Below are positions 1 to 64,000 of a DNA stretch of 64,000 nt, piece by piece; position 1 is the stretch's first letter, and every line of letters begins with the position of its first letter. The notes under the pieces are model-generated. The model had not been told where the DNA came from, did not search any database, and saw only the letters and a list, made by a program, of their open reading frames with translations. The stretch comes from Arenicola marina (Eukaryota; Annelida; Polychaeta; Arenicolidae): assembly GCA_964019135.1 (NCBI GenBank), contig OZ025261.1:31170029-31234028 (forward strand). Direction: 5' to 3'. Made by a program: the position numbers and the translations under genes.

Positions 1-3000
1 CTAACGACTCATGAGTTGTATCAATGGTCTCTCATAGTCCCTAAAGACTCAGGGGTTGTATCAAGGGTCTCTCATAGTCCCTAAAGATTCAGGGGTTGTA
101 TCAAGGGTATCTCACAGTCCCTAAAGACTCAGGGTTTGTATCAAAGGTCTCTCATAGTCCCTAAAGACTCATGAGTTGTATCAATGGCCTGACACAGTCT
201 CTAACGACTCATGAGTTGTATCAAGGGTCTCACACAGTCCCTAAAGACATAGGGGTTGTATCAAGGGTCTCTCATAGTCCCTAAAGATTCAGGGGTTGTA
301 TCAATGGTCTTTCACAGTCCCTAAAGATTCAGGGTTTGTATCAAGGGTCTCTCATAGTCCCTAAAGACTCAGGGGTTGTATCAATGGTCTTTCACAGTCC
401 CTACAGACTCAGGGGTTGTATCAAGGGTCTCTCATAGTCCCTAAAGACTCAGGGGTTGTATCAATGGTCTTTCACAGTCCCTACAGATTCAGGGTTTGTA
501 TCAAGGGTCTCTCATAGTCCCTACAGACTCAGGGTTTGTATCAAGGGTCTCTCATAGTCCCTAAAGACTCAGGGGTTGTATCAATGGTCTTTCACAGTCC
601 CTACAGACTCAGGGGTTGTATCAAGGGTCTCTCATAGTCCCTAAAGACTCAGGGGTTGTATCAATGGTCTTTCACAGTCCCTACAGACTCAGGGTTTGTA
701 TCAAGGGTCTCTCATAGTCCCTAAAGACTCAGGGGTTGTATCAAGGGTCTCTCATAGTCCCTAAAGACTCAGGGGTTGTATCAAGGGTCTCTCATAGTCC
801 CTAAAGACTCAGGGGTTGTATCAAGGGTCTCTCATAGTCCCTAAAGACTCAGGGGTTGTATCAAGGGTCTCTCATAGTCCCTACAGACTCAGGGGTTGTA
901 TCAAGGGTCTCTCATAGTCCCTAAAGACTAAGGGGTTGTATCAATGGTCTGACACAGTCTCTAACGACTCATGAGTTGTATCAATGGTCTGACACAGTCT
1001 CTAACGACTCATGAGTTGTATCAATGGTCTGACACAGTCTCTAACGACTCATGAGTTGTATCAATGGTCTGACACAGTCTCTAACGACTCATGAGTTGTA
1101 TCAATGGTCTGACACAGTCTCTAACGACTCATGAGTTGTATCAATGATCTGACACAGTCTCTAACGACTCATGAGTTGTATCAATGGTCTGACACAGTCT
1201 CTAACGACTCATGAGTTGTATCAATGGTCTGACACAGTCTCTAACGACTCATGAGTTGTATCAATGGTCTGACACAGTCTCTAACGACTCATGAGTTGTA
1301 TCAATGGTCTGACACAGTCTCTAACGACTCATGAGTTGTATCAATGGTCTTTCACAGTCCCTAAAGACTCAGGGGTTGTATCAAGGGTCTCTCATAGTCC
1401 CTAAAGACTCAGGGGTTGTATCAATGGTCTTTCACAGTCCCTACAGACTCAGGGGTTGTATCAAGGGTCTCTCATAGTCCCTAAAGATTCAGTGGTTGTA
1501 TCAATGGTCTTTCACAGTCCCTACAGACTCAGGGGTTGTATCAAGGGTCTCTCATAGTCCCTAAAGATTCAGTGGTTGTATCAAGGGTCTCTCATAGTCC
1601 CTACAGATTCATGAGTTGTATCAATGGTCTGACACAGTCCCTAAAGATTCAGTGGTTGTATCAATGGTCTTTCACAGTCCCTGAAGACTCAGGGGTTGTA
1701 TCAAGGGTCTCTCATAGTCCCTAAAGACTCAGGGGTTGTATCAATGGTCTTTCACAGTCCCTACAGACTCAGGGGTTGTATCAAGGGTCTCTCATAGTCC
1801 CTAAAGACTCAGGGGTTGTATCAATGGTCTTTCACAGTCCCTACAGACTCAGGGGTTTTATCAAGGGTCTCTCATAGTCCCTAAAGATTCAGTGGTTGTA
1901 TCAAGGGTCTCTCATAGTCCCTACAGACTCATGAGTTGTATCAATGGTCTGACACAGTCCCTAAAGATTCAGTGGTTGTATCAATGGTCTTTCACAGTCC
2001 CTGAAGACTCAGGGGTTGTATCAAGGGTCTCTCATAGTCCCTAAAGACTCAGGGGTTGTATCAATGGTCTTTCACAGTCCCTACAGACTCAGGGGTTGTA
2101 TCAAGGGTCTCTCATAGTCCCTAAAGACTCAGGGGTTGTATCAATGGTCTTTCACAGTCCCTACAGACTCAGGGGTTGTATCAAGGGTCTCTCATAGTCC
2201 CTAAAGACTCAGGGGTTGTATCAATGGTCTTTCACAGTCCCTACAGACTCAGGGGTTGTATCAAGGGTCTCTCATAGTCCCTAAAGACTCAGGGGTTGTA
2301 TCAATGGTCTTTCACAGTCCCTACAGACTCAGGGGTTGTATCAAGGGTCTTTCACAGTCCCTAAAGACTCAGTGGTTGTATCAAGGGTCTTTCACAGTCC
2401 CTACAGACTCAGGGGTTGTATCAAGGGTCTCTCATAGTCCCTAAAGATTCAGGGGTTGTATCAATGGTCTTTCACAGTCCCTAAAGACTCAGGGGTTGTA
2501 TCAAGGGTCTCTCATAGTCCCTAAAGATTCAGTGGTTGTATCAATGGTCTTTCACAGTCCCTACAGACTCAGGGGTTGTATCAAGGGTCTCTCATAGTCC
2601 CTAAAGACTCAGGGGTTGTATCAAGGGTCTCACATAGTCCCTAAAGACTCAGTGGTTGTATCAAGGGTCTCTCACAGTCCCTAAAGACTCATGAGTTGTA
2701 TCAATGGTCTGACACAGTCTCTAACGACTCATGAGTTGTATCAATGGTCTCTCATAGTCCCTAAAGACTCAGGGGTTGTATCAAGGGTCTCTCATAGTCC
2801 CTAAAGATTCAGGGGTTGTATCAAGGGTATCTCACAGTCCCTAAAGACTCAGGGTTTGTATCAAAGGTCTCTCATAGTCCCTAAAGACTCATGAGTTGTA
2901 TCAATGGCCTGACACAGTCTCTAACGACTCATGAGTTGTATCAAGGGTCTCACACAGTCCCTAAAGACATAGGGGTTGTATCAAGGGTCTCTCATAGTCC

Positions 3001-5460
3001 CTAAAGATTCAGGGGTTGTATCAATGGTCTTTCACAGTCCCTAAAGATTCAGGGTTTGTATCAAGGGTCTCTCATAGTCCCTAAAGACTCAGGGGTTGTA
3101 TCAATGGTCTTTCACAGTCCCTACAGACTCAGGGGTTGTATCAAGGGTCTCTCATAGTCCCTAAAGACTCAGGGGTTGTATCAATGGTCTTTCACAGTCC
3201 CTACAGATTCAGGGTTTGTATCAAGGGTCTCTCATAGTCCCTACAGACTCAGGGTTTGTATCAAGGGTCTCTCATAGTCCCTAAAGACTCAGGGGTTGTA
3301 TCAATGGTCTTTCACAGTCCCTACAGACTCAGGGGTTGTATCAAGGGTCTCTCATAGTCCCTAAAGACTCAGGGGTTGTATCAATGGTCTTTCACAGTCC
3401 CTACAGACTCAGGGTTTGTATCAAGGGTCTCTCATAGTCCCTAAAGACTCAGGGGTTGTATCAAGGGTCTCTCATAGTCCCTAAAGACTCAGGGGTTGTA
3501 TCAAGGGTCTCTCATAGTCCCTAAAGACTCAGGGGTTGTATCAAGGGTCTCTCATAGTCCCTAAAGACTCAGGGGTTGTATCAAGGGTCTCTCATAGTCC
3601 CTAAAGACTCAGGGGTTGTATCAAGGGTCTCTCATAGTCCCTAAAGACTCAGGGGTTGTATCAAGGGTCTCTCATAGTCCCTACAGACTCAGGGGTTGTA
3701 TCAAGGGTCTCTCATAGTCCCTAAAGACTAAGGGGTTGTATCAATGGTCTGACACAGTCTCTAACGACTCATGAGTTGTATCAATGGTCTGACACAGTCT
3801 CTAACGACTCATGAGTTGTATCAATGGTCTGACACAGTCTCTAACGACTCATGAGTTGTATCAATGGTCTGACACAGTCTCTAACGACTCATGAGTTGTA
3901 TCAATGGTCTGACACAGTCTCTAACGACTCATGAGTTGTATCAATGGTCTGACACAGTCTCTAACGACTCATGAGTTGTATCAATGGTCTGACACAGTCT
4001 CTAACGACTCATGAGTTGTATCAATGGTCTGACACAGTCTCTAACGACTCATGAGTTGTATCAATGGTCTGACACAGTCTCTAACGACTCATGAGTTGTA
4101 TCAATGGTCTGACACAGTCTCTAACGACTCATGAGTTGTATCAATGGTCTTTCACAGTCCCTAAAGACTCAGGGGTTGTATCAAGGGTCTCTCATAGTCC
4201 CTAAAGACTCAGGGGTTGTATCAATGGTCTTTCACAGTCCCTACAGACTCAGGGGTTGTATCAAGGGTCTCTCATAGTCCCTAAAGATTCAGTGGTTGTA
4301 TCAATGGTCTTTCACAGTCCCTACAGACTCAGGGGTTGTATCAAGGGTCTCTCATAGTCCCTAAAGATTCAGTGGTTGTATCAAGGGTCTCTCATAGTCC
4401 CTACAGATTCATGAGTTGTATCAATGGTCTGACACAGTCCCTAAAGATTCAGTGGTTGTATCAATGGTCTTTCACAGTCCCTGAAGACTCAGGGGTTGTA
4501 TCAAGGGTCTCTCATAGTCCCTAAAGACTCAGGGGTTGTATCAATGGTCTTTCACAGTCCCTACAGACTCAGGGGTTGTATCAAGGGTCTCTCATAGTCC
4601 CTAAAGACTCAGGGGTTGTATCAATGGTCTTTCACAGTCCCTACAGACTCAGGGGTTGTATCAAGGGTCTCTCATAGTCCCTAAAGATTCAGTGGTTGTA
4701 TCAAGGGTCTCTCATAGTCCCTACAGACTCATGAGTTGTATCAATGGTCTGACACAGTCCCTAAAGATTCAGGGGTTGTATCAATGGTCTTTCACAGTCC
4801 CTAAAGATTCAGGGTTTGTATCAAGGGTCTCTCATAGTCCCTAAAGACTCAGGGGTTGTATCAATGGTCTTTCACAGTCCCTACAGACTCAGGGGTTGTA
4901 TCAAGGGTCTCTCATAGTCCCTAAAGACTCAGGGGTTGTATCAATGGTCTTTCACAGTCCCTACAGATTCAGGGTTTGTATCAAGGGTCTCTCATAGTCC
5001 CTACAGACTCAGGGTTTGTATCAATGGTCTTTCACAGTCCCTACAGACTCAGGGGTTGTATCAAGGGTCTTTCACAGTCCCTAAAGACTCAGTGGTTGTA
5101 TCAAGGGTCTTTCACAGTCCCTACAGACTCAGGGGTTGTATCAAGGGTCTCTCATAGTCCCTAAAGATTCAGGGGTTGTATCAATGGTCTTTCACAGTCC
5201 CTAAAGACTCAGGGGTTGTATCTAGGGTCTCTTATAGTCCCTAAAGATTCAGTGGTTGTATCAATGGTCTTTCACAGTCCCTACAGACTCAGGGGTTGTA
5301 TCAAGGGTCTCTCATAGTCCCTAAAGACTCAGGGGTTGTATCAAGGGTCTCACATAGTCCCTAAAGACTCAGTGGTTGTATCAAGGGTCTCTCACAGTCC
5401 CTAAAGACTCATGAGTTGTATCAATGGTCTGACACAGTCTCTAACGACTCATGAGTTGTA
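1..5460. repeat. Higher-order repeat of about 2.72 kb (68 units) in the 40-bp array
   Basis: The variant order starting at position 1 reappears at 2,721 (offset 2,720 = 68 x 40). A run of identical units before 921 has two extra units in the second copy, shifting the offset to 2,800 for the middle part (for example 1,536 and 4,336); the offset returns to 2,720 by 5,401. Rare variants such as the tcaaaggtct unit near 150 recur near 2,870 and 6,230. This indicates duplication of whole blocks followed by small unit gains and losses. Confidence 0.85.
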
Positions 5461-6219
5461 TCAAGGGTCTCACACAGTCCCTAAAGACTCAGGGGTTGTA
5501 TCAAGGGTCTCTCATAGTCCCTAAAGATTCAGGGGTTGTATCAATGGTCTTTCACAGTCCCTAAAGATTCAGGGTTTGTATCAAGGGTCTCTCATAGTCC
5601 CTAAAGACTCAGGGGTTGTATCAATGGTCTTTCACAGTCCCTACAGACTCAGGGGTTGTATCAAGGGTCTCTCATAGTCCCTAAAGACTCAGGGGTTGTA
5701 TCAATGGTCTTTCACAGTCCCTACAGACTCAGGGGTTGTATCAAGGGTCTTTCACAGTCCCTAAAGACTCAGTGGTTGTATCAAGGGTCTTTCACAGTCC
5801 CTACAGACTCAGGGGTTGTATCAAGGGTCTCTCATAGTCCCTAAAGATTCAGGGGTTGTATCAATGGTCTTTCACAGTCCCTAAAGACTCAGGGGTTGTA
5901 TCAAGGGTCTCTCATAGTCCCTAAAGATTCAGTGGTTGTATCAATGGTCTTTCACAGTCCCTACAGACTCAGGGGTTGTATCAAGGGTCTCTCATAGTCC
6001 CTAAAGACTCAGGGGTTGTATCAAGGGTCTCACATAGTCCCTAAAGACTCAGTGGTTGTATCAAGGGTCTCTCACAGTCCCTAAAGACTCATGAGTTGTA
6101 TCAATGGTCTGACACAGTCTCTAACGACTCATGAGTTGTATCAAGGGTCTCTCATAGTCCCTAAAGATTCAGGGGTTGTATCAAGGGTATCTCACAGTCC
6201 CTAAAGACTCAGGGTTTGT

Positions 6220-9200
6220 ATCAAAGGTCTCTCATAGTCCCTAAAGACTCATGAGTTGTATCAATGGCCTGACACAGTCTCTAACGACTCATGAGTTGTA
6301 TCAAGGGTCTCACACAGTCCCTAAAGACTCAGGGGTTGTATCAAGGGTCTCTCATAGTCCCTAAAGATTCAGGGGTTGTATCAATGGTCTTTCACAGTCC
6401 CTAAAGATTCAGGGTTTGTATCAAGGGTCTCTCATAGTCCCTAAAGACTCAGGGGTTGTATCAATGGTCTTTCACAGTCCCTACAGACTCAGGGGTTGTA
6501 TCAAGGGTCTCTCATAGTCCCTAAAGACTCAGGGGTTGTATCAATGGTCTTTCACAGTCCCTACAGATTCAGGGTTTGTATCAAGGGTCTCTCATAGTCC
6601 CTACAGACTCAGGGTTTGTATCAAGGGTCTCTCATAGTCCCTAAAGACTCAGGGGTTGTATCAATGGTCTTTCACAGTCCCTACAGACTCAGGGGTTGTA
6701 TCAAGGGTCTCTCATAGTCCCTAAAGACTCAGGGGTTGCATCAATGGTCTTTCACAGTCCCTACAGACTCAGGGGTTGTATCAAGGGTCTCTCATAGTCC
6801 CTAAAGACTCAGGGGTTGTATCAATGGTCTTTCACAGTCCCTACAGACTCAGGGGTTGTATCAAGGGTCTCTCATAGTCCCTAAAGACTCAGGGGTTGTA
6901 TCAATGGTCTTTCACAGTCCCTACAGACTCAGGGGTTGTATCAAGGGTCTCTCATAGTCCCTAAAGACTCAGGGGTTGTATCAATGGTCTTTCACAGTCC
7001 CTGAAGACTCAGGGGTTGTATCAAGGGTCTCTCATAGTCCCTAAAGACTCAGGGGTTGTATCAATGGTCTTTCACAGTCCCTACAGACTCAGGGGTTGTA
7101 TCAATGGTCTTTCACAGTCCCTACAGACTCAGGGGTTGTATCAAGGGTCTCTCATAGTCCCTAAAGATTCAGTGGTTGTATCAAGGGTCTCTCATAGTCC
7201 CTAAAGACTCAGGGGTTGTATCAAGGGTCTCTCATAGTCCCTAAAGACTCAGGGGTTGTATCAATGGTCTTTCACAGTCCCTACAGACTCAGGGGTGGTA
7301 TCAAGGGTCTCTCATAGTCCCTAAAGACTCAGGGGTTGTATCAATGGTCTTTCACAGTCCCTACAGACTCAGGGGTTGTATCAAGGGTCTCTCATAGTCC
7401 CTAAAGACTCAGGGGTTGTATCAATGGTCTTTCACAGTCCCTACAGACTCAGGGGTTGTATCAATGGTCTTTCACAGTCCCTACAGACTCAGGGGTTGTA
7501 TCAAGGGTCTCTCATAGTCCCTAAAGATTCAGTGGTTGTATCAAGGGTCTCTCATAGTCCCTAAAGACTCAGGGGTTGTATCAAGGGTCTCTCATAGTCC
7601 CTAAAGACTCAGGGGTTGTATCAATGGTCTTTCACAGTCCCTACAGACTCAGGGGTTGTATCAAGGGTCTCTCATAGTCCCTAAAGACTCAGTGGTTGTA
7701 TCAATGGTCTTTCACAGTCCCTACAGACTCAGGGGTTGTATCAAGGGTCTCTCATAGTCCCTAAAGATTCAGTGGTTGTATCAAGGGTCTCTCATAGTCC
7801 CTAAAGACTCAGGGGTTGTATCAAGGGTCTCTCATAGTCCCTAAAGACTCAGGGGTTGTATCAAGGGTCTCTCATAGTCCCTAAAGATTCAGTGGTTGTA
7901 TCAATGGTCTTTCACAGTCCCTACAGACTCAGGGGTTGTATCAAGGGTCTCTCATAGTCCCTAAAGACTCAGGGGTTGTATCAAGGGTATCTCACAGTCC
8001 CTAAAGATTCGGGGGTTGTATCAATGGTCTGACCCAATGCCGAAAGACTCTGGGGTTGTATCAAGGGTCTGACCCAATGCCGAAAGACTCAGGGGTTGTA
8101 TCAAGGGTCTCTCATAGTCCCTAAAGACTCAGGGGTTGTATCAAGGGTATCTCACAGTCCCTAAAGACTCAGGGGTTGTATCAAGGGTATCTCACAGTCC
8201 CTAAAGACTCAGGCGTTGTATCAAGGGTCTCTCATAGTCCCTAAAGACTCAGGGTTTGTATCAAGGGTATCTCACAGTCCCTAAAGACTCAGGGGTTGTA
8301 TCAATGGTCTGGCCCAATGCCGAAAGACTCTGGGGTTGTATCAAGGGTCTGACCCAATGCCGAAAGACTCAGGGGTTGTATCAAGGGTCTCTCATAGTCC
8401 CTAAAGACTCAGGGGTTGTATCAAGGGTATCTCACAGTCCCTAAAGACTCAGGGGTTGTATCAAGGGTCTCTCACAGTCCCTAAAGATTCAGGGTTTGTA
8501 TCAAGGGTCTCTCATAGTCCCTAAAGACTCAGGGGTTGTATCAATGGTCTTTCACAGTCCCTACAGACTCAGGGGTTGTATCAAGGGTATCTCACAGTCC
8601 CTAAAGACTCAGGGGTTGTATCAATGGTCTGACCCAATGCCGAAAGACTCTGGGGTTGTATCAAGGGTCTGACCCAATGCCGAAAGACTCAGGGGTTGTA
8701 TCAAGGGTCTCTCATAGTCCCTAAAGATTCAGTGGTTGTATCAATGGTCTTTCACAGTCCCTACAGACTCAGGGGTTGTATCAATGGTCTTTCACAGTCC
8801 CTAAAGATTCAGGGTTTGTATCAAGGGTCTCTCATAGTCCCTAAAGACTCAGGGGTTGTATCAATGGTCTTTCACAGTCCCTACAGACTCAGGGGTTGTA
8901 TCAAGGGTCTCTCATAGTCCCTAAAGACTCAGGGGTTGTATCAATGGTCTTTCACAGTCCCTACAGATTCAGGGTTTGTATCAAGGGTCTCTCATAGTCC
9001 CTACAGACTCAGGGTTTGCATCAAGGGTCTCTCATAGTCCCTAAAGACTCAGGGGTTGTATCAATGGTCTTTCACAGTCCCTACAGACTCAGGGGTTGTA
9101 TCAAGGGTCTCTCATAGTCCCTAAAGACTCAGGGGTTGCATCAATGGTCTTTCACAGTCCCTACAGACTCAGGGGTTGTATCAAGGGTCTCTCATAGTCC

Positions 9201-11200
9201 CTAAAGACTCAGGGGTTGTATCAATGGTCTTTCACAGTCCCTACAGACTCAGGGGTTGTATCAAGGGTCTCTCATAGTCCCTAAAGACTCAGGGGTTGTA
9301 TCAATGGTCTTTCACAGTCCCTACAGACTCAGGGGTTGTATCAAGGGTCTCTCATAGTCCCTAAAGACTCAGGGGTTGTATCAATGGTCTTTCACAGTCC
9401 CTGAAGACTCAGGGGTTGTATCAAGGGTCTCTCATAGTCCCTAAAGACTCAGGGGTTGTATCAATGGTCTTTCACAGTCCCTACAGACTCAGGGGTTGTA
9501 TCAATGGTCTTTCACAGTCCCTACAGACTCAGGGGTTGTATCAAGGGTCTCTCATAGTCCCTAAAGATTCAGTGGTTGTATCAAGGGTCTCTCATAGTCC
9601 CTAAAGATTCAGGGGTTGTATCAAGGGTCTCTCATAGTCCCTAAAGACTCAGGGGTTGTATCAATGGTCTTTCACAGTCCCTACAGACTCAGGGGTTGTA
9701 TCAAGGGTCTCTCATAGTCCCTAAAGACTCAGTGGTTGTATCAATGGTCTTTCACAGTCCCTACAGACTCAGGGGTTGTATCAAGAGTCTCTCATAGTCC
9801 CTAAAGACTCAGGGGTTGTATCAATGGTCTTTCACAGTCCCTACAGACTCAGGGGTTGTATCAAGGGTCTCTCATAGTCCCTAAAGACTCAGGGGTTGTA
9901 TCAATGGTCTTTCACAGTCCCTACAGACTCAGGGGTTGTATCAATGGTCTTTCACAGTCCCTACAGACTCAGGGGTTATATCAAGGGTCTTTCACAGTCC
10001 CTACAGACTCAGGGGTTGTATCAAGGGTCTCTCATAGTCCCTAAAGATTCAGTGGTTGTATCAAGGGTCTCTCATAGTCCCTAAAGACTCAGGGGTTGTA
10101 TCAAGGGTCTCTCATAGTCCCTAAAGACTCAGGGGTTGTATCAATGGTCTTTCACAGTCCCTACAGACTCAGGGGTTGTATCAAGGGTCTCTCATAGTCC
10201 CTAAAGACTCAGTGGTTGTATCAATGGTCTTTCACAGTCCCTACAGACTCAGGGGTTGTATCAAGGGTCTCTCATAGTCCCTAAAGATTCAGTGGTTGTA
10301 TCAAGGGTCTCTCATAGTCCCTAAAGACTCAGGGGTTGTATCAAGGGTCTCTCATAGTCCCTAAAGACTCAGGGGTTGTATCAAGGGTCTCTCATAGTCC
10401 CTAAAGATTCAGTGGTTGTATCAATGGTCTTTCACAGTCCCTACAGACTCAGGGGTTGTATCAAGGGTCTCTCATAGTCCCTAAAGACTCAGGGGTTGTA
10501 TCAAGGGTATCTCACAGTCCCTAAAGATTCGGGGGTTGTATCAATGGTCTGACCCAATGCCGAAAGACTCTGGGGTTGTATCAAGGGTCTGACCCAATGC
10601 CGAAAGACTCAGGGGTTGTATCAAGGGTCTCTCATAGTCCCTAAAGACTCAGGGGTTGTATCAAGGGTATCTCACAGTCCCTAAAGACTCAGGGGTTGTA
10701 TCAAGGGTATCTCACAGTCCCTAAAGACTCAGGGGTTGTATCAAGGGTCTCTCATAGTCCCTAAAGACTCAGGGTTTGTATCAAGGGTATCTCACAGTCC
10801 CTAAAGACTCAGGGGTTGTATCAAGGGTCTCTCATAGTCCCTAAAGACTCAGGGTTTGTATCAAGGGTATCTCACAGTCCCTAAAGACTCAGGGGTTGTA
10901 TCAATGGTCTGACCCAATGCCGAAAGACTCTGGGGTTGTATCAAGGGTCTGACCCAATGCCGAAAGACTCAGGGGTTGTATCAAGGGTCTCTCATAGTCC
11001 CTAAAGACTCAGGGGTTGTATCAAGGGTATCTCACAGTCCCTAAAGACTCAGGGGTTGTATCAAGGGTCTCTCATAGTCCCTAAAGACTCAGGGTTTGTA
11101 TCAAGGGTATCTCACAGTCCCTAAAGACTCAGGGGTTGTATCAATGGTCTGACCCTATGCCGAAAGACTCAGGGGTTGTATCAAGGGTCTCTCATAGTCC
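6220..11200. repeat. Second higher-order pattern (about 2.4-2.5 kb) with divergent gacccaatgc units
   Basis: Block 7,016-7,564 matches block 9,416 onward (offset 2,400 = 60 units) and the divergent units near 8,031 match those near 10,551 (offset 2,520 = 63 units). The units containing gacccaatgc and cgaaagactc occur only from about 8,030 rightwards (near 8,030, 8,310, 8,630, 10,550, 10,910, 11,150), so the right third of the array has its own local history. Confidence 0.75.
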
Positions 11201-11743
11201 CTAAAGATTCAGGGGTTGTATCAAGGGTCTTTCACAGTCCCTAAAGACTCAGGGGTTGTATCAAGGGTCTCTCATAGTCCCTAAAGACTCAGGGGTTGTA
11301 TCAAGGGTCTCTCATAGTCCCTAAAGACTCAGGGGTTGTATCAAGGGTCTCTCATAGTCCCTAAAGACTCAGGGGTTGCATCAACAAGGATCCTACAATC
11401 TCTGCATCAAGGCCCCCTTCACAATCCCGTGAGCAGTGCCATTTTATTCATTCATTAAAGTGAAAATGATCGTTGTTACCGTTTAGATAGCCTCATAAAT
11501 GTTTTATGCAACCCCTTTATACATGAAATATTCACAATAAGCTCACAGCACATGGAAAACTGCCGCCAGTAGACCTGAAATCACGACATGATGTAAACTC
11601 CGGTCCAGAAACCCCATTTCCCGAAACCCGCCTCCGGGCCCTGGTACGCCAAACAAGTGACGTCATGGGTCATGTGATCCCAAGGTGAATATGTTTGCCT
11701 TGGACATACAATGCATTGTTTATGATCGTGTCTGCTAATGAGA

Positions 11744-11758
11744 CGGCAGGGGGCGCTA
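11744..11758 (+). promoter_or_regulatory. CTCF-like motif, copy A
   Basis: The text CGGCAGGGGGCGCTA is close to the CTCF core as known from vertebrates (CAGGGGGCGCTA part). It sits in the unique block between two arrays and is conserved in copy B at 20,094-20,108. Binding is an inference; a single match can be chance. Confidence 0.35.
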
Positions 11759-11989
11759 CGGTATCACATTGAGACGGGGATATCGAACGCGTGATCGGTC
11801 CGTCTGTGGGGGTGGGGGCGGGGAGGGTCACTGGGGTGCGGGGGGGGGGGGCGGGGGGGCTCCGGGGTGGGGGAGGGGGGGGGGGCGGTGCTGGTGTGTG
11901 TATCTGGGCCCTTTGGGGATAATTCGCCCGATGCCATGGATAATCCTATGCATAATTCGAGGACCGAATAGGCTGATCCAAATTTGTGG

Positions 11990-12062
11990 TTATATAGCCT
12001 GGCTGGCAGGGAGAGAGAGACTCGTTCGTGGCACCCGGACACGGACCGGGGATCAACCCGCC
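11990..12062 (-). mobile_element. Possible tRNA-derived SINE remnant, copy A
   Basis: On the minus strand GGTTGATCCC (12,058-12,049) resembles a Pol III B box lacking one base, followed by a CCGGTCCGTGTCCGGGTG-type tract. No convincing A box is seen upstream, so this is at best a truncated element. The equivalent in copy B is at 20,407-20,398. Confidence 0.25.
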
Positions 12063-12317
12063 GTGTGTCTGTCCCAGCCACCCCCACATATCCCATCCCC
12101 CGCCCCCTCCCAGTGACCCTCACGACCCATCCTTCCCCACTCTCCCAGTGACCTTCACGACAACTCCGCCACCCCTCGCAGTCGCCCTCACGACCCTCCT
12201 CCCACCCCTTCCCGGTCCCCCCACGACGTCTCCCACCATCCAAGCTACTCTCAGCGATCGGATGCAGAATCAAATTGGGTGAAACTCCATATGACTTTTA
12301 TTTACTGCAACTATTGC

Positions 12318-14868
12318 ACGGGGCAAAATGTGCGAACAAAACTCTCCAATAGCAAGGGCGTCACGGGGGCAAAGCGAGAGATATCAACCCGGCTCTCCAA
12401 TAGCAAGGGTCTACGGGGCAAAGCGAGAGGTATGGACACGGCTCTCCAATAGCAAGGGTGTCACGGGGGCAAAGCGAGAGGTATGGACACGGCTCTCCAA
12501 TAGCAAGGGCGTCACGGGGGCCAAGCGAGAGGTATGAACACGGCTCTCCAATAGCAAGAGCGTCACGGGAGCAAAGCGAGAGGTATGAACGCGGCTCTCC
12601 AATAGCAAGGGTCTACGGGGGCAAAGCAAGAGGTATGAACACGGCCCTCCGATAGCAAGGGCGCACGGGGGCAAGGCGAGAGATATGAACACGGCTCTCC
12701 AATAGCAAGGGCGTCACGGGGGCAAAGCGAGAGGTATGAACACGGCTCTCCAATAGCAAGGGTGTCACGGGGGCAAAGCGAGAGGTATGAACACGGCTCT
12801 CCAATAGCAAGGGTGTCACGGGGGCAAAGCGAGAGGTATGAACACGGCTCTCCAATAGCAAGGGCTTCACGGCGGCAAAGCGAGAGGTATGAACACGGCT
12901 CTCCAATAGCAAAGGCTTCACGGGGCAAAGCGAGAGGTATGAACGAGGCTCTCCAATAGCAAGGGCGTCACGGGGGCAAAGCGAGAGGTATGAACACGGC
13001 CCTCCAATAGCAAGGGTGTCACGGGGACAAAGCGAGAGGTATGAACACGGCTCTCCAATGGCAAGGGTGTCACGGGGACAAAGCGAGAGGTATGAACATG
13101 GCCCTCCAATAGCAAGGGCGTCACGGGGGCAAAGCGAGAGGTATGAACATGGCTCTCCAATAGCAAGGGCGTCACGGGGGCAAAGCGAGAGGTATGAACA
13201 CGGCTCTCCAATAGCAAGGGTCTAAAGGGGCAAAGCGAGAGGTATGAACGCAGCTCCCCAATAGCAAGGGTCTACGGGGGCAAAGCGAGAGGTATGAACA
13301 CGGCTCGCCAATAGCAAGGGCTTCACAGGGCAAAGCGAGAGGCATGAACACGGCTCTCCAATAGCAAAGGCGTCACGGGGGCAAAGCCAGAGGTATGGAC
13401 ACGGCTCTCCAATAGCAAGGGCGTCACGGGGGCAAAGCGAGAGGTATGAACACGGCTCTCCAATAGCAAGGGCGTTACGGGGGCAAAGCGAGAGGTATGA
13501 ACACGGCCCTCCAATAGCAAGGGCGTCACGGGGGCAAAGCGAGAGGTATGAACATGGCTCACCAATAGCAAGGGCGTCACGGGGGCAAAGCGAGAGGTAT
13601 GAACACGGCCCTCCAATAGCAAGGGCGTCACGGGGGCAAAGCGAGAGGTATGAACATGCTCTCCAATAGCAAGGGCGTCACGGGGGCAAAGCGAGAGGTA
13701 TGAACACGGCTCTCCAATAGCAAGGGCGTCACGGGGGCAAAGCGAGAGGTATGAACACGGCTCTCCAATAGCAAGGGCTTCACGGGGGCAAAGCGAGAGG
13801 TATGAATACGGCTCTTCAATAGCAAGGGTCTACGGAGGCAAAGCGAGAGGTATGAACACGGCTCTACAATAGCAAGGGCTTCATGGGGACAAAGCGAGAG
13901 GTATGAACACGGCTCTCCAATAGCAAGGGCGTCACGGGGGCAAAGCGAGAGGTATGAACACGGCTCTTCAATAGCAAGGGTATACGGGGGCAAAGCGAGA
14001 GGTATGAACACGGTTCGCCAATAGCAAGGGCTTCACAGGGGCAAAGCGAGAGGTATGAACGCGGCTCTCCAACAGCAAGGGGTCTACGGGGGCAACGCGA
14101 GAGGTATGGTCACGGCTCGCCAATAGCAAGGGCTTCACAGGGGCAAAGCGAGAGGTATGAACACGGCTCTCCAATAGCAAGGGCGTCACGGGGGCAAAGC
14201 GAGAGGTATGAACACGGCTCTCTAATAGCAATGGCTTCATGGGGACAAAGCGAGAGGTATGAACACGGCTCTCCAATAGCAAGGGCTTCACGGGGGCAAA
14301 GCGAGAGGTATGAACACGACTCCCCAATAGCAAGGGCTTCACGGGGGCAAAGCGAGAGGTATGAACACGGCTCTCCAATAGCAAGGGCCGTCACGGGGGG
14401 CAAAGCGAGAGGTATGAACACGGCTCTTCAATAGCAAGGGTCTACGGGGGCAAAGCGAGAGGTATGAACACGGCTCTCCAATAGCAAGGGCTTCATGGGG
14501 ACAAAGCGAGAGGTATGAACACGGCTCTTCAATAGCAAGGGCGTCACGGGGCAAAGCGAGAGGTATGAACACAGCTCCCCAATAGCAAGGGCTTCATGGG
14601 GACAAAGCGAGAGGTATGAACACGGTTCTTCATAGCAAGGGTCTACGGGGGCAAAGCGAGAGGTATGAACACGGCTCGCCAATAGCAAGGGCGTCACGGG
14701 GGCAAAGCGAGAGGTATGAACACGGCTCTCCAATAGCAAGGGCGTCACGGGGGCAAAGCGAGAGGTATGACCACGGCTCTCTCCAATAGCAAGTGCTTCA
14801 CGGGGCAAAGCGAGAGGTCTGAACACGACTCCCCAATAGCCAAGAGCTTCACAGGGGCAAAGCGACAC
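12318..14868. repeat. 51-bp minisatellite, copy A, about 50 copies
   Basis: The unit is 51 bp with landmarks ctctccaatagcaagggc, gtcacgggggcaaagcgaga and ggtatgaacacg. Since 51 is a multiple of 3, long frames persist on both strands (the plus frame repeats GQSERYEHGSPIARASR). These are broken by single-base indels such as gtctacggggca, and are not treated as coding. Each unit holds a CCAAT pentamer. Copy B of the same array (20,670-21,945) has about half as many units. Confidence 0.95.
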
Positions 14869-15460
14869 GCTGCCCCGCTCGTGTCCGGACTTGCCCTAAG
14901 TGTATGTGTAGTACATTTACCGACAGACGGTGGCAAGGGAAACGGTAGGGAGGCAAGGGGTGGCGAGGAGCGGGGCAGGGGTGGGGGGGGGGCGGGGGGG
15001 GGGGGAGGGATCGGGAGAGGGGCATCTGGGCCCCGATCAGGGCTCGGGGCATCCTGACTGCCATCAGTATCGATTCCATATTGACGGCCGTCTCGTCTGG
15101 GATAAGGCGTCTTGGGTGACGAGTAGGGGTGGGTGTGCGTGTGTGTGTGTGTGGGGGGGGGGGGCTCGGGAGATTAAACCACGCACACGCAGGCGTTATG
15201 TACAGTACAGCGGGCGAGGGTTGGGTGGAGTCAGATATAATTGGTATGATATAATACGGTTTGGAGAAGACTGGCGAGGGGCTGGCGGTGGGGGGGGGTA
15301 GCAGTTTGAGAGGGATAGGTGGGTGAGGGATACGGGGAGTGATGTGGGAGTTTTGCGTGGGGTGGAAGCGGAGTGACGTCGGGGTGTGTACGGGAAGTGG
15401 CGTGGGGGAGGGGTAGGGGAGTGGTAGGGGAGTGGCTTGAGGGTGAGAGGTGAGGGAGTA
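14869..15460. other. G-rich and GT-rich spacer, copy A
   Basis: No gene supported. It holds poly-G tracts around 14,985-15,010 and 15,150-15,165, a (GT)n run near 15,135, then a G-rich stretch with repeated GGGGAG/GTGGGG that leads into the 25-bp array. Frames through it are glycine-rich low complexity. The counterpart in copy B is 21,946-22,545. Confidence 0.75.
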
Positions 15461-15660
15461 GTGTGGGGGAGGAATAGCAGGATCAGTGTGGGGGAGGGAT
15501 AGCAGGATCAGTGTGGGGGAGGGAGAGCAGGATCAGTGTGGGGGAGGGAGAGCAGGATCAGTGTGGGGGAGGGATAGCAGGATCAGTGTGGGGGAGGGAT
15601 AGCAGGATCAGTGTGGGGGAGGGATAGCAGGATCAGTGTGGGGGAGGGATAGCAGGATCA
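15461..15660. repeat. 25-bp G-rich minisatellite, copy A, 8 copies
   Basis: Units begin gtgtgggggaggg and end agcaggatca, at 15,461, 15,486, 15,511, 15,536, 15,561, 15,586, 15,611 and 15,636, each exactly 25 bp. Variants are aatag, gatag and gagag in the middle. The regularly spaced G4-5 and G3 runs could support G-quadruplexes on the plus strand. Copy B has 6 units. Confidence 0.97.
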
Positions 15661-15778
15661 GGGAGGGAAGGGGTAAGGGGTTACCGGATTCGCCTGGAGC
15701 GACATCGACTTGATTCCCGATGTCATTAGGAAAGGCGCGAAGAGGTTTGCACCTCACTGTTCACAATGCGTCGAGAGG
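15661..15778. other. Short spacer between 25-bp and 63-bp arrays, copy A
   Basis: Unique sequence with no gene of its own. It supplies the ATG and first codons of an open frame that runs into the 63-bp array; that frame looks accidental. Confidence 0.6.
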
Positions 15779-16915
15779 AACACCCCCGACCCACGCCCGA
15801 CCGTAACCCCAGAGCCACGTCAGACCGAAACCCCAGAGTCACGTCAGACCGTACCCCCAGAGCCACGTCAGACCGTAACCCCCAACCCACGCCAGACCGT
15901 AACCCCAGAGTCACGTCAGACCGTACCCCCACAGCACACAGCCCCGACCCACGCCAGACCGTAACCCCAGAGCCACGTCAGACCGTACCCCCCACAGCAC
16001 ACACCCCCGACCCACGCCAGACCGTAGCCCCAGAGCCACGTCAGACCGTACCCCCACAGCACACAGCCCCGACCCACGCCAGACCGTAACCCCAGAGCCA
16101 CGTCAGACCGTACCCCCCACAGCACACACCCCCGACCCACGCCAGACCGTAACCCCAGAGCCACGTCAGACCGTACCACCCACAGCACACAGCCCCGACC
16201 CACGCCAGACCGTAACCCCAGAGCCACGTCAGAACCGTACCCCCCACAGCACACACCCCCGACCCACGCAAGACCGTAACCCCAGAGCCACGTCAGACCG
16301 TACCCCCCACAGCACACACCCCCGACCCACGCAGGACCGTAACCCCAGAGCCACGTCAGACCGTACCCCCCCACAGCACACAGCCCCGACCCACGCCAGA
16401 CCGTAACCCCAGAGTCAGGTCAGACCGTACCACCCACAGCACACAGCCCCGACCCACGCCAGACCGTAAGCCCAGAGCCACGTCAGACCGTACCCCCCAC
16501 AGCACACACCCCCGACCCACGCCAGACCGTAACCTCAGAGCCACGTCAGACCGTACCCCCCACAGCACACACCCCCGACCCCGCCAGACAGTAACCCCAG
16601 AGCCACGTCAGACCGTACCCCCCACAGCACACACCCCCGACCCACGCCAGACCGTAACCCCAGAGCCACGTCAGACCGTACCCCCCACAGCACACACCCC
16701 CGACCCACGCCAGACCGTAACCCCAGAGCCACGTCAGACCGTACCCCCCACAGCACACACCCCCGACCCACGCCAGACCGTAACCCCAGAGCCACGTCAG
16801 ACCGTACCACCCACAGCACACAGCCCCGACCCACGCCAGACCGTAACCTCAGAGCCACGTCAGACCGTACCCACCACAGCACACACCCCCGACCCTCCGC
16901 AGACCGTACCCCCCC
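15779..16915. repeat. 63-bp minisatellite, copy A, about 18 copies
   Basis: The 63-bp unit has landmarks cccacgccagaccgtaaccc, cagagccacgtcagaccgta and cagcacacacccccga. The two halves are related (both contain cagaccgta), so the unit is itself a diverged dimer. The first units are shorter, irregular ancestors lacking the cagcacac block. The plus frame would give a proline/threonine-rich 21-residue repeat, but in this copy indels (for example near 16,231 and 16,578) break it, which argues against coding. Confidence 0.93.
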
Positions 16916-17408
16916 CCCCACATTCACAACACACACCCCGACCCACGCCACACCGTAGCCCCCCCACCCGCCCCACCCCCCCAACACACACCCCCGACCT
17001 CAACCTCCGAGACTCACACCCCACACTCCGGCTCACAATAGATGGGCTCCCGGAGGTCTTCCACAAAGAGAGACCCGCCCATGTCTTATGGTTAGAGACC
17101 AGGCCCATGTCTTGTGGTTATCTCCGCTTAGTGAAAGACTTACAATGGATCAAAGACTGGTGGATGAACCCTACCATATGACGCACGGACCATAAGTAAC
17201 CGCTCAGCACAGCGTATAATCTATGCAGATCCTGTCATCACGAACAACAGATCTTTTTCATTTGGAAATAAAAGTATATATACTTCCAGTTCGTGAGGGT
17301 CATCAATAACTAATTATGAAGCTGTATGACGCGCCTCTCCTCTTGTAACCAGTTCGTCCTGAGTGGGTCAAGGCGCCAGAAACTGAGCGAGCGCAGCATG
17401 CGTAGAAC
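16916..17408. other. Unique block left of the SINE, copy A
   Basis: It starts with degenerate C-rich repeat edge, then unique sequence containing a near-duplicate of gcccatgtcttatggtta (about 17,079 and 17,105), an AATAAA followed by a short palindromic agtatatatact near 17,268, and a CpG-containing tract to 17,408. No gene is seen. Confidence 0.65.
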
Positions 17409-17422
17409 ACGCCATCATATGG
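17409..17422. repeat. Left target-site duplication of the SINE, copy A
   Basis: The sequence acgccatcatatgg (14 bp) matches acgccatcacatgg at 17,673-17,686 with one mismatch and flanks the 250-bp element directly. Confidence 0.8.
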
Positions 17423-17672
17423 TTTGGTTTGGTTATTCAGGACGCTTTAACCAATTTTGGTCATAACGCGTCAATGGGAGAAGGAAGGGAGAGTGGAGCC
17501 ATGTCTCCGGGGGTAACCCCCTACTCTTTACGAAGAAAGACATGTGATCTTTATCCTGCGACCACACAGACATGGCCACAGCAGGGCTCGAACCACCGAT
17601 CCACGTGCCGTTAGGCTCTCAGGTGACCAGAGCACTCAATGCGAGCGCTCTAGCCCACTGAGCTATCGCGCC
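17423..17672 (-). mobile_element. tRNA-derived SINE, 250 bp, copy A
   Basis: On the minus strand the element starts at 17,672 with GGCGCGATAGCTCAGTGG, containing a good A box (TAGCTCAGTGG). About 75 bp on is a B box, GGTTCGAGCCC. Between them gagcgct/agtgctc can pair around a 7-base loop, like an anticodon arm. The spacing between A and B boxes is longer than in a normal tRNA, and a tRNA-unrelated body of about 150 bp follows, so this is a SINE rather than a tRNA gene. The 3' end is a short AACCAAACC-type tail. A 14-bp target-site duplication flanks it. Its open frames are accidental. Mobilisation would depend on a LINE not seen here. Confidence 0.85.
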
Positions 17673-19010
17673 ACGCCATCACATGGAGAACACGCCATCG
17701 AGACGACTGCCATCCCACGGAGAACACGCCATCGAGACGACTGCCATCACACGGAGAACACGCCATCGAGACGACTGCCATCCCACGGAAAACACGCCAT
17801 CGAGACGACTGCCATCACACGGAGAACACGCCGTCGAGACGACTGCCGTCACACGGAAAACACGCCATCGAGGCGACTGCCATCACAGGGAGAACACGCC
17901 ATCGAGACGACTGCCATCACACGGAAAACACGCCATCGGGACGACTGCCATCACAGGGAGCAGAACACGCCATCGAGACGACTGCCATCACACGGAGAAA
18001 CACGCCATCGAGACGATTGCCATCACAGGGAGAACATGCCATCGAGGCGACTGCCATCACACGGAGAAGAACACGCCATCGAGACGACTGCCATCACAGG
18101 GAGAACACGCCATCGAGGCGACTGCCATCACAGGGAGCAGAACACGCCATCGAGACGACTGCCATCACAGGGAGAACACGCCATCGAGACGACTGCCATC
18201 CCACGGAAAACACGCCATCGAGACGACTGCCATCACAGGGAGAACACGCCGTCGAGACGACTGCCGTCACACGGAAAACACGCCATCGAGGCGACTGCCA
18301 TCACAGGGAGAACACGCCATCGAGACGACTGCCATCACATGGAGAACACGCCGTCGAGACGACTGCCATCACACGGAAAACACGCCATCGAGACGACTGC
18401 CATCACAACGGAGAACACGCCGTCGAGACGACTGCCATCACAGGGAGAACATGCCATCGAGACGACTGCCATCACACGGAGAACACGCCGTCGAGACGAC
18501 TGCCATCACACGGAGAACACGCCATCGACACGACTGCCATCACACGGAGAACACGCCATCGAGACGACTGCCATCACACGAAAACACGCCATCGAGACGA
18601 CTGCCATCACAGGGAGAACACGCCATCGACACGACTGCCATCACACGGAGAACACGCCATCGAGACGACTGCCATCACAGGGAGAACACGCCATCGGAAC
18701 GACTGTCATCACAGGGAGAACACGCCATCGGAACGACTGTCATCACAGGGAGAACACGCCATCGAGACGACTGCCATCCCACGGAAAACACGCCATCGAG
18801 GGCGACTGCCATCACACGGAGAACACGCCATCGAGACGACTGCCATCACACGGAGAACACGCCACCGAGACGACTGCCATCTCGCAGAGAACACGCCCAT
18901 CGAGACGACTGTCATCACAGGGAGAACACGCCATCGAGACGACTGCCATCCACGGAAAACACGCATCGAGGCGACTGCCATCACAGGGAGAACACGCCAT
19001 CGAGACGACT
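17673..19010. repeat. 34-bp minisatellite, copy A, about 39 copies, cut by the gap
   Basis: Landmarks are gaacacgccatcgagacg and actgccatcacaggga; the unit is 34 bp, with a 37-bp form that adds gca (ggagcagaacacgcc). It begins inside the right-hand SINE target-site duplication. Because 34 x 3 = 102, all three plus frames cycle through the same stop-free peptide, giving overlapping long frames that are artefacts. The sequence is interrupted by Ns at 19,011. Confidence 0.95.
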
Positions 19011-19210
19011 NNNNNNNNNNNNNNNNNNNNNNNNNNNNNNNNNNNNNNNNNNNNNNNNNNNNNNNNNNNNNNNNNNNNNNNNNNNNNNNNNNNNNNNNNN
19101 NNNNNNNNNNNNNNNNNNNNNNNNNNNNNNNNNNNNNNNNNNNNNNNNNNNNNNNNNNNNNNNNNNNNNNNNNNNNNNNNNNNNNNNNNNNNNNNNNNNN
19201 NNNNNNNNNN
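19011..19210. other. Assembly gap of exactly 200 N
   Basis: A run of 200 N separates the 34-bp array (left) from 40-bp units (right). A round 200 is a common scaffolder default, so the true distance is unknown. Reading frames drawn through it are meaningless. Confidence 0.99.
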
Positions 19211-19731
19211 GTATCAAGGATCTCTGATAGTCCCTAAAGACTAAGGGTTGTATCAAGGGTCTCACACAGTCGTTAAAGCCTCAGGGGTTGTATCAAGGAT
19301 CTCTGATAGTCCCTAAAGACTCAGGGGTTGTATCAATGGTCTGACACAGTCTCTAACGACTCATGAGTTGTATCAATGGTCTGACACAGTCTCTAACGAC
19401 TCATGAGTTGTATCAATGGTCTTTCACAGTCTCTAACGACTCAGGAGTTGTATCAAGGGTCTCACACAGTTCTAAGATTCAGTGGTTGTATCAATGGTCT
19501 TTCACAGTCCCTAAAGACTCAGGGGTTGTATCAAGGGTCTCTCATAGTCCCTAAAGACTCAGGGGTTGTATCAAGGGTCTCTCATAGTCCCTAAAGACTC
19601 AGGGGTTGTATCAAGGGTCTCTCATAGTCCCTAAAGACTCAGGGGTTGTATCAAGGGTCTCTCACAGTCCCTAAAGACTCAGGGGTTGTATCAAGGGTCT
19701 CTCATAGTCCCTAAAGACTCAGGGGTTGCAT
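19211..19731. repeat. 40-bp minisatellite, second occurrence, about 13 copies
   Basis: These are the same units as at 1-11,383, starting at the contig edge. The leftmost units are irregular (ggatctctgatagtcc, cgttaaagcctcagg) and one is shortened (cacacagttctaagattc). The right end joins the same tcaacaaggatcc flank as at 11,383, so it is the equivalent right boundary of the array. Confidence 0.95.
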
Positions 19732-20669
19732 CAACAAGGATCCTACAATCTCTGCATCAAGGCCCCTTCACAAATCCCGTGAGCAGTGCCTTTTTATTCA
19801 TTCATTAAAGTGAAAATGATCGTTGTTACCGTTTAGATAGCCTCATAAATGTTTTATGCAACCCCTTTATACATGAAATATTCACAATAAGCTCACAGCA
19901 CATGGAAAACTGCCGCCAGTAGACCTGAAATCACGACATGATGTAAACTCCAGTCCAGAAACCCCATTTCCCGAAACCCGCCTCCGGGCCCTGGTACGCC
20001 AAACAAGTGACGTCATAGGTCATGTGATCCCAAGGTGAATATGTTTGCCTTGGACATACAATTCATTGTTTATGATCGTGTCTGCTAATGAGACGGCAGG
20101 GGGCGCTACGGTATCACATTGAGACGGGGATATCGAACGCGTGATCGGTCCGTCTGTGGGGGTGGGGGCGGGAGGGTCACTGGGGTGCGGGGGGGGGGGC
20201 TCCGGGGTGGGGGAGGGGGGGGGGCGGAGTGTGCGTGTGCTGGTGTGTGTATCTGGGCCCTTTGGGGATAATTCGCCCGATGCCATGGATAATCCTATGC
20301 ATAATTCGAGGACCGAATAGGCTGATCCAAATTTGTGGTTATATAGCCTGGCTGGCAGGGAGAGAGAGACTCGTTCGTGGCACCCGGACACGGACCGGGG
20401 ATCAACCCGCCGTGTGTCTGTCCCAGCCACCCCCACATATCCCATCCCCCGCCCCCTCCCAGTGACCCGCACGACCCATCCTTCCCCACTCTCCCAGTGA
20501 CCTTCACGACAACTCCGCCACCCCTCGCACTCGCCCTCACGACCCCTCCTCCCACCCCTTCCCGGTCCCCCCACGACGTCTCCCACCATCCAAGCTACTC
20601 TCAGCGATCGGATGCAGAATCAAATTGGGTGAAACTCCATATGACTTTTATTTACTGCAACTATTGCAC
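19732..20669. other. Unique block, copy B
   Basis: Near-identical to 11,384-12,317, including the CRE, G-runs and C-rich tract. Small differences include gtgccttttt for gtgccatttt, cgtcataggt for cgtcatgggt, and different poly-G lengths. No gene is supported. Confidence 0.85.
20094..20108 (+). promoter_or_regulatory. CTCF-like motif, copy B
   Basis: Identical to the 15-base motif at 11,744-11,758 of copy A and in the same context. Confidence 0.35.
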
Positions 20670-21945
20670 GGGGCAAAAGGTGCGAACAAAACTCTCCAAT
20701 AGCAAGGCCGTTCGGGGGCAAAGCGAGAGGTATCAACCCGGCTCTCCAATAGCAAGGGTCTACGGGGGCAAAGCGAGAGGTATGGACACGGCTCTCCAAT
20801 AGCAAGGGTGTCACGGGGGCAAAGCGAGAGGTATGGACACGGCTCTCCAATAGCAAGGGCGTCACGGGGGCCAAGCGAGAGGTATGAACACGGCTCTCCA
20901 ATAGCAAGAGCGTCACGGGGGCAAAGCGAGAGGTATGAACGCGGCTCTCCAATAGCAAGGGTCTACGGGGGCAAAGCGAGAGGTATGAACACGGCCCTCC
21001 AATAGCAAGGGCGTCACGGGGGCAAGGCGAGAGATATGAACACGCTCTCCAATAGCAAGGGCGTCACGGGGGCAAAGCGAAAGGTATGAACACGGCTCTC
21101 CAATAGCAAGGGTGTCACGGGGGCAAAGCGAGAGGTATGAACACGGCTCCTCCAATAGCAAGGGTGTCACGGGGGCAAAGCGAGAGGTATGAACACGGCT
21201 CTCCAATAGCAAGGGCTTCACGCGGGCAAAGCGAGAGGTATGAACACGGCTCTCCAATAGCAAGGGCTTCACGGGGCAAAGCGAGAGGTATGAACGAGGC
21301 TCTCCAATAGCAAGGGCGTCACGGGGGCAAAGCGAGATTTATGAACACGGCCCTCCAATAGCAAGGGTGTCACGGGGACAAAGCGAGAGGTATGAACACG
21401 GCTCTCCAATGGCAAGGGTGTCACGGGGACAAAGCGAGAGGTATGAACATGGCCCTCCAATAGCAAGGGCGTCACGGGGGCAAAGCGAGAGGTATGAACA
21501 TGGCTCTCCAATAGCAAGGGCGTCACGGGGCAAAGCGAGAGGTATGAACACGGCTCTCCAATAGCAAGGGTCTAAAGGGCAAAGCGAGAGGTATGAACGC
21601 AGCTCCCCAATAGCAAGGGTCTACGGGGCAAAGCGAGAGGTATGAACACGGCTCGCCAATAGCAAGGGCGTCACGGGGGCAAAGCGAGAGGTATGAACAC
21701 AGCTATCCAATAGCAAGGGCTTCATGGGGACAAAGCGAGAGGTATGAACACGGTTCTTCAATAGCAAGGGTCTACGGGGGCAAAGCGAGAGGTATGAACA
21801 CGGCTCGCCAATAGCAAGGGCGTCACGGGGGCAAAGCGAGAGGTATGACCACGGCTCTCCAATAGCAAGTGCTTCACGGGGGCAAAGCGAGAGGTCTGAA
21901 CACGACTCCCCAATAGCCAAGAGCTTCACAGGGGCAAAGCGACAC
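20670..21945. repeat. 51-bp minisatellite, copy B, about 25 copies
   Basis: Same 51-bp unit and same flanks as 12,318-14,868, but half the length. First and last units correspond to those of copy A, so the difference is internal gain or loss of units. Single-base indels (for example cacgctctcc near 21,043) break the frames. Confidence 0.95.
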
Positions 21946-22212
21946 GCTGCCCGCTCGTGTCCGGACTTGCCCTAAGTGTATGTGTAGTACACTTACCGAC
22001 AGACGTGGCAAGGGAAACGGTAGGGAGGCAAGGGGTGGCGAGGAGCGGGGCAGGGGTCGGGGGGGGGGGCGGGGGGGGGGGGGGTCGGGAGAGGGGCATC
22101 TGGGCCCCGATCAGGGCTCGGGGCATCCTGACTGCCATCAGTATCGATTCCATATTGACGGCCGTCTCGTCTGGGATAAGGCGTCTTGGGTGACGAGTAG
22201 GGGTGGGTGTGC

Positions 22213-22243
<31 letters not shown>

Positions 22244-22545
22244 GGGCTCGGGTGATTAAACCACGCACACGCAGGCGTTATGTACAGTACAGCGGGCGAG
22301 GGTTGGGTGGAGTCAGATATAATTGGTATGATATAATACGGTTTGGAGAAGACTGGCGAGGGGCTGGCGGGGGGGGGGGGGTAGCAGTTTGAGGAGGGAT
22401 AGGTGGGTGAGGGATACGGGGAGTGATGTGGGAGTTTTGCGTGGGGTGGAAGGCGGAGTGACGTCGGGGTGGGTACGGGAAGTGGCGTGGGGGAGGGGTA
22501 GGGGAGTGGTAGGGGAGTGGCTTGAGGGTGAGAGGTGAGGGAGTA
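21946..22545. other. G-rich and GT-rich spacer, copy B
   Basis: Equivalent of 14,869-15,460 with different poly-G and GT tract lengths. No gene supported. Confidence 0.75.
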
Positions 22546-22695
22546 GTGTGGGGGAGGAATAGCAGGATCAGTGTGGGGGAGGGATAGCAGGATCAGTGTG
22601 GGGGAGGGAGAGCAGGATCAGTGTGGGGGAGGGATAGCAGGATCAGTGTGGGGGAGGGATAGCAGGATCAGTGTGGGGGAGGGATAGCAGGATCA
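22546..22695. repeat. 25-bp G-rich minisatellite, copy B, 6 copies
   Basis: Units start at 22,546, 22,571, 22,596, 22,621, 22,646 and 22,671. Two fewer than in copy A, with the same flanks. Confidence 0.97.
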
Positions 22696-22812
22696 GGGAG
22701 GGAAGGGGTAAGGGGTTACCGGATTCGCCTGGAGCGACATCGACTTGATTCCCGATGTCATTAGGAAAGGCGCGAAGAGGTTTGCACCTCACTGTTCACA
22801 ATGCGTCGAGAG

Positions 22813-23760
22813 GAACACCCCCGACCCACGCCCGACCGTAACCCCAGAGCCACGTCAGACCGAAACCCCAGAGTCACGTCAGACCGTACCCCCAGAGCCA
22901 CGTCAGACCGTAACCCCCAACCCACGCCAGACCGTAACCCCAGAGTCACGTCAGACCGTACCCCCCACAGCACACAGCCCCGACCCACGCCAGACCGTAA
23001 CCCCAGAGCCACGTCAGACCGTACCCCCCACAGCACACAGCCCCGACCCACGCCAGACCGTAGCCCCAGAGCCACGTCAGACCGTACCCCCCACAGCACA
23101 CAGCCCCGACCCACGCCAGACCGTAACCCCAGAGTCAGGTCAGACCGTACCACCCACAGCACACAGCCCCGACCCACGCCAGACCGTAACCCCAGAGCCA
23201 CGTCAGACCGTACCCCCCACAGCACACACCCCCGACCCACGCCAGACCGTAACCTCAGAGCCACGTCAGACCGTACCCCCCACAGCACACACCCCGGACC
23301 CCCGCCAGACAGTAACCCCAGAGCCACGTCAGACCGTACCCCCCACAGCACACACCCCCGACCCACGCCAGACCGTAACCCCAGAGCCACGTCAGACCGT
23401 ACCCCCCACAGCACACACCCCCGACCCACGCCAGACCGTAACCCCAGAGCCACGTCAGACCGTACCACCCACAGCACACAGCCCCGACCCACGCCAGAAC
23501 GTAACCCCAGAGCCACGTCAGACCGTACCCCCCACAGCACACACCACCGACCCACGCCAGACCGTAACCTCAGAGCCACGTCAGACCGTACCCCCCACAG
23601 CACACACCCCCGACCCCCGCCAGACAGTAACCCCAGAGCCACGTCAGACCGTACCCCCCACAGCACACACCCCCGACCCACGCCAGACCGTAACCCCAGA
23701 GCCACGTCAGACCGTACCCCCCACAGCACACACCCCCGACCCTCCGCAGACCGTACCCCC
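22813..23760. repeat. 63-bp minisatellite, copy B, about 15 copies
   Basis: Same unit as 15,779-16,915. Here the plus frame from 22,745 stays open for 426 codons with a 21-residue repeat including PEPRQTVPPTAH, and two other frames are long too. The same frame is broken in copy A, the composition is low-complexity, and there is no signal peptide, domain or splice context, so I treat it as repeat and not a gene. Confidence 0.93.
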
Positions 23761-24252
23761 CCCCCATTCACAACACACACCCCGACCCACGCCACACCGT
23801 AGCCCCCCCACCCGCCCCACCCCCCCAACACACACCCCCGACCTCAACCTCCGAGACTCACACCCCACACTCCGGCTCACAATAGATGGGCTCCCGGAGG
23901 TCTTCCACAAAGAGAGACCCGCCCATGTCTTATGGTTAGAGACCAGGCCCATGTCTTGTGGTTATCTCCGCTTAGTGACAGACTTACAATGGATCAAAGA
24001 CTGGTGGATGAACCCTACCATATGACGCACGGACCATAAGTAACCGCTCAGCACAGCGTATAATCTATGCAGATCCTGTCATCACGAACAACAGATCTTT
24101 TTCATTTGGAAATAAAAGTATATATACTTCCAGTTCGTGAGGGTCATCAATAACTAATTATGAAGCTGTATGACGCGCCTCTCCTCTTGTAACCAGTTCG
24201 TCCTGAGTGGGTCAAGGCGCCAGAAACTGAGCGAGCGCAGCATGCGTAGAAC
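23761..24252. other. Unique block left of the SINE, copy B
   Basis: Equivalent of 16,916-17,408, with the same AATAAA and palindromic agtatatatact. Only a few substitutions (gtgacagac for gtgaaagac). No gene seen. Confidence 0.65.
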
Positions 24253-24266
24253 ACGCCATCATATGG

Positions 24267-24516
24267 TTTGGTTTGGTTATTCAGGACGCTTTAACCACTT
24301 TTGGTCATAACGCGTCAATGGGAGAAGGAAGGGAGAGTGGAGCCATGTCTCCGGGGGTAACCCCCTACTCTTTACGAAGAAAGACATGTGATCTTTATCC
24401 TGCGACCACACAGACATGGCCACAGCAGGGCTCGAACCACCGATCCACGTGCCGTTAGGCTCTCAGGTGACCAGAGCACTCAATGCGAGCGCTCTAGCCC
24501 ACTGAGCTATCGCGCC
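24267..24516 (-). mobile_element. tRNA-derived SINE, 250 bp, copy B
   Basis: Same element, same insertion site and same target-site duplications (24,253-24,266 and 24,517-24,530) as at 17,423-17,672, with only scattered differences (accactttt for accaatttt). A and B boxes are intact on the minus strand. Sharing the same insertion means the A/B split came after the SINE jumped. Confidence 0.85.
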
Positions 24517-27500
24517 ACGCCATCACATGGAGAACACGCCATCGAGACGACTGCCATCCCACGGAAAACACGCCATCGAGACGACTGCCATCACAGGGAG
24601 AACATGCCATCGAGGCGACTGTCATCACAGGGAGAACATGCCATCGAGGCGACTGTCATCACACGGAGAAGAACACGCCATCGAGACGACTGCCATCACA
24701 GGGAGAACACGCCATCGAGACGACTGCCATCACAGGGAGAACATGCCATCGAGGCGACTGTCATCACAGGGGGAACATGCCATCGAGGCGACTGTCATCA
24801 CACGGAGAAGAACACGCCATCGAGGCGACTGCCATCACAGGGAGAACACGCCATCGAGGCGACTGCCATCACAGGGAGAACATGCCATCGAGACGACTGC
24901 CATCACACGGAGAACACGCCATCGAGACGACTGCCATCACACGGAGAAGAACACGCCATCGAGACGACTGCCATCACAGGGAGAACACGCCATCGAGACG
25001 ACTGCCATCACAGGGAGAACACGCCATCGAGGCGACTGCCATCACAGGGAGAACATGTCATCGAGGCGACTGCCATCACACAGAGAACACGCCATCGAGG
25101 CGACTGCCATCACAGGGAGAACATGCCATCGAGACGACTGCCATCACAGGGAGAACACGCCATCGAGACGACTGCCATCACAGGTAGAACACGCCGTCGA
25201 GACGACTGCCATCACACAGAGAAGAACACGCCATCGAGACGACTGCCATCACAGGGAGAACACGCCATCGAGACGACTGCCATCACAGGTAGAACACGCC
25301 GTCGAGACGACTGCCATCACAGGGAGCAGAACACGCCATCGAGACGACTGCCATCACAGGGAGAACACGCCATCGAGACGACTGCCATCCCACGGAAAAC
25401 ACGCCATCGAGACGACTGCCATCACACGGAGAACACGCCGTCGAGACGACTGCCGTCACACGGAAAACACGCCATCGAGGCGACTGCCATCACAGGGAGA
25501 ACACGCCATCGAGACGACTGCCATCACAGGGAGAACACGCCATCGAGGCGACTGCCATCTCACAGAGAACACGCCATCGAGACGCCTGCTATCACAGGGA
25601 GAAGACGCCATCGAGACGACTGCCATCACAGGGAGAACACGCCATCGAGGCGACTGCCATCTCACAGAGAACACGCCGTCGAGACGACTGCTATCATAGG
25701 GAGAAGACGCCATCGAGACGACTGCCATCACAGGGAGAACACGCCATCGAGACGACTGCCATCACACGGAGAACACGCCGTCGAGACGACTGCCGTCACA
25801 CGGAAAACACGCCATCGAGGCGACTGCCATCACAGGGAGAAGACGCCATCGAGACGACTGCCATCACAGGGAGAACACGCCATCGAGACGACTGCCATCA
25901 CACGGAGAACACGCCGTCGAGACGACTGCCGTCACACGGAAAACACGCCATCGAGGCGACTGCCATCACAGGGAGAACACGCCATCGAGACGACTGCCAT
26001 CACAGGGAGAACATGTCATCGAGGCGACTGCCATCACACAGAGAACACGCCGTCGAGACGACTGCCGTCACACGGAAAACACGCCATCGAGGCGACTGCC
26101 ATCACAGGGAGAACACGCCATCGAGACGACTGCCATCACAGGGAGAACACGCCATCGAGACGACTGCCATCACAGGTAGAACACGCCATCGAGACGACTG
26201 CCATCACATGGAGAACACGCCGTCGAGACGACTGCCGTCACACGGAAAACACGCCATCGAGGCGACTGCCATCACAGGGAGAACACGCCATCGAGACGAC
26301 TGCCATCACAGGGAGAACACGCCATCGAGACGACTGCCATCACAGGTAGAACACGCCATCGAGACGACTGCCATCACATGGAGAACACGCCGTCGAGACG
26401 ACTGCCATCACACGGAGAACACGCCATCGAGACGACTGCCATCACCCAAAAAAACGCCATCGAGACGACTGCCATCACACGGAGAACACGCCATCGACAC
26501 GACTGCCATCACACGGAGAACACGCCATCGAGACGACTGCCATCACAGGGAGAACACGCCATCGAGACGACTGCCATCACAGGGAGAACACGCCATCGAG
26601 ACGACTGCCATCACAGGTAGAACACGCCATCGAGACGACTGCCATCACATGGAGAACACGCCGTCGAGACGACTGCCATCACACGGAGAACACGCCATCG
26701 AGACGACTGCCATCACCCAAAAAAACGCCGTCGAGACGACTGCCATCACACGGAGAACACGCCATCGACACGACTGCCATCACACGGAGAACACGCCATC
26801 GAGACGACTGCCATCACACGGAGAACACGCCATCGAGACGACTGCCATCACACGGAGAACACGCCGTCGAGACGACTGCCGTCACACGGAAAACACGCCA
26901 TCGAGGCGACTGCCATCACAGGGAGAACACGCCATCGAGACGACTGCCGTCACACGGAAAACACGCCATCGAGGCGACTGCCATCACAGGGAGAACACGC
27001 CATCGAGACGACTGCCATCACAGGGAGAACACGCCATCGAGACGACTGCCATCACAGGTAGAACACGCCATCGAGACGACTGCCATCACATGGAGAACAC
27101 GCCGTCGAGACGACTGCCATCACACGGAAAACACGCCATCGAGACGACTGCCATCACACGGAGAACACGCCATCGAGACGACTGCCATCACACGAAAAAC
27201 ACGCCATCGAGACGACTGCCATCACAGGGAGAAGACGCCATCGAGACGACTGCCATCACAGGGAGAACACGCCATCGAGACGACTGCCATCACAGGGAGC
27301 AGAACACGTCGTCGAGACGACTGCCATCACACGGAGAACACGCCATCGGAACGACTGCCATCACACGGAGAACACGCCGTCGAGACGACTGCCGTCACAC
27401 GGAAAACACGCCATCGAGGCGACTGCCATCACAGGGAGAACACGCCATCGAGACGACTGCCATCACAGGGAGAACATGTCATCGAGGCGACTGCCATCAC

Positions 27501-30500
27501 AGGGAGAACACGCCGTCGAGACGACTGCCATCACAGGGAGAACACGCCATCGAGGCGACTGCCATCACAGGGAGAACATGTCATCGAGGCGACTGCCATC
27601 ACAGGGAGAACACGCCATCGAGACGACTGCCATCACAGGGAGAACACGCCATCGAGACGACTGCCATCACAGGTAGAACACGCCATCGAGACGACTGCCA
27701 TCACATGGAGAACACGCCGTCGAGACGACTGCCATCACACGGAAAACACGCCATCGAGACGACTGCCATCACACGGAGAACATGCCATCGAGACGACTGC
27801 CATCACCCAAAAAAACGCCGTCGAGACGACTGCCATCACACGGAGAACACGCCATCGACACGACTGCCATCACACGGAGAACACGCCATCGAGACGACTG
27901 CCATCACACGGAGAACACGCCGTCGAGACGACTGCCGTCACACGGAAAACACGCCATCGAGGCGACTGCCATCACAGGGAGAACACGCCATCGAGACGAC
28001 TGCCGTCACACGGAAAACACGCCATCGAGACGACTGCCATCCCACGGAAAACACGCCATCGAGACGACTGCCATCACACGAAAAACACGCCATCGAGACG
28101 ACTGCCATCACAGGGAGAAGACGCCATCGAGACGACTGCCATCACAGGTAGAACACGCCATCGAGACGACTGCCATCACATGGAGAACACGCCGTCGAGA
28201 CGACTGCCATCACAGGTAGAACACGCCATCGAGACGACTGCCATCACAGGTAGAACACGCCATCGAGACGACTGCCATCACATGGAGAACACGCCGTCGA
28301 GACGACTGCCATCACACGGAAAACACGCCATCGAGACGACTGCCATCACACGGAGAACACGCCGTCGAGGCGACTGCCATCACAGGGAGAACATGTCATC
28401 GAGGCGACTGCCATCACACAGAGAAGAACACGCCATCGAGACGACTGCCATCACAGGGAGAACACGCCATCGAGACGACTGCCATCACAGGGAGAACACG
28501 CCATCGAGACGACTGCCATCACCCAAAAAAACGCCGTCGAGACGACTGCCATCACACGAAAAACACGCCATCGAGACGACTGCCATCACAGGGAGAAGAC
28601 GCCATCGAGACGACTGCCATCACAGGGAGAACACGCCATCGAGACGACTGCCATCACAGGGAGCAGAACACGTCGTCGAGACGACTGCCATCACAGGGAG
28701 AACACGCCATCGAGACGACTGCCATCACATGGAGCAGAACACGTCGTCGAGACGACTGCCATCACAGGGAGAACACGCCATCGAGACGACTGCCATCACA
28801 GGGAGCAGAACACGCCATCGAGACGACTGCCATCACAGGGAGAAGACGCCATCGAGACGACTGCCATCACAGGGAGAACACGCCATCGAGACGACTGCCA
28901 TCACAGGGAGCAGAACACGTCGTCGAGACGACTGCCATCACACGGAGAACACGCCATCGGAACGACTGTCATCACAGGGAGAACACGCCATCGAGGCGAC
29001 TGCCATCACAGGGAAAACACGCCATCGAGACGACTGCCATCACACGGAGAACACGCCGTCGAGGCGACTGCCATCACAGGGAGAACATGTCATCGAGGCG
29101 ACTGCCATCACACAGAGAAGAACACGCCATCGAGACGACTGCCATCACACGAAAAACACGCCATCGAGACGACTGCCATCACAGGGAGAAGACGCCATCG
29201 AGACGACTGCCATCACAGGGAGAACACGCCATCGAGACGACTGCCATCACAGGGAAAACACGCCATCGAGACGACTGCCATCACAGGTAGAACACGCCAC
29301 CGAGACGACTGCCATCCCACGGAGAACACGCCATCGAGACGACTGCCATCACAGGGAGAACATGCCATCGAGACGACTGCCATCACAGGGAGCAGAACAC
29401 GTCGTCGAGACGACTGCCATCACACGGAGAACACGCCATCGGAACGACTGTCATCACAGGGAGAACACGCCATCGAGGCGACTGCCATCACAGGGAAAAC
29501 ACGCCATCGAGACGACTGCCATCACACGGAGAACACGCCATCGAGGCGACTGCCATCACAGGGAGAACATGTCATCGAGGCGACTGCCATCACACAGAGA
29601 AGAACACGCCATCGAGACGACTGCCATCACAGGGAAAACACGCCATCGAGACGACTGCCATCACAGGTAGAACACGCCGTCGAGACGACTGCCATCACAG
29701 GTAGAACACGCCGTCGAGACGACTGCCATCACAGGGAGCAGAACACGCCATCGAGACGACTGCCATCACACGGAGAACACGCCGTCGAGACGACTGCCAT
29801 CACAGGGAGAACACGCCATCGAGACGACTGCCATCACCCAAAAAAACGCCGTCGAGACGACTGCCATCACACGGAGAACACGCCATCGAGACGACTGCCA
29901 TCACACGGAGAACACGCCATCGACACGACTGCCATCACACGGAGAACACGCCATCGAGACGACTGCCATCACACGAAAAACACGCCATCGAGACGACTGC
30001 CATCACAGGGAGAACACGCCATCGAGACGACTGCCATCACAGGGAGAACACGCCATCGAGACGACTGCCATCACAGGGAGAACACGCCACCGAGACGACT
30101 GCCATCACAGGGAGAACCCGCCACCGAGACGACTGCCATCTCACAGAGAACACGCCATCGAGACGACTGTCATCACAGGGAGAACACGCCATCGAGACGA
30201 CTGCTATCACAGGGAGAAGACGCCATCGAGACGACTGCCATCTCACAGAGAACACGCCATCGAGACGACTGCCATCACAGGGAGAACACGCCATCGAGAC
30301 GACTGCCATCACAGGGAGAACACGCCACCGAGACGACTGCCATCACAGGGAGAACCCGCCACCGAGACGACTGCCATCTCACAGAGAACACGCCATCGAG
30401 ACGACTGCCATCACAGGGAGAACACGCCATCGAGACGACTGCCATCACAGGAAGAACACGCCATCGAGACGACTGCCATCACAGGGAGAACCCGCCACCG

Positions 30501-33357
30501 AGACGACTGCCATCACATGGAGCAGAACACGCCACCGAGACGACTGCCATCACATGGAGCAGAACACGCCATCGAGACGACTGTCATCACATGGATCAGA
30601 ACACGCCATGGAGACGACTGCCATCACAGGGAGAACATGCCATCGAGACGACTGCCATCACAGGGAGCAGAACACGCCATCGAGACGACTGCCATCACAG
30701 GGAGAACACGCCATCGAGACGACTGCCATCACACGGAGAACACGCCATCGAGACGACTGCCATCACACGGAGAACCCGCCACCGAGACGACTGCCATCTC
30801 ACAGAGAACACGCCATCGAGACGACTGCCATCACAGGGAGAACACGCCATCGAGACGACTGCCATCACACGGAGAACACGCCATCGAGACGACTGCCATC
30901 ACAGGGAGAACCCGCCACCGAGACGACTGCCATCACATGGAGCAGAACACGCCACCGAGACGACTGCCATCTCACAGAGAACACGCCATCGAGACGACTG
31001 CCATCACAGGGAGAACACGCCATCGAGACGACTGCCATCACACGGAGAACACGCCATCGAGACGACTGCCATCACAGGGAGAACCCGCCACCGAGACGAC
31101 TGCCATCACATGGAGCAGAACACGCCATCGAGACGACTGCCATCACAGGGAGAACACGCCAACGAGACGACTGCCATCACAGGAAAAACACGCCATCGAG
31201 ACGACTGCCATCACAGGAAAAACACGCCATCGAGACGACTGCCATCACATGGAGCAAAAGACGCCATCGAGACGACTGCCATCACATGGAGCAGAACACG
31301 CCATCGAGACGACTGCCATCACATGGAGCAGAACACGCCATCGAGACGACTGTCATCACAGGGAGAACACGCCATCGAGACGACTGCCATCACATGGAGC
31401 AGAACACGTCACCGAGACGACTGCCATCACAGGGAGAACACGCCGTCGAGACGACTGCCATCACAGGGAGAACATGCCATCGAGACGACTGCCATCACAG
31501 AGAGAACACGCCATCGAGACGACTGCCATCACAGGGAGAACACGCCGTCGAGACGACTGCCATCACAGGGAGAACACGCCATCGAGACGACTGCCATCAC
31601 ACGGAGAACCCGCCACCGAGACGACTGCCATCTCACAGAGAACACGCCATCGAGACGACTGTCATCACAGGGAGAACACGCCATCGAGACGACTGCTATC
31701 ACAGGGAGAAGACGCCAACGAGACGACTGCCATCACAGGAAAAACACGCCATCGAGACGACTGCCATCACAGGAAAAACACGCCATCGAGACGACTGCCA
31801 TCACATGGAGCAAAAGACGCCATCGAGACGACTGCCATCACAGGGAGCAGAACACGCCATCGAGACGACTGCCATCACACGGAGAACACGCCATCGAGAC
31901 GACTGCTATCACACGGAGAACACGCCATCGAGACGACTGCCATCACAGGGAGAGCACGCCACCGAGACGACTGCCATCACAGGGAGAACACGCCATCGAG
32001 ACGACTGCCATCACATGGAGAACCCGCCATCGAGACGACTGCCATCACAGGGAGCAGAACACGCCATCGAGACGACTGCCTTCACAGGGAGCAGAACACG
32101 CCATCGAGACGACTGCCATCACAGGGAGCAGAACACGCCATCGAGACGACTGCCTTCACAGGGAGCAGAACACGCCATCGAGACGACTGCCTTCACAGGG
32201 AGCAGAACACGCCATCGAGACGACTGCCTTCACAGGGAGCAGAACACGCCATCGAGACGACTGCCATCACATGGAGAACCCGCCATCGAGACGACTGCCA
32301 TCACAGGGAGCAGAACACGCCATCGAGACGACTGCCATCACAGGGAGCAGAACACGCCATCGAGACGACTGCCATCTCACAGAGAACACGCCATCGAGAC
32401 GACTGCCATCACACGGAGAACACGCCATCGAGACGACTGCCATCACAGGGAGAGCACGCCACCGAGACGACTGCCATCACAGGGAGAACACGCCATCGAG
32501 ACGACTGCTATCACACGGAGAACACGCCATCGAGACGACTGCCATCACAGGGAGAACATGCCACCGAGACGACTGCCATCACAGAGAGAACACGCCATCG
32601 AGACGACTGCCATCACAGGGAGAACACGCCGTCGAGACGACTGCCATCACAGGGAGAACACGCCATCGAGACGACTGCCATCACAGGGAGCAGAACACGC
32701 CATCGAGACGACTGCCATCACACGGAGAACACGCCATCGAGACGACTGCCTTCACACGGAGAACACGCCATCGAGACGACTGCCATCTCACAGAGAACAC
32801 GCCATCGAGACGACTGCCATCACACGGAGAACACGCCATCGAGACGACTGCCATCACACGGAGAACACGCCATCGAGACGACTGCCATCACAGGGTGAAC
32901 ACGCCACCGAGACGACTGCCATCTCACAGAGAACACGCCATCGAGACGACTGCCATCACAGAGAGAACACGCCATCGAGACGACTGCTATCACACGGAGA
33001 ACACGCCATCGAGACGACTGCCATCACAGGGGGAACCCGCCACCGAGACGACTGCCATCTCACAGAGAACACGCCATAGAGACGACTGCCATCACAGGGA
33101 GAACACGCCATCGAGACGACTGCCATCACACAGAGAACACGCCATCGAGACGATTGCCATCACAGAGAGAACACGCCATCGAGACGACTGCTATCACACG
33201 GAGAACACGCCATCGAGACGACTGCCATCACAGGGGGAACCCGCCACCGAGACGACTGCCATCTCACAGAGAACACGCCATAGAGACGACTGCCATCACA
33301 GGGAGAACACGCCATCGAGACGACTGCCATCACAGGGAGAACACGCCATCGAGACGA
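24517..33357. repeat. 34-bp minisatellite, copy B, about 260 copies
   Basis: Same unit as at 17,673, with 34-bp and 37-bp (extra gca) forms. Rare markers such as cacccaaaaaaacgcc recur near 26,443, 26,714, 27,804, 28,520 and 29,835, showing block duplication. The right part (about 30,100-33,357) is enriched in cccgccaccgag and gcagaacacgcc variants, and 32,080-32,260 is a homogenised run with the rare gccttcacag form. Frames of up to 945 codons on the plus strand are by-products: three frames carry the same peptide offset by one unit. Confidence 0.96.
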
Positions 33358-35521
33358 CCACAGCAATGCGAGAACAACGGGCGCAATATCCGAGAATATT
33401 GGCATTTAATTTAGCTCCAGTGCGGTAGTTAAATTGGCCGGTGAGAGCAAAGCGATTCTGTGGAAAGCGGCATACCGCCAAGACCAGCAGAGAGATTGGA
33501 GGAGGGGAGGCCTAATGGGACGAGGTGTGTGTGTGTGGGTGGGGGGGGGGGAGTCGGTCTGTTGCCGGTGTAGAGGTTAACGCCATACATAGCGCGCCCA
33601 GGGCTCAGGAAGAAGGGGGTGGAGACCACTCAAAAGGGGTCCGGGTGAGGGGGGGGGGGAGCACTCAGGTGGGGTTGGGATGAGGTATGAGGGTCGCCGT
33701 GGTGAGTACCCTGAGGTTGCCGCCGTGGGGTTGCGCGGCGGGTTGGCGGCCGGGCCCAGCTGACGGTGACGGGGACAGCATTGATGTGCATTACGCTGGC
33801 TAAATGAGCTGCTCCCCGCGGCCAGCCATCACAGCGAAGGGGACGGGCGCCACGCCGGCCGGGGATCGATAGCATTAGCCGATGCCAGGGCGGCCATGTC
33901 GCTGGGACCTTCCCCTCCTCCCACCCGCCAACCCAGTGGGGAGGTGGTGGGGGGGGGGGGTGATTTTGTATACGGATCGAGTTGACGGCAGCCGACCACG
34001 GGAAGGGACAGGAAGATTGAAGGGAGGGCAAGGCCAGCGGGAGGCAGCGGGTGAGGAGAGGCTGCCGCGAGCCGGACAGGAAGAAACCGAAAGGTGGGGG
34101 ACAGACACCACGCAAGGGAGGGCAAGCGAGGGGCCGGCGGGATGGAGGGTGTCGGGCGTGGGGGGGGGGTGACCTCCGATCCTCGGTGCACAGGCGGCCC
34201 ATGCTGGGGCTGGGACGCTATTTCGGGTGCTGCCGCTGATGGCAAGATAGATTCCATATCGGCGATCAACCCGAGACAGGTGTACAAAGGACTGCCTTAA
34301 ATTTGACCTTAAGCAGATATCTGAGAGCAAGATCAAGCCACTTCATTACGTTGGAATAATGGGTGCTCCTGCTGACCAGTATGGTTGTGTAGCTGTGCGT
34401 AGTATTGACGCCACAAAGACGAACTCCCCATTAGCAATATTCTGCGATATCGTGGCAATAAAAAGTGGTGTGTGGGGGGGGGGGGGGAGGAGAGGGGAGG
34501 GGTCCATGCAGCTTTTCACGCAAAATCTATATTTCAAAATTGTCACTGTCGTACCATACGAGTCGAGGGTACCGAATGGGCTGCGATAAAGGGTAGTTCT
34601 TGTCAATAACACTTGCATATCAGTCATTGAGTATCTAGTGGCAGCACGGCAGACCAAACCATCCGATCATTTACCTGTGCAATGAAACAGAAACCAAAGC
34701 CAAAAACCAGAAACCAGAAACCAGAAGCCATCGACACGCGGTTCTCACGACATCTCATTACGCCAGGTTCGACACTCGGTCTAAGCGATCTACTCTGGGG
34801 CATATTTCATCCAAATCAGGCGCCGCTCCCGGAGATTTCTATCACGGAGGGCCAGATGCCCCCCCCCCCGCCCACCACCCCTTCCCTCTGCCACACACAC
34901 ACTCAATAAGTGAACATTCCTTGGCCTAATTTAGCCCTCGTGTGTACAAAGCGGGTCTTACACAGTACCATTCCCATTACCTCAGGAGATGCCTTTTAAC
35001 CTATGACCCCACGTCGCCACAACGCAAACACAGCCGCGTTCATTCCGATATAAATCTAGATGACTGTCGCCTGCTGAGGAATCTCGTCATAGACCTATTA
35101 AATATCTAGTAACATTGGAGTGGTTAGCGCGCAGACAGATGCCGGCATGACACTCACACATAGATCACCCACCATTAGAGCGACTGAGGGTGAGATAGTG
35201 ACACGGCAAGACTCGGCAGGTGTGTGAGGACAACACCCCAGCAGTCGTTATTCCAGCAATTAAGGCCTGTCGTTAACGTATACCGGGGCGAGCTGCTGGG
35301 GTGGCACCGTCACTTGGCCTACCTACCACCCCTGTCTGCCCATCGCGCCCTACCACGCCCTGTTCGGTGGGGTCCCGACACGCAATCTCTATGTAGTCTA
35401 GGGAGGTGTGGTATCAATAATAAAAATGTCACCGGGAACACGAGATGCTGATGCGGCATCACGGTTGACTTGAAGGATTTTTACCCATAGACATATCCAT
35501 ACTTATACATATATATACACC
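33358..35521. other. Unique sequence between the 34-bp and 39-bp arrays
   Basis: Mixed composition with G-runs (33,539-33,552; 33,648-33,658; 33,948-33,960; 34,477-34,490), a C-run at 34,859-34,868, and a small aaaccag repeat at about 34,690-34,725. Overlapping frames on both strands at 33,630-34,340 are proline/glycine/arginine-rich and unconvincing. I see no exon with good splice borders and no RNA gene. Confidence 0.6.
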
Positions 35522-38500
35522 TCATTATAACACAGCGATAATGGTGCTTCCAGAGACATTTCACCATCACCATTGGAAAACCATGATAACCCTGGGGATA
35601 TCGCTGCTCCCAGAGACATTTCGTTATAACCTGGGGAAATCGCTGCTCCTAGAGACATTTCGTTATAACCTGGGGATATCGCTGCTCCTAGAGACATTTC
35701 GTTATAGCCTGGGGAAATCGCTGCTCCTAGAGACATTTCGTTATAACCTGGGGATATCGCTGCTCGGGGAGACATTTCGTTATAACCTGGGGATATCGCT
35801 GCTCCTAGAGACATTTCGTTATAACCTGGGGAAATCGCTGCTCCTAGAGACATTTCGTTATAACCTGGGGATATCGCTGCTCGGGGAGACATTTCGTTAT
35901 AACCTGGGGATATCGCTGCTCCTAGAGACATTTCGTTATAACCTGGGGATATCGCTGCTCCTAGAGACATTTCGTTATAACCTGGGGATATCGCTGCTCC
36001 TAGAGACATTTCGTTATAGCCTGGGGATATCGCTGCTCCCAGAGACATTTCGTTATAGCCTGGGGATATCGCTGCTCCTAGAGACATTTCGTTATAACCT
36101 GGGGATATCGCTGCTCCTAGAGACATTTCGTTATAACCTGGGGATATCGCTGCTCCCAGAGACATTTCGTTATAACCTGGGGATATCGCTGCTCCTAGAG
36201 ACATTTCGTTATAGCCTGGGGATATCGCTGCTCCCAGAGACATTTCGTTATAGCCTGGGGATATCGCTGCTCCTAGAGACATTTCGTTATAACCTGGGGA
36301 TATCGCTGCTTGGGGAGACATTTCGTTATAACCTGGGGATATCGCTGCTCGGGGAGACATTTCGTTATAACCTGGGGATATCGCTGCTCCTAGAGACATT
36401 TCGTTATAACCTGGGGATATCGCTGCTCCTAGAGACATTTCGTTATAACCTGGGGAAATCGCTGCTCGGGGAGACATTTCGTTATAACCTGGGGATATCG
36501 CTGCTCCTAGAGACATTTCGTTATAACCTGGGGATATCGCTGCTCCTAGAGACATTTCGTTATAACCTGGGGATATCGCTGCTTGGGGAGACATTTCGTT
36601 ATAACCTGGGGATATCGCTGCTTGGGGAGACATTTCGTTATAACCTGGGGATATCGCTGCTCGGGGAGACATTTCGTTATAACCTGGGGATATCGCTGCT
36701 CCCAGAGACATTTCGTTATAACCTGGGGAAATCGCTGCTCCTAGAGACATTTCGTTATAACCTGGGGATATCGCTGCTCGGGGAGACATTTCGTTATAAC
36801 CTGGGGCTATCGCTGCTCCTAGAGACATTTCGTTATAACCTGGGGAAATCGCTGCTCCTAGAGACATTTCGTTATAACCTGGGGATATCGCTGCTTGGGG
36901 AGACATTTCGTTATAACCTGGGGATATCGCTGCTCCTAGAGACATTTCGTTATAACCTGGGGATATCGCTTCTTGGGGAAACATTTCGTTATAACCTGGG
37001 GATATCGCTGCTCCTAGAGACATTTCGTTATAACCTGGGGATATCGCTGCTTGGGGAGACATTTCGTTATAACCTGGGGATATCGCTGCTTGGGGAGACA
37101 TTTCGTTATAACCTGGGGATATCGCTGCTCCTAGAGACATTTCGTTATAGCCTGGGGATATCGCTGCTCGGGGAGACATTTCGTTATAACCTGGGGATAT
37201 CGCTGCTCCTAGAGACATTTCGTTATAACCTGGGGAAATCGCTGCTCCTAGAGACATTTCGTTATAACCTGGGGATATCGCTGCTCCTAGAGACATTTCG
37301 TTATAACCTGGGGATATCGCTGCTCGGGGAGACATTTCGTTATAACCTGGGGATATCGCTGCTCCTAGAGACATTTCGTGATAACCTGGGGATATCGGTG
37401 CTCCCAGGGACATTTCGTTATAACCTGGGGATATCGCTGCTCGGGGAGACATTTCGTTATAACCTGGGGATATCGCTGCTCCTAGAGACATTTCGTTATA
37501 ACCTGGGGATATCGCTGCTCGGGGAGACATTTCGTTATAACCTGGGGATATCGCTGCTCCTAGAGACATTTCGTTATAACCTGGGGATATCGCTGCTCGG
37601 GGAGACATTTCGTTATAGCCTCGGGATATCGCTGCTCCTAGAGACATTTCGTTATAACCTGGGGATATCGCTGCTCGGGGAGACATTTCGTTATAACCTG
37701 GGGATATCGCTGCTCCTAGAGACATTTCGTTATAACCTGGGGATATCGCTGCTCCTAGAGACATTTCGTTATAACCTGGGGATATCGCTGCTCCTAGAGA
37801 CATTTCGTTATAACCTGGGGATATCGCTGCTCGGGGAGACATTTCGTTATAACCTGGGGATATCGCTGCTCCTAGAGACATTTCGTTATAACCTGGGGAT
37901 ATCGCTGCTCCTAGAGACATTTCGTTATAACCTGGGGATATCGCTGCTCCTAGAGACATTTCGTTATAACCTGGGGATATCGCTGCTCGGGGAGACATTT
38001 CGTTATAACCTGGGGATATCGCTGCTCGGGGAGACATTTCGTTATAACCTGGGGATATCGCTGCTCCTAGAGACATTTCGTTATAACCTGGGGATATCGC
38101 TGCTCCTAGAGACATTTCGTTATAACCTGGGGATATCGCTGCTCGGGGAGACATTTCGTTATAACCTGGGGATATCGCTGCTCGGGGAGACATTTCGTTA
38201 TAACCTGGGGATATCGCTGCTCCTAGAGACATTTCGTTATAACCTGGGGAAATCGCTGCTCCTAGAGACATTTCGTTATAACCTGGGGATATCGCTGCTT
38301 GGGGAGACATTTCGTTATAGCCTCGGGATATCGCTGCTCCTAGAGACATTTCGTTATAACCTGGGGATATCGCTGCTCGGGGAGACATTTCGTTATAACC
38401 TGGGGATATCGCTGCTCGGGGAGACATTTCGTTATAACCTGGGGATATCGCTGCTCGGGGAGACATTTCGTTATAACCTGGGGATATCGCTGCTCCTAGA

Positions 38501-41500
38501 GACATTTCGTTATAACCTGGGGAAATCGCTGCTCCTAGAGACATTTCGTTATAACCTGGGGATATCGCTGCTCGGGGAGACATTTCGTTATAGCCTGGGG
38601 ATATCGCTGCTCCTAGAGACATTTCGTTATAACCTGGGGAAATCGCTGCTCCTAGAGACATTTCGTTATAACCTGGGGATATCGCTGCTCGGGGAGACAT
38701 TTCGTTATAACCTGGGGATATCGCTGCTCCTAGAGACATTTCGTTATAACCTGGGGAAATCGCTGCTCCTAGAGACATTTCGTTATAACCTGGGGATATC
38801 GCTGCTCGGGGAGACATTTCGTTATAACCTGGGGATATCGCTGCTCCTAGAGACATTTCGTTATAACCTGGGGAAATCGCTGCTCCTAGAGACATTTCGT
38901 TATAACCTGGGGATATCGCTGCTCGGGGAGACATTTCGTTATAACCTGGGGATATCGCTGCTCCTAGAGACATTTCGTTATAACCTGGGGATATCGCTGC
39001 TCCTAGAGACATTTCGTTATAACCTGGGGATATCGCTGCTCGGGGAGACATTTCGTTATAGCCTGGGGATATCGCTGCTCCTAGAGACATTTCGTTATAA
39101 CCTGGGGATATCGCTGCTCCCAGGGACATTTCGTTATAACCTGGGGATATCGCTGCTCGGGGAGACATTTCGTTATAACCTGGGGATATCGCTGCTCCTA
39201 GAGACATTTCGTTATAACCTGGGGATATCGCTGCTCGGGGAGACATTTCGTTATAACCTGGGGATATCGCTGCTCGGGGAGACATTTCGTTATAACCTGG
39301 GGATATCGCTGCTCCTAGAGACATTTCGTTATAACCTGGGGAAATCGCTGCTCCTAGAGACATTTCGTTATAACCTGGGGATATCGCTGCTTGGGGAGAC
39401 ATTTCGTTATAGCCTCGGGATATCGCTGCTCCTAGAGACATTTCGTTATAACCTCGGGATATCGCTGCTCGGGGAGACATTTCGTTATAGCCTGGGGAAA
39501 TCGCTGCTCCTAGAGACATTTCGTTATAACCTGGGGATATCGCTGCTTGGGGAGACATTTCGTTATAACCTGGGGATATCGCTGCTCCTAGAGACATTTC
39601 GTTATAACCTGGGGATATCGCTGCTCCTAGAGACATTTCGTTATAACCTGGGGATATCGCTGCTCGGGGAGACATTTCGTTATAACCTGGGGATATCGCT
39701 GCTTGGGGAGACATTTCGTTATAACCTGGGGATATCGCTGCTCCTAGAGACATTTCGTTATAACCTGGGGATATCGCTGCTCCTAGAGACATTTCGTTAT
39801 AACCTGGGGATATCGCTGCTCGGGGAGACATTTCGTTATAACCTGGGGATATCGCTGCTTGGGGAGACATTTCGTTATAACCTGGGGATATCGCTGCTCC
39901 TAGAGACATTTCGTTATAACCTGGGGATATCGCTGCTCCTAGAGACATTTCGTTATAACCTGGGGATATCGCTGCTCCTAGAGACATTTCGTTATAACCT
40001 GGGGATATCGCTGCTCGGGGAGACATTTCGTTATAACCTGGGGATATCGCTGCTCCCAGGGACATTTCGTTATAACCTGGGGATATCGCTGCTCGGGGAG
40101 ACATTTCGTTATAACCTGGGGATATCGCTGCTCGGGGAGACATTTCGTTATAACCTGGGGATATCGCTGCTCCTAGAGACATTTCGTTATAACCTGGGGA
40201 TATCGCTGCTCGGGGAGACATTTCGTTATAACCTGAGGATATCGCTGCTCCTAGAGACATTTCGTTATAACCTGGGGATTTCGCTGCTCCTAGAGACATT
40301 TCGTTATAACCTGGGGATATCGCTGCTCGGGGAGACATTTCGTTATAACCTGGGGATATCGCTGCTCGGGGAGACATTTCGTTATAACCTGGGGATATCG
40401 CTGCTCGGGGAGACATTTCGTTATAACCTGGGGATATCGCTGCTCCTAGAGACATTTCGTTATAACCTGGGGATATCGCTGCTCGGGGAGACATTTCGTT
40501 ATAACCTGGGGATATCGCTGCTCCTAGAGACATTTCGTTATAACCTGGGGATATCGCTGCTCGGGGAGACATTTCGTTATAACCTGGGGATATCGCTGCT
40601 CCTAGAGACATTTCGTTATAACCTGGGGATATCGCTGCTCGGGGAGACATTTCGTTATAACCTGGGGATATCGCTGCTCCTAGAGACATTTCGTTATAAC
40701 CTGGGGATATTGCTGCTTGGGGAGACATTTCGTTATAGCCTGGGGAAATCGCTGCTCCTAGAGACATTTCGTTATAACCTGGGGATATCGCTGCTCGGGG
40801 AGACATTTCGTTATAACCTGGGGATATCGCTGCTCCTAGAGACATTTCGTTATAACCTGGGGATTTCGCTGCTCCTAGAGACATTTCGTTATAACCTAGG
40901 GATATCGCTGCTTGGGGAGACATTTCGTTATAACCTGGGGATATCGCTGCTCCTAGAGACATTTCGTTATAACCTGGGGATTTCGCTGCTCCTAGAGACA
41001 TTTCGTTATAACCTAGGGATATCGCTGCTTGGGGAGACATTTCGTTATAACCTAGGGATATCGCTGCTCCTAGAGACATTTCGTTATAACCTGGGGATAT
41101 CGCTGCTCCTAGAGACATTTCGTTATAACCTGGGGATATCACTGCTCCAAGAGACATTTCGTTATAACCTGGGGATATCGCTGCTCCCAGGGACATTTCG
41201 TTATAACCTGGGGATATCGCTGCTCCTAGAGACATTTCGTTATAACCTGGGGATATCGCTGCTCCCAGGGACATTTCGTTATAACCTGGGGAAATCGCTG
41301 CTCCTAGAGACATTTCGTTATAACCTGGGGATATCGCTGCTCCTAGAGACATTTCGTTATAACCTGGGGATATCGCTGCTCCTAGAGACATTTCGTTATA
41401 ACCTGGGGATATCGCTGCTCCTAGAGACATTTCGTTATAACCTGGGGATATCGCTGCTTGGGGAGACATTTCGTTATAACCTGGGGATATCGCTGCTCCT

Positions 41501-43650
41501 AGAGACATTTCGTTATAACCTGGGGATATCGCTGCTCCTAGAGACATTTCGTTATAACCTGGGGATATCGCTGCTCCCAGGGACATTTCGTTATAACCTG
41601 GGGAAATCGCTGCTCCTAGAGACATTTCGTTATAACCTGGGGATATCGCTGCTCCTAGAGACATTTCGTTATAACCTGGGGAAATCGCTTCTCCTAGAGA
41701 CATTTCGTTATAACCTGGGGATATCGCTGCCCGGGGAGACATTTCGTTATAACCTGGGGATATCGCTGCTCCCAGGGACATTTCGTTATAACCTGGGGAA
41801 ATCGCTGCTCCTAGAGACATTTCGTTATAACCTGGGGATATCGCTGCTCCTAGAGACATTTCGTTATAACCTGGGGATATCGCTGCTCCTAGAGACATTT
41901 CGTTATAACCTGGGGATATCGCTGCTCCTAGAGACATTTCGTTATAACCTGGAGAAATCGCTGCTCCTAGAGACATTTCGTTATAACCTGGGGATATCGC
42001 TGCTCGGGGAGACATTTCGTTATAACCTGGGGAAATCGCTGCTCCTAGAGACATTTCGTTATAACTTGGGGAAATCGCTGCTCCCAGAGACATTTCGTTA
42101 TAACCTGGGGATATCGCTGCTCCAAGAGACATTTCGTTATAACATGGGGAAATCGCTGCTCCTAGAGACATTTCGTTATAACCTCGGGATATCGCTGCTT
42201 GGGGAGACATTTCGTTATAACCCAGGGATATCGCTGCTCCTAGAGACATTTCGTTATAACCTGGGGAAATCGCTGCTCCTAGAGACATTTCGTTATAACC
42301 TGGGGATATCACTGCTCCTAGAGACATTTCGTTATAACCTGGGGATATCGCTGCTCCTAGAGACATTTCGTTATAACCTGGGGAAATCGCTGCTCCTAGA
42401 GACATTTCGTTATAACCTGGGGAAATCGCTGCTCCTAGAGACATTTCGTTATAACCTGGGGATATCACTGCTCCTAGAGACATTTCGTTATAACCTGGGG
42501 ATATCGCTGCTCCTAGAGACATTTCGTTATAACCTGGGGATATCGCTGCTCCAAGAGACATTTCGTTATAACCTCGGGATATCGCTGCTTGGGGAGACAT
42601 TTCGTTATAACCCAGGGATATCACTGCTCCTAGAGACATTTCGTTATAACCTGGGGATATCACTGCTCCTAGAGACATTTCGTTATAACCTGGGGATATC
42701 GCTGCTCCAAGAGACATTTCGTTATAACCTCGGGATATCGCTGCTTGGGGAGACATTTCGTTATAACCCAGGGATATCGCTGCTCCTAGAGACATTTCGT
42801 TATAACCTGGGGATATCGCTGCTTGGGGAGACATTTCGTTATAACCTGGGGATATCGCTGCTCGGGGAGACATTTCGTTATAACCTGGGGAAATCGCTGC
42901 TCCTAGAGACATTTCGTTATAACTTGGGGAAATCGCTGCTCCCAGAGACATTTCGTTATAACCTGGGGATATCGCTGCTCCAAGAGACATTTCGTTATAA
43001 CATGGGGAAATCGCTGCTCCTAGAGACATTTCGTTATAACCTCGGGATATCGCTGCTTGGGGAGACATTTCGTTATAACCCAGGGATATCGCTGCTCCTA
43101 GAGACATTTCGTTATAACCTGGGGAAATCGCTGCTCCTAGAGACATTTCGTTATAACCTGGGGATATCGCTGCTCCAAGAGACATTTCGTTATAACCTGG
43201 GGAAATCGCTGCTCCTAGAGACATTTCGTTATAACCTGGGGATATCGCTGCTCGGGGAGACATTTCGTTATAACCTGGGGAAATCGCTGCTCCTAGAGAC
43301 ATTTCGTTATAACTTGGGGATATCGCTGCTCCCAGAGACATTTCGTTATAACCTGGGGATATCGCTGCTCCTAGAGACATTTCGTTATAACCTGGGGATA
43401 TCGCTGCTCGGGGAGACATTTCGTTATAACCTGGGGAAATCGCTGCTCCTAGAGACATTTCGTTATAACCTCGGGAAATCGCTGCTCGGGGAGACATTTC
43501 GTTATAACCCAGGGATATCGCTGCTTGGGAAGACATTTCGTTATAGCCTGGGGATATCGCTGCTCCTAGAGACATTTCGTTATAGCCTGGGGATATCGCT
43601 GCTTCTAGATACATCTTATTATAACCTAATGATACCCACTGCTTCCAGAC
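35522..43650. repeat. 39-bp minisatellite, about 208 copies, open on both strands
   Basis: The unit is 39 bp (landmarks gagacatttcgttataacct and ggggatatcgctgct) and keeps 3-base register for 8.1 kb. The variable part is mostly two classes, ctcctagag and ctcggggag, plus cttgggg, ctcccag and ctccaag; ggggaaatcg and tatagcctgg variants are scattered. Frames run through both strands: plus 35,541-43,724 (repeat NLGISLLLETFRY) and minus 43,659-35,503 (repeat SPGYNEMSLGAAI). Edge units are degenerate, as expected for an array maintained by unequal exchange. An 858-bp (22-unit) block recurs: 42,063 region versus 42,921 region. I regard it as a satellite; a coding role on the minus strand is not excluded and is discussed as a finding. 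Confidence 0.96.
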
Positions 43651-45215
43651 ACGTCTCAATAGGTAACTTGAACATGGATGGGGGGGGGGGGGTGCTTCTA
43701 TATTGCTACTATATGTACAACTGATTAAATAACTAGGACAATTCTGGTTCTATATGGATACCTTTAATCACAAAAAACAATCCTCATCGAGCCTTGCCGG
43801 TGGGGAGATTCGAAACCAATAACTATAGCTTTCGCTTATCCCGTAATTCCACAGGTGCGGAAGCACTACTCCCGAGAATGGATTGCAACATCCAGCTTCA
43901 TCTATTTATCTATTTTAAACACTCCCACGGGAAGCAAACAGCCACCTTTCTACGTTAGAGATACGGGTACACAAAGGTGGCTCAAAACATCATTCCTCCC
44001 ACCCGGTGACATTATACGCGTCGATACAGCCATCCTAATTAATTTTGTTTATAAATACAAAAACGCCTGTCGATAGACCATTAGCGAATTCTACGCAAAG
44101 CCATCCGAGTAGATCCTTATATTACATTCCAAAAACCAATTAAGGATGTACCTGACATATCCATATCACAGTGACCTTCACAGACGGAAATGTAACCTTG
44201 CGCGCCCAAGCGGCGTGCAGATCATTATATTAAGCACAGAATCACTGCGTCAAGTCCAACATGTATATATATATATACAACAGGCGTCTGGATGAATGCG
44301 AACCAAGCCGCCTAAACAGCGAGAAGACACGCGGAGGGTCACAACATAAAGGGATTTAAGATTCCAAGGCGACGTACGTCAGCGTATTAAAACGCCACGG
44401 ACCCAGCCATAAAGACTGACAACAAGTCCCGCCGTCTTTTAGTGTAAAAACAGGAGCCCAAACGCGGGAGAATCTACCGAGAACTGATGAATAATTCACC
44501 AATCATTCCACGGGCCATCCCACTGAATACGGCCGGTGCCGGCTTTGCCCTGCAGGTGGCGTTTCTCTGCCGCCAACGGTCAGCCGAATGTCGGGTGTTA
44601 CTGGGGGGCCACGCGCTGGACATCTTAGTGTTACTTGGGACAGACCTTCAATAATGGTCAGCCATGGTCAGTCATACAGAGGAAAGAGTGGGGGGGGGGG
44701 GGGGAGAGAGGTCCATCTATCTTTCTTGTCAGAGCCCTCGAAATTAACTATCGCTTTAAACGCTAGGCACAAGTAATGCATGAGCTATACTGAATTAATG
44801 GTTAAGGGGGATTATACAGATGCGGTAGCCTTACAATTCGTTGTGGCTATTCAATTTTATGTGTTTGCTTAGGTTGACATGAGCTCATCTGGGTGAAGCT
44901 TGGTTCCATCTCTGAAACCTGGAAGCTCCGCCATCAAGCTTGAAGCTAGGCAGAAGGGGATGGGGTGGGGTGATAATTGATGGTCTGTCTTTAACACAAG
45001 ACCGAGTTAATTGTGTAGTTTTTGACGATATCCCTAAATTGTAAAATGTTACCCTTTCTTGAATTCCGAATGCAAGTATACAACTATCTCATAATTTATA
45101 TATGTCAGACAGATAACTTAACCAAACAAGCTGAAGTTTATTATATACTATAATATGTGTATGGTATATTAACATGTGGCCCCTCAGGCCATCGCCGGTT
45201 ACTATGATGAGACAA
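43651..45215. other. Unique sequence after the 39-bp array
   Basis: No gene supported. Contains a G-run at 43,680-43,691 and another at 44,690-44,703, a TA-repeat near 44,265-44,277, and otherwise ordinary AT-rich sequence. Confidence 0.55.
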
Positions 45216-45220
45216 TGCAA

Positions 45221-45253
45221 GTGACGTCACTTCCGGAGACATCCCAGCACGTG
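45221..45253. promoter_or_regulatory. CRE-ETS composite plus E-box, possible promoter
   Basis: GTGACGTCACTTCCGG joins a full CRE (TGACGTCA) to an ETS site (ACTTCCGG, reverse of CCGGAAGT), and a palindromic E-box CACGTG follows at 45,248. This adjacency is typical of CpG-rich animal promoters. I could not identify an associated exon on either side, and the surroundings are not strikingly GC-rich. Confidence 0.35.
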
Positions 45254-46100
45254 TCAAGGAAGCGCATATCTGCAGAGCCATCCACTACACGATTTAAGCA
45301 TTCTGACAATGACAGCAGAGAGCCTCCTAAAGTCGATGACTAGTTCTATAAAAACTGGCCAGACTTTCCAGACGCGGTAAGCTTATCTCTATAGATGGCG
45401 TACTAAACACAAACCAGACATTTATATTTAACAACACGTCCACGACACCATGTAAGTGGGCGAGCCTTATCGGATATATATAGGCCATTCATCTCGGTTC
45501 ATGTCTCGTTAATACGTTTGATGTTCTTTCATACACGGCATGCGAATACCCTTGATCTTCTTCATCCGCTGGCCAGAGACTAAAGCCCGAAACGATAAAA
45601 TGTCATCCCTTATCGTAACCTGACCTCCCCCCCCCCCCCTCCTCCCCGCAGCTCCCGTTTTGACAAGCGTTTTTATAACAAATAATTAATTTTATATTAT
45701 TCCCCCATCCCATTGGTCACTATTAGAGCACCTGCCATTAAAACCAGTGAACATCTATTCTCTACGGTAACTCCTTACTGTATCTGATACCATTAAAACC
45801 AGTGACTAGCCATTTCTTATGATTACCCACCCGCCTTCCATTAGTAGCATCACTGGAGCCTTCTATTCCCACAGGTAACCCTCACTGGTCCCCCTCTCTT
45901 CCATTAAAATCAGCTGGACTCCCATTATCTTGGCCTGTCGCTCAGTGGGCTTCTCTTCTCGCTTGACCTTTACCACCCACCCCCTCCAACCCCAGGCACA
46001 CCTACTGCCATCTCATGTAAGACAGAAATCAGAAGAGCCACCAAGCAAAGAGACAAGACCAGCACTACTACCATACCCTTGACATCAGGAACACAAGCTA
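45254..46100. other. Unique sequence with short diverged direct repeats
   Basis: Between 45,730 and 45,930 the phrase ccattaaaaccagtga or close forms (ccattaaaaccagtgaac, ccattaaaaccagtgacta, ccattaaaatcagctgg) recurs with irregular spacing, suggesting an old degenerate repeat. A C-run lies at 45,626-45,642. No gene seen. Confidence 0.45.
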
Positions 46101-46105
46101 TACAT

Positions 46106-46170
46106 ATGGGGTTAGAACTGCCGGCGCGCCAAGCCAAGCGGTCCTGGGTTCGACTCCCGGTACCGACATC
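46106..46170 (+). mobile_element. tRNA-derived fragment with a B box
   Basis: GGTTCGACTCC at 46,147-46,157 is a perfect B box, followed by CGG and a few paired bases. Upstream ggggttagaactg could be a decayed A box, but no full cloverleaf can be drawn. Most likely the head of an old SINE; a real tRNA gene is unlikely. Confidence 0.4.
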
Positions 46171-46216
46171 ATGATTATCTTCTTTATTTCGGAACGATTG
46201 ATTCAGTCTCAATAGA

Positions 46217-46653
46217 CCGATCCACGCTGTCAATCACTCCTTGACGTCACTGTTGCTTTGTACTTCTTACTTGTACCTACAATCAGCTATGATTGTCAAT
46301 TTCATACGATTAACGAAAAAGCACTCAAAGACAGGCGGGGCTTAGCGTGGAGTGTGATGTTGGGCTTTGTACCCCAGGGGCTATATACGATGTGTCATTC
46401 GTGTCAACGTCATTTTCTCTGTAATCCTTGGATCCCGACACCAAACGCATCAACATGCCAGCCATAACGACTTTGAAGTACGACACCTCCCACCAGCTAA
46501 CAATACATCGATCCACACTCCGAGAAGAAGCGACATGCTGCTTTGTTTGTGGAACTTGTTTGTCGGACATAACGCACGTGGAAGACCTCTTTTCGCCACA
46601 TGATTGGATAAAGGCAACAGTGACGTCAATGAATGATTGACAGCCTGGATCGG
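46217..46653. repeat. Inverted-repeat pair, each arm carrying a CRE
   Basis: The left arm (46,217-46,259) and the reverse complement of the right arm (46,610-46,653) agree at about 39 of 43 positions, including gctgtcaatca and ttgacgtcactgttgc; each contains TGACGTCA. About 350 bp lie between. It could be a palindromic mobile element (no target-site duplication found) or two related promoters facing away from each other; a gattgg (CCAAT) lies next to the right arm. The frames inside show no recognised domain. Confidence 0.6.
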
Positions 46654-47539
46654 TGTATTCCGTTGATTTTCTCCGCCCGAGGGCGTGCCACACAAGTCTA
46701 TGAAACTGAGACACGTCATCTTCCCCTTCCGTGTCCTCTTCGTGTTAGTATATAACACGACAAAAACGCTCTACTCTCACCGCCCGACGCCGAGGCCAAA
46801 TTGACAAAAAATGTCAATCTATAATTTACTCTCCCGGGGTCGCTGGCCTGGAAAGTTACTCTACGATCCAAGTCACTTCCCACACGATTGGCATCTGTTA
46901 AGGTAAATGGAGGTTCTATAATCTAATAATATACCATGTGTTTTATAAATGGGATTTTGGTAATAGCCGCAGCAGAAGCAATATCTTATGATGGACGGGG
47001 AGAATAGCCATCATAGCAAGTTGAACTTTTACGATGGATGAGTGGATTGGGGTTTAAACCACCCACGTTTTGCGTGCACACGGGCTGAGCCGGCACTGAA
47101 CCCCCGGGGATACGAGATCAAAGAACGAAACGGCCCCAGAGATAATACATTCGCCATTACCCAAGCAGCAGAAAGATCTCATAGTGTTGCCCGGGTCGAG
47201 AGCGCATCGAAAGGCCACGGCGAGTTGAACTTTTGTGTACATAAGCAAATCCCTGGCAATGCCTCACTGCGGTTATATTGGATGACAGTAATCTGCGGCT
47301 TCCTTCGATACATAAGCAAAATCCAGCACACAAAGCCCCCACACATATAGTCCCGTCTCCTGGCTGATGTATGACGCCTAAGCGGTAGAATGTCTAATCT
47401 GCTGCTCGACCAAAATACCAACCCTGGCAGACAGAGATGATCTAGGGGGGGGGGGGGGGTAATAATATCGCGCGCTTTGACAGGGCGCTAGGGAAACGGA
47501 GGTCGGCATGGCATCATCTACAACTGGCCAGAAGACAGG
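46654..47539. other. Unique sequence before the 78-bp array
   Basis: No gene supported. A 102-codon plus frame at 47,042-47,350 has no recognisable domain. The short phrase gttgaactttt occurs twice (about 47,021 and 47,225). A G-run at 47,445-47,458 precedes the array. Confidence 0.5.
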
Positions 47540-50500
47540 AATACAAGGTCAAACTCGAACCCACGACGTAAGGCATCATAACAGAGCACAGACGAGTTTA
47601 TTCCCCAAGGAAGACAAGGTCAAACCTTGGACCGGAACCCACGACGTAAGGCATCATAACAGAGCACAGACGAGTTTATTCCCCAAGGAATACAAGGTCA
47701 AACCTTGGACTCGAACCCACGACGTAAGGCATCATAACAGAGCACAGACGAGTTTATTCCCCAAGGAAGACAAGGTCAAACTTTGGACCGGAACCCACGA
47801 CGTAAGGCATCATAACAGAGCACAGACGAGTTTATTCACTAAGGAAGACAAGGTCAAACCTTGGACCGGAACCCACGACGTAAAGGATAATAACAGAGCA
47901 CAGACGAGTTTATTCCCCAAGGAAGACAAGGTCAAACCTTGGACTCTAACCCACGACGTAAGGCATCATAACAGAGCACAGACGAGTTTATTCCCCAAGG
48001 AATACAAGGTCAAACCTTGGACTCGAACCCACGACGTAAGGGATAATAACATAGCACAGACGAGTTTATTCCCCAAGGAAGACAAGGTCAAACCTTGGAG
48101 CGGAACCCACGACGTAAGGCATCATAACAGAGCACAGACGAGTTTATTCACTAAGGAAGACAAGGTCAAACCTTGGACCGGAACCCACGACGTAAAGGAT
48201 AATAACAGAGCACAGACGAGTTTATTCCCCAAGGAAGACAAGGTCAAACCTTGGACCGGCCCCCACGACGTAAGGCATCATAACAGAGCACAGACGAGTT
48301 TATTCCCCAAGGAATACAAGGTCAAACCTTGGACCGGAACCCACGACGTAAAGGATAATAACAGAGCACAGACGAGTTTATTCACTAAGGAAGACAAGGT
48401 CAAACCTTGGACTCGAACCCACGACGTAAGGCATCATAACAGAGCACAGACGAGTTTATTCCCCAAGGAAGACAAGGTCAAACCTTGGACTCGAACCCAC
48501 GACGTAAGGGATAATAACATAGCACAGACGAGTTTATTCCCCAAGGAAGACAAGGTCAAACCTTGGACCGGAACCCACGACGTAAGGCATCATAACAGTG
48601 CACAGACGAGTTTATTCACTAAGGAAGACAAGGTCAAACCTTGGACTCGAACCCACGACGTAAGGCATCATAACAGAGCACAGACGAGTTTATTCCCTAA
48701 GGAAGACAAGGTCAAACCTTGGACCGGAACCCACGACGTAAGGCATCATAACAGAGCACAGACGAGTTTATTCCCCAAGGAATACAAGGTCAAACCTTGG
48801 ACTCGAACCCACGACGTAAGGGATAATAACAGAGCACAGACGAGTTTATTCCCCAAGGAAGACAAGGTCAAACCTTGGACCGGAACCCACGACGTAAGGC
48901 ATCATAACAGAGCACAGACGAGTTTATTCCCAAAGGAAGACAAGGTCAAACCTTGGACCGGAACCCACGACGTAAAGGATAATAACAGAGCACAGACGAG
49001 TTTATTCCCTAAGGAAGACAAGGTCAAACCTTGGACCGGAACCCACGACGTAAAGAATAATAACAGAGCACAGACGAGTTTATTCACTAAGGAAGACAAG
49101 GTCAAACCTTGGACTCAAACCCACGACGTAAGGCATCATAACAGAGCACAGACGAGTTTATTCCCCAAGGAATACAAGGTCAAACCTTGGACCGGAACCC
49201 ACGACGTAAAGGATAATAACAGAGCACAGACGAGTTTATTCACTAAGGAAGACAAGGTCAAACCTTGGACTCTAACCCACGACGTAAGGCATCATAACAG
49301 AGCACAGACGAGTTTATTCCCCAAGGAATACAAGGTCAAACCTTGGACTCGAACCCACGACGTAAGGCATCACAACAGAGCACAGACGAGTTTATTCACT
49401 AAGGAAGACAAGGTCAAACCTTGGACCGGAACCCACGACGTAAAGGATAAAAACAGAGCACAGACGAGTTTATTCACTAAGGAAGACAAGGTCAAACCTT
49501 AGACTCGAACCCACGACGTAAGGCATCACAACAGAGCACAGACGAGTTTATTCACTAAGGAAGACAAGGTCAAACCTTGGACCGGAACCCACGACGTAAG
49601 GCATCATAACAGAGCACAGACGAGTTTATTCCCCAAGGAATGCAAGGTCAAACCTTGGACCGGAACCCACGACGTAAGGCATCATAACAGAGCACCGACG
49701 AGTTTATTCCCCAAGGAATACAAGGTCAAACCTTGGACCGGAACCCACGACGTAAAGGATAATAACAGAGCACAGACGAGTTTATTCACTAAGGAAGACA
49801 AGGTCAAACCTTGGACTCGAACCCACGACGTAAGGCATCATAACAGAGCACAGACGAGTTTATTCCCCAAGGAAGACAAGGTCAAACCTTGGACTCGAAC
49901 CCACGACGTAAGGGATAATAACATAGCACAGACGAGTTTATTCCCCAAGGAAGACAAGGTCAAACCTTGGACCGGAACCCACGACGTAAGGCATCATAAC
50001 AGTGCACAGACGAGTTTATTCACTAAGGAAGACAAGGTCAAACCTTGGACTCGAACCCACGACGTAAGGCATCATAACAGAGCACAGACGAGTTTATTCC
50101 CTAAGGAAGACAAGGTCAAACCTTGGACCGGAACCCACGACGTAAGGCATTATAACAGAGCACAGACGAGTTTATTCCCCAAGGAATACAAGGTCAAACC
50201 TTGGACTCGAACCCACGACGTAAGGGATAATAACAGAGCACAGACGAGTTTATTCCCCAAGGAAGACAAGGTCACCCCTTGGACCGGAACCCACGACGTA
50301 AGGCATCATAACAGAGCACAGACGAGTTTATTCCCAAAGGAAGACAAGGTCAAACCTTGGACCGGAACCCACGACGTAAAGGATAATAACAGAGCACAGA
50401 CGAGTTTATTCCCTAAGGAAGACAAGGTCAAACCTTGGACCGGAACCCACGACGTAAAGAATAATAACAGAGCACAGACGAGTTTATTCACTAAGGAAGA

Positions 50501-51316
50501 CAAGGTCAAACCTTGGACTCGAACCCACGACGTAAGGCATCATAACAGAGCACAGACGAGTTTATTCCCCAAGGAATACAAGGTCAAACCTTGGACCGGA
50601 ACCCACGACGTAAAGGATAATAACAGAGCACAGACGAGTTTATTCACTAAGGAAGACAAGGTCAAACCTTGGACTCGAACCCACGACGTAAGGCATCACA
50701 ACAGAGCACAGACGAGTTTATTCACTAAGGAAGACAAGGTCAAACCTTGGACCGGAACCCACGACGTAAAGGATAAAAACAGAGCACAGACGAGTTTATT
50801 CACTAAGGAAGACAAGGTCAAACCTTGGACTCGAACCCACGACGTAAGGCATCACAACAGAGCACAGACGAGTTTATTCACTAAGGAAGACAAGGTCAAA
50901 CCTTGGACCGGAACCCACGACGTAAGGCATCATAACAGAGCACAGACGAGTTTATTCCCTAAGGAAGACAAGGTCAAACCTTGGACCGGAACCCACGACG
51001 TAAGGCATCATAACAGAGCACAGACGAGTTTATTCACTAAGGAAGACAAGGTCAAACCTTGGACCGGAACCCACGACGTAAAGGATAATAACAGAGCACA
51101 GACGAGTTTATTCACTAAGGAAGACAAGGTCAAACCTTGGACTCTAACCCACGACGTAAGGCATCATAATAGAGCACAGACGAGTTTATTCCCCAAGGAA
51201 TACAAGGTCAAACCTTGGACCGGAACCCAGGACGTAAAGGATAATAACAGAGCACAGACGAGTTTATTCACTAAGGAAGACAAGGTAAAACCTTGGACTC
51301 GAACCCACGACGTTAT
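47540..51316. repeat. 78-bp minisatellite, about 48 copies, with minus-strand B boxes
   Basis: The unit is 78 bp with landmarks cataacagagcacagacgag, tttattccccaaggaaga and caaggtcaaaccttgga. On the minus strand units with ggactcgaaccc read GGTTCGAGTCC, a perfect Pol III B box; by eye about 15 units have it, the others mostly GGTTCCGGTCC. No A box is seen in the unit. A block of about 1.0 kb (from about 48,270) recurs at an offset of 1,404 bp (18 units). As 78 is a multiple of 3, frames stay open (plus 47,508-49,502, 664 codons); I treat these as non-coding. The unit may derive from a SINE head. Confidence 0.95.
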
Positions 51317-53100
51317 GCAGCATCTAAAGAGCACAAAGGACTCATTACGTCATCACACCAAGTATTCAGTCAACATGGTCAACCCCCCTCCCCCCACCCC
51401 TCGGGCAATCCCCCAAGACTGGATGACTCACACTGTCACAGGGATGCCTTGTGACCATCGGTGGGGCAGAAGAGAGGGGGGAGGGGCGGGGGTGAACGCA
51501 CGCTCACTCAGCGAGCTAAGGTTATGTTTCTGGCTTCCTGATGCTCCACTCTCCCCCCACCCCCCCCCCCCCCCCCCACCCCAACTCCGGCTCCCCATCA
51601 AACTACACAAATCAGACTGGAATATCCAGATATAATTCCGCAACAACTCATAACAAACTCATAACATGCAGCCATTTTTTTTCGTAACAATGCCTCCCAC
51701 CCTATCCCCCATCCACTCCCTACGCTGTAAATTATTCCGCACCTCGCATTTTCCCCTCTCCCCTGTCGCATGTGACACAGTGTCTCCCCCCAAAACCACC
51801 ACCACAAGCGTTTTTTCGTTCAGATCTCCTTTCCCGTATCCCAAAGCTCTCGTGGGTTAGGGTCAAGTCCAAGCCGGAGCACTCGCGACGGCCCAGGGGT
51901 GGCGGGGGTAAACGGAGAGTGTGTGGGGGGACTGGGGAGGGATGGTACAAGATTTGGGAGGGAGGGAGGGCGCAGCTAGCGGCAAGCGACGGGATCAAAT
52001 AATGGGGACGGCCAGGGAGTCCAGGGAGGTGGGGGAACGATTGATCTCGTCAAAGGAGAAGCGACTAATTACAACTGGGAGGGGGAGGGAGGAAGGGAAG
52101 GGGGTGCATTCTCAGTACCAGTATAACCGATGAAGATGACTTGGAAGGCGATGGATGCAAATCCCAGGGTGGTGGGGGCGGGGGGAAGGTGGGGGGGGGG
52201 GGCGGGGATAGGGTGACGGGCAATGGGTGGTGATCAGGACGGGGGTGAATGGACGAGTGGGGTGGGGCGGGAGAGGAGGTGACGGTAGACGGCTACGTGG
52301 GTGGGGTGGCGGTGGAGGAGTGGCGGGTTGGGGTGATGTGGAAGGGGTGGGGGGGGGTAGGAGTAACTAGCCATACAGACACCACCTCAAATAACAAGGG
52401 AGGACAAGAAGGGAGTGGGGTGGGGGGGGGGGACAAAGCGCCCTGCTGTCCGGTGGGAGTGACAGAAGGACGAACACCCCCAGCTGGTGACCCGCAGGAC
52501 AGGGCGGGGGAGGGGGGCGAGCGGTGAAGGGGATGCGATTAGGGTGGGGGGCATTACTTGAGCTCGCGTTCATGACGTGAAGACGAACTTGCCATGGCTG
52601 TTTAGGCTTGAGGCATGGCAGTTATAATGAGGCAGAGGGAGGCCTGGGTGCCGGTCTCAGCTCGGGACCAATGTGCATCGTGCTGCACGGCCTGGCTAAG
52701 GAGGGGTGGTGCATGACTGGGTTGAGAGGAGGGGCAGGGGCGAGCTGTCCTGGGGGACACGTACAACAAAGGAGGCCGAAGGTGCAGCGAGGAGCCTCAC
52801 TTAATATTGACCACTGGTCGGCCTTATCCAACACGGAGCCTTGTCAGCATACCGTCCATGGCTTTGGGCCCCCCACCCCCCCCCGCCAGCCACCACTATT
52901 CTCAAGCCCATCCGATTAACTCCCCAGCCCCACACCCCTCCCTGGCCCTCAGTTAGAAGGACTTGCCGTCCAGGCTGTACCTGACAGCTGTGTTGGGATC
53001 ACTTTTGCATAATTAAATCTGAGATGTTTCCCTTCTCCTTTCTTTATCCCATTCATATTTTAATAGGGAGTTAGCTAGCTTTTGTTTGCTTTTTTTCTTA
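51317..53100. other. Low-complexity G/C-run region
   Basis: Dominated by C-runs (51,555-51,578), long G-rich stretches (51,890-52,530) and polypurine tracts. The many short frames on both strands are glycine- or proline-rich and contradict each other. No gene supported. Confidence 0.65.
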
Positions 53101-54275
53101 CATTTTGATTAAACTAAATGATGCAATTTGTCGCATCGCAGCCGGATGGGGCGAACAAAAGATGGTTGACGGCCAAATTGTGACCCACTGTCCTAGACAT
53201 GTCTCCCTCACCTCCACCCCCCCCCCCCCTTCTACCTCCCTCAGCCTCTTAAGCATGTACACCACAAAGCTGGTCAACTCTTGTTATAGTTTCTGGATCC
53301 CCACTGTTAATGGACCATTTCAAATCAAGGGTGTACGCAGGAATTGTTGAAAGGGGGGGGCACAATAAATTGTTCTACAAAACACGACAAAACTGTGTGT
53401 AACAGCCGGAGACATAGTGGACTGTGGTGTACATTACATATACTATTGGCACACTTGATCATGATAGGAAACATAAAGGAAAAACAAATAGACTACAAAG
53501 CTTGATGCATTGTAATATGTAAGGAGAGGATAGGGGGCGTGGAATTTGGAAGGAGGGGGTGGGGGGGGCACATAAATACCTAAATGTCTGATGCCATTTC
53601 ATTCAGATGCCCCCTGTGACCCCACTGGACCTGCCCATGCTAATGCACAAGACACACATGATACAGTCACACTTTCTAAAATTACAACATGTTGAGATAA
53701 ACATTTTTGTGTTCACCTCTAATTGAGAATAATTTCTTTGAAAGCTAAAGCAACTGAGGTGTCAACTATTAAAACATTAGCTCTACAGATGAGGAGAGGG
53801 TATCTAAAATGATAAACAAGAGTTAATATCTTGGCATATATCACATACATAACCAGTAGTTCAATCATTGTTGGAGAAAATGATAATAATTGTTCAATAC
53901 ATATATATCAAGCATCACAGTGTATATAGTGTGTTTTATATATGCTGTGGAGCCCCCTGCCCCTCCCACCATCCCCTCTCCACTGATTTACTATGTCTGT
54001 GGTCTAGCTATGGTAACTGATACTCTGATATATATATATATATCAGCTTTGTTAATGTAAAAAAAAAACAGGTATTTTTATGTCAGGTGTGTATTGTTGG
54101 TTAGGCCACAAAGTAGCAGGTGTTCTGAATGCATTGATCAGGTGTGTTAATGGGTTAGATGCGTATGGGTGCTCTGATATATATCAGGTCTATTGATTGA
54201 GAAGTGAGAGTATCACTATGTTACAGATACAAGCTAACACCTACATATCTATCACAATATTGCTAGTAAATATAG
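53101..54275. other. AT-rich sequence with possible old interspersed repeat
   Basis: At 53,326-53,370 the text gtgtacgcaggaattg followed by a G-run and cacaataaattg, and again a G-run with gcacataaat near 53,570, looks like decayed interspersed repeat, but the family cannot be assigned by eye. TA-rich palindrome ctgatatatatatatatatcag lies near 54,030, and a shorter relative near 54,175. No gene seen. Confidence 0.4.
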
Positions 54276-54280
54276 CATAC

Positions 54281-54498
54281 CTGGGCTCGCGCTAGGATAT
54301 TTTTTTCATTAGCCAATTTGGCTAATTCCGTGGAAAAACATTAGCCAAAATTAGCCAAATATATTGGTTATAAATTGGTTATGTGTTTGTAGTTGAAATT
54401 TTATATTCGCCATTTTGGTAAGTGTCCAGAAAGTTCTTATCGCCAAATCCCGAATTTTCTCGCCAAATGGCTATTGGCGAATGCTAACGCTAGCCCAA
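54281..54498. mobile_element. MITE-like non-autonomous DNA transposon, 218 bp
   Basis: The ends are CTGGGCTCGCGCTAG and, reversed, TTGGGCTAGCGTTAG, imperfect terminal inverted repeats. They are flanked on both sides by CATAC (54,276-54,280 and 54,499-54,503), a 5-bp target-site duplication. Inside is a perfect 19-base palindrome, ATTAGCCAATTTGGCTAAT (54,308-54,326), plus further attagcca and cgccaaat pieces. There is no coding capacity. Superfamily not assigned. Confidence 0.65.
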
Positions 54499-54503
54499 CA
54501 TAC

Positions 54504-55259
54504 TATCTATTCCCAAAGACTATAATTATAAAATAATTATTATCCCTGGTACTGTATATATTATTATATATTATCACTAATCTTATATCACTACATCAGT
54601 CTCATCAATATATAAAAGGTAGACTATATCAGTATAGATATATACCAGTAACTAGATACTTGCAAAAATATTCTTTTTAATCAAGTCTTATTTTATTTAT
54701 TTTATTTTACCTGATTTTTCAAATATTCTATAGATTAATTCCACCATGTTTTACTCTGTATGCAATCACTGTTACCTATTCAATCATGGATATTAACACT
54801 GGAAACCACTGTGTAACCACTGGTCTGATTATATATTATATATAAAGTTAAATCTTATTTGATAGACATGTAGATCTACATAAAATTTCAAAGGTATTTA
54901 TTCTTAAAAATGAAAAAACTGCAAAACCTGTAAGTTGAACTTAATATGACAATAATATAAAATCTTGTAACGGTTATATTTAGCTAATGTTTCTGATCCA
55001 AAAACAAGACCATTCATTCCTTTGGCGATTTAACAGACAACAGTCAGTGGTGGGCCACATGCACTATTATAGTAAAATATAGCAAGCTTATCATGCTTAT
55101 ACTTTTATAGGCCTAATATAGTTAGGCCACTTGTTCGTATAAGCTGATAAGGATCAAACATTACATGAGGAACATCACTGCCCAACCAACGAGTAAAACA
55201 AGGTAAATAGCAATCAAGATGGTAAAATAAAGCTATAATTCCAACAAATCTCATGTTCT
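54504..55259. other. AT-rich unique sequence
   Basis: Strongly AT-rich with many TATATA runs; contrasts with the GC-rich DNA on both sides. The minus-strand frame ending at 55,105 reaches in from 55,596 and shows no known domain. Nothing else supported. Confidence 0.5.
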
Positions 55260-55499
55260 CCCCTCCCCCCCTCCCCCCTTTCAGTGGTTGCTGGGGAACG
55301 GAATTGACTGAACTGCAGAGAAGGTAGCGAAGGCAGACTGGCTGGCCAGAACAGTGAACTGTCACCAACCTGTCTGTCCCTTGCCAAGTGTTTTCTCCAG
55401 CCGGTATGGCCCGACATACTGCTCTTCGCGGTGAGACATACTCCAAGTGATTATCCCACGTGAATCTGCTAGCTAGAATCCAACAGAATATAATCCAAA

Positions 55500-55740
55500 A
55501 GTAGCTGGGTTTGCTCCCTGCGAGCCGACATGAAGCGGTATTTTGACAGCTCCCACTGCCTGTCAGTTCGCCATGACAGTGTTTACATCCGGGCACCGAG
55601 GAGCAGGCTCATCAGCGATGCAGCACGTTGTGCACTCGCTGACCCCGTGGGACGCCGCTGCTCAGCCAGTCAGCAGTGGACGCGCCCGCTGTTCATACCG
55701 CTGCAGAAATGTCGTCTGCGCGTTTCGTGTTAGCGCGTTT
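55500..55740. promoter_or_regulatory. CpG-rich patch, possible promoter or first exon
   Basis: After AT-rich DNA this 240-bp stretch is CpG-dense (for example gcgcgtttcgtgttagcgcg at the right end). Frames are open on both strands (plus 55,530-55,733; minus 55,596-55,105) but neither peptide is recognised and no clean donor site is seen. Offered only as a candidate gene start. Confidence 0.25.
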
Positions 55741-55839
55741 TTCCTATTATTAAGCTCAGTGACTTATGTGATTTATTCAAGAGTAAACTAATAGATTGAA
55801 TGTACTTTCAACCTTTCTAATAAATGTGGTGTTTCGATT

Positions 55840-56330
55840 GAGTTATTATTGGCATACCCCACCCCCTCTTACCCCACAGCCGGGGTGTACGTATAAGGTC
55901 TGGCCCCTGCCTCTCACTTTCTACGCCTTCGATTTTAGTTCGAAGGCTATATATATCTCGTACGCTAGAAAACGCGCAGCTTGCTGTATCACATGCAATT
56001 CCTCTTCTGCCACTTACTGCATCGGACACAGTTAGTTTATGGCTTGACACCATGAGTTTTGGTAGAGCTATTCGTCGGAATACTTTTAATGGTAGCTGCA
56101 ATGTCAGGCGATTTAATTCCTGTGTAGGCCTATGTCTGGAATCTATCTGGCTTTTCCAATGTTCACGCACCATCTTCTCAAATAGCTCTTGGATAAACCG
56201 GGTCTATCTTCAACCGCTTGGCTTTTACTTCTTCAATAACAACATGCATTGACTTGCAGTCCCCGCACATCGGGTCTACAGAAAAAATATCCAATAATTG
56301 CAGACTAACTTTTAATACTTAAAAATTACG
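55840..56330 (-). pseudogene. Frame-broken coding remnant, unrecognised protein
   Basis: Reading the minus strand from about 56,320, one frame gives a coding-like stretch with the piece FSVDPMCGDCKSMHVVIEEV and then KAKRLKIDPVYPRA before a stop; moving one base, the sense continues as LFEKMVREHWKSQIDSRHRP and runs on to about 55,930. Other stretches in the first frame (for example TNCVRCSKWQKRNC) follow after more stops. The amino-acid composition and Cys pairs (CxxC) look like real protein, possibly of transposon origin, now broken by a frameshift and stops. I do not recognise the family. A chance frame is the alternative. Confidence 0.3.
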
Positions 56331-56334
56331 TAGG

Positions 56335-57371
56335 CCTAACCATCATAACACAATGTTTGGCTTGTGCGACCAGCGTAAAATATCGTATTTGAACACACGC
56401 AGGAAACCGATACTTAGTATATTTCTGGCAATTTCAGTCGCCGGTTGACCATAAACATATGAAGTCCGCTGAGGACAACGGAAATAAACGCACTTATATA
56501 TTGTGATAATCAGATTTACCGATTTTGACATACATGTTACTTGTAGGAGCAATATTTAGAAGATCGTAGTAAAATAACCCCCTTAATACTTTGCCGTCGA
56601 TAGCTATGACCTCAGCCACATCCCCTGGCATGCCTCCGTTTTTTTCTCAAAGAGCCAGATGCAAACCCATAGCTAATGTTATGACGGCCAGGCGCGGCTT
56701 GGTGGCAGGGAGGGCGCGAAGGCGCGACTTTACGGAGAAGGGTGGTAGGCTACGCGGGTGGGGGCAAACTCTTTGATAGTCTCCCCTCCGAATTCACAAG
56801 AATTAGGGAAGAGAGTAACATTGAATCTCCAAGAAGAGGACTGCTCAAGACTGGACAGGCTAATAATCACGAACATCGAGCAATTCACACTGCTATAAGG
56901 GATCGCGGTAAATAGGGAAAGGGTCTTCGTATTGTGCCAGGAATAGTACCGATAACGAAGTTAATCGCGAATCTCCAAGAATTCCTGGATGCCAATCGCG
57001 GAGATCGGAAAAGGTACCCCCCCCCCCCTCTTCAATGTCACGTGAGCCCAACACAACTGCACACGATCACGTTCAGATTATTTCTTTCACAATTTTCCTT
57101 TATTCAGCAAATCAAATTTGTACAATGCGAATAGAAATACATTGCTTTTGGGGCATTATTACTTGTCTTAACGATGAATCTGTCTCCTCTGTACATGGTC
57201 TCATAGCAACACGAGAGATTACGCGATCAAACTTCACATAACTGTCCTGTATACAAAAATAAGTTGAATTAACGAACTTCAACTGCAGCCAACATAGGAT
57301 AACTATGTTGTCGATATATGGCGTGATTAACAAACAATGCCCAACACTGCCACCCCACCCCCACCTCTCAT
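56335..57371. other. Unique sequence, nothing supported
   Basis: Ordinary AT-balanced sequence with a C-run at 57,018-57,028. Short frames on both strands show no domain and no splice context. Confidence 0.5.
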
Positions 57372-57635
57372 ACCAAGTGTAGGCCGCACTATACGCACTG
57401 TCGCTCTCCCTCTACCAAGTGCAGGTTGTACAATACACACTGTGCATCGCCCCCCCCTCACCCCCACCACACCACACCACCTCCTAACAAGTATAGGTTG
57501 CGCAATACACAGTAACTCTCCATCTAGCAGGGTTAGGTTGCACAATACAATCTGGCCATCGCCATCCAACAAATGAAGGTTGTATCATACAAACCGCCCT
57601 TCTCTGTCTAAAGTGTACATGGCACAATACGCAAT
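57372..57635. repeat. Degenerate 41-42-bp minisatellite, about 6 copies
   Basis: Recurrent core ccaagtgyaggttgyacaat at about 57,373, 57,415, 57,487, 57,528, 57,569 and 57,610, with a C/A-rich insertion of about 30 bp after the second unit. Units differ by 20-30 percent, so this is an old array compared with its neighbours. Confidence 0.75.
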
Positions 57636-57891
57636 TGCATTCTATACCTTATCCCATGATCGATTTTAAATGCCATTTCAGAACACACAAAAATAAGAAT
57701 ATCATTCTCCAGCAGGCTAAATCATGGGGATTACAACTACAACAGGAAGTCATGATATTCATACGGAAAAGGACAAAAAGGAAACCAACAAGAGGTCAGT
57801 TCTGACCAGGACTCCAAGGTGAAAAAATGCATTGTTGGTATTGAGCCAGTTTTGTGCATATGACCTGGTGGTGTGCATTCAGGCTCCCCTT

Positions 57892-58313
57892 GAGGTCAGC
57901 CGTGACCTTGAGGTCAGCCCCGACCCAGAGGTCAGCCCCGACCCAGAGGTCAGCCCCGACCCGTAGGTCAGCCCCGACCCATAGGTCAGCCCCGACCCAT
58001 AGGTCAGCCCCGGCCCAGAGGTCAGCCCGGACCCAGAGGTCAGCCCCGACCCATAGGTCAGCCCCGACCCATAGGTCAGCCCCGACCCAGAGGTCAGCCC
58101 CGACCCAGATATCAACCCTGACCCAGAGGTCAGCCCCGACCCAGAGGTCAGCAGCGACCCAGAGGTCAGCCCAGACCCAGAGGTCAGCCCAGACCCAGAG
58201 GTCAGCTCTGACCCAGAGGTCAGCAGCGACCCAGAGGTCAGCCCTGACCCAGAGGTTAGCCCTGACCCAGAGGTCAGCCCAGACCCAGAGGTCAGCCCCG
58301 ACCTTGAGGTCTG
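57892..58313. repeat. 18-bp minisatellite, about 23 copies, with AGGTCA in nearly every unit
   Basis: The unit is gaggtcagccccgaccca. AGGTCA, the nuclear-receptor half-site, recurs as a direct repeat every 18 bp in most units (lost in agatatcaac and gaggttagc). At the left edge TGACCTTGAGGTCA makes an everted pair. The frame is open on both strands because 18 is a multiple of 3 (QRSAPT-type plus, ADLWVG-type minus); not called as coding. Confidence 0.95.
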
Positions 58314-58317
58314 CCAC

Positions 58318-59200
58318 GAATATAACGGTGAATAAACACGTAACAACTAAGCCAAAGGATAGTTACAACCGCTCGCTATGGCACTATGGCTCAATTGCAT
58401 ACCTCATACATGTATTATGATTTGACTGTGGTTTACATGCCGTTTTCTTCATGATCTCCAGATAAATGTTATGAGATGTGCCATGTATAGAGCAACTGAA
58501 TTGGTCTCCGATAGAGTCGGTCAATGAACGTTTGAAAAACACAACCACTTGTAAACTACCAAGCCATCTAATGAAAGTAATAGTATCAGTAGCTAAGTGA
58601 ATTATCGCAGAATTGATATCACCACAACCAGTGCACCCGCGGAGTTTGATTAACCCACCTCATGGACACCAGTCGTTGGTCATGTCCTTCTGAGACATAG
58701 GATGGTTTGATCATAGTCGTTGTGTGAACGGAGCACCCAATGTTTTTTGTTGTAATTGACGATGGGCCTCGTGGATCGCTCGCGATGTCGCTCAAGCTTT
58801 GAATTAAATGTGGGAAGACGGGGCCGTTATGATCCGTCAGCACGAGGGGCGCGTCATGACACTAGCCTCCGCCGACTTTCAAGTTGCCGTCACTATCAAA
58901 TAGTGTAGGATATAAAAAAATAAAAAAAGTCCTAGTTACGCCGATACGACTAGTGGGTCACCCTGGTCCGTATTCATCAACACCTTCTTGGTACTACGCA
59001 GGTTTTCTTAACGCTAAGTATGGCAATAGGAATACCGACTGGCGTTTACAATGACTGTCCACCTCCTAATATTAAAATTGCCATCTCAACACAAATGTAG
59101 AAACATTAGACGAGAGGGGACAAACATACTTCTGTAGTTACGTCAGCACACTGACATAACCGCATGAATATATCTTTCGACAGAGACTTCTCACTTGCCG
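58318..59200. other. Unique sequence, nothing supported
   Basis: Ordinary sequence. A minus-strand frame of 74 codons at 58,843-58,619 shows no recognised domain. A short A-rich tract lies at 58,913-58,928. Confidence 0.5.
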
Positions 59201-59207
59201 TATGTTC

Positions 59208-59273
59208 ACCGGAACCAGCCTGGTCTATATCAGGGGTGGTTGGCCAGGAATCAGGCAGAATCAATATGGCGAC
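59208..59273 (+). promoter_or_regulatory. ETS and YY1-like sites ahead of a short frame
   Basis: ACCGGAA (59,208-59,214) followed by AATATGGCGAC (59,263-59,273), a YY1-like site whose ATG opens a 33-codon frame beginning MATTVTPPCGKVLRN. YY1 sites often overlap the start of animal genes. No donor site could be fixed, so a first exon is only possible. Confidence 0.25.
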
Positions 59274-59728
59274 GACTGTAACACCTCCTTGCGGGAAAGT
59301 GTTACGCAATGTTTACGAAGACGCCTTCCTCCAATGTGACGGAACCCTCCTCCGCCAAATTTGTTGAGATAGTAACTTCAATACAGCTTACGATTGGAGT
59401 TTTTTTAACATGACATTGTGAGGGACAGAACACTAAAAAGCATGTCGATCAGCACGATTTGAATATAACCGAGGCCACCGTGAAACCAGTATGGAGGCAC
59501 TAGTAACTCACCGGGAACTGTGTCACCATAGATCACTAGAACTATTAGAGGGAATTAAACATGCAAACCCACAAGGTCCGATTGTAAAGACACTAGGCGA
59601 GTATTTTCATCCATTGTTGTCGGATTATCTATGTAATTCATATCCACTGATATATTTGGGGTCCGAATTTTAAATATATGTCGGAATACTGCACATATAT
59701 GGAAAAAGACGAATTGCACAAAGCTCCA

Positions 59729-59962
59729 TTAGAAAATATTACATGTTCGTGTCACTCGGTTGTCTTCGATACGAGTAATAATCTCACCAACATATAATAA
59801 ATCATTCCATATGAACCACTCTCCAACACATACTCTCTGAAGCAATGTTAAACAGTCTGTCATCTGGGCATGCCTGTCCAATTGCCCTTCACAATCACCA
59901 CAAGACGGTACATGAATGTTGTCCGAACCGCAAACTACCGTAAACCTCTCATTAGAAGTCAA
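59729..59962 (-). CDS. Possible small or partial coding frame, unrecognised
   Basis: A 77-codon frame starting MTSNERFTVVCGSDNIHVPS and containing VPSCGDCEGQLDRHAQMTDC has balanced composition and a CxxC pair, unlike the low-complexity frames elsewhere. It has no recognised domain and no identified splice sites. It may be a remnant or an accident. Its CGDC motif superficially recalls the broken remnant near 56,270, but I see no wider similarity. Confidence 0.2.
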   Translation of the reverse strand: MTSNERFTVVCGSDNIHVPSCGDCEGQLDRHAQMTDCLTLLQRVCVGEWFIWNDLLYVGEIITRIEDNRVTRTCNIF

Positions 59963-59969
59963 TCATCAC

Positions 59970-60540
59970 CGGTGCCATCTAGATGAAGATTTATACTAAT
60001 GGTGCCCGTAAATATTGTCCATGTACCATACAGGAAACAAGAGAAATCTTCATGAAAAGTAGGTCTTTACAAAAGTAGCGTTCGTTTAGCATGAGGTACA
60101 TAGTCTTACTGAAGCTGTATTGTCAACAATGAAACTAAACCAATTTGTTCCACATGTGTCGCTTTGGTCTCACTTCTTCATTTCTATAATATTCTAGACT
60201 TTTCTAAAGAAAATCTAAAACAACTATTAATTAGCCTTAGCCATAATATTTTTTAATAACATATGCACATCATTTTGCGCAACCAAGTTTCTTTTACCCA
60301 TCGCGACATTTCAAACTCTTATCAAACGAGGTATGTACATGTCTGGGATACTAATTAAGTGCTAAGCGTTAAAAACACTGAAGTGACCAGCACGCACAGA
60401 GGAGATAGGCGCGCCTAGAGTTTGACCAAAGACCGTTACAGCCAAAGCCGGTTTATCAGGACCCATTAAAACCGCATGGGAGACACAGGTCTGGTAGCCT
60501 GGTAACCACTCCCACTCCTCCTCTACACCCTCTTCCCATA
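59970..60540. other. Intergenic sequence left of the housekeeping-type promoter
   Basis: AT-rich, then mixed. The only frame of note is minus 60,544-60,362 (60 codons, starting MLWEEGVEEEWEWLPGYQTC), which would start just left of the promoter cluster at 60,542-60,615 and could be a first coding exon on the minus strand; no clear donor site supports it. Confidence 0.3.
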
Positions 60541-60541
60541 A

Positions 60542-60615
60542 CACTTCCGTCCATCCAAAATGGCGGATGACTGAAGACAGCGCATGCGCACGCGGCGGGG
60601 CCCCGTACCGGAAAT
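60542..60615. promoter_or_regulatory. Housekeeping-type promoter cluster: ETS, YY1, NRF1, ETS
   Basis: Within 75 bp: ACTTCCGT (reverse ETS, 60,543-60,550), AAAATGGCGGA (YY1, 60,557-60,567), GCGCATGCGC (NRF1 palindrome, 60,580-60,589) and ACCGGAAAT (ETS, 60,607-60,615), in CpG-rich DNA without a TATA box. Such a set is characteristic of constitutive animal promoters. The YY1 orientation favours a plus-strand start, but the ATG there meets a stop after four codons; bidirectional use is possible. Confidence 0.6.
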
Positions 60616-61045
60616 GCGGTCACTCGACCGTAACTGGCGCCGAAAGTGGGTCTTTAATGTCGTTATCACACGACGCCGTAATCCAGTTATCACACTATTG
60701 TTGAGCAACAAACACGTCGGATTGGCACTCTAGCGGGTCACCGATCACCGTAAAAGGACCATTTTGCTTAGACAACTAATAACTTATTCACCCTAGAAAA
60801 TAATCCATACATTCACCCGAGAAATATATCCATACACAAGCTAATGGCAAGGTGATCCAAGCCAGGGAACGCCTGGTGTTATCAATAAACTAAGCACTAA
60901 CATGATGCATAATTAAACAGACATCTGGCATTAGTCTGATATACAGTCACGCGAAACATTCCTTGTGTCAGTCCAATAGTTGCAACGAGCCTCTTGTAAT
61001 GGGGTTGTTCCCTCTCGACGTTTGGGATCGGTTGCGAAGCAGCAG

Positions 61046-61272
61046 CAATCGGCCTGCGAGTGCTGCCTCCTGGTGATTGACAGCGCTGTCAACTGGTCGG
61101 CCCGCGAGTGCTGCCCTCTAGTGACTGCCAGCGTTGTCAAGTTGATGGCATAAAAGTGCTGCCCGCTAGTGATTACCAATGATGTCAAGCGATCCGCCTA
61201 TGAATGCTGCCCCCTGGTGATTGACAGCGCTGCATGTCAAGTTGTCAGTCTGTGAGTGCTGCCCCCTGGTGA
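61046..61272 (-). repeat. 48-bp repeat, 5 copies, each with a CTCF-like motif
   Basis: Plus-strand AGTGCTGCCCCCTGGTGA or close variants start at 61,059, 61,107, 61,155, 61,203 and 61,255 (spacing 48, 48, 48 and 52 bp). The reverse, TCACCAGGGGGCAGCACT, matches the CTCF core motif as known in animals very well; copies 1, 4 and 5 are best, copies 2 and 3 have one or two core changes. All five point the same way. The array lies within 10 bp after the stop codon of the minus-strand gene, so it would be in its 3' untranslated region or immediately beyond. Confidence 0.85.
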
Positions 61273-61278
61273 CTTTCG

Positions 61279-61449
61279 CTACGTGGCAGTAGAAGGCGCG
61301 GCTGGCTCTGCTGTTTCTGCAGTTGCCATGGCTGCGGCATGTTCCGGTTCCGTTTCTGGCTCGGCTGACGATGTGGCGACGGCTGTTGTGGTCGCGGTGG
61401 CTGACACAGCGCTGGCCTTCTCCAGCAGGCACTTGAAGTTACTGAACAG
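61279..61449 (-). CDS. Last coding exon of an unrecognised multi-exon gene
   Basis: The minus-strand acceptor ggtgctttgtag precedes 61,449; the exon is 57 codons ending in TAG at 61,281-61,279. It starts LFSNFKCLLEKASAVSAT, then becomes an Ala/Thr/Glu/Pro tail including SSAEPETEPEHAAAMATAET. The first dozen residues continue the helical character of the preceding exon; the tail is likely disordered. Phase is 0, matching the donor at 61,954. Two other frames are open here because of GC-rich composition, but only this one joins the upstream exon in phase and ends cleanly. No canonical AATAAA is seen nearby on the minus strand. Protein family unknown to me. Confidence 0.7.
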   Translation of the reverse strand: MFSNFKCLLEKASAVSATATTTAVATSSAEPETEPEHAAAMATAETAEPAAPSTAT

Positions 61450-61506
61450 CTACAAAGCACCAAAACATAACACTTAGTTAAGGATCAAACAGTTACAAAA
61501 CTGAAA

Positions 61507-61907
61507 TACTAGCCACTACACCAAGGAGGCCACCAGGACCTATTGATCTGCGGTCTAGTGGGCTAACCACTACACCAGGGAGGCCACCAGGACCTGTTGA
61601 TCTGCGGTCTAGTGCGCTAGCCACTACACCAGGGAGACCCCCATGACCTATTGATCTGCAGTCCAAGGCGCTAAACTCACACCAGGGAGACCCTCAGGAC
61701 CTATTGATCTGCAGTCCAAGGCGCTAACCACCACACCAGGGAGGCCCCGGACCTGTTGATCTGCGGTCTGGAGAGCTAGCCACTACACCAGGGAGACCCC
61801 CAGGACCTGTTGATCTGCGGTCTGGAGAGCTAGCCACTACACCAGGGAGACCCCCAGGACCTATTGATCTGCAGGCAAAGGCGCTAACCACCACACCAGG
61901 GAGGCCC
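61507..61907 (-). repeat. 54-bp intronic repeat, about 7.5 copies, with an A-box-like motif
   Basis: Units of 52-54 bp carry gatctgcggtct or gatctgcagtcc at 61,545, 61,599, 61,653, 61,706, 61,758, 61,812 and 61,866. On the minus strand most contain TGGTGTAGTGGTTAGC or TGGTGTAGTGGCTAGC, matching the Pol III A box and the start of tRNA-Glu/Asp-like SINE heads; no full B box follows. It fills most of the last intron (61,950-61,450) of the minus-strand gene. Confidence 0.85.
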
Positions 61908-61954
61908 CATATACCCAGGGTGCTATGTGATAGGAAGTGACTTGAAACACCTAC

Positions 61955-62044
61955 CTGGTGGACCCAGTATCTGTTCTGTAGACAGAGGTCTAGGATCTCG
62001 CTCTGCTCTCCTTTATCCTTGCTGCTCTGCCGCAACAAGTTTAC
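61955..62044 (-). CDS. Penultimate exon of the minus-strand gene
   Basis: Flanked on the minus strand by acceptor aatttatttctag and donor CAG|GTAGGTG, giving a 90-bp exon of 30 codons in phase 0 at both ends. It encodes VNLLRQSSKDKGEQSEILDL followed by CLQNRYWVHQ, mixed polar and aliphatic sequence consistent with a folded helical segment. Borders and phase fit both neighbours exactly, which is strong evidence for a real exon despite the repeat-filled introns. Confidence 0.78.
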
Positions 62045-62128
62045 CTAGAAATAAATTACATTTAAAAATACTGAAGTACGATCCTTAAGCCGTTTAGACA
62101 CGTATTTATATTATCAAACTATATCACT

Positions 62129-62715
62129 ATGTGGGTGGACAGAGAACCAGCGTTGGGTGGACAGGGAACTAGCGCAGGGTGAATAGAGACCCAGCGCTGG
62201 GTGGACAAGAAACCAGCGGTGGGTGGACAGGGAACCAGCACTGAGTGGGCAGGGAATCAGCGCCGGGTGGACAAGGAACCAGCACTTACTGGACAGGGAA
62301 CCAGCGGTGGGTGAACAGGGAACCAACACTGAGTGCGGAGGGACCCAGCGTCGGGTGAACAGGGAACCAGCAGTCAGCGGGCAGGGAACCAGCGCCGGGT
62401 GGACCGGGAACAAGCGCTGGGTGTACAGGGAACCAGCGCTGGGTGAACAGGGGACCAGTGATGGGTAAACAGGGAACCATAACTGGGTGGACAGGGAACC
62501 AGCGATCGGTGAACAGGGAACCAGCACTGGGTGGACAAGAAACCAGCGATGGGTGAACATGGAAACCAGCAATAGGTGGACAGGGAACCAGCGATGGGTG
62601 AACAGGGAACCAGCGATGGGTGAACAGGGACCCAGCACTGTGTAGACTGGGAACCAGCGATGGGTGAACATGGCAACCAGCAATGGGTGGACAGGGAACC
62701 AGCGCTGGGTAGACA
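62129..62715. repeat. 22-bp intronic minisatellite, about 27 copies
   Basis: Unit gatgggtgaacagggaaccagc (shown by adjacent starts 62,593 and 62,615) with gtgggtggac, ctgggtggac and tgagtgggc variants and occasional 1-bp length changes. It occupies most of the intron between the exons at 62,044 and 62,919. Frames through it (both strands) are by-products of its 66-bp three-unit cycle. Confidence 0.93.
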
Positions 62716-62918
62716 GCTGTCGATTGCAACTGTTTTATTTTTTAATTTCTACTTCATTTATATTATTTGTTATTATTATTAACATTATGAAAGGCGCGTA
62801 TCTGAAGGATTAATTGTTGAGAGCCATCTATAAGGGATGAATATTCTTCCTGCGCCGCTAAATTTTACACTGATATGCGAAATCGAAGTTTCTCAACCAC
62901 AAATGGGAAACTACTTAC

Positions 62919-63014
62919 CTTAGACCGACATCGAACGTACAAATGGTACTTGTAATGGTGCAGTTTGTGGTAGGTGCTCAGATATTGGGCGGCCAAGTGA
63001 CCAATCAGAAACTC
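62919..63014 (-). CDS. Internal exon of the minus-strand gene, aromatic/His-rich
   Basis: Acceptor tttgttgtcacag and donor AAG|GTAAGTAG on the minus strand define a 96-bp exon of 32 codons, phase 0 at both ends. It begins EFLIGHLAAQYL and continues STYHKLHHYKYHLYVRCR then SK. The dense Tyr/His/Lys pattern looks helical and conserved in character, but I cannot name the family. The near-consensus donor makes this the best-supported exon. Confidence 0.8.
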
Positions 63015-63282
63015 CTGTGACAACAAAGACATTCACTCAACCATGTTCGTATTTTAGTGTGCTGAATGCCAGACCTTTTGCTGGCTCGATATTTCGATAG
63101 ATCCATTATTTCTACGGGTCCTTGTTATTGTTGACTACCACGACGAGGATGGTAAAAATGATGTTCCGGCCACTTTCGTGCACAGAGACGAACAAATAAA
63201 GATACGGTACACAAAACGTCCTGATAAACGGAATGTAACTATACGTAAAACATCAGGAGTATGGTGGTCGCGTTTGACGGTG

Positions 63283-63740
63283 ACAGGCCCTATTGACAGG
63301 CGGTTGCTCCCCGTGGATTATTGACAGGCCCTATTGACAGGCGGTTGCCCCCCGTAGATTATCGACAGGCCCTATTGACAGGCGGTTGCTCCCCGTGGAT
63401 TATCGACAGGCCCTATTGACAGGCGGTTGCTCCCCGTGGATTATTGACAGGCCCTATTGACAGGCGGTTGCTCCCCGTGGATTATTGACAGGCCCTATTG
63501 ACAGGCGGTTGCTCCCCGTGGATTATTGACAGGCCCTATTGACAGGCGGTTGCTCCCCGTGGATTATCGACAGGCCCTATTGACAGGCGGTTGCTCCCCG
63601 TGGATTATTGACAGACCCTATTGACAGGCGGTTGCTCCCCGTGGATTATTGACAGGCCCTATTGACAGGCGGTTGCTCCCCGTGGATTATTGACAGGCCC
63701 TATTGACAGGCGGTTTACTCCCCGTGGATTATTGACAGGC
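63283..63740. repeat. 41-bp intronic minisatellite, 11 copies
   Basis: cggttgctccccgtgg recurs at 63,301 and every 41 bp to 63,711; the unit also has ttgacaggccctattgacag, an internal duplication of ttgacagg. Units are almost identical (tattg or tatcg, one gttgccccccgta, last unit gtttactccc). The array lies in the intron between 63,757 and 63,014 and stops about 17 bp from the donor site. Confidence 0.97.
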
Positions 63741-63756
63741 CTGTCTGTGTACTGAC

Positions 63757-63873
63757 CCTGGAGGTGGGGCTCTCTGCCCCCGACGTGCAATGGGGTAGTT
63801 CGTTCAGCGTCAGTCGGTCGTAGGGGTGCCCGGAGAGCTGGACGGCCTTAAACAGCACCTTGCCACCCGGCGT
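63757..63873 (-). CDS. Leftmost-coding exon visible of the minus-strand gene (5'-most in window)
   Basis: On the minus strand a long C-run ending CAG (63,893-63,874) forms an extreme polypyrimidine acceptor, and the donor is AGG|GTCAGT at 63,756. The 117-bp exon is 39 codons, phase 0 at both ends: TPGGKVLFKAVQLSGHPYDR, then LTLNELPHCTSGAESPTSR. The GHPYDRLTLNELP part looks conserved in style; the Ser/Glu-rich end may be a linker. Earlier exons and the start codon lie beyond the window. Splicing to the exon at 63,014 keeps the frame. Confidence 0.72.
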
Positions 63874-63923
63874 CTGGGGGGGGGGGGGGGGGACACAGCC
63901 ACACATTATATACATACCGTAGT

Positions 63924-63990
63924 TGTTCGAATAAGCGCCAGGGCGGTTATTTTTTTCGAGTAAAGGATTCCCCGGGCGCTTATTCAAACA
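63924..63990. repeat. Short inverted repeat (hairpin) at the window edge
   Basis: tgttcgaataagcgcc (63,924-63,939) pairs with ggcgcttattcaaaca (63,975-63,990) with one mismatch across a 35-base loop. It lies in the intron upstream of the 63,757-63,873 exon. It may be one end of a MITE that continues past the window, or a small fold-back element. Confidence 0.6.
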
Positions 63991-64000
63991 AGCGATTATT

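Follow-up and report, generated by a model that had tools for sequence, protein, structure and literature searches.

A repeat-rich block in two near-identical copies across an assembly gap of Arenicola marina: a probable retained haplotype overlap

False duplications of two described types stand closest to the locus reported here. A gap between the copies on one scaffold is a criterion of heterotype false duplication (PMC9516828), and homotype false duplications are placed at contig boundaries with a length of about one read (PMC8081667). Homopolymer length is given as the main error mode of HiFi reads (PMC7545148). Here, we report a 200-N assembly gap (positions 19,011 to 19,210 of the window, the whole 64,000-nucleotide stretch that was analyzed) flanked by two copies of one repeat-rich 7- to 8-kb block. 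The locus is like the heterotype "flanking contigs" type (Rhie et al. 2021, PMC8081667; Ko et al. 2022, PMC9516828) in the part order across the gap, in the dovetail and in haplotype-like length differences, with a gap between copies on one scaffold and the end of one contig overlapping the start of the next. It differs in that the copies are distinguished mainly by the lengths of minisatellite arrays.

Copy A (11,385 to 19,010) lies left of the gap and copy B starts at 19,211. Both carry the same eight parts in one order (40-bp array, U1, 51-bp array, U2, 25-bp array, 63-bp array, U3/SINE, 34-bp array), as listed below (window positions; unit counts of the 51-, 25- and 63-bp arrays from TRF; a strand is given for the SINE-like repeat).

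1 to 11,384: 40-bp array, copy A, extending left of the window to −2,466; 346 units in total, clean
11,385 to 12,341: unique block U1, copy A; 99.3% identical to 19,735 to 20,691 outside gaps
12,342 to 14,865: 51-bp array, copy A; 49.7 units, 8 singleton 1-bp indels
14,866 to 15,459: unique block U2, copy A; contains G runs; 99.3% identical to copy B outside gaps
15,460 to 15,661: 25-bp array, copy A; 8.1 units
15,662 to 16,913: 63-bp array, copy A; ragged 24-bp edge, TRF core 15,878 to 16,913 with 16.5 units
16,914 to 17,674: unique block U3, copy A; 99.7% identical to copy B outside gaps, SINE at its end
17,424 to 17,671, minus strand: SINE-like repeat in U3, copy A; adjoins the 34-bp array; tRNA-like head, judged by eye
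17,675 to 19,010: 34-bp array, copy A, truncated by the contig end; 7 singleton 1-bp indels
19,011 to 19,210: gap, a run of 200 N
19,211 to 19,734: 40-bp array, copy B, truncated by the contig start; 13 units, two off length (39 and 38 bp)
19,735 to 20,691: unique block U1, copy B, from the alignment to copy A
20,692 to 21,942: 51-bp array, copy B; 24.7 units, 3 singleton 1-bp indels
21,943 to 22,544: unique block U2, copy B, from the alignment to copy A
22,545 to 22,696: 25-bp array, copy B; 6.1 units
22,697 to 23,760: 63-bp array, copy B; ragged edge, TRF core 22,913 to 23,760 with 13.5 units, no singleton 1-bp indels
23,761 to 24,518: unique block U3, copy B; same SINE as in copy A, at 24,268 to 24,516
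24,519 to 33,358: 34-bp array, copy B; 257 units, 2 singleton 1-bp indels in 8,840 bp

Rfam and ARAGORN scans of the window gave no match. As a separate observation, contig C762 (15,942 bp) carries nad4L and nad4, readable with an invertebrate mitochondrial code, and we take it, by eye, to have flanking tRNAs and an annelid-like gene order; ARAGORN (bacterial code) reported no tRNA on it.

The likeness of the two copies is far beyond chance. U1, U2 and U3 together differ by 13 mismatches in 2,293 aligned bases (14 under other gap costs), and the SINE occupies the same site in both copies, with other SINE copies in the surrounding 264 kb at 83 to 94% identity. U1 and U2 have just these two full-length copies among the matches listed for the 867-Mb assembly. 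With up to two mismatches, all 250 assembly matches of the 34-bp motif fall within the window, and all 161 of the 40-bp motif fall within the 264 kb around it. Aligned in register, the 51-, 25- and 63-bp arrays are 98.7%, 100% and 98.1% identical. In whole units, copy A is longer than copy B by about 25 (51 bp), 2 (25 bp) and 3 (63 bp), differences that sequencing error alone would not produce. The long arrays (TRF, A versus B: 39 versus 257 units of 34 bp, 284.6 versus 13.2 units of 40 bp, the latter counted in the window only) keep their register for only about 100 to 150 bp beside the unique block, and farther out A resembles B only as much as two different stretches of a single array resemble each other. 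The earlier note, made from the same letters, had described the repeated part order, the near-identical unique parts, the shared SINE site and unit counts of about 50 versus 25 (51 bp) and 8 versus 6 (25 bp), all of which we recover; of its 63-bp counts, about 18 versus 15, the difference of 3 stands and the absolute values do not.

At the gap, the copies form a dovetail: their match extends to the final base of contig 1 and begins at the first base of contig 2, giving an overlap of contig tails of 6.6 to 8.2 kb, which next to the gap lies within arrays and is out of register. That contig 1 ends in the last array and contig 2 starts in the first had been noted before and is correct. There are five gaps in the 264 kb around the window (none in a further 20 kb), and a dovetail overlap sought at the other four was found at none of them; contigs of this region do not generally overlap where a gap separates them, which counts against a retained overlap here. 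The first 2 kb of unplaced contig C700 have no second full-length copy in the assembly, so this single test does not demonstrate retained haplotigs as common. Runs of at least nine G or C (180 in 264 kb) reach 9.1 and 8.3 per 10 kb at less than 8 kb from gaps and 6.3 and 5.9 beyond; poly-G runs, only somewhat denser near gaps, are a candidate cause of the contig break.

Singleton 1-bp indels distinguish the contig tails from the remaining array sequence. The 34-bp array holds 7 in 1,336 bp in the tail of copy A (6 of them in homopolymers) versus 2 in 8,840 bp in copy B (Fisher p = 2e-5), and 2 of 13 units of the 40-bp array are off length in the head of copy B versus none of 345 spacings in copy A (one anchor, exactly 40; p = 0.001). 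Counted by distance, array sequence at less than 8 kb from this gap has 24 in 10,937 bp versus 11 in 29,311 bp beyond (p = 4e-7), and around the remaining four gaps the counts are 12 in 11,789 bp versus 7 in 32,325 bp farther away (p = 9e-4); the 8-kb cut was picked after the arrays had been seen. The indel counts treat bases as independent, are affected by the greater ease with which a variant is a singleton in a short array, and come from a table that excludes the 25-bp arrays of both copies and the 40-bp array of copy B for their size. The rise toward gaps is shared by contig ends of this region in general. The gradient is not perfectly smooth: arrays more than 16 kb from gaps have 0.42 to 0.49 indels per kb versus 0.13 to 0.18 at 8 to 16 kb, and the absence of such indels from the 63-bp array of copy B also runs against a smooth gradient.

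Because the indels are concentrated in the tails, the duplicated stretch largely coincides with what look like poorly supported contig ends. Transitions make up 4 of the 14 substitutions between A and B in the unique blocks versus 139 of 231 among SINE copies (p = 0.025), a low share that appears error-like. In the tails, some of the difference between the copies resembles sequencing error and not allelic variation. The earlier note had taken the array ends to be as expected when two alleles with different array lengths are both kept; this was a fair expectation, and only an exclusively allelic origin of the difference fails to hold.

About 90 kb to the left, a 675- to 680-bp unique block with a 46-bp array is tandemly duplicated inside one contig, free of gaps (−71,791 to −70,128 and −70,113 to −61,863), which shows that this region does give rise to composite duplications. 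Its unique parts differ by two substitutions (both transitions) and two indels in 681 columns, and its arrays, a short first (989 bp) and a long second (7,571 bp), diverge soon after the first unit. Like the gap-flanking block, it combines a near-identical unique block with arrays whose length and order are not the same; unlike it, it has no gap, and its 8,560 bp of array sequence hold no singleton 1-bp indel, versus 21 in the five long arrays of the gap block, which total 6,995 bp (p = 5e-8), and both of its substitutions are transitions.

Copies A and B are probably overlapping haplotypes that were both retained (heterotype false duplication), at a locus that should be single copy. The dovetail at the gap, whole-unit array differences between near-identical flanks, and homopolymer-type tail indels favor this reading, to which the earlier note had also given preference over tandem duplication. 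From the observed dovetail, array-length differences and error-like indels concentrated in the contig tails, we infer thin read support, two haplotypes and a course of assembly as follows. The parental haplotypes of one single-copy block would differ in array lengths; contig 1 would enter the block from the left on one haplotype and stop within the 34-bp array, and contig 2, on the right, would begin within the 40-bp array on the other. Whole-unit differences between the arrays, together with read errors in the thin tails, would keep the overlap from being merged or purged, and scaffolding would then place both contigs side by side with the 200-N spacer between them.

A true head-to-tail duplication of a segment of at least 6.6 to 8 kb (from part of the 40-bp to part of the 34-bp array), with the junction of the two arrays inside the unassembled gap and later changes in array length, is unlikely. 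It could produce the same dovetail, since a real tandem duplication severed by a gap would have thin tails as well, and the gap-free duplication to the left is of similar style, with its short first and long second array; however, that duplication lacks the gap and the singleton indels of the gap-flanking block. No sequenced junction of the copies was found, the N gap occupying its place, and neither a 34-bp/40-bp junction nor an extra copy of either motif occurs elsewhere in the assembly, which would also have to fail in repeats that it built nearly cleanly alongside (8.8 and 13.9 kb).

An overlap of contigs from the same haplotype (homotype false duplication), about a read in length and unmerged owing to read errors, seems distinctly improbable. 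The locus resembles the homotype class (PMC8081667) in contig-end position and in homopolymer-type indels and few transitions, which point to read errors, and its length (6.6 to 8.2 kb) may be close to that of one long read; one haplotype, however, should have one array length, and the whole-unit differences in the 51-, 25- and 63-bp arrays misfit a class defined by no real haplotype difference. That contig 2 was wrongly scaffolded here and belongs elsewhere, as a misplaced or dispersed duplicate, is hardly credible: the general point that a gap means no read joining the contigs speaks for it, and against it stand the lack of any other full-length copy of U1 and U2 among the matches listed and the confinement of both motifs to this region.

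If the copies are an artifact of retained haplotypes, the assembly includes about 7 to 8 kb of the chromosome twice, and its copy numbers for arrays that lie less than about 8 kb from a gap are untrustworthy. A check that needs no reads is gained: singleton 1-bp indels in tandem arrays, rising toward contig ends, flag poorly supported sequence. If the duplication is instead real, which we consider unlikely, it would add a second composite block duplication to the one already seen in a region dense in minisatellites; together with the gap-free case, it would mean that head-to-tail duplication of unique blocks and the arrays beside them happens repeatedly in a minisatellite-dense genome, the long arrays then being almost wholly rewritten (order lost beyond about 100 to 150 bp) while the unique flanks stay 99.3 to 99.7% identical and the short arrays keep their register. 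Were the copies alleles instead, the lost unit order in the long arrays would still mean very fast turnover of these arrays.

The window spans positions 31,170,029-31,234,028 of contig OZ025261.1, whose assembly comprises 867,369,267 bp in 762 contigs; one of these (C762, 15,942 bp) is mitochondrial, with nad4L and nad4 and a gene order that by eye is annelid-like. Three unplaced contigs (C21, C30, and C500) have round sizes (16,000, 133,200, and 81,000 bp), which suggests that they were cut by hand during curation. The region is rich in minisatellites: tandem arrays take up 66.6% of the window and, over the 264 kb comprising it and its surroundings, 43.8%; those in the window (1-64000) have many unrelated motifs, the larger ones 18-78 bp. 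A block of unique sequences (U1 to U3) and arrays (named by unit length) lies on both sides of a 200-N gap (window coordinates):

19,011-19,210, 200-N gap between copies A and B
up to 19,010, copy A, in order: 40-bp array (to 11,384), U1, 51-bp array, U2, 25-bp array, 63-bp array, U3, 34-bp array (cut at 19,010)
19,211-33,358, copy B: 40-bp array (truncated, from 19,211), then the identical order of parts to the 34-bp array (to 33,358)
17424-17671, SINE-like repeat at the right end of U3, copy A
24268-24516, SINE-like repeat at the right end of U3, copy B

The earlier note had described a shared order of parts with nearly identical unique sequence, differing repeat counts, and contigs that end (left) in the 34-bp array and start (right) in the 40-bp array, and all of this was borne out. 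Excluding gaps, the three unique blocks were 99.3, 99.3, and 99.7% identical (13 mismatches in 2,293 bases). The 51-, 25-, and 63-bp arrays aligned in register at 98.7, 100, and 98.1%, with copy A longer by 1,273, 50, and 188 bp as whole-unit gaps (about 25, 2, and 3 units). The best left-right matches began, on the left, 8,153 bp short of the gap and reached its edge, and on the right they covered base 1 to about 6,650, leaving no unduplicated sequence at either edge. Such overlap was found at this gap only, out of five 200-N gaps in the 264 kb; the other four had none, save for a single match (173 bp, 73%) at one gap.

Register in the 34- and 40-bp arrays was held only beside the unique block. 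With large gaps allowed, the 34-bp array of copy A scored 1,032 against that of copy B (10 separate stretches within the latter, 961-1,075), and 27 of its 38 units were found there letter for letter. The 40-bp stub of copy B scored 388 against the array of copy A, under all 10 controls from inside that array (396-479). The 40-bp array (1-11384) has a higher-order pattern, with every one of 345 spacings unchanged in length, and long exact internal repeats (883, 748, and 710 bp at offsets of 2,720, 2,520, and 2,800). Copies of the SINE-like repeat occur across the 264 kb at 83-94% identity; its tRNA-like head (by eye) adjoins the first 34-bp unit, and the 34-bp array may have originated at the SINE end.

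Singleton indels (1-bp indels seen once per array) were counted in 25 arrays. Copy A had 8 in the 51-bp array (3.2 per kb), 3 in the 63-bp array (2.9), and 7 in the 34-bp array (5.2), six of these seven in homopolymer runs; copy B had 3 in the 51-bp array and 0 in the 63-bp array, and 2 of the 13 units in its 40-bp stub were off length (39 and 38 bp). According to PMC7545148, HiFi reads err mainly in homopolymer runs, and HiFi is presumably the source of the present assembly. Across 48 arrays, 24 singleton indels lay less than 8 kb from the A/B gap (10,937 array bp) versus 11 farther away (29,311 bp; P = 4e-7), and for the other four gaps the counts were 12 (11,789 bp) versus 7 (32,325 bp; P = 9e-4); the gradient was not smooth, with 0.49 and 0.42 indels per kb beyond 16 kb exceeding the 0.18 and 0.13 at 8-16 kb. 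Within the unique blocks, 1-bp indels were about as numerous as substitutions, and 4 of 14 substitutions were transitions versus 139 of 231 among SINE copies (P = 0.025; ten nonindependent comparisons among five copies). Given these indels and the few transitions, contig ends in this region look like poorly corrected reads, and sequencing error, not polymorphism, likely accounts for some of the divergence between A and B.

Copies A and B are probably a retained haplotype overlap (a heterotype false duplication, both parental versions of one locus being kept), the option favored here from the two that the earlier note had offered. The duplicated stretch is made up of two contig tails of 6.6-8.2 kb overlapping each other, and the contig-end error mark is found over much of it. 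Repeats alone need not have halted the assembler, since the 40-bp array left of copy A (0 singleton indels in 13,851 bp) and the long 34-bp array of copy B (2 in 8,840 bp) were assembled nearly cleanly a few kilobases away. Because the arrays differ by whole units, two haplotypes are a better fit than a single one, which argues against a same-haplotype overlap of the two contigs, a reading we consider improbable; a misplaced contig is less probable still. The A/B gap fits the "flanking contigs" heterotype pattern as outlined in part of PMC8081667, and sections of PMC9516828 describe false duplications as mostly gap separated and the true ones examined as not. Tandem and haplotypic duplications are stated in PMC10462168 to be hard to distinguish at contig ends, and purge_dups, in the account from PMC7203741, removes such overlaps by depth and similarity.

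A true tandem duplication of the block is unlikely, if less so than a same-haplotype overlap, and it too would leave contig tails if its junction fell into the gap. Self-comparison of 147,374 bases outside arrays returned, besides A/B, only one other close long match, a gap-free tandem duplication:

-71,791 to -70,128 and -70,113 to -61,863 (left of the window), block of 675-680 bp plus 46-bp array

Real composite duplications occur in this region, because this one sits inside one contig (bounded by gaps at -78,290 and -33,176); its first array is short and its second long (7.7-fold), resembling A/B. Counting gaps, its copies are 98.7% identical, and the 2 substitutions between them are both transitions. 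The tail marks of A/B are absent from it: its arrays have no singleton indel over 8,560 bp, versus 21 in 6,995 bp for the five long A/B arrays. Singleton 1-bp indels become more frequent at less than about 8 kb from 200-N gaps, and this rise can serve to flag poor contig ends with no need for reads.
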